DNA from: Cordylochernes scorpioides
Lineage: Eukaryota; Arthropoda; Arachnida; Pseudoscorpiones; Chernetidae
NCBI GenBank assembly: GCA_030710605.1
Contig: CP092863.1
Span: forward strand, 61,983,899 to 62,047,898
Direction: 5' to 3'
DNA: 64,000 bases
In this document: positions 1 through 64,000 of the stretch, one piece after another
Layout of the letters: each line of letters opens with the position of its first letter
Position numbering within the stretch: the stretch's first letter is position 1
The notes under the pieces: model-generated
What the model saw: the letters and a program-made list of their open reading frames with translations, nothing else
The model's database searches: none
What the model was told of the DNA's origin: nothing
Translations under genes and position numbers: made by a program

Positions 1-1347
1 CATAAAGAAATTAAACAACTAGCTTGTCGAAATGTCGAAAAGAATTGACAATATTATATAATCAAAATCTAAAATCAGTTGAATCGTGTTTTAAAAAAAA
101 TCTACTATACATCTCTAGAATGAACTGAATGAATATTGGTATAAAATATAGAGATTATTCTGGAGAGAGAGAGATTTAGATTGAAACTGATTTATTTCAC
201 AATGTTCATATGAGATTATATAGGGTTAATTACAAAATTGAATAAATACGAATAAATGAGATTATATAATAATAAATATAGGAATAAATAGATAAAAATA
301 ATTGATAAATATACATATATATATATATAAAATATATACAAGGTCTTCATTGGTGGAGCTCACCGCGGGAGAGAGAGAGAGAGAGACCATTTAAGGATCA
401 CTATTTTTTTTAATACATAGTTGTTGAGGCAAATCCAAATAAGCAGAAGTAAATATCTCGATATTCTCAACTATCATATATGCATATAATACACTATCGA
501 ATTATTTTCTGACATTTTGCAACTCACGGATATCACTATGGTTATAAAATTATATTATTGGTAAAAGAAGTAATTCAAATAATTTTGCACATAAATTTAT
601 TTTTTCAAAATTTTATTGTGCCTGTAGACCCCCTTCCCCAAATGGATTAGCGCTGCTTGATATTAGCAAATCCTAAAGAGCGATTGAACCTGATGGTATA
701 TATGAACAATTGCCAATGCAGGTGTAAAAAGAGAAATAATTTTAAGGTTGAGAGCAACACGTCTGTTAAATGGGTAAAGTCCCCTCCGTTTTATTATACA
801 TATTCACCTTGAAGCAGTTTGATCAATGAATTATTCTTAAAATTTAAAAACAATATTGCATATCGACAGTTAAGAGTAAGAGATAGAATACAAAATAGAT
901 GTTGAGTGAACAACATTTTGGAAGCTAGTAATAATTATGCAAAGTGGATAAAGCTACAATATCAAGTAAAGTTGGTGGATTTTCGAAATACACATCAAAC
1001 AATTAAGAAATCCTGATTGCCTGAAAAGAACAATACATACAAGTGTGTATGCCACAGATACAGAAAATTTCTTAAATCACAGTCCCATAAGGATTAAATA
1101 TTATGAACCTGTAGGAAATTCTCAATAGCCAAATAAAACTAGTAATTTGAACCAGTGCTATTCAGGAAGCTTTTCAATCAGAACCAGAGACTCAAATTCG
1201 TAAGTCAACAGCCCAACACAGACATCCAGCCTACATGAAGTACTAAAGGACGATATAACTTGAATTTTATCACAAGAAATTACTGGAAAAACTTTTATAA
1301 ATAATTTTGCCATCATGCAGCCACTAATCATCCTTATTTCTTATATA
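1..1347. other. AT-rich intergenic or intronic DNA, no gene seen
   Basis: No exon, RNA gene or convincing transposon coding sequence was recognised on either strand. It holds a (GA)n run near 369-386 and a short (TA)n run near 315-330. Exons 4 and 5 of lipocalin gene A would be expected to the left of position 2359, but nothing matching the exon 4 or 5 sequences of the other copies is here. Confidence 0.6.
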
Positions 1348-1501
1348 CAGTAGAACTTGGATAATTCGAAAATCTTTAATTCGAATATTTATCTTGGGCC
1401 CTAGTATTTCCTATGAATAGAATTTCCGTTTTTAATTCGAATTTTCAGATGATTCGTTTTTTTTTTGGTTCCTTGGGCTTCAAATTATCCAAGCTCGACT
1501 A
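1348..1501. mobile_element. pogo/Tigger-like MITE
   Basis: The left end CAGTAGAACTTGGATAATTC is matched in inverse orientation by the right end (AAATTATCCAAGCTCGACTA), giving imperfect terminal inverted repeats of about 23 bp. The element is about 154 bp, has no coding capacity and is flanked by TA. The CAGTAGAAC start is the type known from pogo/Tigger non-autonomous elements. Family assignment is inference. Confidence 0.6.
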
Positions 1502-1621
1502 TATATATATATATAAAGTAGAGAGTACCTATATATATATCATATATTCCCAATCTATTTTAATATATTGCTCTTGAATCTTCTCTCTTATAATACAATG
1601 CTATTTACTTTTAAAGCGATC

Positions 1622-1721
1622 NNNNNNNNNNNNNNNNNNNNNNNNNNNNNNNNNNNNNNNNNNNNNNNNNNNNNNNNNNNNNNNNNNNNNNNNNNNNNNN
1701 NNNNNNNNNNNNNNNNNNNNN
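1622..1721. other. assembly gap (100 N)
   Basis: Exactly 100 N, which usually marks a gap of unknown size. It lies downstream of exon 3 of gene A and could hide that gene's last two exons. Confidence 0.99.
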
Positions 1722-1795
1722 TTTTAACGAATAGTATTTGAATAGGGTACATTTAATAGGGTAAAACCCGGGCGTTGCCCGGGTAATTCGGCTAG
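1722..1795 (+). mobile_element. Helitron 3' end, truncated by the gap
   Basis: The sequence carries the hairpin CCCGGGC-GTT-GCCCGGG, then about 11 nt, then CTAG followed by T. This is the canonical Helitron 3' terminus (hairpin, CTRR, insertion before T). It matches the 3' end of the Helitron at 8568-9087, in the opposite orientation here. Everything upstream is lost in the N run. Confidence 0.7.
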
Positions 1796-2358
1796 TTTTT
1801 AATATATATGTTTGTGGCCATCTTTAAATAAATATATATTTATATAGATGAACTATTGTTGAAATAATAATGATCTATCAGAACAAATACTGCTTCTCCT
1901 GGTAAACACCTGAGGTAGGAATAAGCTTTTTTTGACAGTCAATCTTTGATTATAAATATATACAGTAGAAAATTTATAAGGCAAATAAATTCAGAGAAAC
2001 TGAAGTATTTTCATAAAAATATTTTATCACAAACAGTTTTGTTTAATTCCATTTTCATTGTAATAATTAAAAACAAGTATTTGGTATGTTATTGAATATT
2101 TCATTATATAGTAAGTTTTCACTCTTCATAATATATCAATATATATGCTAGAAAAATTTGTCATTCAATATGTGAATCTCCATATTCACTTTCTTGGGTA
2201 TATATGTAAATAGGTGTGTTTTAGGTTGGCAGTCGAATAATATAATCTGTATTGATAAATTTAATAAATTATTGTGAGAAAGATGAAGCTCGAAAGCTCA
2301 TCATTTCATTGAAAAGAGACTCTCAAAATAATTAGAGAGATAACCAAGAAGAACTTAC

Positions 2359-5300
2359 AGTCACGAGAATATTCAGGGTGCTTGTCCAGATGGATGCGGA
2401 GGTTGCGGTCAAGCTTGAATTTGGGGAGCTTCTCATCGACGAAGGTACCGTTGGCCTCGACTCTCATCGGAGCACTGAGGCAAACATTGGACATTCTGAG
2501 TACATCTTCAGAGCTGTTGGAATGATGTATGTTGGACATGTAACACATATCTGGATGCAAGCTCTTTAAACCTATAGTGTCACCCTTTTTTCAACAGAAT
2601 AAGTCTTTAATATATAAATCTTTAAGGATTGAAATGACAAGCTGTTAAAATAGAGAGTCAAGGAAAACAACATACGTTTTTGTCTGATTCTGTTAAAATT
2701 GAACAAGGCTATTTTTCTTCATAAACTACTGAAATATTGTATTTATTTAAGTAAAAACAGGCTGTAATGAAATAAACCTAAACTTTTATTTATATAAAAT
2801 AAATTATAAATTAATTATAAGATGATAGCGTACTATTTATATATAAGAAATGGAAGCATGGCAATGGAAGCAAGGTTTATTTCATTACCTAAGCCTTTTA
2901 TTTATATAAACAAATTATATATTAATATATTCATATTTAAATACGAAACATTCGTGCTTAAATGCTTCCATTTCTTATTATAGATAGCACGTTATAAATA
3001 TCTAGTATTGTAGTTGTTATATCTTGTTGGTTGACTGTAGTGTAGCATGTTGGTTAAATGCAGTCGTTGTGGCCTCAATGTTAGAGTGGGTTCAGGCGTG
3101 AATGTATTACACCAAAGAACGAGGCATGTTGGATGTCACCATAGAGATGGCGAGAAAGTGAGTGTAGCCGACACCGGTCAGGGGAGAACTGTCTAGAGGG
3201 GTCTGTCAATCCTCGTGTCTCAAAGCGAACTAATCTGTTTGAGTAAGAAAGGGGCACACCTAGAAACCTGACTTGTTTTTCGGATCTTTTTCCTTTTACA
3301 GGCGCGGACTGTCTCTCACTCGAAATTTTATTAATTTCCTTGGCATTATAACTATACAACAAATGAGGATATAGGTATATATTTGAATATATTACAAGAT
3401 ATATTCTATATTGTTCACATTTTATATAATTTATTATTCATTAAGTACATCCTATATTAATATTACTCATCTAAAGTGAAAAATAAAGTTAGGAAACATT
3501 CTAATAAATCGATATGATATCTTATGTGAACCTACATAAAAATATTACCTTTTGATATATTTAGAATATGATACAATATTAAAAAATTAATACAAGCTTT
3601 TAAAATGACTCTGAATAAATTTCAGAATGCCCACACAATTTTAAAGATTTATTAGGAAATTTGTCTCATGACCTGAGATCAAATTTGTTAGAAAAAGGTT
3701 AACAAGTGGTTGTGATAACTACTATAGTATACAATATACAAACTTACTCGTAGGCCTTTCCATAGGAATAGAAGTTGAGCTTGTTGTTGCCCATGGTGGT
3801 GATGTTGTTGATCAGGCAGCGGACATCTTCGATGAAGTCAAAGGTGGTGTGGGCATACTCGTACCATTGGGCATTGAGCTACAGTACCACACAACCCCAT
3901 TACTGATATTTCTGTCTTATTAAAACATTTTTAAAAAGATATATCAATATATTATACCTGAGAAACCTCAATGTGGTAAAAGAGGTAAAAAATATATTCA
4001 AATTCCAAGTCATAATAGAAAGAGACATGACACCAGAATTTACTAAGGAACCACAATAATAAAAATAAAAAAGGTAACAATTATTTGTATTAATAACAGC
4101 AATTTTAGATGTTTTACCTCATTTGCTCTTTGAAACCTTTCGTCAGGCTTTCACCTCAGAAACAATGAAACTGGAAGGTCTCTATATTTACTCCTCAAAA
4201 ATTTCGATTCAGGAGAGTTCACTATAATTTTACCTAAGGAATAACAACACTGAAAAAATAGGGAAAACGAAGGGAACAGAAAATTCAAACTAACGCTTAT
4301 ATTTTAGTTGCAATGTAATCAATAAACTCGCAAAACATCTGGGAGACTCTCCCTTTATGAGTCTGGCCCTTTTAATATTTTTAAATGAGCTTTAGATATT
4401 AGTTAAAATTAAGTTGAAAAATCTGTAGTAATTCTTATAAGAGATGCAAATTTCTAGTTGAAGTAACTTCAAATAAAAAATATTAATCGATTTTTTAGTC
4501 ACGGGGATCTAACCATATTCTGGCAACAGTGGTTATGATTAGCCTAGTAAAATTGTTGATATATGAATATAGGTGTTGATGGGTTATTCGAAGTACAGTG
4601 TGAAGTTTCAACGGGTATCCCGACCACAGAAAATCCTAACATCGACCCATGGCATCATTGACGGCAGAATAATAAATCATTGTACTCCAATATTTCTAAT
4701 ACAATATAACGCGGCTTATGATTGTAGAACGACATTTGAAAATTATCCTGAATGTTTTTTAAACGAAAAATCGAAATTTATTTTAAGGAGAAATAACGAT
4801 TATTTCTAACCTTAGGGATGAAGTATGAAAGTATGTGGGCGCTCTTATTCTTTAAAACTGGTTTAACTAGAGAGAGAGAGAGATGAGAAAAATTGCATAT
4901 TAGATTAACCCCAACTATGAGTATTGCATTATATCTATATTATCAAGTTTTATCTTTCCGTTAATCAAATTATACTTTAATATTTAAAATGTATTTCTTC
5001 CAAGTGTTACATTTTCTTCACTCATTTTGATAGAAAATATATAATATTTTAAAAGTGATATTTTCAAATCGTTGATTTTGTATGATATAAATGTTTTACT
5101 CTCAGTAAGCTAGTTGATTTTTGAAATTTTACATGTTCTTATGATAAACAATATGTATGGTTGACACCTGTATCAAAGTAAATTTAAAAAAATAGTAATT
5201 GGGTTTAATTGCTACATGAAATTTGCACATCTAAAAAACCGTACAATTAAATAAACTGATGGACTAAATTAAACTCTTCGAATAAAAATAGCAAAATATA

Positions 5301-6033
5301 ATAATGATTGAAGAGGAGTGCCTTATAAGAACTTTATATTCGGCGAATAAAGTTCTTATTGTTGGAATATTACAGAGTAACATAGATGGCTATAGATAAG
5401 ATTGAGTTTGAAAAGGAACTTGTATGTATATAATGTTTCATTGTTTTTTTTTTTTCATGTAAACATATATACCAAGATTTATTTCATATAATTGTTATTA
5501 ATAATAAATAATATGTAAAGTTAAATTGGTTATGGATTCATCCTTCTTACTTACTTTAATTACATAACACTTATAAGACACTCCTCTTCAATCGTCATTA
5601 TATTTTGCTAAATAAACTGATGTCTTTCAAATACAAAGTTGATATATTTTTCAATGTGTAGCGAGGTAGTGTACTTAGAGTATAGGTATTCCTAAATAAA
5701 CAAGAATTAGGATAATCATATGGTCTGTATAAAGTGAATTTGATAAAGTACCAACAACAATTATAGAGTATAACCTATAAATCACATAAATAGGATTATT
5801 ATATATGTTTATTTGAGAAATGTGTCATATTGGTATAAAAGGGTTTCTCATATGGAGTGCTTTACTCTAATGAAATCTCACTATAAATTGCAAAATTGTG
5901 CATGTTATGAGGTGGAGGTGGTACTCACGGAGTCGTAGGACACGGAGACTTCCACGTGGTCGATAGGAGGGCAGGGAGGTGCGGAGGCCGCAGCGGCTCC
6001 CAGGGCGAGGAGGGTCAGGAGAAGGACGTACAT
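2359..6033 (-). CDS. ApoD-like secreted lipocalin, gene A (exons 1-3 only)
   Basis: Coding exons: exon 1 5929-6033 (35 codons), exon 2 3748-3878, exon 3 2359-2495, with GTGAGT and GTAAGT donors and AG acceptors. Exon 1 starts MYVLLLTLLALGAAAAS, a signal peptide, then Cys21. Exon 2 has NAQWYEYAHTTFDFIEDVRC, equivalent to the lipocalin GxWYE...C strand. Exon 3 contains NVCLSAPMRVEANGTFVDEK and ends SRD in phase 1. Exons 4 and 5 are not found in 1-2358. They may lie in the N gap, beyond the window edge, or be lost, so I cannot say whether the gene is intact. The ATG at 6033 was chosen because an upstream ATG overlaps the TATA box. It is the most diverged copy at exon 1 (APPCPPIDHVE). Function beyond carrying a small hydrophobic ligand outside the cell is unknown. 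Confidence 0.85.
3020..3345. other. GC-richer patch in intron 2 of gene A, unidentified
   Basis: This stretch has clearly higher GC than its surroundings and encodes a 93-codon open frame on the minus strand with no motif I recognise. It is probably a fragment of an old repeat. The rest of introns 1 and 2 of gene A is AT-rich apart from the elements listed separately. Confidence 0.3.
4700..4834 (-). mobile_element. tRNA-Ile-type SINE, body fragment
   Basis: It carries the conserved block GCGGCTTATGATTGTAGAAC, then ACGAAAAATCG, AAGGAGAAATAACGA and GATGAAGTATGAAAG. This matches the body of the headed SINE at 19226-19482, in the same orientation. The tRNA-like head is absent. It lies in intron 1 of gene A. 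Confidence 0.55.
5291..5608. mobile_element. foldback/MITE element with 39-bp inverted ends
   Basis: Left arm 5291-5329 and right arm 5570-5608 are near-perfect inverted repeats beginning GCAAAATATAATAATGATTG. The 240-bp interior is AT-rich and non-coding and contains a small hairpin at 5331-5360. It lies in intron 1 of gene A. No superfamily could be assigned. Confidence 0.6.
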
Positions 6034-6065
6034 TGTGGTGTGGGGATGGTTCTGTGGTGTCGGCA

Positions 6066-6115
6066 TTTATAGCAGACGATAGTGTGTAGGCGGAGAGAAC
6101 AACAATTTTGTTTTT
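6066..6115 (-). promoter_or_regulatory. TATA promoter of lipocalin gene A
   Basis: TATAAA (complement of 6066-6071) lies 38 nt upstream of the ATG at 6033. The upstream block (CCGCC...CACAC, GTTGTTCTC) is shared with genes B-D though more diverged here. A start site about 30 nt below the TATA would give a 5' leader of only a few nucleotides. Confidence 0.7.
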
Positions 6116-7850
6116 CTGCCACGCTGCAAATATGAGCAAGGAAGCAGGAACCAATTTCTTTAAGTGTAAGAAAAATACCAAGAATATTATGTTTCTCATA
6201 TGTATTTTCAAATATAAATTTAAGATAACTTTTTTGGTTGTAAACATAGATGCAATTTCTGACAATAATGAAGAAAAAAATATATTTTTAGGTGTACTTT
6301 ATGACATTTGTCTTTTTTTTTTTTTTGGATCATCAATCTGGCTGTATCTTTGTTTAAGCATTGGCACAATTATATTATTATTCATTGGACCTTTTCGATT
6401 TTTGTTATTATATGTGCCCTTCTTCCTAAATCTAATATGTAATTTCATTAAGTTGATTATTTGATGATCTAAAAGCATTTTCATTATTCTTGAATTCGTT
6501 TTGTTTCTTCTTCTAAAGGTAAATTGATTTTGTGTCATGTCTGTTAATGAAATGTGTCTATTTTCTGTGTTAATCATATCTTTATTAGGTGGATATCCTT
6601 CAGAAATATCCAGCTGCTTCTTTGCAAATGTCGTTTTACAATTTCAAATTATTTTCGGCATGTTTTATAAAATCGTCCACATATATAGTAGATGTCTGTC
6701 GAAAGAAACTTATTTTTTTTAGAAATACTTCGTCTTTTCTGTTATCAGTATTTCAACACGATTTCTTCATTCTATTATAGATGAATGGGTATATAATATT
6801 TTTATTAATATGTTTCAACAATTTTGATTCTCTTTAAGATATAAGACTGAAAGAGACAAAGTGCAAATATACTGTCTATTCTAAAATATATAGTATACTG
6901 ATGTCTTAAAAAAATCCTGATGAGGACAAAAGATTTTTGTCGAAACGTCGAGGTAATAAAAATATTTACTGGCCTAAGTATCTTTATTTTCAAGAAATAA
7001 AAAAATCAGGTTTTCTATATAAATACATATCCAGAAAGGGGAGATGTTTAACCTTTTATTTTATTTTATTTTAATGAGAGGCAATAAGAATTATGATAAT
7101 CAAGAAAATTTTGTCACTGTGTGTGTGTGTGTGCCTGTCTTTTTGTGATGCAAAAATAATCTATATATCTCATCCATAACTTTATGTTTTGGTGCCTGTG
7201 TTTTTATTTACCCATATATTCACATTCCTGAAAGACTTTTAAATTATTTTAAAGCATGATTATGTTTTTCATATTCTATTAATAAAGTAATATTTGTGAA
7301 AAATTTTATTCAATAAATATATATTTAAAATTTTCATTTCATATCTTGATATCAACTATGTGAAAGCTTTAACATTTAGGATCTATATTTCCTGAGGTTC
7401 ATGTACATAGAAAAAGGAAAAAAAGTTCCGATTTTTATAATAAGATTTAATCAAGCAATAAAGGTTATTTTTCATCTTTTTGATTCTTGAATCTTCATGT
7501 ATACTATTATCCTTCAGAAATATTAAATAGATTTGATTTCATTTTTTTTTTTCAAAGACCTTGCCTTTATTCAGTTCACTACTAGGTCAAAATCATTAAT
7601 AATAAAAATATTCCTTTATCTGGAAATAAGTATTTTAGTTTTGTATCAGTGAGGGAAAGGGATAGAACACTATTTAATGTTAGAACAAAATGCCTCCTCT
7701 CTATAGAATTGTTTTATTTATATTTCACAAGAAAAACTTTATTTGCCCAGTTAGCTCTCTTTTTATCATCAAATTTTGTTTATAAATTTAATTATTTTGA
7801 GGAAATATTTTAACAACCTTGTCAATACATAGTTATGACTGTGTGGAAGA
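6116..7850. other. AT-rich intergenic DNA between genes A and B
   Basis: No supported gene. Short open frames of 60-118 codons overlap on both strands and are low-complexity (Phe, Ile, Lys-rich). A (GT)n run sits near 7119-7133. The only structured element noted is the hammerhead-like motif listed separately. Confidence 0.5.
6917..6949 (+). ncRNA. hammerhead-ribozyme-like core (Penelope-type)
   Basis: The sequence reads CTGATGA, then a G, then a 7-bp stem II (GACAAAA / TTTTGTC, 3-nt loop), then GAAAC and GTC. This is the order of the hammerhead catalytic core with a very short stem III, the minimal form known from Penelope-like element terminal repeats. A stretch resembling a Penelope tail follows (AATAAAAA). 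Activity is not established. Stem I was not resolved by eye. Confidence 0.5.
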
Positions 7851-7854
7851 GATT

Positions 7855-8138
7855 GGACAACCATCATGACTGGGTGAAGTAGAATGCGTCTGCCTTTGTC
7901 ATTAAGACTGGGAGCACTACTAAGTGGCAGGCCGACTTACTCCCAAAAGGAACAGACACCATGTGCAGCCGCTCCTAACATGGAGTACAGACGCTGCTCA
8001 TCCTGTATCCCTGGATTAAGAGCCCTTTCAGGGTACTATCAGCCGGGCCAGCTGAGCCCATATTTTTTTAGTGAGCTTGTTACTGCTCCCCTCCTCCTTT
8101 TTAATCCGGGCTTGGGACCGGCAAAGACGGAGTTTGAT
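7855..8138 (+). repeat. Interspersed repeat R, copy 1
   Basis: It begins ACAACCATCATGACTGGGTG and ends near GGGACCGGCAAAGACGGAG. The same sequence occurs inverted at 21357-21642 and, split by an insertion, at 30340-30512 plus 32021-32095. It is GC-richer than the flanks and is probably the tail of a retroelement. The 99-codon frame here has no recognised domain. It lies just downstream of gene B. Confidence 0.65.
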
Positions 8139-8213
8139 TACGATTGTTATGACTGTCTGTATAGTAGGTGTCAGGAAAATTGAGATATGACTCGAGGTTA
8201 TATGCTAGTGGAG

Positions 8214-8219
8214 TTTATT
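8214..8219 (-). promoter_or_regulatory. Poly(A) signal of gene B
   Basis: AATAAA on the minus strand begins 14 nt past the stop codon of gene B. The same hexamer and spacing follow genes C (22456-22461), D (47082-47087) and E (62831-62836), and the surrounding 3' UTR is conserved. Confidence 0.7.
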
Positions 8220-8232
8220 TGTACGTCTTTCC

Positions 8233-9977
8233 TTAGCGGGGAAGCCTGTCGCAGTTTTCGAAGGAGATCTTCTCCAGCTCCTTGACGGGCAGGTCCTTGG
8301 ACTTGAGTTCGGAAATGATCTTCTGGTAGTCCTGCTCACTGAGGTCATGGTACTTCTCCTGGTGAATCAGCACGCGCAGTTGGGCTGGAACACACGGATG
8401 TTATCTCAACTTGAACATGGGTTTATATTTGAATCATCTTTTATCATTCAACACAGCTTCTTTCCCATATTTTCTTTGAACTAATTTAAGAGAGACAGTT
8501 TTTTCAACTCAAAATATTTAATATAAAAATCTAGGCTATTCAATGTGACAAGTGAATTTATAAATGACTAGCCGAATGACCCGGGCAACGCTCGGGTTTT
8601 ACCCTATTAAATGTACCCTATTCAAATACTATTCGTTACAATTATAAATTGGCGCCGTGGATGTCACTCTTGTGAAACGTCCCGCTCCAAACTTTGTGTC
8701 TGAGAAGCGATATTTTTATAGAAAGATGATTTGGCTTTTGTTTTCTGCTCGAATGAATGTTTTTCTGTTAGAATTTTGTTCCTGCATACAAAATAATGAA
8801 CTGGTTTCACCCGTGGTCTCTGCTTTTTGGAATTTTTCCCGATATAATTTTGTATCTGATAATCAAACATGATACAGCAATATCGTCATCATCATTTTCT
8901 GAATAAAAATATATAGTTTTAATAATTGATTTATATATATATTTTTAAAATAGCCTATCGTCTTCCCCGTATTCTATTACCTATGTATGGAAATTTTGGT
9001 TTGAATTAGTGAACTATTGCGAATTTGTATACCGGACATACAGACAAACAGACAAACATACAAACATTCATTTTATATATATAGAGATATTGTATTTATA
9101 GAATACTAGCGGATGTACCCGGCTTCGCCCGGGTTTTACCCGAGTAAAGGTTTATCTAACGAATCTCTCGATAAAGTGAACATTTTTTCCCGATCCCTTG
9201 AAAAATACTCGATAAGTTGAATAAAATCAATATTAATTGGTTCCCTCGGTAATTGGAAGTTAAAGGAATAGTATCTTGCCTTGGAATTGTATCATTATTC
9301 TTGTATGAATGTACCTGGCTTCGACCGGGTTTTACCCGAGTAAAGGTTTGTCTACTGAATCTCTCGATAAAGTGAACATTTTTTCCCGGTCCCTTGAAAA
9401 ATACTCGAAAAGTTGAATAAAATCAATATTAATTGGTTCCCTCGGTATTTGGAAGTTAAAGGAATAGTATCTTGCCTTGGAATTGTATCATTATTATTGT
9501 ATGGATGTACCCGGCTTCGCCCGGGTTTTACCCGAGTAAAGGTTTGTCTAACGAATCTCTCGATAAAGTGAACATTTTTCCCGGTCCCTTGAAAAATACT
9601 CGATAAGTTGAATAAAATAAATATTAATTGGTTCCCTCGGTAATTGGAAGTTAAAGGAATAGTATCTTGCCTTGGAATTGTATCATTATTCTTGTCTTAA
9701 ATAAATTGCCATGTCATCCTGAATTTTGTCTTTCCTAATTTTCTACATTACAAAATCATCGTATCATCATGATAATATTTAGAGCAGATTGTGTTGAATT
9801 ATAACAGATAAATTAGAATATTTATCTTGATTATTTTTAGGCAAAAAATTATTTCAAAAATTTTATTTGCTAGAAACCTTCCCAGTACTATACTAAATAA
9901 CTTCCCAAAGTTTCATCGCGTTCCAATGAGTGGTTTGGTCAGGCATAAAGGACAGACAGACACACACACATACATTC

Positions 9978-10023
<46 letters not shown>

Positions 10024-13000
10024 TTTTAAATTTGTAATACACTTAATTTTTTTAAAGTAAATCTAAATTCACATTCTTTTTAATTATCATTTCACAGCCT
10101 ATGGTAAACTGATACCACATATTATTCTTTGTTATAAATAATAGAGATATAGTATATGAATAAATATGGGCGATAATAGCAATACTATAGTAAGAGGAAG
10201 TAAAGACTTACCAGCATAGAGGAGAGGCTTCTCGGTACAGGCCCACAAGACCATGTGGGACTTGGGCTCGTATTCCACAATCTTGTACTTGATGGTGATA
10301 GGGGTGGCGTCTGGACACAAGTCGCTTAGGTTATGATGGTCAAATTTAAAATTCAGAAAATACTCTATAATACAATTAATGAAAATATATTTGAAGTGTT
10401 TTCATCATAGAAACATTTAGGTATGCATTTTATGTATTTCATTGGAAATAACAAATAATTTTGTTTGTTATTGAAGTGTTTGATATAAAAAAATTCACTT
10501 AGTTATTTATTGTCAAATAAATAAATAGTTTTCCCATATGACTTGAAAATATTTTAGAAAATTTATTCTAAGTACATCTTCAGGGCTGGTGCAATAAAGT
10601 TTGTTCATCTAGGATATATAATATACATCTTATATTATACGAAACATGACTGGGGTTCAATATATCCATCTAGAGAAATTATATGTAGCCATTTATATTT
10701 TTATTTTCAAATAATAATTATATATTCTTTTATATATTACACTATAATTGAACTCTATCTGACCCTATATGTGGAACCTAACTCAATAAAATGATAAAAT
10801 GAATTATTGCATCTTCAAATTTTGTTTAGCAAATATTAATATTTAAGGAATCTCTCTTCCATATGTATGTACCTGGCTTTTTAACAGCTCACTAGCGCCT
10901 GATAATAAGCCTGAGGTTTACTTAGCAGCATCATAAAATTAATTATATTGAACCCATTCAATTTTTCTTAATAATAAAAATCTACCAGAGTAATATATAT
11001 ATATTACTACTCAAATTAAAATATCTATTTCAGCATTCATTAAAATATATTATATCTGGAGAAACTAAGTCATTTTATATTGAAATTGTCATTTTAAATA
11101 AGGCCCCGAACTGTAAATATTTATATTCGAAATAGAGTTTGCCTGTGCAGAATTCATTTTTAAAAAGTAATAAACACTTTGGGGGGCGTCAGTAGAGTTT
11201 TTAATTTTGAATATTATTCAAAATAGTTAAGCACTCTTACTAATAGACTATTTTCTCGGGTTGTTGGCTCTATGGAATTACTCGAGAAGTCTGAATTACT
11301 CGATTTTTTTTTACTTCGGGGTAGTAAGAGTGTTATTCATATATTCGTAAAGTGCGAATGAATATATTTCCAGTTAGGATAGTACATGTATAATACAATA
11401 TAATACGGCTTATGATTGTAAAACGAAGTTTGACAAGTTTGATCACAAATGTTTCTTTTGAACGAAAAATCATAATTTATTTTAAGGAGAAATAACGACT
11501 ATTTCTATCCTTAGGGATGAAGTATGAAAGGATGAATTGTGAAGAGTAGGGATGAGCGGAAAAATAAAAGTGTCCAGGGATGGGAATTGGAAGGTATGCA
11601 TGTTATTTTATTAGTGGGGGGAGAGTATTTTTATAAAATATTGTGATGAAATACGAAAATCTATCACTTGCATAAAAATAAATTCATTCAAAATAAAACA
11701 ACGCTATAACCAAGAAGAACTTACAATCACGGGAATATTCGGGGTGATTATCCAGGTGGACACGGAGGTTGCGGTTGAGCTTGAAGTAGGGGAGCTTCTC
11801 ATCGACGAACGTACCGTTGGCCTCGACTCTCATCGGGGCACTGAGGCAAACATTGAACATTCTGAGTACATCTTCAGGAATAGTGGAATGCAGTTTGTTC
11901 ATCTACATCTTATATTTATGAAACAGGACTGGAGTTCAAAATACCCATCAAGAGAAATTACAGTTAAACCTGTCTATAGCGCTCCTTCATGGGACACACC
12001 AAAATAGGGTGCTAAAGAGATGGGGTGCTATAGACAGGTCACTTTTAATGTAAATCGCATTGTACAACGTATTTAAAATCAGGCCCTATAGAGAGGGAGA
12101 CGCTATTTAGAGGGGGCGCTATAGACAGGTGTCACTGTATATGTAGACATTTATGTTTTTTAAAATGATAATTATATATTCTCTATATATAGTGTCTGAG
12201 AATAATTTAAAAAAGGAAAAAGTCCTTGTGCTGTCTAAATAAAGTAGAATATGTAACTATATCTTGAGCATGACAATTTGCTACTAGTCAATTGCAATTG
12301 AATTTGTATACAAGCTCTGAAAAAATAAATAACTCCCTAGTCTCTTTATATATAAGACAAATTATATTGTGTGTGAATATTTTATTTAAATAATTGAAAT
12401 ATATAATAAATTATGGTGCATTAGCGCGCCATCTGTTATGAAAATTTGAAACTATTATAGACGCGTATGATTCTTGTTGTTGTAGAAATTGTTTAATTTC
12501 CAAAAGAATCATATGCGTCTATAATAGTTTCAAATTTTTATATAATAAATTAGTTTTAAAATGTTTCTAAAAGAGAATCTTCTGAAACATTGAAAATTTT
12601 TCAATATATATATATATTGAAAATTTATAACGTGTATACTAGTTTCAAATTACTGAATATTAACTACAGAATACTCTTTACCTACAACATTCATTATATA
12701 AGGGGGGTTGGTGGAAGGATGGCCTAAACCATTGATTTTCGACCGCTACGACCCGGGTTTGATTCCCGCATTGGGCACTTTTTTTCTGATTTAAAAATAA
12801 ATGCTCCAATGACCCCTGATTCTTGCAAAAGTCCAACCCCACCAGCGAGTGCAAGTAACCAAAGGGGGCTCTGGCACATTTATAAGTGCAAAGTTGAACT
12901 GCTTTTCACATGTGTAGACATGTGGTGCACTTACAGTAAAAGCATTTGCTAGCTACCCACCATGATTATCATGGCCTGTTCCACGTGTATTAGGGATAAG

Positions 13001-14828
13001 CTAAAAAAAAATATATATATATATAATGTATTTGTCGCGCATAATCTAAAATAGAATTATAAATTATGATGTGGGTTAACTGTACAAACTTACTCGAAAG
13101 CCTGTCCATAGGAGTAGAAGTTGAGCTTGTTGGAGCCCATGGTGGTGATGTTGTTGACCAGGCAGCGGACATCTTCAATGAAGTCATAGGTGGTGTGGGC
13201 ATACTCGAACCATTGGGCGTCGAGCTACAATACCACACAACCATATTATTAAATTCTCCAATGGTAGAAGTGAATTAATTTCTAATTTCACAATGATCAG
13301 ATTTAAAGGAAAATCAATATATTACACTTTAGAAACAAAGAAGTTGGAAGTATTATAAAATTCACCCTTCCCAAGACCTGTTAACTGCCTCAAAGTGGCG
13401 GGGGGTGACCCTGGCGGGACAGGTGAAGTATCTGGAGTTCTGAACTTCTGGTAGGGCCACCCAAAGCACGAAGACTGTCCCACTATGTCCAGCTAAATGT
13501 TAACAGTCGTATGTTAACAGTCGTAACCTACATCAGATGTCCCATCACTTTTCCAAAGTTATCGAAAAAGACAAAACTATAATACTAGTAAATATGATGG
13601 AAAGAAATAAAATGAGGTTATACTTTATATCTCACACACAAAAGGGAAGTAAAATAATTTTAATTTAGGTAACCATTGTGTGTTTAGTTGAAATTTACTA
13701 TATATATATTGCAAAAAAGTGAACTGAAGTCTTGTTCTTCGCAAGCACGAGACCCTAACAAACATCTGTTAAGATACCTTGACTGATTTAATTCAATATT
13801 TCACTCATATAATTGAAGCTGATCCAAAGATATTCTAGCCTACAGTAATACAGTTTGGGCTAGTGACACCAATGATAGATGATAAACGAGATAATCAGCT
13901 CTTACTATTTATTCTTTCTTAATGTATGGAGGTAAAAACAGCATCGTCGACAGTTAGAGACTTAAGGCCTTTATTTCGCTCACAGATATCTAAGAAAATG
14001 AAATATCTAACATATGTCTCAAATCAGATTAGATTAGTATGTGAAAATCAAAATACTGTTGATTTTTTACATTAAGAACATTAAGTCAAAGCATCTTGTA
14101 CTTCGAACCCTGTTCGAGGAACACTGTTTAAGGGAAAGGTCGACAAGCAGAAACTTCGATTTGTACTATAAATCTAATGTATATAACCTGGCTAATATAA
14201 GTCTCAACAAAAATGCACATCAGTAGGCTTTTTCCAATATGAACAGTGTGGATTAGGGCACAAAATTCTGAAAACTTAAAGTGAGGATTTGAAGATATGT
14301 TTTTAGTCACACATTTCTCACTGCAAACCCTGCAACTGACCCTTATCATTAATGGCTGCCAACTAGAGAATCACTATATGCTTATATGTCTGCTGTAAGA
14401 TAATTTGCCTCCTCTCTAGGTAAATTGAACTTTTATTATAACCAGAAATATCATGGTAAAATATATGTTTCTATGAGAATTATTTTATTTACATTGAAGA
14501 ATTATATAAGATACTTATCCTCAGTGGCAGTATTTTGTTACAATTTGTATTTCAGAGGGTTCTATCTTGATTATTTATCGTCTCTACAATATTGATACAA
14601 TATTATTTAGGTTCAATTGAGGAAAGAAATTTATCAGATTGTTGAGACTTTACTATATGAAATTATTTTACAAATAGAGAAATATTCTCCATTTAATCTC
14701 CCATTTGGTGAGGCTATACTCACGGAGTCGTAGGACACGGAGACTTCCTGGTCGTCGATACGAGGGCAGGAAGGTGTGGAGGCCGCAGCGGCTCCCAGGG
14801 TGAGGAGGGTCAGAAGGAGGACGTACAT
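8233..14828 (-). CDS. ApoD-like secreted lipocalin, gene B (complete, 5 exons)
   Basis: Exons: 14724-14828, 13094-13224, 11725-11861, 10212-10310, 8233-8384; 621 nt of coding sequence plus stop, 207 residues. Introns are in phases 0, 2, 1 and 1 with GT/AG borders. Signal peptide 1-17 (MYVLLLTLLTLGAAAAS). DAQWFEYAH at 37-45 replaces the usual lipocalin GxW(Y/F)E. The YKIVEYEPKSHMVLWACTE segment (133-151) matches the ApoD strand TDY...Y-x-C. The last exon has an RVLIHQ helix region and ends ENCDRLPR. Cysteines at 21, 56, 84, 149 and 202; by analogy with ApoD, 21-149 and 56-202 may be disulfides, leaving 84 free. Sequons are at N60 (NIT) and N94 (NGT). Known role of the family: extracellular carriage of small hydrophobic ligands. 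The ligand is not deducible. Introns carry two Helitrons, a MITE and SINEs. Confidence 0.93.
8568..9087 (-). mobile_element. Non-autonomous Helitron in intron 4 of gene B
   Basis: Read on the minus strand it starts TCTCTATATATATAAAATG and ends with the hairpin CCCGAGC-GTT-GCCCGGG, 11 nt and CTAG, flanked by A on the 5' side and T on the 3' side. This is a textbook Helitron insertion between A and T with no target duplication. It is 520 bp and encodes no Rep/helicase. It has the same orientation as the host gene. Confidence 0.75.
9111..9698. repeat. 195-bp tandem repeat, three copies
   Basis: Units begin at about 9111, 9307 and 9502 and differ by only a few substitutions. Each includes the Helitron 3' hairpin sequence, so the terminal hairpin itself has been triplicated. 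Confidence 0.8.
9979..10020. repeat. (TA)n microsatellite
   Basis: About 20 uninterrupted TA dinucleotides at the 5' end of the Helitron 9106-10022, probably grown from its natural TCTATATAT terminus. Confidence 0.9.
11390..11590 (-). mobile_element. tRNA-Ile-type SINE, nearly full body
   Basis: It carries the blocks CGGCTTATGATTGTAAAACG, AAGGAGAAATAACGACTATT and GATGAAGTATGAAAGGATGA and then GTGTCCAGGGATGGGA, the 3' edge of the tRNA-like head. It stops inside the head. It is close to gene B exon 3, in intron 3. Confidence 0.6.
11961..12137. mobile_element. MITE with TA target duplication
   Basis: The ends CAGTTAAACCTGTCTATAGC and its inverse (GCTATAGACAGGTGTCACTG) form TIRs of about 24 bp with two mismatches; both sides are flanked by TA. 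It is 177 bp and non-coding. The CAGT terminus and TA duplication suggest a pogo/Tc1-mariner relative. It lies in intron 2 of gene B. Confidence 0.7.
12441..12539. repeat. Near-perfect hairpin (foldback)
   Basis: Arms 12441-12475 and 12504-12539 are inverted repeats with one or two mismatches around a 28-bp loop; the arm core is TATAGACGCGTATGATTCTT. It could be a short MITE or a processed hairpin transcript. It is inside intron 2 of gene B. Confidence 0.7.
12712..13009 (+). mobile_element. tRNA-derived SINE, full length, copy 1
   Basis: The head has an A-box-like TGGCCTAAACC and a B box GGTTTGATTCC (GGTTCGATTCC in the other copy). A 220-bp body follows and it ends GGGATAAGCT plus a short A run. 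It is about 300 bp. The same family occurs at 33508-33821 and as 3' fragments near 27900 and 50330. It sits in intron 2 of gene B. Confidence 0.75.
13365..13560. other. GC-rich patch in intron 1 of gene B, unidentified
   Basis: About 200 bp of GC-rich sequence in AT-rich surroundings, with a 14-bp motif ATGTTAACAGTCGT in near-tandem duplicate at its right edge. It reads like a retroelement fragment, but no frame or RNA family was recognised. The remainder of intron 1 (13560-14720) shows nothing else. Confidence 0.3.
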
Positions 14829-14860
14829 TGTGGTGTGGGGATGGTCCTGTGGTGTCGGCA

Positions 14861-14960
14861 TTTATAGCAGACGGTGGTGTGTGGGCGGAGAGAACAACAA
14901 CATTGTTTGGCTGCCACAACACCACCTCGCTGACAATAGAAACATAGAAATAATAATCGA
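14861..14960 (-). promoter_or_regulatory. TATA promoter and conserved upstream block of gene B
   Basis: TATAAA (complement of 14861-14866) sits 38 nt upstream of the ATG. The next 90 bp (CCGCCCACACACC, GTTGTTGTTCTC, GGCAGCCAAACAATG, AGCGAGGTGGTGTTGTGGCA) are almost identical in genes C and D, far above the background of the flanks. An in-frame ATG overlaps the TATA box itself (TATAAATG) and so should lie upstream of the transcript start. Confidence 0.75.
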
Positions 14961-14999
14961 CTTATTTACCATTGAAAAATTATTAATAATGTCATGTTT

Positions 15000-16089
15000 C
15001 ATATATTGAAAAATATTTTTGAAACAAACAAAACATTTTATTTAAATAAATTCCTGTGAAACATGTGAGATTAATTAATGAAATTATAGTTAAAACTCTA
15101 GTTACTTAATGAAATAATATAATACAATATAATATGCGGCTTGTGTTTGTAAAACGACATTTGAAAACTATACCGCATGTGTTTCTTTTGAACGAAAAAT
15201 CCAAATTTATTTTAAGAAGAAATAATGATTATTTCTAACCTTAGAGATAATGTATGAAAGGATGAATTGTGAAGAGTAATGATAAATATAGAGTGGTTAT
15301 ATAAACAAAATAATAAACTCAATTAAAATTGATTGGAATGAACGAGAAAAGGCGCTTATAGGAAAAAGTTCAAAGGAGGTCGAACTCTAAAATATAAAAC
15401 ACATCGTAAAAATCAAAAATGTATTTTTGATGAGAAAAACCCCTTAATTTTTTATATTCTTTAAGTTTAAGTCCTATTCTAAAACTTTTTACCTGTAGAA
15501 GGGTCCTTTAAAACCCGAAATCTTGTAAACTCGTTAAAAGTGTAATTAAGAAACCTCGGAAATTTATATTTGATCAATCTAATTGATACATATGATTATA
15601 ATTCTAATACATTCTTTAAATTATTATATTTCATTCTTAGCAATTCTTACTATTGTTCTTACTAAACTATTAGACTTTATACCACTTCTGTAATATCAGT
15701 TTTTGTAACCCAAAAATGCTCATTTAAAGAAAAATAGAGTTTTGGCATTTTGAAATATACACCTGCTACCCGACTAAAATAGTGTATAGCCATCATTTAG
15801 TTTCACCATGTCCTCATTGCAATGATAGCCATAAATATACATTCACCTCGCCCAGCGTAAGCTATTTACACCCTTATTTTATTCCACAAATCAGTTAATT
15901 ATAACAACGTCACTTTCAGAAAGAAAAACTCTTGACTTTCAAACACAAATTGCAAATATCTCGCCCTCATATCTTTTTCCATTGCCTTCACCTGTACCTA
16001 AACTATTGACCACAGCAAATCTTATACATACCTCCATGGGATCGCCATAGCCCAGCGCTAATATACAGAACTCTCAATAGAAGATTCAG
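15000..16089. other. Intergenic AT-rich DNA, one SINE body
   Basis: A tRNA-Ile-type SINE body lacking its head lies at about 15117-15285 (minus). Short runs around 15490 (AGAAGGGTCC, AAAACCCG) resemble Penelope-type end sequences but are too decayed to define. No gene was seen. Confidence 0.45.
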
Positions 16090-16199
16090 GAGGCCCAGCC
16101 TTTGCACTGCGGTTAGGTTGACTATGGTCACTTACCCAAACTGGGATAGCTGAGGCGCGTAATATTTGGTAGTGGGAACTAGGTAAGCGCTCTCCCCTT
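16090..16199 (+). pseudogene. U1 snRNA-derived retropseudogene (3' half)
   Basis: The segment CAGCCTTTGCACTGCGGTTA, then GTTGACTATGG, then GCGTAATATTTGGTAGTGGG and GCGCTCTCCCC follows the order of the U1 snRNA 3' half, including the Sm-type site AATATTTGG (16161-16169) and the terminal stem. The 5' half, with the ACUUACCUG splice-site-pairing sequence, is not convincingly present. An A run follows at 16201. It is therefore a truncated, probably LINE-mobilised copy rather than a working gene. Confidence 0.65.
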
Positions 16200-17256
16200 T
16201 AAAAAAAATAAACAAGAGAAGAAAAGAATAGGAGATTCAATACCCGTCAGGCATTCCAACATAATACGCCATGGTACCATTTAAAAAGAGAATCAAGAGA
16301 GCCTACTACCCTCACCATGCCAACCATTGTAATGATCATCACTATTCCCTCATCATATCTTATGAATCTTGCAATCCCAATAAAGTTAAATTTCCACAGA
16401 GATCACCTTCCAAATCAAAAGGTTTAAACCCCCCCCAAACTTATCACCATTCAATCACCTACCCGCAGACCTTTTTCCAAGCAATCAAATAACCGCCATA
16501 TTTTTTCCCAGACCAATTGAGCCGTGCCTACATTTAACACCAGATACTTTTAACGATTTTTAACACCCTAATTGACTTTAATACTTCATTGAAACCATAA
16601 CTTTCAAAACAACACATCTAGAAGAAAATTATTTGAATTCTTCTTTCTCATCAAAACTTGCATCGAATAATCATGTAAATCACAAATTTCCCAGCACACT
16701 CAAGCCATATCAAGAATATATATTTCATGCAAGTTGCCTAAATGGTCAGCCGTCATATCATACCATAAAGTTCCTAGTTATAGCAGAAGTCGACACACGC
16801 TCTCACGCGCGCTGCCCCTCCTGGCAAAAGGACCTCAATCGTGCTATCTTCTGATTTTCACTTCCTCTCATACCTCACTTGTGATATAACTTAGGCTACA
16901 CTTCCCAATAAATTACACACTTTCTAATTCTTCAAATCACACTTTTAGGCACATATACTATTGTACATAATAGTTACAAATTTATATAATAAATATGAAG
17001 TCTTTGTGATTAGTATCATTATATTATTTCATTTATTTATCATAATTTTATTATTATATATTTATTTCCAAGATCATAGTCTTTGACGAGTTATTATTTG
17101 TTTTCGACTCGCGCATCAGATGTAATAAATTCGAAAAATTGCATGAGAACGCCCTTGCAACCTCAGAACAATTTTTAACGCCTTGCCAAATGCATATTTT
17201 CATTTATTTCTCCTGACGAAAACAAAACAATTTTAAAAAATAACAGTGAGCTTCCA
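16200..17256. other. Intergenic DNA, no gene recognised
   Basis: The sequence is biased to C and A on the plus strand and has only short open frames of about 73 codons. It probably contains very old Penelope debris, but no motif is secure. Confidence 0.4.
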
Positions 17257-17466
17257 GGGAAAAGTTTCTTTTAAAAATATTTTTTACTTAAAATTATCTC
17301 AAGCTTTCGGGCAAGTAAGCCCTTCTACGGGAGAAAATATTTTACATCATTAATACGCCAATAAAATAAGATTTAAAATTGAATTTCTCCCGTAGAAGGG
17401 CTTACTTACCCGAAAGCTTGAGAGATTTTTAAATAAAAAAAATATTTTTAAAAGAATCTTTTACCC
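17257..17466. mobile_element. Inverted pair of Penelope-type end repeats
   Basis: Arms 17257-17336 and 17384-17466 are inverted copies. Each contains CCCGTAGAAGGGC...CCCGAAAGCTTG, the same layout as CCTGTCGAAGGGCGG...CCCGAAAGCTTG in the terminal repeat of the intact Penelope element at 57959-62347. The pair lies upstream of a decayed Penelope open frame. This is probably an inverted-junction remnant. Confidence 0.5.
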
Positions 17467-18195
17467 GGAGGCTTACTTTTCTTATTTTAATTTTGATTCA
17501 AGGGATTATTTTTCGGACAAAATAATTTTGTTGAAACGTTGTGAAAATAAAACTCTAACTGACAAAAGTTTCTATTTTTTAACAGAAACATATACTAATA
17601 TTCCTCACAAAATGAAAATTACCACCAGGTTCAAGTTTTATCTCCCTCCTATTTGTTAATAATATAATCATCTCTCTTCTCACACACAAAATTATAAATA
17701 AAATACAATCAGTTATAAGGAATTGTTTTTTTTTCATACCATGACCATACACAAGCTTTCAGGCATAACAGCTGTTTTACAAGTAAATTTACGATTCAAA
17801 AACTTGAAAATTAAATAATTCCATATATACACACAAAAAGGTTGGAAAACTCCTCATGAAAACCTCATTTTGAATCTAAAATGATGGATATTCTCTCTGA
17901 TAACTCTACCTTTGTTCCCATAACAGAAGCAGACAAACTTCAAAAATACAATAATATAAAATATGAGAGTTGGATATGCAAATACTAATTAACATAACAT
18001 CGTAAAATCATAAAAACTATAGATTACCATTTAAAACTAATGCGATATTGAGACTATGAGTGATAAAAATACAAATCATATTGAGTTTTATACACCGAAT
18101 AAATATTAATGGCAGGGCAAAAAAGTAAAAATTATGTTGGGAAGACGGAAATTACTTAAGGTATAAGATTCCGAAATTATATTATTATATTTAAT

Positions 18196-18356
18196 AAAAA
18201 AAGGCATATATTGGATCAAAATATCATTTAATCTACCAATATTTCAGTTAGCTGAAAGCCAACCTTTATCAAAGTATTATAACATATTAAGTTGACGTTC
18301 AGCCAACTGAAATATTGGTAAAATAAATTATATTTTGATCCAATATATGCCTTTTT
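18196..18356. repeat. Foldback with hammerhead-like sequence at the centre
   Basis: Arms 18196-18256 and 18299-18356 are inverted repeats, beginning AAAAAGGCATATATTGGATC. Read on the minus strand the centre is TTTGATAAAGGTTGGC...AACTGAAATATTGG, similar in order to a decayed hammerhead core (CTGATGA-stem-GAAAC). It probably represents two Penelope ends in inverse contact. Confidence 0.45.
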
Positions 18357-18752
18357 AATTAAAGATTTATTCATGGATTGCTCTATTTTCAAAACCTCTA
18401 AATATATATTGCAATTATCCTGATTGATATAACGTATCTAAATATTTGCAATTATATAAAAATTGAAAAAAAAAAATATTTAATGATAGAAAAGACCCTC
18501 ATGAAAACCTCATTTTGAATCTAAAATGATGGATATTCTTTCTGATAACTCTACCTTTGTTCTCATAATGGAAACAGACAAATTTGAAGCCTACCATAAT
18601 TTCAAAAAAGCTCTCTTAGACCAAAAAATATACAATCATATTACACCTGAGGATTAGAAACTCTTTATATAAAACCTTACCGCGGATGACTACATATATA
18701 GATTGCCCAAATTACACAAGCCCAATATCCCAATATGCCCTATTGTAAGCCT

Positions 18753-18827
18753 TTGCGCAGAGGCGATGTCGTGGCCGGCGGGAAGCTTCCGAGGCGCAAT
18801 TGTTGCTAGTTTAAAACTTTACTCCTT
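18753..18827 (+). pseudogene. U4 snRNA 5'-half retropseudogene
   Basis: TTGCGCAGAGGCGATGTCGT, CCGAGGCGCAATTGTTGCTA and AAAACTTT follow the first 75 nt of U4 snRNA (stem II and 5' stem-loop). The insert is bracketed by a perfect 10-bp direct repeat, TTGTAAGCCT, at 18743-18752 and 18828-18837, as expected for LINE-driven retrotransposition of a 3'-truncated snRNA. It interrupts the decayed Penelope reverse transcriptase directly after its PIVS motif. Confidence 0.8.
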
Positions 18828-18843
18828 TTGTAAGCCTAACAAA

Positions 18844-18943
18844 NNNNNNNNNNNNNNNNNNNNNNNNNNNNNNNNNNNNNNNNNNNNNNNNNNNNNNNNN
18901 NNNNNNNNNNNNNNNNNNNNNNNNNNNNNNNNNNNNNNNNNNN
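18844..18943. other. assembly gap (100 N)
   Basis: Exactly 100 N. The Penelope frame resumes beyond it with SPAALWPN, corresponding to SPTAPLSRF in the intact element. Confidence 0.99.
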
Positions 18944-19225
18944 GATCACCAGCAGCCCTGTGGCCAAATATTTAACTTATTTATTCTCCCCATTACTGAA
19001 ACAATAAAACCACATATTTTCGCTACACAACACCCAAGATTTCCATGATAATTTATGTAAACTATCACCTGATCCCAACAACATAATGTGATCACAGGAC
19101 ATTATTTCATTATTCTTAAATCTTCCCCAGCAGTTAATCAAAGACTGTTTAAGTACCTTCCTCTCTGATGTACAGATAGATGCTTCCATTGTACAATCAA
19201 TAGAAAACATAACTGATATTTATTA

Positions 19226-19482
19226 TAATACAATATAATGCGGCTTATGATTGTATAACGACGTTTGACAAATTCTACCGCAAATGTTTCTTTTGGACGA
19301 AAAATCGTCATTTATTTTAAGGAGAAATAACGACTATTTCTATCCTTTGGAATGAAGTATGAAAGGATAAATTGTGAAGAGTAATGATGAACGAAAAAAT
19401 CAAAGTGTCCAGGGATGGGAAACAAACCCTCAGTGTACCGCTTATCGGGCAGATGCCATGTCCACTAGGTTACCCTGGACAT
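19226..19482 (-). mobile_element. tRNA-Ile-type SINE with complete head
   Basis: Read on the minus strand, 19480-19406 folds like a tRNA: acceptor stem GTCCAGG/CCTGGAC (7 bp), an A-box region TAACCTAGTGGACATGG, an anticodon arm with GAT and a weak T arm GGGTTTGTTTCCC. A body of 180 bp follows, ending near TAATACAATATAATGCGG. It is the only headed copy among four in the window. It is inserted in the decayed Penelope element. Confidence 0.7.
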
Positions 19483-20074
19483 ATTTTTCCGTTCGTAAAT
19501 AATATATAAAGTTATTTGTCTAATATGACGAATAACTTAATTTTTAAAACTCAAGCTTATTGTCAAATACGAGGTTTTCCTAATGGGAAACCCGTTTTCA
19601 ACCATTGCAGCTGAATTAGTAATGATCTGGATTGACAATTTAATCAATGACAAGCTTAATACCGACATAGACTTTTTGCGTCGTTATTTCGATGAAATAT
19701 TTATGTTTGCGACAGGAACTTACTGGATGCAATATTAGCCTCTCTCAATAATAACCATAGTGTCATGTCCTTTACCATTGAAAAATCACAAAACCAGGTT
19801 ATTCAGTTCTTAGACACTTTAATAATTCACACTTCTACCAGTTACTACACCACTATGTTTTACGAAAAGGAATTCCTTCCCAACTACACACATACTGCTG
19901 CCCTCCTTCCCACAAAATTAGCATCAAAAACACTATCAGAACGCATTTACACCAACTGTTTTCTTCTACTTTTATAATTAATAGAAAAACTTAAAATAAG
20001 CAAACATTTTAATTCTGCTAGCTATCCAACATCCTTTATTTAAAAACATTTTTATATTATCTATCTACAGCAAG

Positions 20075-20242
20075 AAACACTCCTCCATACCAGGATTCGG
20101 CAAACTTTTGAGTCGGAAGAGTCAAAAATTTGCCAATTCCTGGTATAGTGGAGTGTTTATAGTATATAAAGAGCCGCAGCTTCACATCCAAAGAGTCGCA
20201 TGTGGCTCGCGAGCCGCAGTTTGTCGGCCCTTGCTCTATACC
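20075..20242. mobile_element. Hairpin plus hAT-like fragment
   Basis: Arms 20075-20104 and 20129-20158 are inverted (AAACACTCCTCCATACCAGG). Adjoining sequence 20159-20242 reads on the minus strand ACTGCGGCTCGCGAGCCACA then GCGACTCTTTGG, a pattern commonly seen at hAT-type non-autonomous element ends. Both lie inside the decayed Penelope element. The hAT assignment is tentative. Confidence 0.4.
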
Positions 20243-20590
20243 TATCAAATTGTATTATCTCTCTATTGTCCAAACTCACCATCATAGCACGAATATTAAA
20301 AACATGGTGTGTGTGTGTTAACACATATTTATTCCAATTCACTAAGCTTAGCAGACAGATTACCACATAAAATAACTAGAAGTTACACTTCCACTGATCC
20401 CCTCAGCAAAAACAATATTGCATACTCAATATCATGCCTTCAGTGCAAAGCTTAGTATGTGTGAGATAGATGGAGACAATTGACAATTAGCATATTTTTA
20501 TTGACATCTTGTCAATACAGGAAAGTGCACAGTTCGCACTAATTATGAGAAATTAACATGAAAAAACGAAAAATTGATAAATACAATATG

Positions 20591-21223
20591 TTATGTACAA
20601 TGACATTGTACATGGCGCCTCAGCCACCGCTGCAGAGCTTGGTGGAAGATCGATAGCGTGTCTCTAGCGATACCACGTATTTCGCGATCTACGAGGAAAA
20701 CGTATATCGCATGCTTCGCCGATGAGGAGATGGTGATGGCATGGTCCTCGAGGCCCACCGTGAAGATCCAGGACTGCAGGTCCGGCGGCCGCCCGAGGAT
20801 GGAGAACACCTCTCGGATGAGAGGGCGGACGGCACTGCAGGACCAGTAGCGATGGGCCAGCGACAGGTCCTTGAGGGAGCCCGAAGCGATGGCGTCGCCA
20901 GGAACCTGCAAGAACCGACGAGAGGTAGGTTCAGAAGGGTGGGAGTGGACACTACGCGGTGATTCAGGCCCAGGATGGGGGAGGCCTGTTCCCACAACAC
21001 CAGTAAACGGCGACGATGTGGCGGCAGCCAAGCCCCCGAAGACACGGGAGTCATCCAGACTCCAGTCTCCACCAGCCATGAGTAGGCGTTTCGGCCTCCA
21101 ACCCTGTGTGCGGTCTGGACCCCTTGAATCAGGCAATTTGAAACTGAGTCTTGATGTCCAGTAATCCAACTCCACCGACGGACACGAGACAAGCCAGAAC
21201 AGTACCCGGAAGCTAGGCTCCAT
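20591..21223 (-). pseudogene. LINE ORF2 carboxy-terminal fragment
   Basis: A 210-codon open frame, GC-rich unlike its flanks. Its second half, HRYWSCSAVRPLIREVFSIL followed by a hydrophobic segment and HAIYVFLVDREIRGIARDTL, resembles the zinc-binding tail that follows LINE reverse transcriptases. The upstream half is anonymous. It is 5'-truncated, without RT motifs, and inserted within the GIY-YIG portion of the decayed Penelope element. Confidence is moderate because only the tail is recognisable. Confidence 0.5.
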
Positions 21224-21356
21224 AGATGGAGAGAACTGTTCGAAGTAAAATGGCTGAGCACAAAAGATCTGTCAAGAGAAAGGATCCCCATTATCTTGTA
21301 TACCAGCATATCCTTAACACAGGCCATTTATTTAATATTATTAAAGCTTCAAATAA

Positions 21357-21642
21357 CTCCGACTTTGCTGGTCCCAAGCCCGGATGAAAAAGGAGGAGGA
21401 GAAGCAGTAACAAGTTCGCTAAAAAACCTGGCCCGGCTGATAGTACCCTGGGATACAAAATGAGCAGCGTTTGTACTCCATGTTAGGAGTGGCTGCAACA
21501 TGGTGTCTGTTCCTCATGTCAGAGGCGGCCATTTCTTTTGGAGCTAAGTCGGCCTGCCACTGAGTAGTGCTCCCAGTCTTAATAACAAAGGCAGGCGCAT
21601 TCTACTTCACTCAGTCATAATGGTTGTCAAACAGACACCATC
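21357..21642 (-). repeat. Interspersed repeat R, copy 2
   Basis: This is the inverse of the repeat at 7855-8138. It is uninterrupted at the point where copy 3 carries a Helentron, reading GGGCCAGGTTTTTTAGCGAA on the minus strand, so it serves as the empty-site reference. Confidence 0.7.
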
Positions 21643-21965
21643 AAGCTTTACAAGTTTGATACTCTAATATGATTGAGTGTAGATAGGAAAGAAGAAAAAA
21701 ACCTTCAACTCATTACCATGAAATAAGAAAAAAGCACCAGCGCCTAGTACTGTAATATATTCTTACTAAAAAACTCAAAGGCATTATTGGATCTATAGAT
21801 ATTCTTGACTTATATGATAATGTTAATATAATTCTGGATTATCCTAACTATAAGAAATATTCGCGTCTTCCAAACATCAATCATACCCTTTCCCAGTCAA
21901 TAATATTTAATTGGTTTATGATATCAATATAATTTATTCACATAGTCTCAATAAGAAGCCTCCTC

Positions 21966-22455
21966 TCTTTAAAATTATTTATTTATATTTCATGACAAAT
22001 TTTATTTTTTCAGTCGCGGTCTCACGCAATTCTAGCCTTAACTACCCGTTTCATGATTCTTCAAGATGCCTGAAGGACCAGTTTTTTGGTCGTTGAGGTA
22101 CAGCTTGCACCACGCTGATGAGGGCCAACAGCCCGAAACGAGTACGTGGTTAGCTTTTATTGATTAATCAAGAATGGGTAAATGACCAATTTTGGAATAA
22201 ATAGAAATCAACGAGAATAGTTGATATTTATCCCGATAGATGGCGCAAGCCATCATCAACTTTCAGTTGCACGATAAGGAGATTCCTTTTTCATAATTTA
22301 TTTTTTTCAGTTGGCACATTACTCAATTATATTGTGTATACACATATAATAACTTTTTCAATTTCCAAACCTTTGTTCAAAAATAGTTATGACTGTTGGT
22401 ATTGTAGGTGTTTAAAGAAAATTAAGATATGACTCGAAGTTATATGCTAGTGGAG
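21966..22455. other. Intergenic DNA between PLE2-a and gene C
   Basis: Downstream flank of gene C with no recognised feature other than AT-rich sequence. A short GC-richer piece lies near 22080-22140. Confidence 0.4.
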
Positions 22456-22474
22456 TTTATTTGTACGTCTCTCC

Positions 22475-25400
22475 TTAGCGGGGGAGCCTGTCGCAGTTTT
22501 CGAAGGAGATCTTCTCCAGCTCCTTGACGGGCAGGTCCTTGGACTTGAGTTCGGAAAGGATCTTCTGGTAGTCCTGCTCACTGAGGTCGTGGAACTTCTC
22601 CTGGTGAATCAGCACGCGCAGTTGGGCTGGAACATACGGGTGTCATCTTAACTTGAACTTGTTTATATTCAAATCATCTTTAATCAGTCACACATACAGG
22701 GCAGCTTCTTGCCCTATTGCGTTTGAATTATAAAAAGAAAGTTAGCTTTTTCAAATAATATTTTTCATTAAAATTCAAGATATTGGATATGACAAGTAAG
22801 GTGAATATATAATGGATAAATTGTAATATCAAAATAAGGCTTATAGTTTATGATATATAATACACTCAACAGATATTATCGGTAGCCACAAACAAAATAT
22901 TCAATAAAAAATAAATTTTAATTATAAAAAATCTATATCAAATTAAAATAATTATTTTCGCTCTAAATAAATATTAATTTAAATTATTTTAATTTTCATT
23001 TCACAGCACATGATTCTCTGCTGCCACCTATTATTCAGTGTTAAAAATGATAGCGTTGTAGTATGATTATATATAGACGATAAAAGCAATACTATAGTAA
23101 GAGGAAGTAAAGACTTACCGGCATAGAGGAGAGGCCTCTCGGTGCAGGCCCACAGGACCATGTGGGACTTGGGTTCGTATTCCACAATCTTGTACTTGAT
23201 GGTGATGGGGGTGGCGTCTGGATATAATTCAAGTCGCTTAGGTTATGATGGTCAAATAATAAATACAGTGAATAATTCTATGATACAATTGAAAAATATA
23301 TATATTCAAGTATTTCCATAATAGAGATTTTTGGTATGCATTTATTTATCCATCAAATCAGACGCGATATCCCTACAAGGGATGCTTGCGTCAATAACAA
23401 CACTAAATTCAGATACTATATTACATCAAAAAAAAAATAATTACAAGATTTAAAAGATAAAAAAGAGGACATTAAATCATTCTTGATTTTACATCACAAC
23501 CAACAAAATAAACAAACCAAAAAATACATATATACAAATATGTAATAATTAGGGTTTTTTTAACCAAGAGAGAAAATCATAGATATATTTACAGATTTTT
23601 CTAAATTTAAAATACGAGTCCTTACTATTTACAAACATAAAAAGATCCTTGTATTCGATGTTTTCCCGGTTTCTGTAGTTCTGGAAGATTGGGCACTCAA
23701 GGAGCAGATGACTGGAATCCTGCTTTCTCTTTCCACATAAACATCCCGGATCGTCTATAGCTCCTATTCGAAACAGAAAATCTCCGAAATTTCCATGACC
23801 AGTAACGAATTGTACATTGTAAAAGTCAGGGCGGAAATATTTTGGAATGCCCAGAGGGAAAAAGAGACGAAAGTGATCATTTGTATTAGAAAACATATCT
23901 TCCATTCTTGTTCTCAAAAATCCTTTTATAATTGAAGGAGAATGTGGACTGAACGTTCGTTGGTCTTCCTCGCTTAGTTGGTCCAATTCATATTTAATCA
24001 ATCTTGATTCGATAAAATCAGTCAGGAATGGGATCTCTGCCAGACAGTGGACACAGTTTGAGGAAGAAGTTTTAAACGATCTAGTAGCCCAAAGAACAAT
24101 TTGGTATTGCATCGAATTTAATTTCTGTTTAGAGCGGTTATTTATTTGGTAAAACCAAATTTCAGCTCCATATGTTAGAATAGGTCTAATTAGCGTCTTA
24201 TACAGAATTAACCTTTTATTAGAGTTTATACCCCATATTTTGCCGCTGAGGGAAAAAAGCAGATTTTTCATGCGCTGCGCCTTATGCAAAATCTCATTGA
24301 TGTGCGGGGTAAAATTTATTTTTGTTTTGAACCTATGATTAGATAATTTCATTCCCAAAATTTTGATTTCATTTGAAGGCTTTATGACGGTTTTTTGAAA
24401 TTTCAGCTGGAACCTATGGAAATTGTGGATGTGAATCAAGTTTGTTTTTTCTGGATTTATTTTTAACTTGTTTGAGCGGCACCATTGAGTGACATAGTTT
24501 AGGGTGTTCACTAACTCAGCTTTTAGACCCTCTAAATTATAATGCCAACATACAATAGAGATGTCGTCCGCGTAGCAAATAATTTCAGCTTTTGTAGATT
24601 TAAAATTCATTAAAATGTCGTTTAGCAAGATGTTCCATAATAACGGAGAAAGTGGACTACCCTGAGGACATTCCTTAGTAAGGTTTTTGGAGACCGTTTT
24701 GCCACCGTAAGACAGACAGACTGTCCTTTTGTTATTCAAATAGGATTGGATGATTTGAATCAGAGAGCTGGGAACGTTGTCTAAATCCATTCTTTTTATT
24801 ATAGCTGGCCACCATGCATGGTTTTATTAAGTTTTTTATTGCAAGTTACCAAACATATTTTTGCTATATAATAGTTAGAGTTATATAGAATTTTTTACTG
24901 AGTAATATATTTTCTATAAACTATTGATAGGATATTGATTCTCTTTGCCCTAGAGACCTAAACATTTTTAGAAAATAAAAATTATTTTTGTTTAAAATAA
25001 TCAAACCATATTTTAATATAACTCACTATCAAAGATATATTTGTATATTTGCATATGGCTTGAGAAATATTCTTTTTTGAAAAGTTGCTTTATGTGTGTG
25101 CCTGTTTTTTTGACACATCACAAGGGCATGATAATAAACCTATTGTTTACTTGGCTGTATCCGAAAATTTATTATTGAACCCATTTAGGTTTTTTGATAA
25201 TAGGATTCTACCAGTACACTACTCTTAATGCGAAAAAAAAGTTTTTTTCCATATATTCTCTTTAGGAGAAATTCCAAGTCATTTTAGATTGAAATTGTTA
25301 TCTTAAATAATGACCTGACTAAATATTTAGATATGTACCTTTTGGGAGGCTTATAATAATTGACCAATATCTTGAGCTGATGGCTTCTATGGAATCACTT

Positions 25401-28332
25401 AAGAAGTCTGAATTATTCGAATTTTGATTGCTTTGAATTAGAGAAGAAGAAAAGAAATTTTATAGAGATAAGAATGAATTTTATATATTAATAAAGTGCA
25501 TATTAATAATTTTGGTTAGGATAGTACATGTGTTTATGTTTTTTATTAATAATTATCAATAAACATTTGTGAGGACTCTCGAAAGAGATTACCACTTGCA
25601 TTAAAAATAAATCCATTCAAAATAAAACAACGCTATAACCAAGAAGAACTTACAGTCACGAGAATATTCGGGGTGATTATCCAGGTGGACACGGAGGTTG
25701 CGGTTGAGCTTGAAGTAGGGGAGCTTCTCATCGACGAAGGTACCGTTGGCCTCGACTCTCATCTGGGCACTGAGGCAAACATTGAACATTCTGAGTACAT
25801 CTTCAAGGCTGGTGATATGAGGTCTGTTATATCTTTGATATGTAATACACATCTCAGACTCTGTGGAACACGTATGTTGTTCAAAATATTTATCAAGATA
25901 CATCATAGATATACTATAATTTATGTTTTCTCAATGAAAATTAGGTAGTGTTTTAGTGCCTGAGAATAATTTGAAAAGTCAAAAGGTCCTGCTGCTGTGT
26001 GTCTAAAAATGAAAATGAAATTACATGTTGAGAAAGCAATTTTGATACAAAATACCCGCAATTGATATATATATATATGCTCTATTAAATAAATCTTAAG
26101 TCTATTCATATATGACAAAATATTGGCTATTAAAGAGAATTTAAATAGATTCAGTATATAAACAAATTTATTTTAAATTTGATCACAAATATAATATTTT
26201 CTAAAAACATTTTAAAAATGTAATTTATATATATGGAAATTTTGAAAGGTGTATACACAAAGTTTCATATAGCCTATATAAACCCTTGAATGTCTTAATT
26301 ACAACATACATTTAATGAAATTTCTGCATGATTGAGATGAAATTATTAAAAAGATATTGTAGGGTGATAAACTCTACAAACTTACTCGAAGGCCTGGCCA
26401 TAGGAGTAGAAGTTGAGCTTGTTGGAGCCCATGGTGGTGATGTTGTTGACCAGGCAGCGGACATCTTCGACGAAGTCAAAGGTGGTGTGGGCATACTCGA
26501 ACCATTGGGCGTCAAGCTACAGTACCACACAATCATGTTATTAAATACTCCAATGGCAGAAGTGTGATTATATTTATATCTTCACAATGATCTTATAGAA
26601 CCACAGAATTTGGAAGTATTTTAAAATTCAATTTCTAAACCATAATATTAGGATATATCACCTCATTTCACTATATTAACTACAATAATAAGAGATGCCA
26701 TCATGTTTTAATCATAAAAATGACAACACTAAATGAATATAATGATAAAATACTTTCAAGGATTCTCAGATATTTTAGCTCATTTATTGAAATAGACTAT
26801 TGATATTCTTACCTACAGTAATACAGCCTTGGCTAATGACATTAATGAGAGAGATATGATAAACTGAAAAATTATCTACTACTATCGATGATTGCCTAAT
26901 ATTTTGAAGGAAAAAACAGTATAATGGGCAATCAGGCTCTCTCGGCCTTAATCTAACTAAATAACTGAATTAAATATCTTACAGAGAGAGATATCTCACA
27001 TCAGATAATAGTAATCTGTTTAAATTAAGCTTATGGTGATTTATCAGGGCAACAATGCGAATATAGGTCAAAGCGTATCTTGATATATATTAACACTGTG
27101 TAAGGGAAACGTTCAACAACAGAGACCTGATTTTGACTTGAACTCTACTCTAAATAACCTGACTGATATCTTCACCATGAGTCTCAACAAGATTGCACAT
27201 AAGAAAGCTTTTACCAATATGAGCATTATGGATTATGGTATACTATTTTGTTAACTCAAAGTGAGAATTTGAAGTTATTTTTTATTTTTTGTTGGACATT
27301 CCAATTGCAAACTCTACCATTGGCGCTAATAAATAATTTCTTTGGCGAAAAATATAATCTTCTTATATTTCTGCATAAATTCTTTTTCACTCCTCTCTTG
27401 GCACTTTTTAAAAGAACTTTTGTATGAACAGAAATACCAAAGTAAATATATATACACTTTAATATGAATTACATTATATATACTTCTCACTTTGAATCCT
27501 CCTAATTATACCCTTTTATATCAAATGTCTGCTATTTAGTCATTGATATGTTTGTATGCCTATATATATTCGCTCAGATTGGCTTCCCCTATGTTAAAAT
27601 CCACAATAAATGTCGCACAATAGTAATATTGTGTTCTATATATCCCTAGCTGCTATCTGGAATTGTCCTGAAAGTGGAAATGATGATTCTGTAAATTCTT
27701 TGATATAAGATATAGCAATCACTAATGATATTATTTTACTCTCAGCAAAAAATGTAAAGCTTGATGTGGCATAAACTACATCTTTTGAAAAATGTATCAA
27801 GTATTATTTAAAAAATATTGATTTACCCCATTTCCCCCTCCCCTCCCTGTTTTAAGAGTTTGAATCTTACAATTCGTATAAGAAACTAAACTAATTCTAA
27901 CTAAATGCAAAGTTAAAGTGTATCCTATGTCTTGCCATGTAGTGCTTTTACAATATAAGCAGTCGCAAATTCAGTTATTGTGATAATAACCTCCTCTGTC
28001 ATATTGGTATATATATATATTTTTTATAGTTAAATACAATATTTGCAGAAGTCATTACATATCATACCTGTAATGAATTATTTTTAGGTTCAATTGAATA
28101 TGATATGTTTTGACTGTTTGAAATAAGGAATTTATCAGTTTAGGGAGAATGAGTTATCCATAAAAAAATCATCTCTACTCCTAGAAAGCAATTCACCTTT
28201 CAATCTATGATGTAGCGAGGTTATACTCACGGAGTCGTAGGACACGGAGACTTCCTCGTCGATACGAGGGCAGGAAGGTGTGGAGGCCGCAGCGGCTCCC
28301 AGGGCGAGGAGGGTCAGGAGAAGGACGTACAT
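22475..28332 (-). CDS. ApoD-like secreted lipocalin, gene C (complete, 5 exons)
   Basis: Exons: 28231-28332 (34 codons), 26386-26516, 25654-25790, 23119-23217, 22475-22626; 206 residues. Frame and splice phases are identical to gene B. Exon 1 is MYVLLLTLLALGAAAAS then TPSCPRIDEEVSVSYDS, one residue shorter than B. DAQWFEYAHTTFDFVEDVRC holds the ligand-barrel entry motif, and exon 3 has SAQMRVEANG where others have SAPMRV. The five cysteines and both N-glycosylation sequons are kept. No stop or frameshift was seen. Intron 3 is enlarged to 2.4 kb by a 5'-truncated LINE in the same orientation. AATAAA follows 14 nt after the stop. Likely an extracellular hydrophobic-ligand carrier; the ligand is unknown. 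Confidence 0.93.
23549..24828 (-). pseudogene. LINE reverse transcriptase, 5'-truncated
   Basis: A 413-codon frame from the ATG at 24790, whose reading frame extends upstream to NHAWWPAIIKR near 24828 before stops. The RT palm motifs ECPQGSPLSPLLWNILLNDI and CYADDISIV (catalytic ADD) are followed by LKINPEKTNLI, a thumb segment (LILYKTLIRPILTYGAEIWF) and a carboxy-terminal zinc-knuckle-like CLCGKRKQDSSHLLLECPIF. There is no RNase H. The apurinic endonuclease and RT fingers are missing, so it is dead on arrival by 5' truncation, although the remaining frame is intact and therefore young. It lies in intron 3 of gene C. The type resembles R1/I-group or related LINEs. Fragments of a related tail occur at 46459-46560 and 57789-57890. 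Confidence 0.85.
24829..25640. other. Intron 3 of gene C, remainder
   Basis: AT-rich sequence homologous in patches to intron 3 of genes B and D (for example the run around 25100-25200 resembles 10870-10990). No element was recognised. Confidence 0.5.
26517..28230. other. Intron 1 of gene C
   Basis: AT-rich, with patches alignable by eye to intron 1 of gene B (for example 27080-27250 to 14110-14290). A decayed 3' fragment of the tRNA-derived SINE lies at about 27900-27990 (ATGCAAAGTTAAAG...AATATAAGCAGTCG). Nothing else was recognised. Confidence 0.5.
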
Positions 28333-28364
28333 TGTGGTGTGGGGATGGTCCTGCGGTGTTGGCA

Positions 28365-28445
28365 TTTATAGCAGACGGTAGTGTGTGGGCGGAGAGAACA
28401 ACAACATTGTTTGGCTGCCTCAACACCACCTCGCTGACAATAGGA
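28365..28445 (-). promoter_or_regulatory. TATA promoter and conserved upstream block of gene C
   Basis: TATAAA (complement of 28365-28370), 38 nt above the ATG. The upstream block (CCGCCCACACAC, GTTGTTGTTCTC, CAAACAATG, GCGAGGTGGTGTTG) is near identical to that of genes B and D. Confidence 0.75.
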
Positions 28446-29541
28446 ACATAGGAATTGTAATCGACTACTTTACACGTGCAAATTTGTCAATAGTGGCAAG
28501 TTTCATATTCTCAAAATCGGTTTGGTTCCAAAATCACTTTATTAGGTACCGCTCAAAAAGAACAACCTAGTTTATGATAATAGAAACAATGAATAATATG
28601 TGAGTTATTCACATATTAAACAAAATGTTAACGCGGGATTCAATCCCGGTTAATGGCTGTCGGGAATCGAGGGTGTTACCCACTCGTCTATCGACCTTTT
28701 TTTATTCTCAAAAATAACTTCTAAACAACACTAAAGCACTTTATATAAATATACTTGAAGCATATGAGATGAATAAAAACAATTGTACGAAGGCAATATA
28801 TGGAAAATAAAATTATAGTAAAAACTCTAGTAACATAATGGATTAGAGAATGAATATATGAACAAAATATTAAACTCAATAAAAGTAAATTGGAACTAAG
28901 ATGTGTAGATATAGAAGAGGAAAGCATTTATGTGTGAAAATTTTCAAGGTAGTCTGAGGTGAAAAATATGTAAAACTCGATTATGGAATATATAAACTTG
29001 AAATATTGATGCTTATCAAAGTGAAGAAAATCAGGCTTCGAGGGATCAATTTTTTTAAATATTTAATTAAAATATCCTGAGTTTGGGCACAAAAGCCTTC
29101 TAAAGGAGAAAACACGAAACAATAAAAATTAAATTATTAAAAAAAAAATATATTAAAATGTGCGAGATTTCGAGGGAAAAGTTATCTGTCTTCTGTTAGA
29201 CAATTTACATTATTTAATTTTGTCTCTTAGACTGTTTTACAAAGCACATTTAATTTATGTTTTTCACTAGAGAGCTAGGCCGTTTATTTCTTTTTTCTAG
29301 TTATCTAAAACAGCCAACTGTTTTATAACAATTTCCATTTTAGTTTATAATATATAAAACATATACAGTAGATACTTTGAAGATTTTTCAGATAAATATC
29401 TATCATCTCTTCTGTATAAATGATTTTTAGTTACATACTTTTGTTAATATTAATATATGCTTAGAGGTCCTATCCATTAAAAAGTGAATCCTTTAAATGA
29501 ATTATCCTAAAGACAAGTTATTTTATGAATATATATATATA
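28446..29541. other. Intergenic DNA with one tRNA-like fragment
   Basis: On the minus strand 28694-28628 reads GGTCGATAGACGAGTGGGTA...CCGGGATTGAATCCCG, with A-box-like and B-box-like sequences but no matching acceptor stem; it is probably a tRNA-derived SINE head. A Penelope-like end signature (CCTTCTAAAGGAGAAAA) lies at 29085-29110. No gene was seen. Confidence 0.4.
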
Positions 29542-30512
29542 CTAGCCGAGTGACCTGGGCAACGCCCCGGGTTTACTCGAAGGGCCCGCAGGTGAGAAAC
29601 TATAGGCATTGGTTCCTATGCCTAAAAAATTATTTAAAATGAAAAAAGAAGAAAAATACTAACAAATCAGAAAATAAAAGTGCAAACAACACATCTACAC
29701 TACTTCAAGAACATGAGAGCACATGCACTGTGTCACCATACGTGTACCATTCGTAAAGACCCTGCTTAGGATTAAAATATCTCCGAAGCATAACAATACA
29801 ACCAACTCATGTTTGGTAAGCAATTTAAGGAAAGAAACTATAGGCATTAGTTGAAGAGTTTAAATAAATATATTTAGAGTGAAAAAATGACACAAATCAG
29901 CAAATAAAATTGCAAAAAATGCTACTATATCGCAGATAAGACAACATATAAAAGGAATGAAATTATTTAAAGGACCTCATTAAAACTACATTTCTAGTTT
30001 TATATCTACAATATAACCTCGATAATTCGACCATGTTTTGTTGTCCTGACCTACAGCCTATCATATAACAAACTGTAATTCAACACTATCGATAATTCGA
30101 CCATTTTAAATTTCAACAATTGTTTGTTGCTCAAAGATAACTTCACTGCTAAAAAGGTATTACAGAGAAACCGGCTGACATTGTAAATGTACAAAATGTA
30201 TGTATAGAGCAGGGGAATAATAAATAAAGACAAAAATCAAATTAATTGATAATAAATAGATTATTGCCAAAAAAAAAATACAAAAAGTATTTTTTTCTCC
30301 TTTTTTATCTTCACTCAATCATATTAGAGTGTCAAGCTTGTAAAGCATGAAATTAACAACCATCATGATTGGGTGAAGTAGAATGCGTCTGCCTTTGTCA
30401 TCAAGACTGGGAGCACTACTCAGTGGCAGGCCACTGACTTAGCTCCAAAAGAATGTATCCCTGGATTAGGAGCCCTTACAAGGTACTATCAGCCGGGCCA
30501 GCTGAGCTCAGG

Positions 30513-32020
30513 TTTTTGACGTGACAACGTCTTAAATTAGGTTGCGGCTGGGAGTCACTTATGAAAAGGTGTAACGCCCGGTAACGTTACAATGAGTCAT
30601 CGAACGAGAGTGCTGCGCGCGCAGCTGCGCGCGCAGCGCTAGAGAATTAGGCGCATTGAATCGGCGCATGCTTGTCTCTGTCTTTGTCTTTCTCGAACGT
30701 TCTTGTCGTTGGAAAAACAAGAAAGCGTCATAATACAAGTTCACACGTGTGGTTAAAGTATCGTCAGCTGTGTCTGTAGTGAAAATGTGGAGTGCTTAGA
30801 TTCGTCATTTACAACAACTACAACAATAAAGGTAAATAATTGTACACTGATATTTCATTATCGTAAACTATGATTGATTGATTAATTGTTAGATTGACAC
30901 AAAAGTTGAGAAACTGAGTTTATAGGTTATGTCATACTATTGATAAATGTTGATAGTGTTAAGTAAATTATTAGTTTAAAATTAATTAATTAATTAATTA
31001 TTATTTTACAAATTTTAAATAGTTTCAAATTTATTTAGCAAAAATTTGAACCTTCGATCTGAATAAATGTTTTGATTTTCGAATTGATTCTTTAAAATTA
31101 CAAATATTAAGAAAAAGTGGCAGATATAAGAAAACTTTATTTAAACTGTGTTGAGCAAGAATTTTAACATCTAATTTAAGTAAATGTTTTAATTTTCAAC
31201 TTCATCATTTACAATTACAAATTTTATTTAATTTCAAATTTATTTAGCAAAAATTTGAACCTTCGATCTGAATAAGTGTTTTGATTTTCAAATACCAACG
31301 CGGCTGGTGGAGTGGCGATCTATCGTAAATTATCATCGACATCTACGGCGGAAGTGTTCCAAGTTGCGATTACAGACGTAACTCGTGTCATTAAAACCAA
31401 GGGTGACATGTGCATGACTGAAGTTACTTGCTTCGCCGCTAATACTAGCTTCAAGTTTATACTCGGTGCTGTATATATTCATCCAGGAGCTAATATGCAG
31501 GATATTGGAATGTTACTATGGCAAGGACTCGGTCCGTACATTCACAACAGCCAGTACGTGCCACCGTTCGTGCAAGTTGATTCTAGTATACCGATTCTTC
31601 TGTCTGGTGATTTTAACAAAAACGTAAAGCCTGACAACTCGTTTCTTAAATTCATGAAAAATACGTATAATCTTGATTGCGTATCAAACGTTTCTGAGTC
31701 AACTACGTTAAAAGGAACAACTATCGACTTGACTTTCGCAAGACACATTACAGCAGAAACACTTCCTTTCATTTCATATTTCTCCTATCATCGTCCTATC
31801 CTCAACAAAATCACTCAAATAGGAATTAGTTAAGTTTAAGTTTACATGTACAATGTTTTAGTAAACAAAATATATTTCTATAGTTAAAATTTGTGCAATT
31901 CTTATTTTCATTCAATTCCTTGTTCCTATTGTGCAATTTAATTATATTCATATCAATAAATATTCTACCGTTGTCACGTAAAATCTTCGCCCGTAAAACC
32001 GACTTTACAGGCAACCATTG
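30513..32020 (+). mobile_element. Internally deleted Helentron-like element
   Basis: The 5' end begins TTTTTGACGTGACAACGTC and the subterminal 3' region has the inverse, CGTTGTCACGTAAAAT, then a final ACAGGCAACCATTG. It inserted in the T run of repeat R without an evident target duplication, as Helentrons do between T residues. A CpG-rich palindrome (30612-30637) lies near the 5' end. The Rep and helicase regions are absent; only the endonuclease domain frame remains. A segment of about 80 bp (31005-31085) is repeated at 31211-31295 just before that frame. Confidence 0.65.
31291..31833 (+). pseudogene. Helentron endonuclease domain (EEP/APE-like), truncated
   Basis: The open frame reads NTNAGGVAIYRK and continues to a stop at 31833, about 180 codons. 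Endonuclease/exonuclease/phosphatase family signatures are visible: GAVYIHPGAN, then PILLSGDFNKNV (the GDFN motif), GTTIDLTFAR (the D-L-x-F strand) and a final SYFSYHRPI. The last motif, in place of the more usual SDH, is what I associate with the carboxy-terminal endonuclease of Helentron/Helitron2 proteins. It lacks the rest of a 1,500-residue or larger parent, so it is a remnant. The formal start is a GTG and no true initiator is present. Confidence 0.65.
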
Positions 32021-32329
32021 TTTTTTTAGTGAGTTTGTTACTGCTCCCCCTCCTCCTTTTTCATCCTGGCTTGGGACCGGCAAAGGCGGAGTTTTTTTTT
32101 TCTCTCAGGTGAGAAACTTTAGGCATTGGTGAAAAGTGTAAATATATATTCTGGAAATGAAAAAAAAAGGATAAAATAAATCAGAATATAAATTTACAAA
32201 CTATATTTCAGAGGAGACGATTTATAATAGGAATTCATTTAAATGACCTCATTAAAAACTACATTTTATATATACTTGGGTTCAACTTTACATGTATGCT
32301 ATCCAAAGTTCGCACACTTGAAAAAGTCA

Positions 32330-33190
32330 CATAAAGTCGTCTGTGCGTAAACACAGGCTCTTGTAGCAAAGGTTTGGCCTTGAGCCCTCTTTATAGTCAT
32401 ATATTTCAGACATTATACAGTGTGTTCAACTTTGGGTACTGTCAGTATATGTGCTTCAAGGACATGAGAGCACATGCGCTAGAACACCATACCTGTTCCA
32501 TCGCAAAGATCCTATAGGCATTGGTGAAAGTGTAAATAAATATTTTGGAAATGAAAATAAATTGCCGATATGACAACATATTAAATGAATAAATTCATTT
32601 TAAAGACCTCATTAAAAACATAAAGTCGTCTGTGCGTAAACACAGGCTCTTGTAGCAAAGGTTTGGCCTTGAGCCCTCTTTATAGTCATATATTTCAGAC
32701 ATTATACAGTGTGTTCAACTTTGGGTACTGTCAGTATATGTGCTTCAAGGACATGAGAGCACATGCGCTAAAACACCATACCTGTTCCATCGCAAAGATC
32801 CTTTAGGCATTGGTGAAAGTGTAAATAAATATTTTGGAAATGAAAAAAAAATTGCAGATATGACAACATATTAAAGGAATAAATTCATTTTAAAGACCTC
32901 ATTAAAAACATAAAGTCGTCTGTGCGTAAACACAGGCTCTTGTAGCAAAGGTTTGGCCTTGAGCCCTCTTTATAGTCATATATTTCAGACATTATACAGT
33001 GTGTTCAACTTTGGGTACTGTCAGTATATGTGCTTCAAGGACATGAGAGCACATGCGCTAGAACACCATACCTGTTCCATCGCAAAGATCCTATAGGCAT
33101 TGGTGAAAGTGTAAATAAATATTTTGGAAATGAAAAAAAATTGCAGATATGACAACATATTAAAGGAATAAATCCATTTAAAAGACCTCA
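32330..33190. repeat. 290-bp tandem repeat, three copies
   Basis: Units begin at CATAAAGTCGTCTGTGCGTA at 32330, 32619 and 32909. Each carries CACAGGCTCTTGTAGCAAAG, CATTATACAGTGTGTTCAAC and ACATGAGAGCACATGCGCTA, which recur in the 566-bp array at 40-43 kb. It is a subrepeat of the Q Helitron family. Confidence 0.85.
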
Positions 33191-33507
33191 TTAAAAACAA
33201 CAATTCTATATTTTTATATATACAATATAATCTAATTAATTCAACACACGATAATTCGACCATTTTTGGAAGTCTCGACCTACGGCCTATCATATGACAA
33301 ACTAATTCGACACTTTCGATAATTCAACTATTTTGGAAAATCAAATTTCAACAGTTGATATTTGTCTAAAACCCCTATTTTTAACAACATATTAGACTGC
33401 AGAGTGCAAAAATGTAGAAAAGTGTATGTATATAATTGTATGCATATATTTGTATGTAAATAATTGTATGCAAATAATTGTATGTATAGATCAATGAGTA
33501 AAATAAG

Positions 33508-33821
33508 TTTTTTTTTTGCTTATCCCTAGTACACGTGGTACAGGCCTTGATAATCATGGTGGGTAGAGTAGGCGACTGCTTTAACTGTAAGTACACCACA
33601 TGTCTAAACATGTGAAAAGCAGTTCGACTTTGCATTTACAAATGTGCCAGAGCCCCGTTTGATTACTTGCGCTTGCTGGTGGGGTTGGACTTTTGCAAGA
33701 ATCGGAAGCCATTGGAGCATTTTTTTTTTTATTTTTCAGAAAAAAGTGCCCAATGCGGGAATCGAACCCGGGTCGTAGCGGTCGAAAACCAACGGCTTAG
33801 ACCATCCTTCCACCAACCCCC
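33508..33821 (-). mobile_element. tRNA-derived SINE, full length, copy 2, with TSD
   Basis: On the minus strand the head holds TGGTCTAAGCCG (A box) and a perfect GGTTCGATTCC B box, then the same body as 12712-13009 and an A run. An 11-bp direct repeat AGTAAAATAAG flanks it (33497-33507 and 33822-33832). The intact boxes and target duplication indicate a recent insertion. Confidence 0.88.
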
Positions 33822-34166
33822 AGTAAAATAAGTAAGTAAAAAGAAGACCAAAAATAAGTGATAATAATTTATTGAATAACAAACAAAATAAAAAATCTTT
33901 CAGGAGAAAAATTATAGGCATTGGTAAAAAAGTAAACAAGAGAAATAGCAATTGGGGTTTTGTGTCTGCGGCGAGTCATATTAGCACGCCTAGCTGTTAG
34001 GGGAGTGAGTCTTCCACGGCCTTTTTGAGGCATGACAGAAGACGCTGAAAAAAAAGGTAAAATAAGAACCAAGCAGAGGAAAACTATAAAACTGAAAGCC
34101 AGGACAGGCATAAAAAGAAAATTCCAAGCATGTGAGGAAACAATTGATGAAAAAAAAGTGCAAATA

Positions 34167-36126
34167 ATATGTATATAAAAAAGCAAAGCCCAATTCTAAA
34201 CCCAAATATTTTTTTTTTATGAGAAGAACATCAACATATTGCATGATTACGGCAGTCTATAGCTTCCCTGACAAAAATTCACCAAAAAAGTTAAATATTC
34301 CAAAATTTTTCTGTGTGTAAATTGCTAAATATGTAAAAAACATGTATACAAAAAAGCAAAGCCCAATTCCAAACCCAAATATTTTTTTTATGAGAAGAAC
34401 ATCAACATAATGCATGATTACGGCAGTCCATAGCTTCCCTGACAAAAATTCACCAAAAAAGTTAAATATTCCAAAATATTTCTGTGTATATATTGCTAAA
34501 TGTGTAAATAACATGTATATAAAAAAGCAAAGCTTAATTTTAAATTTCATTATCCTTTTCACAGGAAAAGCATCAAAATACTGCATAAGTACGGCACTTT
34601 TGCAGCCCCCCTGACAAAAATTCACTAAAAGAGTTAAGTATTCAAAAAAATATTTTGGTATATATATTGCTAAATGTGTAACAAACATGTTTATAAAAAA
34701 GCAAAGCTTAATTCTAAGTTTTAATATTTTTTTTTATAAGAAAAGCTACAAAAGCAAATAGGGAGAAGTGGGGCCATTTAGCCATTTTCAAAATTTGATT
34801 ATGAAAGAGTAAATAAATGAATAAATAAGGACAAATATAAAGAGAAAGTATTGCTAAATGTGTAACAAACATGTCTATAAAAAGGAAATGCCTAATTCTA
34901 AGTTTCAATTTTTTTTATATAAGAAAAGCTACAAAAGCAAATAGGGAGAAGTGGGGCCATTTAGCCATTTTCAAAATCTGATTGTGAAAGAGTAAAAAAA
35001 ATGAGTAAATAAGAGCAAATATAAAGAGAAAGTATTGCTAAATGTGTAACAAACATGTCTATAAAAAAGCAATGCTTAATTCTAAGTTTTAATATATTTT
35101 TTTTAATAAAAGCTACAAGAGCAAATAGGGAGAAGTGGGGCTATTTAGCCATTTTCAAAATTTGATTGTGAAAGAGTAAATAAATGAATAAATAAGGACA
35201 AATATAAAGAGAAAGTATTGCTAAATGTGTAACAAACATGTCTATAAAAAAAGCAATGCCTAATTCTAAGTTTTAATTTTTTTTTATAAGAAAAGCTACA
35301 AAAGCAAATAGGGAGAAGTGGTGCCATTTAGCCATTTTCAAAATCTGATTGTGAAAGAGTAAAAAAATGAGTAAATAAGAGCAAAGATAAAGAAAAAGTA
35401 TTGCTAAATGTGTAATAAACATGTATATAAAAAAGCAAAGCTTAATTCTAAGTTTTAATATAAAGAAGAAATAAGACACAAAAATGGAGCTAAATTCAAA
35501 TGAAAAACTATAACAAATTAATTAAAAAAAATAAGACCTAATCCAAATGTCACCATCATCAGACAAAAGAAAAAATGAGATTTTATTCTTTAGTTCATTT
35601 ATTATTTTGTCTGATGCTGTTGCTGAAACGTCACACACTATTAAATTATTTGGATTAGGTCTTATTAATGAGAAAAAAAAGATGCCAAAGAGAGATGAAA
35701 AGATGCCAAAAAAGATAACCAGATACAAAAATTGTGCTAAATTCAAATGAAAAATTTATTATAGAATAAAAGTAATAATTCAATCTACAATTCGAAATAT
35801 TTATATATTTAAATGAAAAACTATAACAAAGTACTTACATAATCAAATGAATCAGAAATATATATTGTTTCAAAACACATTTTTACGCATTTCAAAACAA
35901 AGGAATTGATGATGATAAATGCAAAAAATCTACGATTGTAAAATAGATTAAATTAAAAAATAAAAATAACTGTTAACATTAGGAAAATAAAAACAGGCCT
36001 ATCATACGAAGAAAAAAATAACGAAAATTTTGGTATATAGATTGTTATGTGTAGTTCAGAATCTTCGGAGGAGATAGCTCAGGACTTTACAATGGAAAAC
36101 TCTGTTACGGTATTATCTATATAGAT
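34167..36126. repeat. Left arm of a 5.4-kb inverted repeat
   Basis: The arm is the inverse of 37751-39531. It holds a tandem array with units beginning TTGCTAAATGTGTAAC at 34322, 34493, 34668, 34851, 35035, 35218 and 35401: the first two intervals are 171-175 bp, the later ones 183 bp. Beyond the array is non-repeated sequence ending CTATATAGAT. It is non-coding; all open frames here are low-complexity. Confidence 0.85.
35611..35632 (+). ncRNA. Hammerhead-like motif, left arm
   Basis: CTGATG, a short CTGTTG/CTG region and GAAACGTC follow in the order of the hammerhead core but with a poor stem II. It is bracketed by a 19-bp inverted pair (AAGACCTAATCCAAAT at 35531-35548 and its inverse at 35647-35667). 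The mirrored copy is at 38273-38294. Confidence 0.35.
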
Positions 36127-37750
36127 ATATATTTCAACTCAAGCAAATACAATATTTTTTCAAATATCTAATATTATTCCTTCAATTTGAAATGAATTTA
36201 GAAATGGATGCTTTTTGGGAAATTATAGTGGAAAATTTTCTTAGCTTCTCCTACTCTCTATATATATCTATCATACTAATTATGTCCAAGAAGTGTAAAG
36301 ACACTTCCATATAAATATATAATCAAATCGAATATTTTCCGCCTTTATGAATTCACTATTACAACTCATTTGGAATTGAGTCTTCAATTTTGAAAAAAAA
36401 AATATTACTGATCGTAATAGAATAAAAATTACAAATTTATTTTTCTATTGAAATCATCTCTTTAGGGTTAGAATAGAAAACTGTTAAAATAGTTATTATC
36501 ATTTATTGGCATTAATAGTTAATATGTACTTTAACTTAATACACTCATGGACAAAACTTTTAAAAAAATTTGTATCTTTTATCATGTGTATCAGGATTCA
36601 GACAATAACTCGGAAAGATATTTTAAACACAGTGAAATGTATTGATGAAACACGAGATAACCAAGTATGAACAAATTTGCGTCTGTTTCCTTTAATAAAA
36701 ATAGACGACCTGCGATATCAAAATATGAAACTTTCTCAAGTTTTGTTGATGAGTGTACATAAAAAATAGAACAACAAGTACGAATTTTCCTTTATCGAGT
36801 AAAACAAACTTTATCCTCCTTACTGCGATGAAAAATTCAAAAGAGCAGGGCTCATCAGTAGGGACTCTTCTAGCGATTTCATCAATTTAATTTACCAGAT
36901 CATATTGAGCGATGTTTCAGAAAATATTTCCTGCTGTCTGGACCTCGCAAAATGCAACTTCGAACTGTTTCATCATGTGCAAAAAGATGAAAGTGGAGAT
37001 ATTTTCTGAGATGAAGACCTTTTTACAGTTTGGGATGACGAATGTACTTCTGATCTCTGGAAGAAAGTATAATATGGTTGGTTTCGAATGATGAAGAAGT
37101 GTATTGAATGTGTGGGTGGTAAGAATTTTGAAACATTGAAAAAATAAACTCGTATTATAAACCTTTATTATGTCGCCATTTTCATATTGAAAATTTTCTT
37201 TCATTCTTCATATAGTTTATTCCTTCAAAAGTAAATATGAAATGTAACGTAAAGCAAATATGAAAATTAAACCCTCAACTCGCACACACATTACCATCTA
37301 ATAGAAAAAAAGCAATACCAGCGCATCTGGTATTGGAAGCTTACTATAAACAAAAGCATCAATAGATCTATAGATTATACTAACCTAAATATGATAATAT
37401 AATTTCGGAATCTCCCACTTAAGTAATTTCTGTCTTTCCAACACAGTTCATACACTTATATACCCAGCTATTAATATTTATTTGGTGTATTTGATCTCAA
37501 TATGATTTGTATCCTTCATAATCATGCATAGTCTCAATAACGCATTAAAATCAACTAGTAATCCATTGTTTTATGATTTAAAAGTATTAAGTTAATTAGT
37601 ATTCTCATATCAATCTATCACATTTCCCTACTTCTTTGTATGTATCACAATTTTACTTTTTCGAAGGTCTGTTACACTGGAAAGCTTGTATGGTGGCCAA
37701 AGTAAACAAGCCTAAAATCTCACTACGCCAGCACATGGCCAGGTTATTCC
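36127..37750. other. Spacer between the inverted-repeat arms
   Basis: No gene. It contains a Tc1-type MITE (listed separately) and, at about 37260-37600, the tail of a decayed Penelope element matching 21710-21960 and 45310-45720 (AATACCAGCGCATCTGGTAT, then TATTTGGTGTATTTGATCTC). A 95-codon minus-strand frame at 36917-37204 has no recognised motif. Confidence 0.55.
36542..36755. mobile_element. Tc1-like MITE
   Basis: The ends CACTCATGGACAAAACTT and the inverse AAGTTTTGTTGATGAGTG are imperfect TIRs of 18 bp, flanked by TA on both sides. It is 214 bp and non-coding. The CATGGACAAAAC terminus is typical of Tc1-family elements. Confidence 0.7.
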
Positions 37751-39531
37751 ATCTATATAGATAATACTGTAACAGAGTTTTCCATTGTAAAGTCCTGAGC
37801 TATCTCCTTCGAAGATTCTGAACTACACATAACAATCTATATACCAAATATTTCGTTATTTTTTTCTTCGTATGATAGGCCTGTTTTTATTTTCCTAATG
37901 TTAACAGTTATTTTATTTTTTAATTTAATCTATTTTACAATCGTAGATTTTTTGCATTTATCATCATCAATTCATTTGTTTTGAAATGCGTAAAAATGTG
38001 TTTTGAAATAATATATATTTCTTGATTATGATTATAATTTGTAAGTACTTTGTTATAGTTTTTCATTTAAATATATAAATTTTTCGAATTGTAGATTGCA
38101 TTATTACTTTTATTCTATAATAATTATCTTTTATAAGTGTTTGTTATAGTTTTTCATTTGAATTTAGCACAATTTTTGTATCTGGTTATCTTTTTTGGCA
38201 TCTTTTCATCTCTCTTTGGCATCTTTTTTTTTCTCATTAATAAAACCTAATCCAAATAATTTAATAGTGTGTGACGTTTCAGCAACAGCATCAGACAAAA
38301 GAATAAATGAACTAAAGAATAAAATCTCATTTTTTCTTTTGTCTGTAGCTCTTTTTTTTTTATTAATTTGTTATAGTTTTTCATTTGAATTTAGCTCCAT
38401 TTTTGTGTCTTATTTCTTCTTTATATTAAAACTTAGAATTAAGCTTTGCTTTTTTATATACATGTTTATTACACATTTGGCAATACTTTTTCTTTATATT
38501 TGCTCTTATTTACTCATTTTTCTACTTTTTCACAATCAGATTTTGAAAATGGCTAAATGGCCCCACTTCTCCCTATTTGCTTTTGTAGCTTTTCTTATAA
38601 AAAAAATTAAAACTTAGAATTTGGCATTGCTTTTTTATAGACATGTTTGTTACACATTTAGCAATACTTTCTCTTTATATTTGTCCTTATTTATTCATTT
38701 ATTTACTCTTTCACAATCAAATTTTAAAAATGGCTAAATGGCCCCACTTCTCCCTATTTGCTTTTGTAGCTTTTATTTAAAAAAATATATATTAAAACTT
38801 AGAATTAAGCATTGCTTTTTTATATACATGTTTGTTACACTTTAGCAATACTTTCTCTTTATATCTGTCCTTATTTATTAATTTATTTACTCTTTCATAA
38901 TCAAATTTTGAAAATGGCTAAATGGCCCCACTTCTCCCTATTTGCTTTTGTGGCTTTTCTTATAAAAAAAATATTAAAACTTAGAATTAAGCTTTGCTTT
39001 TTTATATACATGTTTGTTACACATTTAGCAATATATATACCAAAATATATTTTTGAATACTTAACTCTTTTAGTGAATTTTTGTCAGGGGGGCTGCAAAA
39101 GTGCCGTACTTATGCAGTATTTTGATGCTTTTCCTGTGAAAAGGATAATGAAATTTAAAATTAAGCTTTGCTTTTTTATATACATGTTATTTACACATTT
39201 AGCAATATATACACAGAAATATTTTGGAATATTTAACTTTTTTGGTGAATTTTTGTCAGGGAAGCTATGGACTGCCGTAATCATGCATTATGTTGATGTT
39301 CTTCTCATAAAAAAAAATATTTGGGTTTGGAATTGGGCTTTGCTTTTTTGTATACATGTTTTTTACATATTTAGCAATTTACACACAGAAAAATTTTGGA
39401 ATATTTAACTTTCTTGGTGAATTTTTGTCAGGGAAGCTATGGACTGCCGTAATCATGCAATATGTTGATGTTCTTCTCATAAAAAAAAATATTTGGGTTT
39501 AGAATTGGGCTTTGCTTTTTTATATACATAT
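37751..39531. repeat. Right arm of the 5.4-kb inverted repeat
   Basis: The inverse of 34167-36126. Array units have their GCAA landmark at 38479, 38661, 38845, 39028, 39202 and 39374, so this arm has one fewer 183-bp unit than the left arm. It abuts the Helitron Q2 terminus at 39534. Confidence 0.85.
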
Positions 39532-39533
39532 AA

Positions 39534-42500
39534 ATAGCCGAGTGACCCTGGCAACGACCCAGGTTTACCCGAAGGACCCGCAGGTGAGAAACTATAGAAG
39601 AAAAATTTTAACAAATCAGAAAATGAAAGTGCAAACAACAGAACTACACTACTTTAAGGACATGAGAGCACATGCACAGTATCACCACACGTGTACCATT
39701 TTCAAAGACCCTGCTTAGGAATAAAACTTCTCAGAAGCATAACAATAGCACCAACCTAGAGTTTAACTGGTGTGGATGCATTCCTCTGGGAGTAAGACTA
39801 TTGAGAAATTCAGTAGGGGGTTATTTTGCTTCTCCGCATTCTAACACTCCAACTGTTAACACTGAGGAAACACTGACTCATGTTTGGTAAGCAATTTCAG
39901 GGAAGAAACTATAGACATTGGATTAAATAAATTATTAAATAAATTGCATTAAATAAAAATTATCAGATTTAAATAAATATTATTAGAGTGAAAAAAAAAA
40001 AGAAAAAATTAACAAATTAGAAAATAAAATTTTGAACAATACAACTATATTGCAGATAAGATAAGAGGACCTTATTAAAAAATAAATAAACAAACTGCAA
40101 TTCGACACTATCGATAATTCGACACTATCGATAATTCGACACTTTCGATAATTCGACCATTTTAAAAATCAATTTTTCAAGGTTGATTGTTGTTTAAATA
40201 CAACTTTACCGGTAAAAAGGTATTACAGAGGCGAAGGCAGCCACTTTAAAATTAAACACAGGCTCTTGTAGGAAGAACCCAAATATTCAGAATGAATGGA
40301 AGTCTGAAATCTGAAGGACCTAAAGATATGGGTCATCTTTACATGTATACTATCCAATGTTCGCACACTTGAAAAAGCCACTTAAAGTTGTCCGTGCGTA
40401 AACACAGGCTCTTGTAGCCAAGGTTTGTCCTTGAGCCTTATTTATAGTCATAGCAAAAGCCAACCTTAGTGAAAACTAACGCCTCTCTAGAATGAAGCGA
40501 AGGTTGGTACCTGAAGGGGCCAAAGATATTTCAGACACTATACAGTGTGTTCAACTTTGGGCACTGTCAGTATATGTGCTTCGAACAATACAACTATATT
40601 GCAGATAAGATAAGAGGACCTTATTAAAAAATAAATAAACAAACTGCAATTCGACACTATCGATAATTCGACACTATCGATAATTCGACACTTTCGATAA
40701 TTCGACACTTTCGATAATTCGACCATTTTAAAAATCAAATTTTCAAGGTTGATTGTTGTTTAAATACAACTTTACCGGTAAAAAGGTATTACAGAGGCGA
40801 AGGCAGCCACTTTAAAATTAAACACAGGCTCTTGTAGGAAGAACCCAAATATTCAGAATGAATGGAAGTCTGAAATCTGAAGGACCAAAAGATATGGGTC
40901 ATCTTTACATGTATGCTATCCAATGTTCGCACACTTGAAAAAGCCACTTAAAGTTGTCCGTGCGTAAACACAGGCTCTTGTAGCCAAGGTTTGTCCTTGA
41001 GCCTTATTTATAGTCATAGCAAAAGCCAACCTTAGTGAAAACTAACGCCTCTCTAGAATGAAGCGAAGGTTGGTATCCGAAGGGGCCAAAGATATTTCAG
41101 ACACTATACAGTGTGTTCAACTTTGGGCACTGTCAGTATATGTGCTTCGAACAATACAACTATATTGCAGATAAGATAAGAGGACCTTATTAAAAAATAA
41201 ATAAACAAACTGCAATTCGACACTATCGATAATTCGACACTATCGATAATTCGACACTTTCGATAATTCGACACTTTCGATAATTCGACCATTTTAAAAA
41301 TCAAATTTTCAAGGTTGATTGTTGTTTAAATACAACTTTACCGGTAAAAAGGTATTACAGAGGCGAAGGCAGCCACTTTAAAATTAAACACAGGCTCTTG
41401 TAGGAAGAACCCAAATATTCAGAATGAATGGAAGTCTGAAATCTGAAGGACCAAAAGATATGGGTCATCTTTACATGTATGCTATCCAATGTTCGCACAC
41501 TTGAAAAAGCCACTTAAAGTTGTCCGTGCGTAAACACAGGCTCTTGTAGCCAAGGTTTGTCCTTGAGCCTTATTTATAGTCATAGCAAAAGCCAACCTTA
41601 GTGAAAACTAACGCCTCCCTAGAATGAAGCGAAGGTTGGTATCCGAAGGGGCCAAAGATATTTCAGACACTATACAGTGTGTTCAACTTTGGGCACTGTC
41701 AGTATATGTGCTTCGAACAATACAACTATATTGTAGATAAGATAAGAGGACCTCATTAAAAAATAAATAAACAAACTGCAATTCGACACTATCGATAATT
41801 CGACACTATCGATAATTCGACACTTTCGATAATTCGACACTTTCGATAATTCGACCATTTTAAAAATCAATTTTTCAAGGTTGTTTGTTTTGTTTAAATA
41901 CAACTTTACCGGTAAAAAGGTATTACAGAGGCGAAGGCAGCCACTTTAAAATTAAACACAGGCTCTTGTAGGAAGAACCCAAATATTCAGAATGAATGGA
42001 AGTCTGAAATCTGAAGGACCAAAAGATATGGGTCATCTTTACATGTATGCTATCCAATGTTCGCACACTTGAAAAAGCCACTTAAAGTTGTCCGTGCGTA
42101 AACACAGGCTCTTGTAGCCAAGGTTTGTCCTTGAGCCTTATTTATAGTCATAGCAAAAGCCAACCTTAGTGAAAACTAACGCCTCTCTAGAATGAAGCGA
42201 AGGTTGGTATCCGAAGGGGCCAAAGATATTTCAGACACTATACAGTGTGTTCAACTTTGGGAACTGTCAGTATATGTGCTTCGAACAATACAACTATATT
42301 GTAGATAAGATAAGAGGACCTTATTAAAAAATAAATAAACAAACTGCAATTCGACACTATCGATAATTCGACACTATCGATAATTCGACACTTTCGATAA
42401 TTCGACACTTTCGATAATTCGACCATTTTAAAAATCAAATTTTCAAGGTTGATTGTTGTTTAAATACAACTTTACCGGTAAAAAGGTATTACAGAGGCGA

Positions 42501-43527
42501 AGGCAGCCACTTTAAAATTAAACACAGGCTCTTGTAGGAAGAACCCAAATATTCAGAATGAATGGAAGTCTGAAATCTGAAGGACCAAAATATATGGGTC
42601 ATCTTTACATGTATGCTATCCAATGTTCGCACACTTGAAAAAGCCACTTAAAGTTGTCCGTGCGTAAACACAGGCTCTTGTAGCCAAGGTTTGTCCTTGA
42701 GCCTTATTTATAGTCATAGCAAAAGCCAACCTTAGTGAAAACTAACGCCTCTCTAGAATGAAGCGAAGGTTGGTATCCGAAGGGGCCAAAGATATTTCAG
42801 ACACTATACAGTGTGTTCAACTTTGGGCACTGTCAAAATATGTGCTTCGAACAATACAACTATATTGCAGATAAGATAAAAGGACCTTATTAAAAAATAA
42901 ATAAACAAACTTCAATTCGACACTATCGATAATTCGACACTATCGATAATTCGACACTTTCGATAATTCGACACTTTCGATAATTCGACCATTTTAAAAA
43001 TCAAATTTTCAAGGTTGATTGTTGTTTAAATACAACTTTACCGGTAAAAAGGTATTACAGAGGCGAAGGCAGCCACTTTAAAATTAAACACAGGCTCTTG
43101 TAGGAAGAACCCAAATATTCAGAATGAATGGAAGTCTGAAATCTGAAGGACCAAAAGATATGGGTCATCTTTACATGTATGCTATCCAATGTTCGCACAC
43201 TTGAAAAAGCCACTTAAAGTTGTCCGTGCGTAAACACAGGCTCTTGTAGCCAAGGTTTGTCCTTGAGCCTTATTTATAGTCATAGCAAAAGCCAACCTTA
43301 GTGAAAACTAACGCCTTTCTAGAATGAAGCGAAGGTTGGTATCCGAAGGGGCCAAAGATATTTCAGACACTATACAGTGTGTTCAACTTTGGGCACTGTC
43401 AGTATATGTGCTTCAAGGACATGAGAGCACATGCGCTGAAACACCATACGTGTTCGATCGCAAAGATCCTAAAGGCATTGGTGAAAGTCTAAATAAATAT
43501 TTTGGAAATAAAAAAAATATATATATA
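39534..43527 (-). mobile_element. Helitron Q2 carrying a 566-bp satellite-like array
   Basis: The 3' end on the minus strand has the hairpin (CTGGGTCGTTGCCAGGG) and a degraded CTAT terminus near 39534. It continues through 39600-40030, homologous to Q1 with a 130-bp extra segment near 39757-39880. The interior is almost entirely the tandem array. The 5' end probably lies at the (TA)n around 43515-43527. Confidence 0.55.
40034..43415. repeat. 566-bp tandem repeat, six units
   Basis: Landmark GAACAATACAACTATATTG recurs at about 40034, 40583, 41149, 41715, 42283 and 42848; the first unit is shorter. Units differ by roughly 1%. Each contains a 17-bp minisatellite (GACACTATCGATAATTC, three or four copies), then AACACAGGCTCTTGTAG twice and a CAGTGTGTTCAACTTTGG block. 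The repeated 66-codon minus-strand frame is only a consequence of the array. Confidence 0.92.
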
Positions 43528-43987
43528 CTAGAAATGTAGTTTTAATGAGGTCCTTTAAATATTTTCATTCCTTTTATATGTTGTCTTATCTGCGATATAG
43601 TAGCATTTTTTGCAATTTTATTTGCTGATTTGTGTCATTTTTTCACTCTAAATATATTTATTTAAACTCTTCAACTAATGCCAATAGTTTCTTTCCTGAA
43701 ATTGCTTAGCAAACATGAGTTGGTTGTATTGTTATGCTTCGGAGATATTTTAATCCTAAGCAGGGTCTTTAAGAATGGTACACGTATGGTTACACAGTGC
43801 ATGTGCTCTCATGTTCTTGAAGTAGTGTAGATGTGTTGTTTGCACTTTTATTTTCTGATTTGTTAGTATTTTTCTTCTTTTTTTTTCATTTTAAATAATT
43901 TTTCAGGCATAGGAACCAATGCCTATAGTTTCTCACCTGCGGGCCCTTCGAGTAAACCCGGGGGCGTTGCCCGGGTCATTCGGCTAG
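43528..43987 (+). mobile_element. Helitron Q3, 3' 460 bp
   Basis: The inverse of 29542-30001 with few differences. It ends CCCGGGGGCGTTGCCCGGG, about 10 nt and CTAG followed by T at 43988. It lies head to head with Q2, so the whole 29542-43987 block has Helitron 3' ends facing outward. Confidence 0.7.
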
Positions 43988-44216
43988 TTACTAGATATTT
44001 GAATAATCCAAAACCATTTTAAAAATAAAATATTTACTTCCCAACCACCCATATATACATCCTGCTGTCACCCTTTCAGCAAAATTCTATCAAAAGGCAT
44101 ATACACCCACCGTTCTCTTTCATGTTACTAATCAATAGAAAAGCTTCAAATGACCGACATTTATTCTCAAAATACGTCTATGTCAAGAAACACTACTTTG
44201 TACCTATTAAACTGTA

Positions 44217-44534
44217 TTATCCCCCACCGCCAAAACACGGATAATTTTTAAAAAATGGTATTAATACATATTTCTCCAATTCACTAAATTCACACTGTTC
44301 CAATTCACTGTCCTCCCGTTCTGCTGTTGCCCTTTGTCGACCGCTGCCGTCCTGACGTTGCATTCTTCCGCTGTTGACCCACTTTTGCCAACATCGCCTA
44401 ATAGCCGCATCACTTCGATACAGATGTCGCGCGATTAGTCGATTAGACCAACCAGCCTCTTTCAATCCAATGGCACGACCAGTTTCAAACTCTGACATAT
44501 GTTCGTAATGAGCAGGAATCTTTCGGCGAGGCAT
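44217..44534 (-). pseudogene. Tc1-like transposase, amino-terminal fragment
   Basis: The frame starts MPRRKIPAHYEHMSEFETGR at 44534 and shows the paired-type helix-turn-helix (IGLKEAGWSNRLIARHLYRS, then AAIRRCWQKWVNSGR) and the GRPR-like hook GSGRQRATA. It stops matching after about 78 residues, where Penelope sequence resumes; full-length proteins are about 340 residues and the DDE catalytic part is absent. Sequence to about 44680 is probably its 5' untranslated region. Confidence 0.8.
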
Positions 44535-44846
44535 TGATACAGTAGAAATAGGAGTACTGCTAAAATATTAAACGGAAATTCTGAAAATCAGCTCGTGCCG
44601 CGCCGAATATTGAGTCTAGAATGCTCGTGCTGGATGCGCAGTTCAGATGCGCTGGAGCTCTTGCTTTGCATAATTCGGCCACCAAATTTCAATCATTTGC
44701 ATGTTTGGTCGAAACCTCTTTGTATACGTATTTTCATATAAATCGGACAACTGCTTTTTGGTGCGTCGAATTTTTTGCCATAGAATATATTTAAAACATA
44801 AAATAACTATAAACAACAACTTCTCTAATTCCTCAGCAAAAATAAT

Positions 44847-45095
44847 GTTTGAAAAAGGAACAATAAAATTCAGGTAAAGAGTTTCTTTTAATTTTTGTTT
44901 TTGCAAGTTTTCGAGTATATTTTCTGCTCTTCAACGGGAAATACTTCTATGTACAAAATATCAAGATGATCTTTATACAAAAAATAATGTATCATCTTGA
45001 TATTGTGTACATAGAAGTATTTTCTCCAAAGCTTGCAAAAACCAAAATTAAAATTAACTATTCACCTGAAATTTACCGTTCCTTTTTCAAAAAGG
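44847..45095. mobile_element. Foldback element with arms near 120 bp
   Basis: Arms about 44847-44970 and 44991-45095 are inverted. The inner part (AAATACTTCTATGTAC...TCAAGATGAT) is nearly perfect. Similar AAAATAATGTT and AAAACAATGTT on the two sides may be the target duplication. It splits the GIY-YIG region of PLE2-b. Confidence 0.6.
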
Positions 45096-45720
45096 TCTAG
45101 GTCAAAAGTCTAGGTAACTATTGCTCACATAAAAACAATGTTGTTTACACCATGTTATGCCAGCAATGCAAAGCTATGTATGTGGTAGAGACGGGGATAA
45201 CCATGAGCATTATAATGAGTAAGCACAAAATGTATATGAAGAGGAAGCATCCTCGTTCTCTCATATACTAGAATACCCACAACACAGGTAATTTATTCAA
45301 TATTAGTAAACTCCCAACTCATTAACATGAAATAAAGAACAATACCAGCTTCTGGTACTGAAATATTTACTTACTAAAAGTTAAAAGGTATTACTATATC
45401 TATATATCTTCCATACATATATGAGGACATATATGATATCCGCGGAATTTCCAACCTCAGTAATTTTTGTCTTCCAAACATCACATTCATGCTGCCACGT
45501 GGAAATTAGGGAAGGCCAACTTTGGGATGAGACAACAGTTTATTTCAGGTAAGAACAAACTATGAAGTATAAAGAAAATATAAGTAAAGAGGGAAGTTTA
45601 CAGAGTAGCAAAATATAAACATAAAAAATGTTACTCTGCTAATAAAATATACTTCGCTACAATACCTTTGTGCCCAGCCATTAATACTTATTTGGTGTCT
45701 TTGATCTATATTAGGTTATT

Positions 45721-46100
45721 TATCTGAATTGGACATCACACACAAAATAAATATATCAATTAAACTATTTATTCACATGTGTCTTAGTTTTATGCTATTA
45801 TGTATTTGTCTCAGAGATAGAAAAACAAAAAGTATAGAAGGTGATGTAAAAATATGCAACTAATTTTCACCTTTACAACCAAAACTCGACACATTATGTG
45901 CATGTTGTGTATGCAATGTTTAGGTTAATCCAAAATAAGTAATTTGGCATATGTTCGGCAAATTAAACTGATTTTAAAAAATTTTAAACATTAAAATATA
46001 CAGTTATCAGCGTCATAATCAAGCAACAATTCTTAATCAATTCTGAGACCGTTTGCTTTTGTGAATGGAATAAATACCCAAATATGGCCATTTCTCATAA
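45721..46100. other. AT-rich intergenic DNA
   Basis: No feature was recognised between the decayed Penelope copy and the tRNA gene. Confidence 0.5.
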
Positions 46101-46171
46101 CCATTGGTGGTTCAGTGGTAGAATGCTCGCCTGCCACGCGGGCGGCCCGGGTTCGATTCCCGGCCGATGCA
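46101..46171 (+). tRNA. tRNA-Gly (GCC)
   Basis: 71 nt with every arm visible: D arm GGTTCAGTGGTAGA (A box), anticodon stem CTCGC/GCGGG with loop CTGCCAC (anticodon GCC), T arm CCGGGTTCGATTCCCGG (perfect B box) and acceptor 3' side CCGATGC plus A. The only defect is position 1, C instead of G, which leaves a C-C mismatch at the top of the acceptor stem. There is a T run after the gene. It is probably a gene or a very recent copy. It is not attached to SINE body sequence. Confidence 0.85.
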
Positions 46172-46379
46172 TTTTATTTTACAATTTTTAAAACTCATTT
46201 ATATTATATATAATATAAAAATATATTATTATATCAACTATATTAATTAAATCAAATACCTAAACACTAATATAATACACAATTTTTGCCATCACACACA
46301 CTTTTTCCTGTAGTTTATGTGTTACTTCTGTATTGCTATTCTATGGCACTTCTAATATTTATTATTGATGTTCTTTCAG

Positions 46380-46435
46380 TACGAAGGAAATTGCAATCGG
46401 GGGAATTCTCGGGCGAAGCCGGGTCATACGTCTAG
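46380..46435 (+). mobile_element. Helitron 3' end fragment
   Basis: Hairpin CTCGGGCGAAGCCGGG, then TCATACGT and CTAG followed by T. The upstream extent could not be defined. Confidence 0.6.
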
Positions 46436-46458
46436 TCTACAATATTGATTAAAATGTT

Positions 46459-46560
46459 TATATGTTCTTTTCATCTACGAATTCACATAGCTGTCCGATG
46501 CCACCAAATTTTCTTTCCCTATAATCCCGAAAAATTGGGCATTCCATAAATAAATTGTTT
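46459..46560 (-). pseudogene. LINE tail fragment in the 3' flank of gene D
   Basis: The minus-strand translation reads FMECPIFRDYRERKFGGIGQ then LCEFVDEKNI and a stop, matching LLECPIFQNYRNRENIEYKD in the LINE of intron 3 of gene C. Only the last ~30 codons remain. A near-identical fragment is at 57789-57890. Confidence 0.6.
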
Positions 46561-47100
46561 AAAAATGTATTACTTAGTGTCTATAGTTCAAAATTCATGC
46601 ACAACATAGGTGTAGGAAAAAAAACGAGTGTTTGAGTTTCCTAATCAAATTTTATCAAGTTCAAAAGCTTCTTTTTTATCTATTTAATCTCTTCCTTTTA
46701 AATGAATTACCATTCTCCAAATCTATCAATAAAAAAGTCTCTATTTATCTTATGCAAGGGTAAATTCAGGAATTTATAAACATAATTCTTTGTCTGGTAT
46801 TAGAATATTTGTAAAGGTTTTCTCTCATTACCTCAGAGAAATAGGGAAATATTTATTGTTGGAACTAAAAAACCTCTTCTTCATAAAATTATATTTTATA
46901 TTTCATTACACACACAAACTTTATTTGCCCGGTTAATTTTTAAAAAATCATTTTTTGGTTTATGTATTTAATAATTTTTGAAAATAGTTTAATGACTCCT
47001 TAACAATAGGTTGTTGTCACATTTGTGTAGTAGGTGTTTAAAGAAAATTGAGATATGACTCGAGGTTATATGCTAGTGGAGTTTATTTGTACGTCTCTCC

Positions 47101-50100
47101 TTAGCGGGGAAGTCTGTCGCAGTTTTCGAAGGAGATCTTCTCCAGCTCTTTGACAGGAAGGTCCTTGGACTTGAGTTCGGAAATGATCTTCTGGTAGTCC
47201 TGCTCACTGAGGTCGTGGAACTTCTCCTGGTGAATCAGCACGCGCAGTTGGGCTGGAACACACGGGTGTCATTTCTACATCTATCTGTTTATATATTTTC
47301 AAGAATAAAAATAATCTTTTTCGGTCAATACAACTTCTTTGCTGTATTGAGATTGAACTAATAAAAAAGGAAGTTTTTTCAAATAATATTTTAAATAATA
47401 TCCACGATATTTAAAAGGACAAAGAATGTAAATATTTGATAGATACATTGAATTCTCAAATATATACTTGTAGTTTTTAATACACACTTTACAGATATTA
47501 TTGGCAGCCAAACAATATATAAAGAAATTGAGAGGAATATATAATAATAAAAAACTCATAGCAATCTAAAGTTCATACAGTAGAACCTCCATGTAAAGAA
47601 AATCTATTTGCAGAACCAAAGTGTCCTTAAGGGAGAAGTGTCCTCTTACCGGAGAGTTGCTAAATTGTAAAAATAGTAATTTTGCAAATAAAAGGAGAGG
47701 TGTCCGCTAGCTGGATGCCTGATATAGGGAGGTTCTACTGTATATATTTATATTCTTTTTTGATTACCATTTCACAGCACGAGGGCTTCTCTGCTACCAC
47801 CTATTATCTGGTGTTATAAATGATAGCGATGTAGTAATAAATTATTGATTATGGGCGATAATAGCAATACTATAGTAGGAAGAAGTGTGGATTTACCGGC
47901 GTAAAGGAGAGGCCTCTCGGTGCAGGCCCACAGGACCATGTGGGACTTGGGCTCGTATTCCACAATCTTGTACTTGATGGTGATGGGGGTGGCGTCTGGA
48001 CATAATTTTAGTCACTTTGGTTATGATAGTCAAATATAAAAGAGAGTAGAAGCACTATAATACAATTGAAGAAAAGTTATTGAATATTTTCATTGTAGAT
48101 TTTGATATATATATATAGTATGATTATGCATTTCATTAGTGTTAAAACAAAGAACTTTTTCAATATAATACAGTAGTGAGCGATACCATGAATTCTTTCA
48201 ATAAAATAGTGAGCTATAAAGAATTTCACCATTTGATATATTTTTATACCAAAATATTAATGCTTCGCCTAAGTGACTTTAAAAATTTCAGAAAATCAAT
48301 TTTGTCAAAATTTGTCAATATAATCGCATCATATTCTAGGGTAACTCATTAAGATAATCAAACAAATTATTGCATATTTTCATTTTGCTTAACAAATATT
48401 TTGTTTTAAAGAATTCTTTGTATGTGTGTTCCTGTTTTTTTTTTTTATACTCCATAAACGCATGATAACAACTCTAACGTATATATATACTTAGTTGTAT
48501 CTGAAAATATCAATTATTAAACATACTTAGGTTTCTTAATAAAAAATATCTACCAGCACTACTACATTCAAATTGGTTTTAAAAATATAAACCATCTGGA
48601 AGAATTTTCAAGTCATTTTAGATAGAAAAATTGTTATCTTAAATAGGATCTGGAATAGTAAATTTATAGTTAAATACCTTCGTAAGCATATAACCATTGA
48701 TCAATGTCTAGGGTTGTTTGGCTTCTATGGAATATCACTCAGAAATCTGAATTACTCGAATTTTACTTGTTTCGGGGTAGCAAGCCCAAAATTTTACATA
48801 TTTATAAAGTTTGCTAGAATACTTCTGTTTAGGATATGCATTTATGAATGTTATTTGATTATGGAATCTCCTAAGAGTTCATCATCTCCATTGAAAAGAG
48901 ACACTTTAAAATAATCAGAGCGATAACCCAGCAGAACCTACAGTCACGAGAATATTCAGGGTGATTGTCCAGGTGAACACGGAGGTTTTTGTTGAGCTTG
49001 AAGTAGGGGAGCTTCTCATCGACGAGGGTACCATTGGCCTCGACTCTCATCGGAGCACTGAGGCAAACATTGAACATTCTGAGTACATCTTCAGGGATAG
49101 TGGAATGAAGTTTGTTCATCAAGGATATGTAATATACATATTAAACTTATGATATATATTTGTAGTTCAATATTTCATTTAGAGAGATCATATATTTTAT
49201 TTTTTCCAATGTAAATTATATACTTTATTTTAAGTGTCTGAGAATAATTTGAATAGAGAAAATGTTCTTCTGATGTCTAAACAGATTCTAAAATTTAATT
49301 GAATCTCAAACAAGATAATTTTGTTACTGAATAATCAATTTTTTGCATCTAATAGAAAATATTATATTAAAATATTAATAATTATTAATTATATATTGAA
49401 AATATTTAAAGGATGTATACATGTTTCAAAATTTTTGGCGTGAGTCAACTATACAAACTTACTCGAAAGCCTGACCATAGGAGTAGAAGTTGAGCTTGTT
49501 GGAGCCCATGGTGGTGATGTTGTTGACCAGACAGCGGACATCTTCGATGAAGTCATAGGTGGTGTGGGCATACTCGAACCATTGGGCGTCGAGCTACAAT
49601 ACCGCACAACCCCATGTTATAAAATACTCCAATAACAGAAGTAATCATCTTACAGTAATTATATTTAGAGAAGTCACTATATTACACTTTAGAAACTATC
49701 GAATATGAAGGTATTCTGCTAATTTAACTTTAGAAACTATAATATTGAAATATTCCAACTCTCATTTTACTTTAGATATAACAATATTGAGAGAGTTCAC
49801 CTCATTTTCACTTTAAAAATTAAAAAACCGGAAATTCTCTATAATGATTTATTAAAAGGCGCCAATATTAGAAAAGAGCTAATCATATTTCACTTTAAAA
49901 ATAACAACACTTAACAATATTCTGAAGATTATTTGTTAGTTAGAAGTTGATTCAGAAAAAAATATAGTGACATCAACCAAAGATTTATTCAACCGCCGAC
50001 GTTTCAGTGACTTGCAGTTACTCTCACATTCTCCTGAGAAGAGTGATTTTTTTTTATCTCCGCGAAATATTTATAAAGCTTATGTGAGAGAAACTATACC

Positions 50101-50668
50101 TTTCTTAAACCTGTATCAAAGTATGATTTAAAAAAATAATAATTTACTCCAATATTCCTCCTTATCCTTGAGTTCAAATCTCGCCAATGAGTAGAATTAA
50201 ATAAACTAATGGTTTAGGTGAAAACATCTGATTTCCAGATATAAGTTTCTTTGAAAATTTAATTCAAATCTAGGTTTCAGACACGAAAACCCTTCTACAG
50301 GCGAAAACGCAATACAATAAAAATTCTAAGTGCAAAGTTAAACTACTTTTCATGTCTAGTTATGTGTTGCACTTAGAGTATAGTCAGTCGCAAATTCATC
50401 CATTATGATAATCATGTCCTCTTTCATATGTATAATATATCATACATGAAACAAATTATTTGTTGTTTCAATTGAATATGATATGAGATCCCCTCTACTA
50501 AAAATTAATTCACCTTTCAATCTACGATATAGCGAAGTTGTACTCATATAGCGAGGTTGTACTCACAGAGTCGTAGGACACGGAGACCTCGTGGTCGATA
50601 CGAGGGCAGGAAGGTGTGGAGGCCGCAGCGGCTCCCAGGGTGAGGAGGGTCAGGAGAAAGACGTACAT
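47101..50668 (-). CDS. ApoD-like secreted lipocalin, gene D (complete, 5 exons)
   Basis: Exons: 50567-50668 (34 codons), 49463-49593, 48942-49078, 47897-47995, 47101-47252; 206 residues, the most compact copy at 3.6 kb. The signal peptide is MYVFLLTLLTLGAAAAS. DAQWFEYAHTTYDFIEDVRC, NGTLVDEKLPYFKLNKNL, the exon 4 WACTE strand and NCDRLPR are intact, with five cysteines. Donors of exons 3 and 4 are GTAGGT and GTAAAT rather than the GTAAGT of the other copies, both still acceptable. The exon 1 donor region is duplicated in the intron (AGCGAAGTTGTACTCA and AGCGAGGTTGTACTCA, 50531-50565). AATAAA follows the stop by 14 nt. Intron 4 has a MITE shared with gene E. Confidence 0.92.
47578..47740. mobile_element. 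MITE in intron 4 of gene D
   Basis: CAGTAGAACCTCC at the left and GGAGGTTCTACTG at the right are perfect 13-bp inverted ends flanked by TA. The interior includes GTGTCCTTAAGGGAGAAGTG and a second similar stretch. The same insertion occurs at 63320-63498 in gene E, but not in intron 4 of B or C. Confidence 0.75.
48000..48935. other. Intron 3 of gene D
   Basis: AT-rich; patches align with intron 3 of B and C. No inserted element was recognised. Confidence 0.5.
49594..50560. other. Intron 1 of gene D, with retroelement scraps
   Basis: On the minus strand 50045-49985 reads CTCAGGAGAATG...GTCACTGAAACGTCGGCGGT then AATAAATC, a degenerate hammerhead-like Penelope end. A second such end lies at 50275-50315 (GCCTGTAGAAGGGTTTTCG on the minus strand). 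A 3' fragment of the tRNA-derived SINE lies at about 50330-50430 (AAGTGCAAAGTTAAACTACT). Confidence 0.45.
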
Positions 50669-50700
50669 TGTGATGTGAGAATGGTCCTATGGTGTCGACA

Positions 50701-50785
50701 TTTATAGCAGACGGTAGTGTGTGGGCGGTGAGAACAACAACATTGTTTGGCTGCCACAACACTACCTCGCTGACAATAGGAAAAT
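50701..50785 (-). promoter_or_regulatory. TATA promoter and conserved upstream block of gene D
   Basis: TATAAA (complement of 50701-50706), 38 nt above the ATG, with the same upstream block as genes B and C (CCGCCCACACAC, GTTGTTGTTCTC, CAGCCAAACAATG, GCGAGGTAGTGTTGTGG). Confidence 0.75.
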
Positions 50786-51500
50786 AGAAATTGTAATGGG
50801 CTACTTTATAATACAATATTATCATGAGTGACATGTTTTATATATAGTCAAATTTTCTCATTATATAACTATAACAGTTTATTTAAATATACCTAAGAAA
50901 ACATCTGAGATCAATAAAATATAAAAAAGCCATTTGTAAAGTATGAATATTTATAGTAAAAACTAGTTTCCCCCAATGGATTTTAGAGAGAGAGAGAAAA
51001 AAAATGTTTTTACGGTCTATTAACCAAAGTGTATGATTTTCGAGGTCAAAAAAATGAACGCAGCAAGCAGACAAACCGAAATGCATTGCAGCAAAGTACC
51101 AAGGTGCTGCTCCCCACAAAGTTGTTCAAAAAAGGTTAGAGTCCTCAGGCGAAAGGGAAGATAAAAGAGATACAGGTGTTGATTAGATAAGAAGATAAAA
51201 TAAAATGGACATCTTTCAACAGGTGTTGAGAAAAGATTAAATATACTTTAGAGAGTGGATATAAATAAAATATTAAACTCAATGGTAATAAATTGACAAA
51301 AAGAAGTATAGATATATATTGTAATGAAAGACGCTCATGGAAAAGGGGGTTCAAGGTATGTTAAACTGTAAAATATATAATTTTTGCGTATCGAGTGTGT
51401 GTATTACAACTTGAACTATCAATTATTATTAAGGTGAAAACATCCGGTTTACAGACATATAAGACATATACAAGATCATCCTTCTGGTAATAGACTGAAG
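50786..51500. other. Intergenic DNA between gene D and the Gypsy element
   Basis: AT-rich with a (GA)n run near 50985-50997. No gene was recognised. The Gypsy LTR on this side may lie here but was not identified. Confidence 0.4.
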
Positions 51501-51559
51501 TATGTTTCTGGTTGTAAAGTCTACGGTCTTTCGCCTGTGACTGTAGAAGGCGTGATCAA

Positions 51560-52300
51560 GAGAGTTGACGCGCTTCCTCAGCTCTGGTCACAAGTTCTCC
51601 AAAGTAGTCGTCAGAGATCTGTTATGTAGGGTAAACCTTTGTCCCAGTCCTTCTGCTCAACATCTGTGTACATGGACAATATGTCTCCCAGAGTTTTGTT
51701 GAACCTTTCAGTCAGGCCGTTGGTCTAGGGATGGTTGGCCGTTGTAAATCTGTGCAAAAACGCATAAATCATTGATATTTTTATTACTTGTGAAAGGAAA
51801 TTTATTTCGCGATCTGTTATTATTTTCTAGGAGCTCCATGCTCCAAGATAACAAGAACTTAGCTGTTTCGATTGCTCCTCCATCTGGATTTGCTTTCGTT
51901 ATGGCATACCTTATCAAATAATTGGTACCCACAATGATCCAACGGTTTCCATCTTTAAAAACTAGAAATCTTCCAAGGAGATCAACCCCGACCTTAGAGA
52001 ATGGCTTTTCTACAGAAGGTATAGATACAAGTTATCCAGCCGGACGTCAAGGAAATTTCTTCCTTCGTCGACACTCCCGACAATGACTTACATATTGTCG
52101 AACAGTTCAATAAAGGCCTGGCCAATAGAATCGTTTCTTCACTTTGTTATACGTTCGGGCGAAACCCTAATGCCCAGCTGTAGGAACATCATGTAAATCT
52201 GCCAATACTTCATCATAAGCCAGGGTCTTCCAGTTGTGATATAGTTTTTCTTGTATAAGATGCCGTCGATAATGCTGTATTCTCCCGAGTTTAAATTATC
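51560..52300 (-). pseudogene. Gypsy integrase remnant
   Basis: The zinc-binding segment HCRECRRRKKF is near 52085. A core stretch with GNRWIIVGTNYLIRYAITKA is near 51945-51880, and NGLTERFNKTLGD then WDKGLPYIT at 51715-51630. The frame breaks at least four times, so the protein cannot be made. Confidence 0.75.
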
Positions 52301-52929
52301 GATTATATCAGCTTAATCCGGGTCTTTAGTCTGCTCTGTATTGGCGCTGGTTATTGATGAAGGGACGAAATTTATAACTCATTTTATTGCCAGGCTATCC
52401 CTTTTCTTAGACTACAGAAAGCCAACCTTTGGATCTAGTTGCCACAATACCAATTACATTTTTGTACACATTTGGTGTCAAGGTTGAGAATTAAATAGGC
52501 TAGTATATTTTGCGTCTAATATAAATTTATTAGCAAAATTTATGCGAGAGAGGAAAGGGGAATAATATTAAAATACATCAATATTCAATTGAAAAAATAA
52601 TATATATACACTTAAAATAAATCCTTTGAGGGACTATTGCTGATGGCCAAAAATAAATATAAAGGAATAGGAACTTACTGAAGGGAGAAAGCCGCCGACC
52701 AATGGCCGGCGTTACTGTCAGCTGCTATCTCTCTGCCTGCTAAATCGTAACTGTCACTTTTTTTTAATTTGAAGCCCTCTGCTGGCTCAAACCATGCTGC
52801 GCTCTCTATGAGCGAACTCTGATAACCTTTTATTTTTTAAAATGCTTGATATTTGAAGGTTTTATATTAAATATATATATTTATTATGTTCCATTTTGCA
52901 AAAGAAATTACAAATATTCAATTAAAAAA

Positions 52930-53430
52930 AAACGGAAAGAGCAAAAGACAATATAAAGCCTCATGTCTTTATCGGGTGATGGGTTCTGGGCCTTCATCTC
53001 AGTTGAAGGTTGAGGCTGTTGGTGGTGGTGGGGTTCAGGCTCATCTATTGTCTGGTCATCTCCAGGCCTTCAAGCCTCTCAGGTCTGCTTCCATCAGTGA
53101 GGGGCTCTTGGCATAGGGGTATAGCAGGTCATATGGGGTGTGTAGACCAGGCAGGAAGGCCAGGAAGGTCTATAGGCCTTTCTTTAAAACAATTCTTCTA
53201 GCCACACTTTCCAACCTCCACACCAGGCTTGGTGTAGTCCCTCACACACACTTCCTGGTTAGTGGTGAGCTTCTGTAGCATTCCGTCTCTCTGAAGGTGT
53301 CCATGGGGTTCTGGACCTGGAGTAGGGTTGCCTTGTAGTCCAGGCTGCATGCTACAGCAGTCTGTTGGTTGTCAGAATTGATCCTCAGAGACTCATGCCT
53401 CCCCTGCCACAACACTCTCACATACAGGTG
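52930..53430 (-). pseudogene. GC-rich unidentified coding-like segment inside the Gypsy element
   Basis: About 500 bp with much higher GC than the surroundings. On the minus strand about 65 codons are open at 53425-53230 (including RHESLRINSDNQQTAVACSL) and, after a one-base shift, VCVRDYTKPGVEVGKC. A further piece has LYPYAKSPSLMEADLRGLKA. I do not recognise the family. It could be a captured host exon, a processed pseudogene or another retroelement's leader. It lies between RNase H and integrase remnants. Confidence 0.35.
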
Positions 53431-53599
53431 AGCTCTTTTTTTAAAATTATTATTGACATTGTTCCCCCTACAGCAGACATCCTTTCATTCCATTTAAATT
53501 TATTTAGGCCACTGCCTATCTACAAATAATTATATTAGATTTGTCGCCGCCTACTCCAACAGTGACATCACAGCACTTGGTTGATCGTTCTCAAGCGGG

Positions 53600-54000
53600 C
53601 TCATTGACACACAATCGGCATCCTTATGTTTTTGCACCGCTCTTGCAGATAACGGTCACGTCAAATTCTTGCAACTTCAGCGCCCATCTTGCCAAACGGC
53701 CAGAAGGTTCTTTCTGCCGTACCAACCAACATAGAGTCAGTGACAACCGAGAATGGTCGACCAAACAATTATAGACGGAATTTGCTAATAGACCAGACTA
53801 TGTTGTAGAATAGTTATTTTCAGCCTTTGTCAAGCTTCCAGATGCATAAGCTATAGGGCGCTCCTTTCCACCTTGTATTTGTAGAAGAACATCTTCAATA
53901 CCATGTCCGTTTGCATCTGTGTGTAGGGGGTATCAGCGGATTCATTAAAGTGTCCCAAGTCAGGCTCTGAAATTGGAGCTGTTTTAAGGACTTCAAACGC
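53600..54000 (-). pseudogene. Gypsy RNase H remnant
   Basis: AFEVLKTAPISEPDLG ends the connection region, and after a shift NGHGIEDVLLQIQGGKERPI and AYASGSLTKAENNYSTT match the RNase H start of Gypsy polyproteins. Further decayed frames follow to about 53560. Confidence 0.7.
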
Positions 54001-54042
54001 TTTCTCTTGGGCTGCATCCCAAATGAATTGTTTTTTCAGTCT

Positions 54043-54311
54043 TCAGTAGGTCTTGCAAAAATTTAGCTTTGTCAGCAAAGTTTTCAATAAATCTTGGTAA
54101 TAGGAACATAATCCAAGAAAGCATCTCAGTTCAGAGATATTCCTTAGCCTCGGAAATTTTGAGACGGCTTCAACTTTATTTGGATCTGGAAGAATTCCAT
54201 TGGCGTCAACAAGGTGTCCTAAAATCTTCATCCTCCTTTATCCAAAAAGACACTTTTTGTTGTTCAAACTTAGTCCAGCTTTCTGGATGCACCTTTATAC
54301 AAGTTGTAGAC

Positions 54312-54350
<39 letters not shown>

Positions 54351-54882
54351 TATGTTCCTCAAAGGCAGGTGCGTAAACTAAGATGTCGTCCAGGTAGCAA
54401 AGGCTCATGTTCCATTTGAGACTGCCTAGAACACTATCTATCATCCTTTCAAACGTTGCTGGAGCGTTGCATAGACCGAAAGGCCTTACTTGGAATTCAT
54501 ACAGCCTATCTGGAGTGAGGACGGCAGTTTTCTCCCTGTCTTTTTCGTCCACTCCAATCTACCAATACCCGGACCGAAGATCCAACATGGAAAAGTAACT
54601 AGAGCCGGCTAAACTGTCCAACGCATCGTTAATGAGTGGCAGCGGGTAAACATCTTTTTTTATCTTATTTAATCGACGATAATCTATGCAGAATCTCCAG
54701 GTCCCATCTTTCTTTCGATATAGAGTAACTGGAGATGACCAAGGACTTTCAGAGAGATTCACTATGTGAATTTCAATCATCTTGTTCACTTCATCTTGAA
54801 TTAGTCGTCGTTCACTTGGTGCTACTCTATATAGCCGCTGTTTGATAGGAGAGTGATCTCCTGTGCTTATCTTGTGCTTCAC
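54043..54882 (-). pseudogene. Gypsy reverse transcriptase remnant
   Basis: [16 protein letters not shown] and [12 protein letters not shown] lie in 54882-54559, then FGLCNAPATFERMID and CYLDDILVYAP (catalytic LDD) in 54552-54350, and FLGLCSYYQDLL in 54231-54043. A (TA)n microsatellite at 54314-54350 sits right after the catalytic block and splits the frame. All three palm motifs survive, but the protein is broken. Confidence 0.85.
54314..54350. repeat. (TA)n microsatellite within the Gypsy RT
   Basis: About 18 TA units interrupting the RT reading frame. Confidence 0.85.
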
Positions 54883-55581
54883 AGTACTAGTGGGCTTAAT
54901 AATAGTGCTTCCAAATCAAATATGTCAATAAACTCGTCAAGGCATTAAACAAGCTGTAACCTTTGAATTTCAGACAACCCTGGTTCTAGAATAAGGTTTA
55001 TCTTCTGTGACCATTCACGTGACCTTAGCTGCGTTTCTTTTAACTCATCGCTGGATTCGATAAGACTGCAGATATTCCCATTCTCATAACTTTCCATGGT
55101 GCACATATTCATTCTTGATGGAATCAGTTGCGGCCAAGACGCTCCATTCGCCACCCAAATGCTACCTCGGCCGTGTCGAAATGCAACCAATGAGTTTGGT
55201 ATAAGAATTTCCTTTCTTAATAATAAGTCTTCAGAAATTGAGACTAAAACATCTCTAACACCACATATTTATTCGTTTATCACGCTGATCTTCTTTATTT
55301 ATGTAGAAGGAATGGCAAATTGGTCGGAAGCAAACAATCTCTGGTTTTCCTCCTCTCGAAATTCCAGGAAAGAGGTTTCCCCGAGATGGAGTTCATTTCT
55401 GTCACAACCAATGACGGCCTCGGTGGCCTTGTAAAAGTTCCATCCGAATATGATGTCATGGCTGCATTCCACTATAACAACGAATTCAAAGGATATCTTC
55501 AGACCATTAACTTCTATGTTCAGGACACATTTTCTAGGGTCTCTATTAAATTTTTGTTTGCGGTTTAAGAATGGGACCTCG

Positions 55582-55764
55582 TTATTTTAAGAGAGGTGTC
55601 TTTAGTTCGCGTCGATATTTTTCTGAAATAACAGAAAAGTCTGTTCCTGAATCCACCAATGCTTTAATTTTATGTCCATTCATCTCGACCATAACAAAAT
55701 TTTCTTTTAATTTAGAGGTGATATACCCTAGAAGATTTTCCTCAATGGCGACCTCACCCCACAT
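55582..55764 (-). pseudogene. Gypsy aspartic protease remnant
   Basis: The motif IKALVDSGTDFSVISEKY contains the catalytic DSG of retropepsins in a frame of 60 codons preceded by a hydrophobic strand (FVMVEMNG). It is separated by frameshift from gag. Confidence 0.75.
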
Positions 55765-55899
55765 AGTTTTTCACATTCTGAGGCTTGGGAGAACGGCTGA
55801 AACGACGGGCTAGCGACTGGGATTGTCTTCGGGCTGGCGACCTTGCGCGGCTTGGATGTGGTGAAGAGTTACAGTAGAAGTACGTCGAGGTTTGGGGCG

Positions 55900-56920
55900 T
55901 TACATAGTCTTCGTCGGCGTCATATGTCGGGTGTCGACTCGAAAATCCACCATTTCTTCCTGCTCCGCCATTCCTTGACCTGGTTTCAGCGAAGACTTGC
56001 CGTCGTTTTCTACAATAACGAACGACATGTCCGGGTCGTCCGCAATGAAAGCAGATGGGTTTGTCGTCGTAGGTTCACCAATGTTCCGTCTTCCTGGGTT
56101 GAGTTGGTCAGTCGATATCATAGGGCGTGTGTGGTTGTTGTTCCAAACTTTGATTTGTGGTCTCATAGGTTGGAGAGCACGGCTAACTTCTTCCCTCAAA
56201 GTCTGTTCAAGTGCGTTTACTTCTCGGAGAGGATTGACCACTTCAGGTGCTGAGAAGACCTTTTTAATTTCTTCTCTAATGATGCGGCGAATTAAGCCAG
56301 CCAAATCGTCTGAATCGTCAACACATGAAATGGGCATTACGTTTGACAACCTGGCGAAATTCGTACGGCTCATCCTGCGCTGCTTAACGGTTGCCAGATG
56401 ACGGAAAAATTTCAGGATCTCAATCTACCATCTGTATGTCTTTCGCCACCAATACCTGGTATGTGTCCTCCGAAATTTCCTTTATAATGGGAGCAACTAT
56501 CCCACCTTCTTCCATGCGAGGGTTAACCTGGTGGCAGAGACTAAGAATCTCCTGGATGTATGACTCGTTGGATTCCTCGGCCTTCTGTGCTCTTGACTGC
56601 AGAACTTCCTCGGCTTGTCGAGCAGAATCCTCCTGCATTCCGAACACACCACGAAAAGATTCTTCAAAGCTTCTCCACCAGTTGAGTGATTGTTCGTTAT
56701 CATCAAACCACCTTCCAGCAGTTCCGTTCATGTAAAATACGACATTGGCAAGCTTCATGGTGTTGTCCCATTTGTTGTACTTCGACACTCTCTCGTACTC
56801 TTTCAATCACTGTCCAGGGTTTATATTTCTATCTCCAGAAAAGGTAGATGGATCTCGTTGGCGATGACAAGGGAGGTAGGATCCGCTAACAGCAGACTTG
56901 TGGTCGTCTTCCATTTTTAT
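55900..56920 (-). pseudogene. Gypsy gag remnant with zinc knuckle
   Basis: The amino-terminal part near 56910-56820 has DPSTFSGDRNINPGQ and is cut by a stop. The capsid-like core 56806-56420 contains NVVFYMNGTAGRWF and GVFGMQEDSARQAEEVLQSR. Then 56373-55900 has DDLAGLIRRIIREEIKKVF. In another frame near 56058-56000 is the knuckle CFHCGRPGHVVRYC (CX2CX4HX4C). At least two frameshifts and one stop inactivate it. Confidence 0.8.
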
Positions 56921-56990
56921 TCATTCTGGCAAAGGTTCAAGAATTGGTTCATGTCCCTGTAGATGTCGAATTCTTATCGTCGATTTATTC

Positions 56991-57788
56991 GTCTTCTTAA
57001 TATCGAAATATGATCTGTATTTTGTGTGTGAAATGTTTTGGGTAATTCAAAATGAGTATCTTGGCATATGTTCGGCAAATTCTACTGATTTTGAATTTTT
57101 TAATCATTTATCAGGTTTACATATTCTATTAATAGAGCAATTTTCGAATTTTAAAGAAAATATATATAATATCGCTGAGAGATCCCTCTCTGTAAATATT
57201 TTTCATTTCATATATATCATGAAATAATTTTGTTTATTAATTTTATTAACATCCTATAACGCGATATCCAAAACTCATGGATATTTGAGTCAATACATTT
57301 ATTTACATCATAACAAATTGGCTATATAAAAGGAGAAAGGATAAAGGTTAAGGAAAAATAGACAAACGTACAAAAGCAATTCTATCAAAATTTCCTTCGG
57401 GAAACAGTTCAAAAAATAGTTGTATATATATTATATAATCTAAAATACAAATATTTTATTTTTTTAAAAACATATATTTCATTTTCATTCATTGACTGTT
57501 ATATATTTTGACCATAGATTCAAAACATACCACTTTAATTGTTGTAAATATGTATAGTTAACCCTACCTTTTTTTTAATTCACGATTATAGAATTCATTT
57601 TATAAATTCTATATTACTGTGATAAATAATTTTATGTGTATTTTTAATTCAAGTAATTCAAAATAAAATCTACTTGAAAGGTAAATAATTATCTTTACTT
57701 TTTACGACTTCACCTCTTTTCAACAACAAAACACAAAAATAATTCTAACACAACATATGTATCTACGAAATTTATTAATATTTGTATA
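56991..57788. other. Intergenic AT-rich DNA
   Basis: No gene or element was recognised. The segment 57000-57080 (TGAAATGTTTTGGGTAATTC...) resembles 45900-45965, so it is probably shared repeat flank. Confidence 0.4.
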
Positions 57789-57890
57789 TGTTCTTTTCTC
57801 ATCTACGAATTCATGTAGCTGTCCGATGCCACCAAATTTTCTTTCCCTATAATCCCGAAAAATTGGGCATTCCATAAGTAGATTGTTTTA
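57789..57890 (-). pseudogene. LINE tail fragment in the 3' flank of gene E
   Basis: Nearly identical to 46459-46560 (ECPIFRDYRERKFGGIGQ). The shared insertion marks the flank of E as a duplicate of the flank of D. Confidence 0.6.
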
Positions 57891-58028
57891 AAATGTATTA
57901 CTTAGTGTCTATAGTTCATTAGTGTATGCACAACATAGGTGTAGGAAAAAAAACGAGTAATTAATAGGTAATCCCATAATATTATATTCAAATCAATAGG
58001 CTTGAGGGATAAGTCTCTTTTAAATACA

Positions 58029-58067
58029 TTTATTTCAAGCTTTCGGGCTCAACCGCCCTTCGACAGG
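58029..58067 (-). ncRNA. Hammerhead-like motif in the Penelope pseudo-LTR
   Basis: On the minus strand CCTGTCGA, then GGGC...GCCC as stem II, then GAAAGC and a TTGAAATAAA tail. The order is that of a hammerhead, but CTGTCGA departs from CTGANGA at a core residue, so activity is doubtful. The same sequence occurs at 60683-60721 (minus) and 62266-62304 (plus). Confidence 0.4.
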
Positions 58068-58227
58068 AAAAATTATATTATATACTAAAGTTTTCAGATC
58101 CACAATCTAAACATAAATTTAAATTTGTGAGACGCCTGTGTCTCGAGGCTTGCCGCGGGAGGGGGTGAGATCTTTGAAAAAGATTGCCGTTTAGCCCATT
58201 GAAATATTATTTAATGAATCGCAGAGT

Positions 58228-60645
58228 TCATGATACCGAGGGGGGTGTGGTGGCTGCAGGGAATATTACATTGTAAATTTCAGGTAAATCAATTTTTCTA
58301 TTGAGGCTATGTAATTTGCTTGATAGGATAGATTCAATGATAAGTCTTTGGTGTTTGTTGGCAATATTGGAATAGTGAATTTTCGGTGATGTAATGTTAA
58401 AGGAATGGCCAGTTTCGTTTATGTGCTGTACTATTAAGGATCTATGGTCTAAGTTATCAATATTTCTTTTGTGTTCATGAATTCTAATATTGACTTGTCT
58501 CCCGGTTTCGCCTACGTAGACTTTTGGGCAGTTCAAACATTCTATGGAGTAAATAGCGTTTCTTGGTGTGCTGCTAGGTTCATTGAGTTTCATGATCTGG
58601 TTTCGGAGAAGGGATCCAGAGGTAGGTGCGCAGGTGAAATAGGTTTTGATTCCAAATTTCAATAAGAATCTCGCTATTGTGGAGGATAATGGTGAATATG
58701 GCATATTGCAGATAGATCTGTATATTGGAGACTGTGTCTTTTTAGTTGGGCCATAAAAGTGTCGCAATATAAAGGATATCGGGTATGCGCAGTCCCTGAG
58801 GTTAGCTAATATGTTCTGTGTTTCGAGGTTCTTGTACATCTGGAGGGAGCAGTGGGTATGGACTCGTTTTGATAGAGCAATGACTGTGTTGATTTTGTGA
58901 CTGATAGGACAGAAGGACGAGTATTGAACATAATTAGGACGGAAGGATGGTTTATAATAAACGGTGGTGTGCAATTCATGTTGATGCCGGATGATTTTAA
59001 CGTCGAGAAATGGAAGGGTATTATTGGTTTCTTTTTCAACAGTAAAGTGAAGATCAGGGTGATAATTGTTTAGATTGTAGAGGATGTCATCGGTTTTTGT
59101 GGTGGTGCAAATGCAAAAGATGTCATCGATGTACCTGCGCCAAAAGAATATATCATTGGGGAAATTGGCGGTAATCTTTCGGTCTATTGCGCGCATAGAG
59201 ATCTCTGCAATTGTGGTCGATAGAGGGCTTCCCATTGGGGACCCTTTTGCTTGCCTGAATGATTCGGAGTTATATGTGAATATGCAGTTATCTAGACATA
59301 TGGAAATTAGTTGTGTGATTTTTTGGATGATATCTGTATCAATATGCTGTTCCTGCAGAAGTTCTATTGTATCAATTATGATCAGAGGATGTGGAAGGCT
59401 GGGGTATAAGGCTTGCACGTCAAAAGACACCATGATGCGGTCAGATTCAGGTTTGATCTTTAGTACTTCTCCTATAAAGGTTTGGGTGTTGGATATGGGG
59501 AATGGGTCATTCTGTAATTGGAGGAACGGTTTTAGGAAGTTGGCTATAAATCTGGAAAGAGGGGCTGTTGGAGAAGAGAAAAAGGCCACTATAGGACGCA
59601 ATGGAGTTTCAGGTTTGTGTGTTTTTGGGAGACCATAAATATAGGGCTCATTGTGTGGGCTGGACAGGTTAGATAGGAATTCTTTAAGTTCATCGTCTGA
59701 GATCTTGTGGTCGGTATTCATCTTTTTCAGTTCTTTTTTGAATGATTTATAAGCAGATTTTTTATCACTTTCGGATATGGGATAGAAAGCGGTTCGGTCT
59801 TCTAGGATTTTGAGCATTTTGCTGTTATAGTCTGATCGATTAAGGATAACTGTCTGTCCTCCTTTGTCCGCTTGGGTGATGACGATTTCTTTTTTGTTGC
59901 TAAGGTATTGCAACAATTTCCGTTCATGAGGGTTGTAAAGGGGGAGATTGGGAGGTGACACTATTAAATTGGTGACTTTGTTTCGTATAATGTTTTTTTC
60001 CTGTAGATTGAGTCTGGTAATGGCTGATTCGATTCCACTTATAATTCTAATGGGGTCTGGTTTCTGGACTGTTCTATATTTCATTCCTTTTGCTAGTAAG
60101 ATTTCTTCGTCTAATGATAAGGTGGCATTCGACAGGTTCATTATAGCGCTTGTTATGTTCCGTGGGTTCAGTTTTGGACATTTATATTTGCGGGCCCAAT
60201 GTTCCAGTTTTTTGTGGTGCTTGGTCGTAATCTCTGTCTTTAAAGAAAGCACTTCTGAGGTGATATGTGTCACCATCTCGTACATTCTCTGAGGTGGCAC
60301 TACTTGAGAGGTGAGGAAAATTAATTCTTTGATGGTTTTGGAAAGAATACGGATATGAGAATAACATCCCTGTGTTCTGCATCTTAAAAGTTTCATTTGA
60401 GTGTCTTTGATTACTTTGTAGGAGAATGGGTTCTTCACTGGGTCCTTAATTCTCAGAGGCGGTGGGATGAAATTTAACTCTTCACACCTGCGATTGAAGG
60501 CAAGGTGGCATCTCCATTTGGTGAGCTGGATGGACTTTTTCCGGATCTGCTGAAGATAATAGTGGATATCTCTATCCGAAAACATATGATTCATGCTAAA
60601 ACTTTGGTTAACAATTAATAGGTAATCCCATAATATTATATTCAA
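58228..60645 (-). CDS. Penelope-like element protein (reverse transcriptase + GIY-YIG endonuclease)
   Basis: 805 codons, uninterrupted. Residues ~330-640 form the reverse transcriptase: YIYGLPKTHKPETPLRPIVA, VSFDVQALYPSLP, QAKGSPMGSPLSTTIAEISM and the catalytic YIDD at 505-508. Residues ~698-775 form the GIY-YIG nuclease: a zinc-type CLNC at 703-706, IYS...VYVGETG, RIHEHKRN and a closing glutamate near 771. The enzyme class primes reverse transcription at a nick made by GIY-YIG. The first ~11 residues are encoded in the pseudo-LTR, and a later Met (MNHMFSDRD) is an equally good start. With all motifs intact it may still be competent. It has no intron. Confidence 0.93.
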   Translation of the reverse strand: MNIILWDYLLIVNQSFSMNHMFSDRDIHYYLQQIRKKSIQLTKWRCHLAFNRRCEELNFIPPPLRIKDPVKNPFSYKVIKDTQMKLLRCRTQGCYSHIRILSKTIKELIFLTSQVVPPQRMYEMVTHITSEVLSLKTEITTKHHKKLEHWARKYKCPKLNPRNITSAIMNLSNATLSLDEEILLAKGMKYRTVQKPDPIRIISGIESAITRLNLQEKNIIRNKVTNLIVSPPNLPLYNPHERKLLQYLSNKKEIVITQADKGGQTVILNRSDYNSKMLKILEDRTAFYPISESDKKSAYKSFKKELKKMNTDHKISDDELKEFLSNLSSPHNEPYIYGLPKTHKPETPLRPIVAFFSSPTAPLSRFIANFLKPFLQLQNDPFPISNTQTFIGEVLKIKPESDRIMVSFDVQALYPSLPHPLIIIDTIELLQEQHIDTDIIQKITQLISICLDNCIFTYNSESFRQAKGSPMGSPLSTTIAEISMRAIDRKITANFPNDIFFWRRYIDDIFCICTTTKTDDILYNLNNYHPDLHFTVEKETNNTLPFLDVKIIRHQHELHTTVYYKPSFRPNYVQYSSFCPISHKINTVIALSKRVHTHCSLQMYKNLETQNILANLRDCAYPISFILRHFYGPTKKTQSPIYRSICNMPYSPLSSTIARFLLKFGIKTYFTCAPTSGSLLRNQIMKLNEPSSTPRNAIYSIECLNCPKVYVGETGRQVNIRIHEHKRNIDNLDHRSLIVQHINETGHSFNITSPKIHYSNIANKHQRLIIESILSSKLHSLNRKIDLPEIYNVIFPAATTPPSVS

Positions 60646-60997
60646 ATCAATAGGCTTGAGGGATAAGTCTCTTTTAAATACATTTATTTCAAGCTTTCGG
60701 GCTCAACCGCCCTTCGACAGGAAAAATTATATTATATACTAAAGTTTTCAGATCCACAATCTAAACATAAATTTAAATTTGTGAGACGCCTGTGTCTCGA
60801 GGCTTGCCGCGGGAGGGGGTGAGATCTTTGAAAAAGATTGCCGTTTAGCCCATTGAAATATTATTTAATGAATCGCAGAGTTCATGATACCGAGGGGGGT
60901 GTGGTGGCTGCAGGGAATATTACATTGTAAATTTCAGGTAAATCAATTTTTCTATTGAGGCTATGTAATTTGCTTGATAGGATAGATTCAATGATAA

Positions 60998-62105
60998 ATA
61001 TATCATCCAAAAAATCACACAACTAATTTCCATATGTCTAGATAACTGCATATTCACATATAACTCCGAATCATTCAGGCAAGCAAAAGGGTCCCCAATG
61101 GGAAGCCCTCTATCGACCACAATTGCAGAGATCTCTATGCGCGCAATAGACCGAAAGATTACCGCCAATTTCCCCAATGATATATTCTTTTGGCGCAGGT
61201 ACATCGATGACATCTTTTGCATTTGCACCACCACAAAAACCGATGACATCCTCTACAATCTAAACAATTATCACCCTGATCTTCACTTTACTGTTGAAAA
61301 AGAAACCAATAATACCCTTCCATTTCTCGACGTTAAAATCATCCGGCATCAACATGAATTGCACACCACCGTTTATTATAAACCATCCTTCCGTCCCAAT
61401 TATGTTCAATACTCGTCCTTCTGTCCTATCAGTCACAAAATCAACACAGTCATTGCTCTATCAAAACGAGTCCATACCCACTGCTCCCTCCAGATGTACA
61501 AGAACCTCGAAACACAGAACATATTAGCTAACCTCAGGGACTGCGCATACCCGATATCCTTTATATTGCGACACTTTTATGACCCAACTAAAAAGACACA
61601 GTCTCCAATATACAGATCTATCTGCAATATGCCATATTCACCATTATCCTCCACAATAGCGAGATTCTTATTGAAATTTGGAATCAAAACCTATTTCACC
61701 TGCGCACCTACCTCTGGATCCCTTCTCCGAAACCAGATCATGAAACTCAATGAACCTAGCAGCACACCAAGAAACGCTATTTACTCCATAGAATGTTTGA
61801 ACTGCCCAAAAGTCTACGTAGGCGAAACCGGGAGACAAGTCAATATTAGAATTCATGAACACAAAAGAAATATTGATAACTTAGACCATAGATCCTTAAT
61901 AGTACAGCACATAAACGAAACTGGCCATTCCTTTAACATTACATCACCGAAAATTCACTATTCCAATATTGCCAACAAACACCAAAGACTTATCATTGAA
62001 TCTATCCTATCAAGCAAATTACATAGCCTCAATAGAAAAATTGATTTACCTGAAATTTACAATGTAATATTCCCTGCAGCCACCACACCCCCCTCGGTAT
62101 CATGA
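60998..62105 (+). pseudogene. Penelope-like element, 5'-truncated inverted copy
   Basis: The frame of 335 codons from 61098 corresponds to residues 471-805 of the neighbouring full protein and is identical except for about one residue (G to D in RHFYDPTKK). The copy begins mid-RT at the junction near 60998 (equivalent to position 59334 of the other strand), so it lacks the amino-terminal half but keeps YIDD and the whole GIY-YIG domain. Confidence 0.9.
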
Positions 62106-62847
62106 ACTCTGCGATTCATTAAATAATATTTCAAGGGGCTAAACGGCAATCTTTTTCAAAGATCTCACCCCCTCCCGCGGCAAGCCTCGAGACACAGGCG
62201 TCTCACAAATTTAAATTTATGTTTAGATTGTGGATCTGAAAACTTTAGTATATAATATAATTTTTCCTGTCGAAGGGCGGTTGAGCCCGAAAGCTTGAAA
62301 TAAATGTATTTAAAAGAGACTTATCCCTCAAGCCTATTGATTTGAATAAAAAAAACGAGTGTTTGGGTTTCCTAATCAAATTTTATCAAGTGTCAAAAGC
62401 TTATTTTTTATCTATTTGATCTTTTCTATTTAAATGAATTACCATTCTCCAGATCTATTAAATATACGAGTCTTTATTTTAGGAAATTATTTTTTTCAGT
62501 TAACTGCAAGGGTAAATTCAGGAATTTATAAACATAATTCTTTGTCTGGTATTAGAATATTTGTGAAGGTTTTCTCTCATTACCTCAGAGAAATAGAGAA
62601 ATATTTATTGTTGGAACTAAAAAACTCTTCTTCATAAAAATATATGTTTATATTTCAGACACACACAAACTCTATTTGCCCGGTTGATTTTTAAATAATC
62701 ATTATTTGGTTTATGTATTTAATAATTTTTAAAAATAGTTTATTGAATCCTTGACAATAAGTTGTTGTGACCCTTGTGTAGTAAGTGTCAAGAAAATTAA
62801 GATATAACTCGAGGTTATATGCTAGTGGAGTTTATTTGTACATCTTT

Positions 62848-63755
62848 TTAGCGGGGAAGCCTGTCGCAGTTTTCGAAGGAGATCTTCTCCAGCTCCTTGA
62901 CGGGCAGGTCCTTGGACTTGAGTTCGGAAATGATCTTCTGGTAGTCCTGCTCACTGAGGTCGTGGAACTTCTCCTGGTGAATCAGCACGCGCAGTTGGGC
63001 TGGAACACACGGGTGTCATCTCAACTTGAACTGGTTTATATTAACAAATACAAAAATAATATTTTTCAGTCGAGAAAGCTTCTTTTCCGTATTGCGATTT
63101 AACTAGTAAAAAAGAAAGTTTTTCGACCACTATTTTTATTAAAATCCATCATATTTAAAATGACAGGAAATGTGAATATTTTATGGATACATTCTATTTT
63201 CAAATATATACTTGTAGTTTGTAACAGTTTTAACAGAAATTATTGGCAGCCAAACAACATATAAAGCAATTGAGAGGAATATATAATAATAAAAAAACTC
63301 ATAACAATTCAAAGTATATATAGTTGAACCTCCCTTTAAAAGAAATCTAATTACAGAGCCAAAGTGTCCTTTAGGGAGAGGTATCCTCTTACCGGAGAGT
63401 GGCTAAATTGTAAAAAAAAAAGTAATTTTGCAAATAAAAACTGTCCTTTGTGGAGAGGTGTCCGCTAGCTGGATGTCCGATATAGGGAGGTTCTACTGTA
63501 TATATATTTATATTCTTTTTTGATTACCATTTCACAGCACAAGGGCTTCTCTGCTACCACCTATTATCTGGTGTTATAAATTATAGCGATGTAGTAATAC
63601 ATTTTTAATTATGGGCGATAAAAGTAATACTATAGTAAGAGGAAATAAAGACTTACCGGCGTAGAGGAGAGGCCTCTCGGTACAGGCCCACAGGACCATA
63701 TGGGACTTGGGTTCGTATTCCACAATCTTGTACTTGATGGTGATAGGGGTGGCGT
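62848..63755 (-). CDS. ApoD-like secreted lipocalin, gene E (exons 4-5; continues past the window)
   Basis: Exon 5 is 62848-62999 and exon 4 is 63657-63755, with the same phases and lengths (152 and 99 nt) as B-D. Exon 4 encodes ATPITIKYKIVEYEPKSHMV and LWACTERPLLYA; exon 5 ends FENCDRLPR and the stop, followed by AATAAA (62831-62836). Exons 1-3 lie beyond 64000. The sequence is open and spliced normally, so the gene is probably intact. Intron 4 has the same MITE as gene D, making D its closest relative here. Confidence 0.88.
63320..63498. mobile_element. MITE in intron 4 of gene E, allelic to the one in D
   Basis: The right end GGAGGTTCTACTG and interior GTGTCCTTTAGGGAGAGGTA match 47578-47740. 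The left terminus has lost its first base or two (TAGTTGAACCTCCC). The position relative to exons 4 and 5 is the same in both genes. Confidence 0.7.
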
Positions 63756-64000
63756 CTGGACACAATTCAAGTTGCTTAGGTTATGATGGTCAAATATAAA
63801 ATACAGTAGAGCACTATAATATAATTGAGAGAGAAGGAAAGATATTCAATATTTTAATTATAGACATTTTATATATTTAATATGATTGTGTATTTCATTG
63901 AAGGTAAAACCAAGAATCCATTCAATAGAATAGTTAGCTATAAAGAATTTCACCATGTAATATATTTTTATATACCAAAATATTAATTATTCGCCTAAGT

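Follow-up and report, generated by a model that had tools for sequence, protein, structure and literature searches.

Genes D and E of the gene cluster in the window (the whole 64-kb stretch of DNA that was analysed) have homologous 3′ flanks, and the flank of E is interrupted by an insert of 4389 bp (4.39 kb). The features of both flanks are collected in Table 1. The approximate five-exon host protein matched no Pfam family up to an E value of 10, and its one relative among solved structures was found at chance level (E = 0.77); its lipocalin-like look is only an impression. A tRNA-Gly (GCC) at 46101–46171 lies directly left of the D flank, and a very similar tRNA sequence, judged by eye, adjoins the L029/L065 insertion described below.

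The first-pass annotation had proposed that the D flank matches that of E on both sides of the Penelope insert, and that the string AAAAAAAACGAGT is single in D and double in E. The alignments confirm the homology, with 90.9% identity to the left (D 46436–46629 against E 57762–57958, 197 columns) and 87.5% to the right (E 62361–62859 against D 46630–47112), or 87.8% between D 46617–47030 and E 62348–62781. A string search of the window found AAAAAAAACGAGT once in D and twice in E. The shorter string AAAAAAACGAGT occurs on the + strand of the 64-kb window only at these three places, and a search of the − strand of the same window gave zero matches. When the two E pieces were joined with a single 13-mer, they fitted D with zero gap at the join. 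The homologous flank had been delimited too narrowly, at 46459–46645: it reaches leftward to 46436 and rightward past 47112, into the terminal exon. The insertion point stands to within one base, and the proposed 13-bp target duplication is better given as 12 or 13 bp, because the first A of the right 13-mer may be coded by the element (the short end of the element usually finishes ...GAACA, and that of the window copy ...GAATA). D is the pre-integration (empty) site, and E the filled one.

Table 1. Features of the empty flank of gene D, the filled flank of gene E and the insert (window coordinates; PLE, Penelope-like element).
Feature	Position	Strand	Basis
D 3′ flank, left part (empty-site paralogue)	46436–46616		90.9% identity to E 57762–57958, target included
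LINE tail, dispersed repeat within the left D flank	about 46459–46560		genome matches
Unduplicated target AAAAAAAACGAGT in D	46617–46629		string search, six-flank alignment
D 3′ flank, right part, into the terminal exon of gene D (gene on − strand)	46630–47112		87.5% identity to E
E 3′ flank, left part	57762–57945		alignment to D and other paralogues
Left target-site duplication in E	57946–57958		string search
Complete PLE unit of 2654 bp, with its long (tailed) outer end at 57959	57959–60612	−	arm comparison
PLE open reading frame	58228–60645	−	ORF list, Pfam scan
5′-truncated tandem partial copy (pLTR), 385 bp	60613–60997	−	identical to 57959–58343
Inverted 5′-truncated second arm of ~1.35 kb, with a short (untailed) outer end	60998–62347	+	self-comparison
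Right target-site duplication in E; first A possibly element-coded	62348–62360		string search
E 3′ flank, right part	62361–62859		alignment to D and other paralogues

Structure of the insert in gene E

Judged from its sequence, the insert has the architecture of a canonical Penelope-like element (PLE), a known kind of element. Its self-comparison reveals a 385-bp identical direct repeat and a 1.36-kb inverted repeat, and the second arm differs from the first at 3 positions in 1325 columns. The reading frame encodes 788 aa from its first ATG (60594), or 805 aa from a TTG at 60645 that falls in the tandem piece, upstream of this ATG. The tail lies about 18–46 nt before the first ATG, and the frame is open further upstream. 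A Pfam scan of a 793-aa piece of the frame (58228–60609) detected a reverse transcriptase (RT) domain (PF00078, E = 2.4e-10, 40.9 bits for a cut-off of 29.6). The signal for a GIY-YIG domain (PF01541) is weak, and lies below the Pfam cut-off of 22.6 bits both in the 793-aa piece (E = 0.0031, 18.2 bits) and in the last 156 aa alone (E = 0.00053, 20.7 bits); a motif AIY..YVGETG was read by eye in the frame. Three solved reverse transcriptases match the PLE RT only at an E value of about 0.001.

A search of 57900–62400 for hammerhead ribozymes returned no Rfam hammerhead family up to an E value of 5; a CTGTCGA-GGGC-loop-GCCC-GAAA stretch recurs, by eye, across the aligned arms. Elsewhere in the window, a 66-bp stretch (17282–17347) resembles the PLE pLTR, at 74% similarity, in the region of its conserved CTGTCGA/GAAA motif, and possibly belongs to another PLE family.

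Paralogous flanks and the age of the insertion

The D sequence from 46459 to 46629 (171 bp) was used as a query against the genome (2.62 Gb in 24 contigs), where the best 40 of 868 candidates were scored. Among these 40, 34 matches lie outside the cluster and cover only the first 91 to 123 query bases. Since the matches outside the cluster share only the start of the query, 46459–46560 is read as a dispersed LINE tail. The 6 matches in the gene cluster cover the full 171-bp query and define six paralogous flanks, D, E, F, G, H and I. The F, G, H and I flanks were taken as 1001-bp pieces and analysed with D and E in one alignment and tree. In this six-flank alignment, D and F differ at 7 of 806 positions (0.9%), E and G at 14 of 796 (1.8%), D and E at 71 of 843 (8.4%), and H and I at 0 of 796. 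The tree groups D with F and E with G as sisters, and all three of its inner branches are supported at 99/99 or above. The H and I flanks (C1 62095970–62096970, L071, and 62159770–62160770, L072) show no difference in 998 bp and lie 64 kb apart; either they were duplicated very recently or the assembly contains the stretch twice. The window copy B matches only the flank right of the target (7438–7839, 66.5%), and no LINE tail was detected in this copy.

The insert is present in one of the six flanks, that of E alone. The target is uninterrupted in D, F, G, H and I, and PLE remnants are not visible at the target of these five empty paralogues in the six-flank alignment. G has lost one C of the target, the F and H/I targets carry changes in the A run, and the exact 13-mer is common to D and E and absent from F and G. 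Leftward, D/F homology passes the limit of D/E homology (98.5% over 400 columns) and so does E/G homology (96.0% over 405 columns); it is therefore probable that the D-E block had already been copied to F-G when the PLE entered E. The best history would thus probably start with the LINE tail, followed by the duplications that gave the D and E types (and H/I), the copying of D-E to F-G, and the insertion of the PLE in E alone.

The order put forward in the first-pass annotation, with the LINE tail before the gene duplication and the PLE last, is borne out by the genome matches and the paralogue tree. Its dating of the PLE by the D/E duplication keeps its direction, the PLE being the later, and loses its claim to name the closest event, which is the E/G split (1.8%). 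The tightest age bound for the PLE comes from G, not from D, despite the C that G has lost. As the arms of the insert are only 0.23% apart (3/1325) compared to 1.8% for E and G, the insert appears younger than the E/G split. The four further paralogues thus improve the dating of the insertion in E, and the locus is a clean natural experiment, with six paralogues of which one is filled at an age between the E/G split and the present.

Outer ends of the PLE copies in the genome

The genome was searched with a 673-bp probe that represents the terminal part of the frame. With the best 40 of 2370 candidates scored, this gave a lower bound of at least 43 matches, all those listed being 99–100% identical and 40 of them of full or nearly full probe length. 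The 20 loci that scored best with this probe were taken. Fifteen are head-to-head pairs with their 3′ ends pointing outward, and five are one-armed (L009, L010, L013, L016 and L021). One of the latter (L010, 3151–4450, on C16) lies within a copy of window positions 57593–57680, left of E, and by eye some 30 bp of its target are missing rather than duplicated.

In total 31 two-armed insertions were collected: the window copy, 15 of the 20 loci, L029, L030 and 13 pairs of end pieces. Twelve partnerless single end pieces (L047–L050 and L061–L068) enter no pair count. A distant PLE family also occurs in the genome; the pair counts are for the family of the window copy. Outer ends were called by an anchor match, and both ends were resolved in 28 of the 31. 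Outside this count are L033/034 (the right arm stops inside the element), L053/054 (the left end was not located) and L029, which is short/long by BLAST limits alone (2637 and 2653). All 28 resolved pairs have one short end and one long end. The short end is ...GATTTGAACA, and the long end carries about 25 nt more, finishing ...TATTAAT. If the 28 long and 28 short ends were paired at random, such an outcome would have P = 3.5e-8. In 12 pairs the left end is the long one, in 16 the right end. By simple matching into the reference tail, short ends match over 1–12 nt and long ends over 27–39 nt, so that the classes do not overlap; the long ends of four pairs with a variant tail (L051/052, L055/056, L057/058 and L059/060) match over 19 nt, where an indel stops the count. 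The extra tail matches at short ends are taken as a resemblance of the target, and the short ends are not perfectly fixed. The automatic classifier called L039/040 long on both sides; this call was rejected, as it probably stems from a flank CCTATTC one mismatch away from the search string. No rule emerged as to which arm is longer in the 17 two-armed insertions that were read whole: the long-end and the short-end arm each exceed the other in 8 cases, and L015 is a tie. The element itself being of a known kind, this strict pairing of its ends is the interesting part.

The longest run shared by the two flanks outside the element is at least 11 nt in 26 of the 28 pairs, and 10 and 6 nt in the remaining two; L045/046 has only 6–7 target bases in common. 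These runs are mostly 11–14 nt long (26/28). Left and right flanks of the same element that were deliberately mismatched reach 11 nt in 3 of 756 combinations. The 28 shared target strings are all different, and the 28 insertions are therefore separate events. L025 and L048, and likewise L029 and L065, agree in their flanks, over runs of 85 and 102 nt, respectively; these are later duplications of a filled site, and L048 and L065 enter no pair count. Next to the short end, AA occupies positions +2 and +3 at 17 of 27 ends against a background of 0.147 (p = 1.4e-8; 27 of the 28 short ends with a loose classifier, AA being counted whether or not it derives from the target). In the aligned duplications, A is found at position 2 in 17 of 21 and at position 3 in 17 of 21. 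The target AA resembles the RNA past the start site (...AACA UAA...), a likeness that would amount to a short, telomerase-like complementarity.

Private variants, defined as absent from all other covering arms, are common to both arms in 12 of 14 testable insertions, compared to 8 of 409 pairs of arms from different insertions. When plain distances are compared, the sister arm is strictly the nearest in only 8 of 15 insertions (L014 and L030 left aside); the family is young, with many copies almost the same. Gene conversion between arms could be another cause of their likeness. The central junctions were read in 15 insertions (without L014 and L024). The arms abut or leave at most 20 nt between exact matches, and, as raw counts, 1–3 nt are shared at 9 of the 15 junctions and none at 6, the overlap being measured by exact extension halting at any mismatch to the references. 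In L014, non-PLE sequence lies between the arms (6320–6700), and by eye part of it is inverted beside both; this looks like upstream host sequence from a read-through transcript, copied into both arms.

Mode of insertion and its alternatives

We consider it probable that a young PLE entered E after the E/G split, in one two-armed event primed from both cut strands. The target of the window PLE is A-rich. In the proposed mechanism the PLE endonuclease would cut the two target strands about 12 nt apart, leaving a 3′ stagger, and each 3′ end would then serve as primer for the reverse transcription of PLE RNA that stems from a single source copy. The distal start site, beyond the tail, would be used by one cDNA; the other cDNA would start some 25 nt more internally, ahead of the tail. 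Each would be either 5′-truncated or run on into a tandem unit. End joining would unite the two cDNAs mid-insert, and fill-in of the stagger would produce the target duplication. The empty sites, the duplication, the outward 3′ ends, the single end of each type and the private variants common to the arms can be read in the genomic sequence itself; the staggered double cut, the double priming, their coupling and the joining we infer, as well as the template, be it a single RNA used two times or a pair of RNAs of the same source. The genome-wide PLE copies suggest an RNA copied twice, once per cut strand.

Priming from both target strands on the element RNA is familiar from the twin priming of human L1, where it results in an inversion. 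The second start of L1 takes a variable internal position, whereas here it is recurrent and lies ~25 nt away, and both outer ends are 3′ ends.

A closer parallel is PAc, the Poseidon element of Anolis carolinensis. The purified PAc protein cuts and extends both target strands, reverse transcription starts at two adjacent internal sites of the RNA whose interval is the tail, and PLE targets are preferentially A+T-rich (PMC11167929). The window PLE resembles PAc in the two probable start sites that bound the tail, in the probable use of both strands and in the A+T-rich targets, and its tail borders correspond to the two PAc start sites. However, the common start of PAc is 111–118 nt into the frame, whereas the tail here precedes the first ATG; the PAc starts are described as non-homologous to the target, whereas AA is found here at 17 of 27 short ends; and PAc showed no start-site difference between strands in vitro, whereas every resolved insertion here uses both sites (PMC11167929). 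The one-of-each rule is thus seen here in genomic ends, and the lizard enzyme in vitro showed no such strand difference. PAc RNA also requires the first 172 nt of the frame (PMC11167929). If the same need holds, the window copy's own transcript would lack this segment beyond the outer end, because the outer 3′ end stops at the tail.

The PLEs of Adineta vaga are likewise similar. Pen2a_Av and its relatives have a single RT/GIY-YIG frame, pLTRs and an adjacent inverted pLTR, Pen2a_Av has a 9-bp target duplication, an optional 31-bp tail occurs at one inverted pLTR, and an empty site on an allelic scaffold proved one insertion, with an 8-bp duplication (PMC3846280). The window PLE likewise has a single frame, with an RT and a possible GIY-YIG domain, and shares the pLTRs, inverted copy, short duplication and optional tail. 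It differs in its inverted arm of ~1.35 kb, in empty sites that are paralogues rather than alleles, in shared target runs of mostly 11–14 nt for its family compared to 9 bp for Pen2a_Av, and in the pairing of tailed and untailed ends, here counted across 28 insertions (PMC3846280). In a limited survey of the PLE literature, including part of PMC12910113, we found no earlier statement of a strict rule of one tailed and one untailed end, and we regard the rule as a sharpening of the optional tail at one inverted pLTR (PMC3846280).

Several other origins of the two arms were weighed. A single cDNA, or an antisense template, could prime itself by snapping back, the second arm then being copied from the first, as put forward for the head-to-head repeats of A. 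vaga PLEs (PMC3846280). This would give the arms of one insertion their common private variants and could leave 1–3 nt in common at the junctions. However, a copied arm should end like its template, and this is contradicted by the unlike ends of all 28 resolved pairs, which recur at the same two positions, the long one being sometimes left and sometimes right; we therefore hold snap-back to be unlikely. It is very improbable that one element came in first and another later entered it or landed next to it. Head-to-head pairs could in principle be nested, and the preference of PLEs for A+T-rich targets (PMC11167929) would favour repeated entry, but one target run of at least 11 nt surrounds both arms in 26 of 28 cases, the 28 target strings are mutually different, the arms abut or lie within 20 nt at 15 junctions, and private variants are common to both arms.

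The age of the insertion, in turn, would lose its support from D if D had once carried the element and lost it, by precise excision or by conversion with an empty paralogue. Gene conversion is possible in a cluster whose paralogues differ by 1–2%, and the exact 13-mer is present in D and E, not in F and G. Such a loss nevertheless has very little probability, as the target runs on without a break in five of six paralogues, with no PLE remnants visible in the alignment, and the insert (0.23% between arms) is younger than the E/G split (1.8%). Least probable of all is an artefact of assembly, with a palindrome or a missing insert misassembled. Large inverted repeats do assemble poorly, and H and I do not differ in 998 bp of flank, but 3 bases and the type of end distinguish one arm from the other, and 28 sites, each with its own target string, show this architecture.

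Within the preferred two-strand priming, the one-of-each rule fits the two start sites of PAc if every insertion uses both, one per strand. We tentatively suggest, with slightly less than even confidence, that PLE insertion is an obligatorily coupled two-site reaction in which a dimeric particle provides one RNA site for each nicked strand, and, just as tentatively, that the same RNA region, of one RNA or of two from one source, is copied twice. If so, insertion would normally yield a head-to-head palindrome in which only one of the two ends is tailed, the PLE tail would be the spacing between two start sites in use, and the likeness of target AA to RNA UAA would aid a telomerase-like alignment at the short end. 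As a statistical rule, the pairing of ends bears on how telomerase-related PLEs insert and why they do so in inverted pairs.

Other repeats were observed in the window. A 413-aa reverse transcriptase frame (PF00078, E = 7e-20), non-LTR-like by eye, lies at 23549–24790. Many inverted repeat pairs, 82–98% complementary, are found at 34178–39521 between arrays of ~170–184-bp tandem units, and a tandem array at 40031–43321 consists of six units of ~566 bp that are 99–100% alike over a 300-bp part of the unit.
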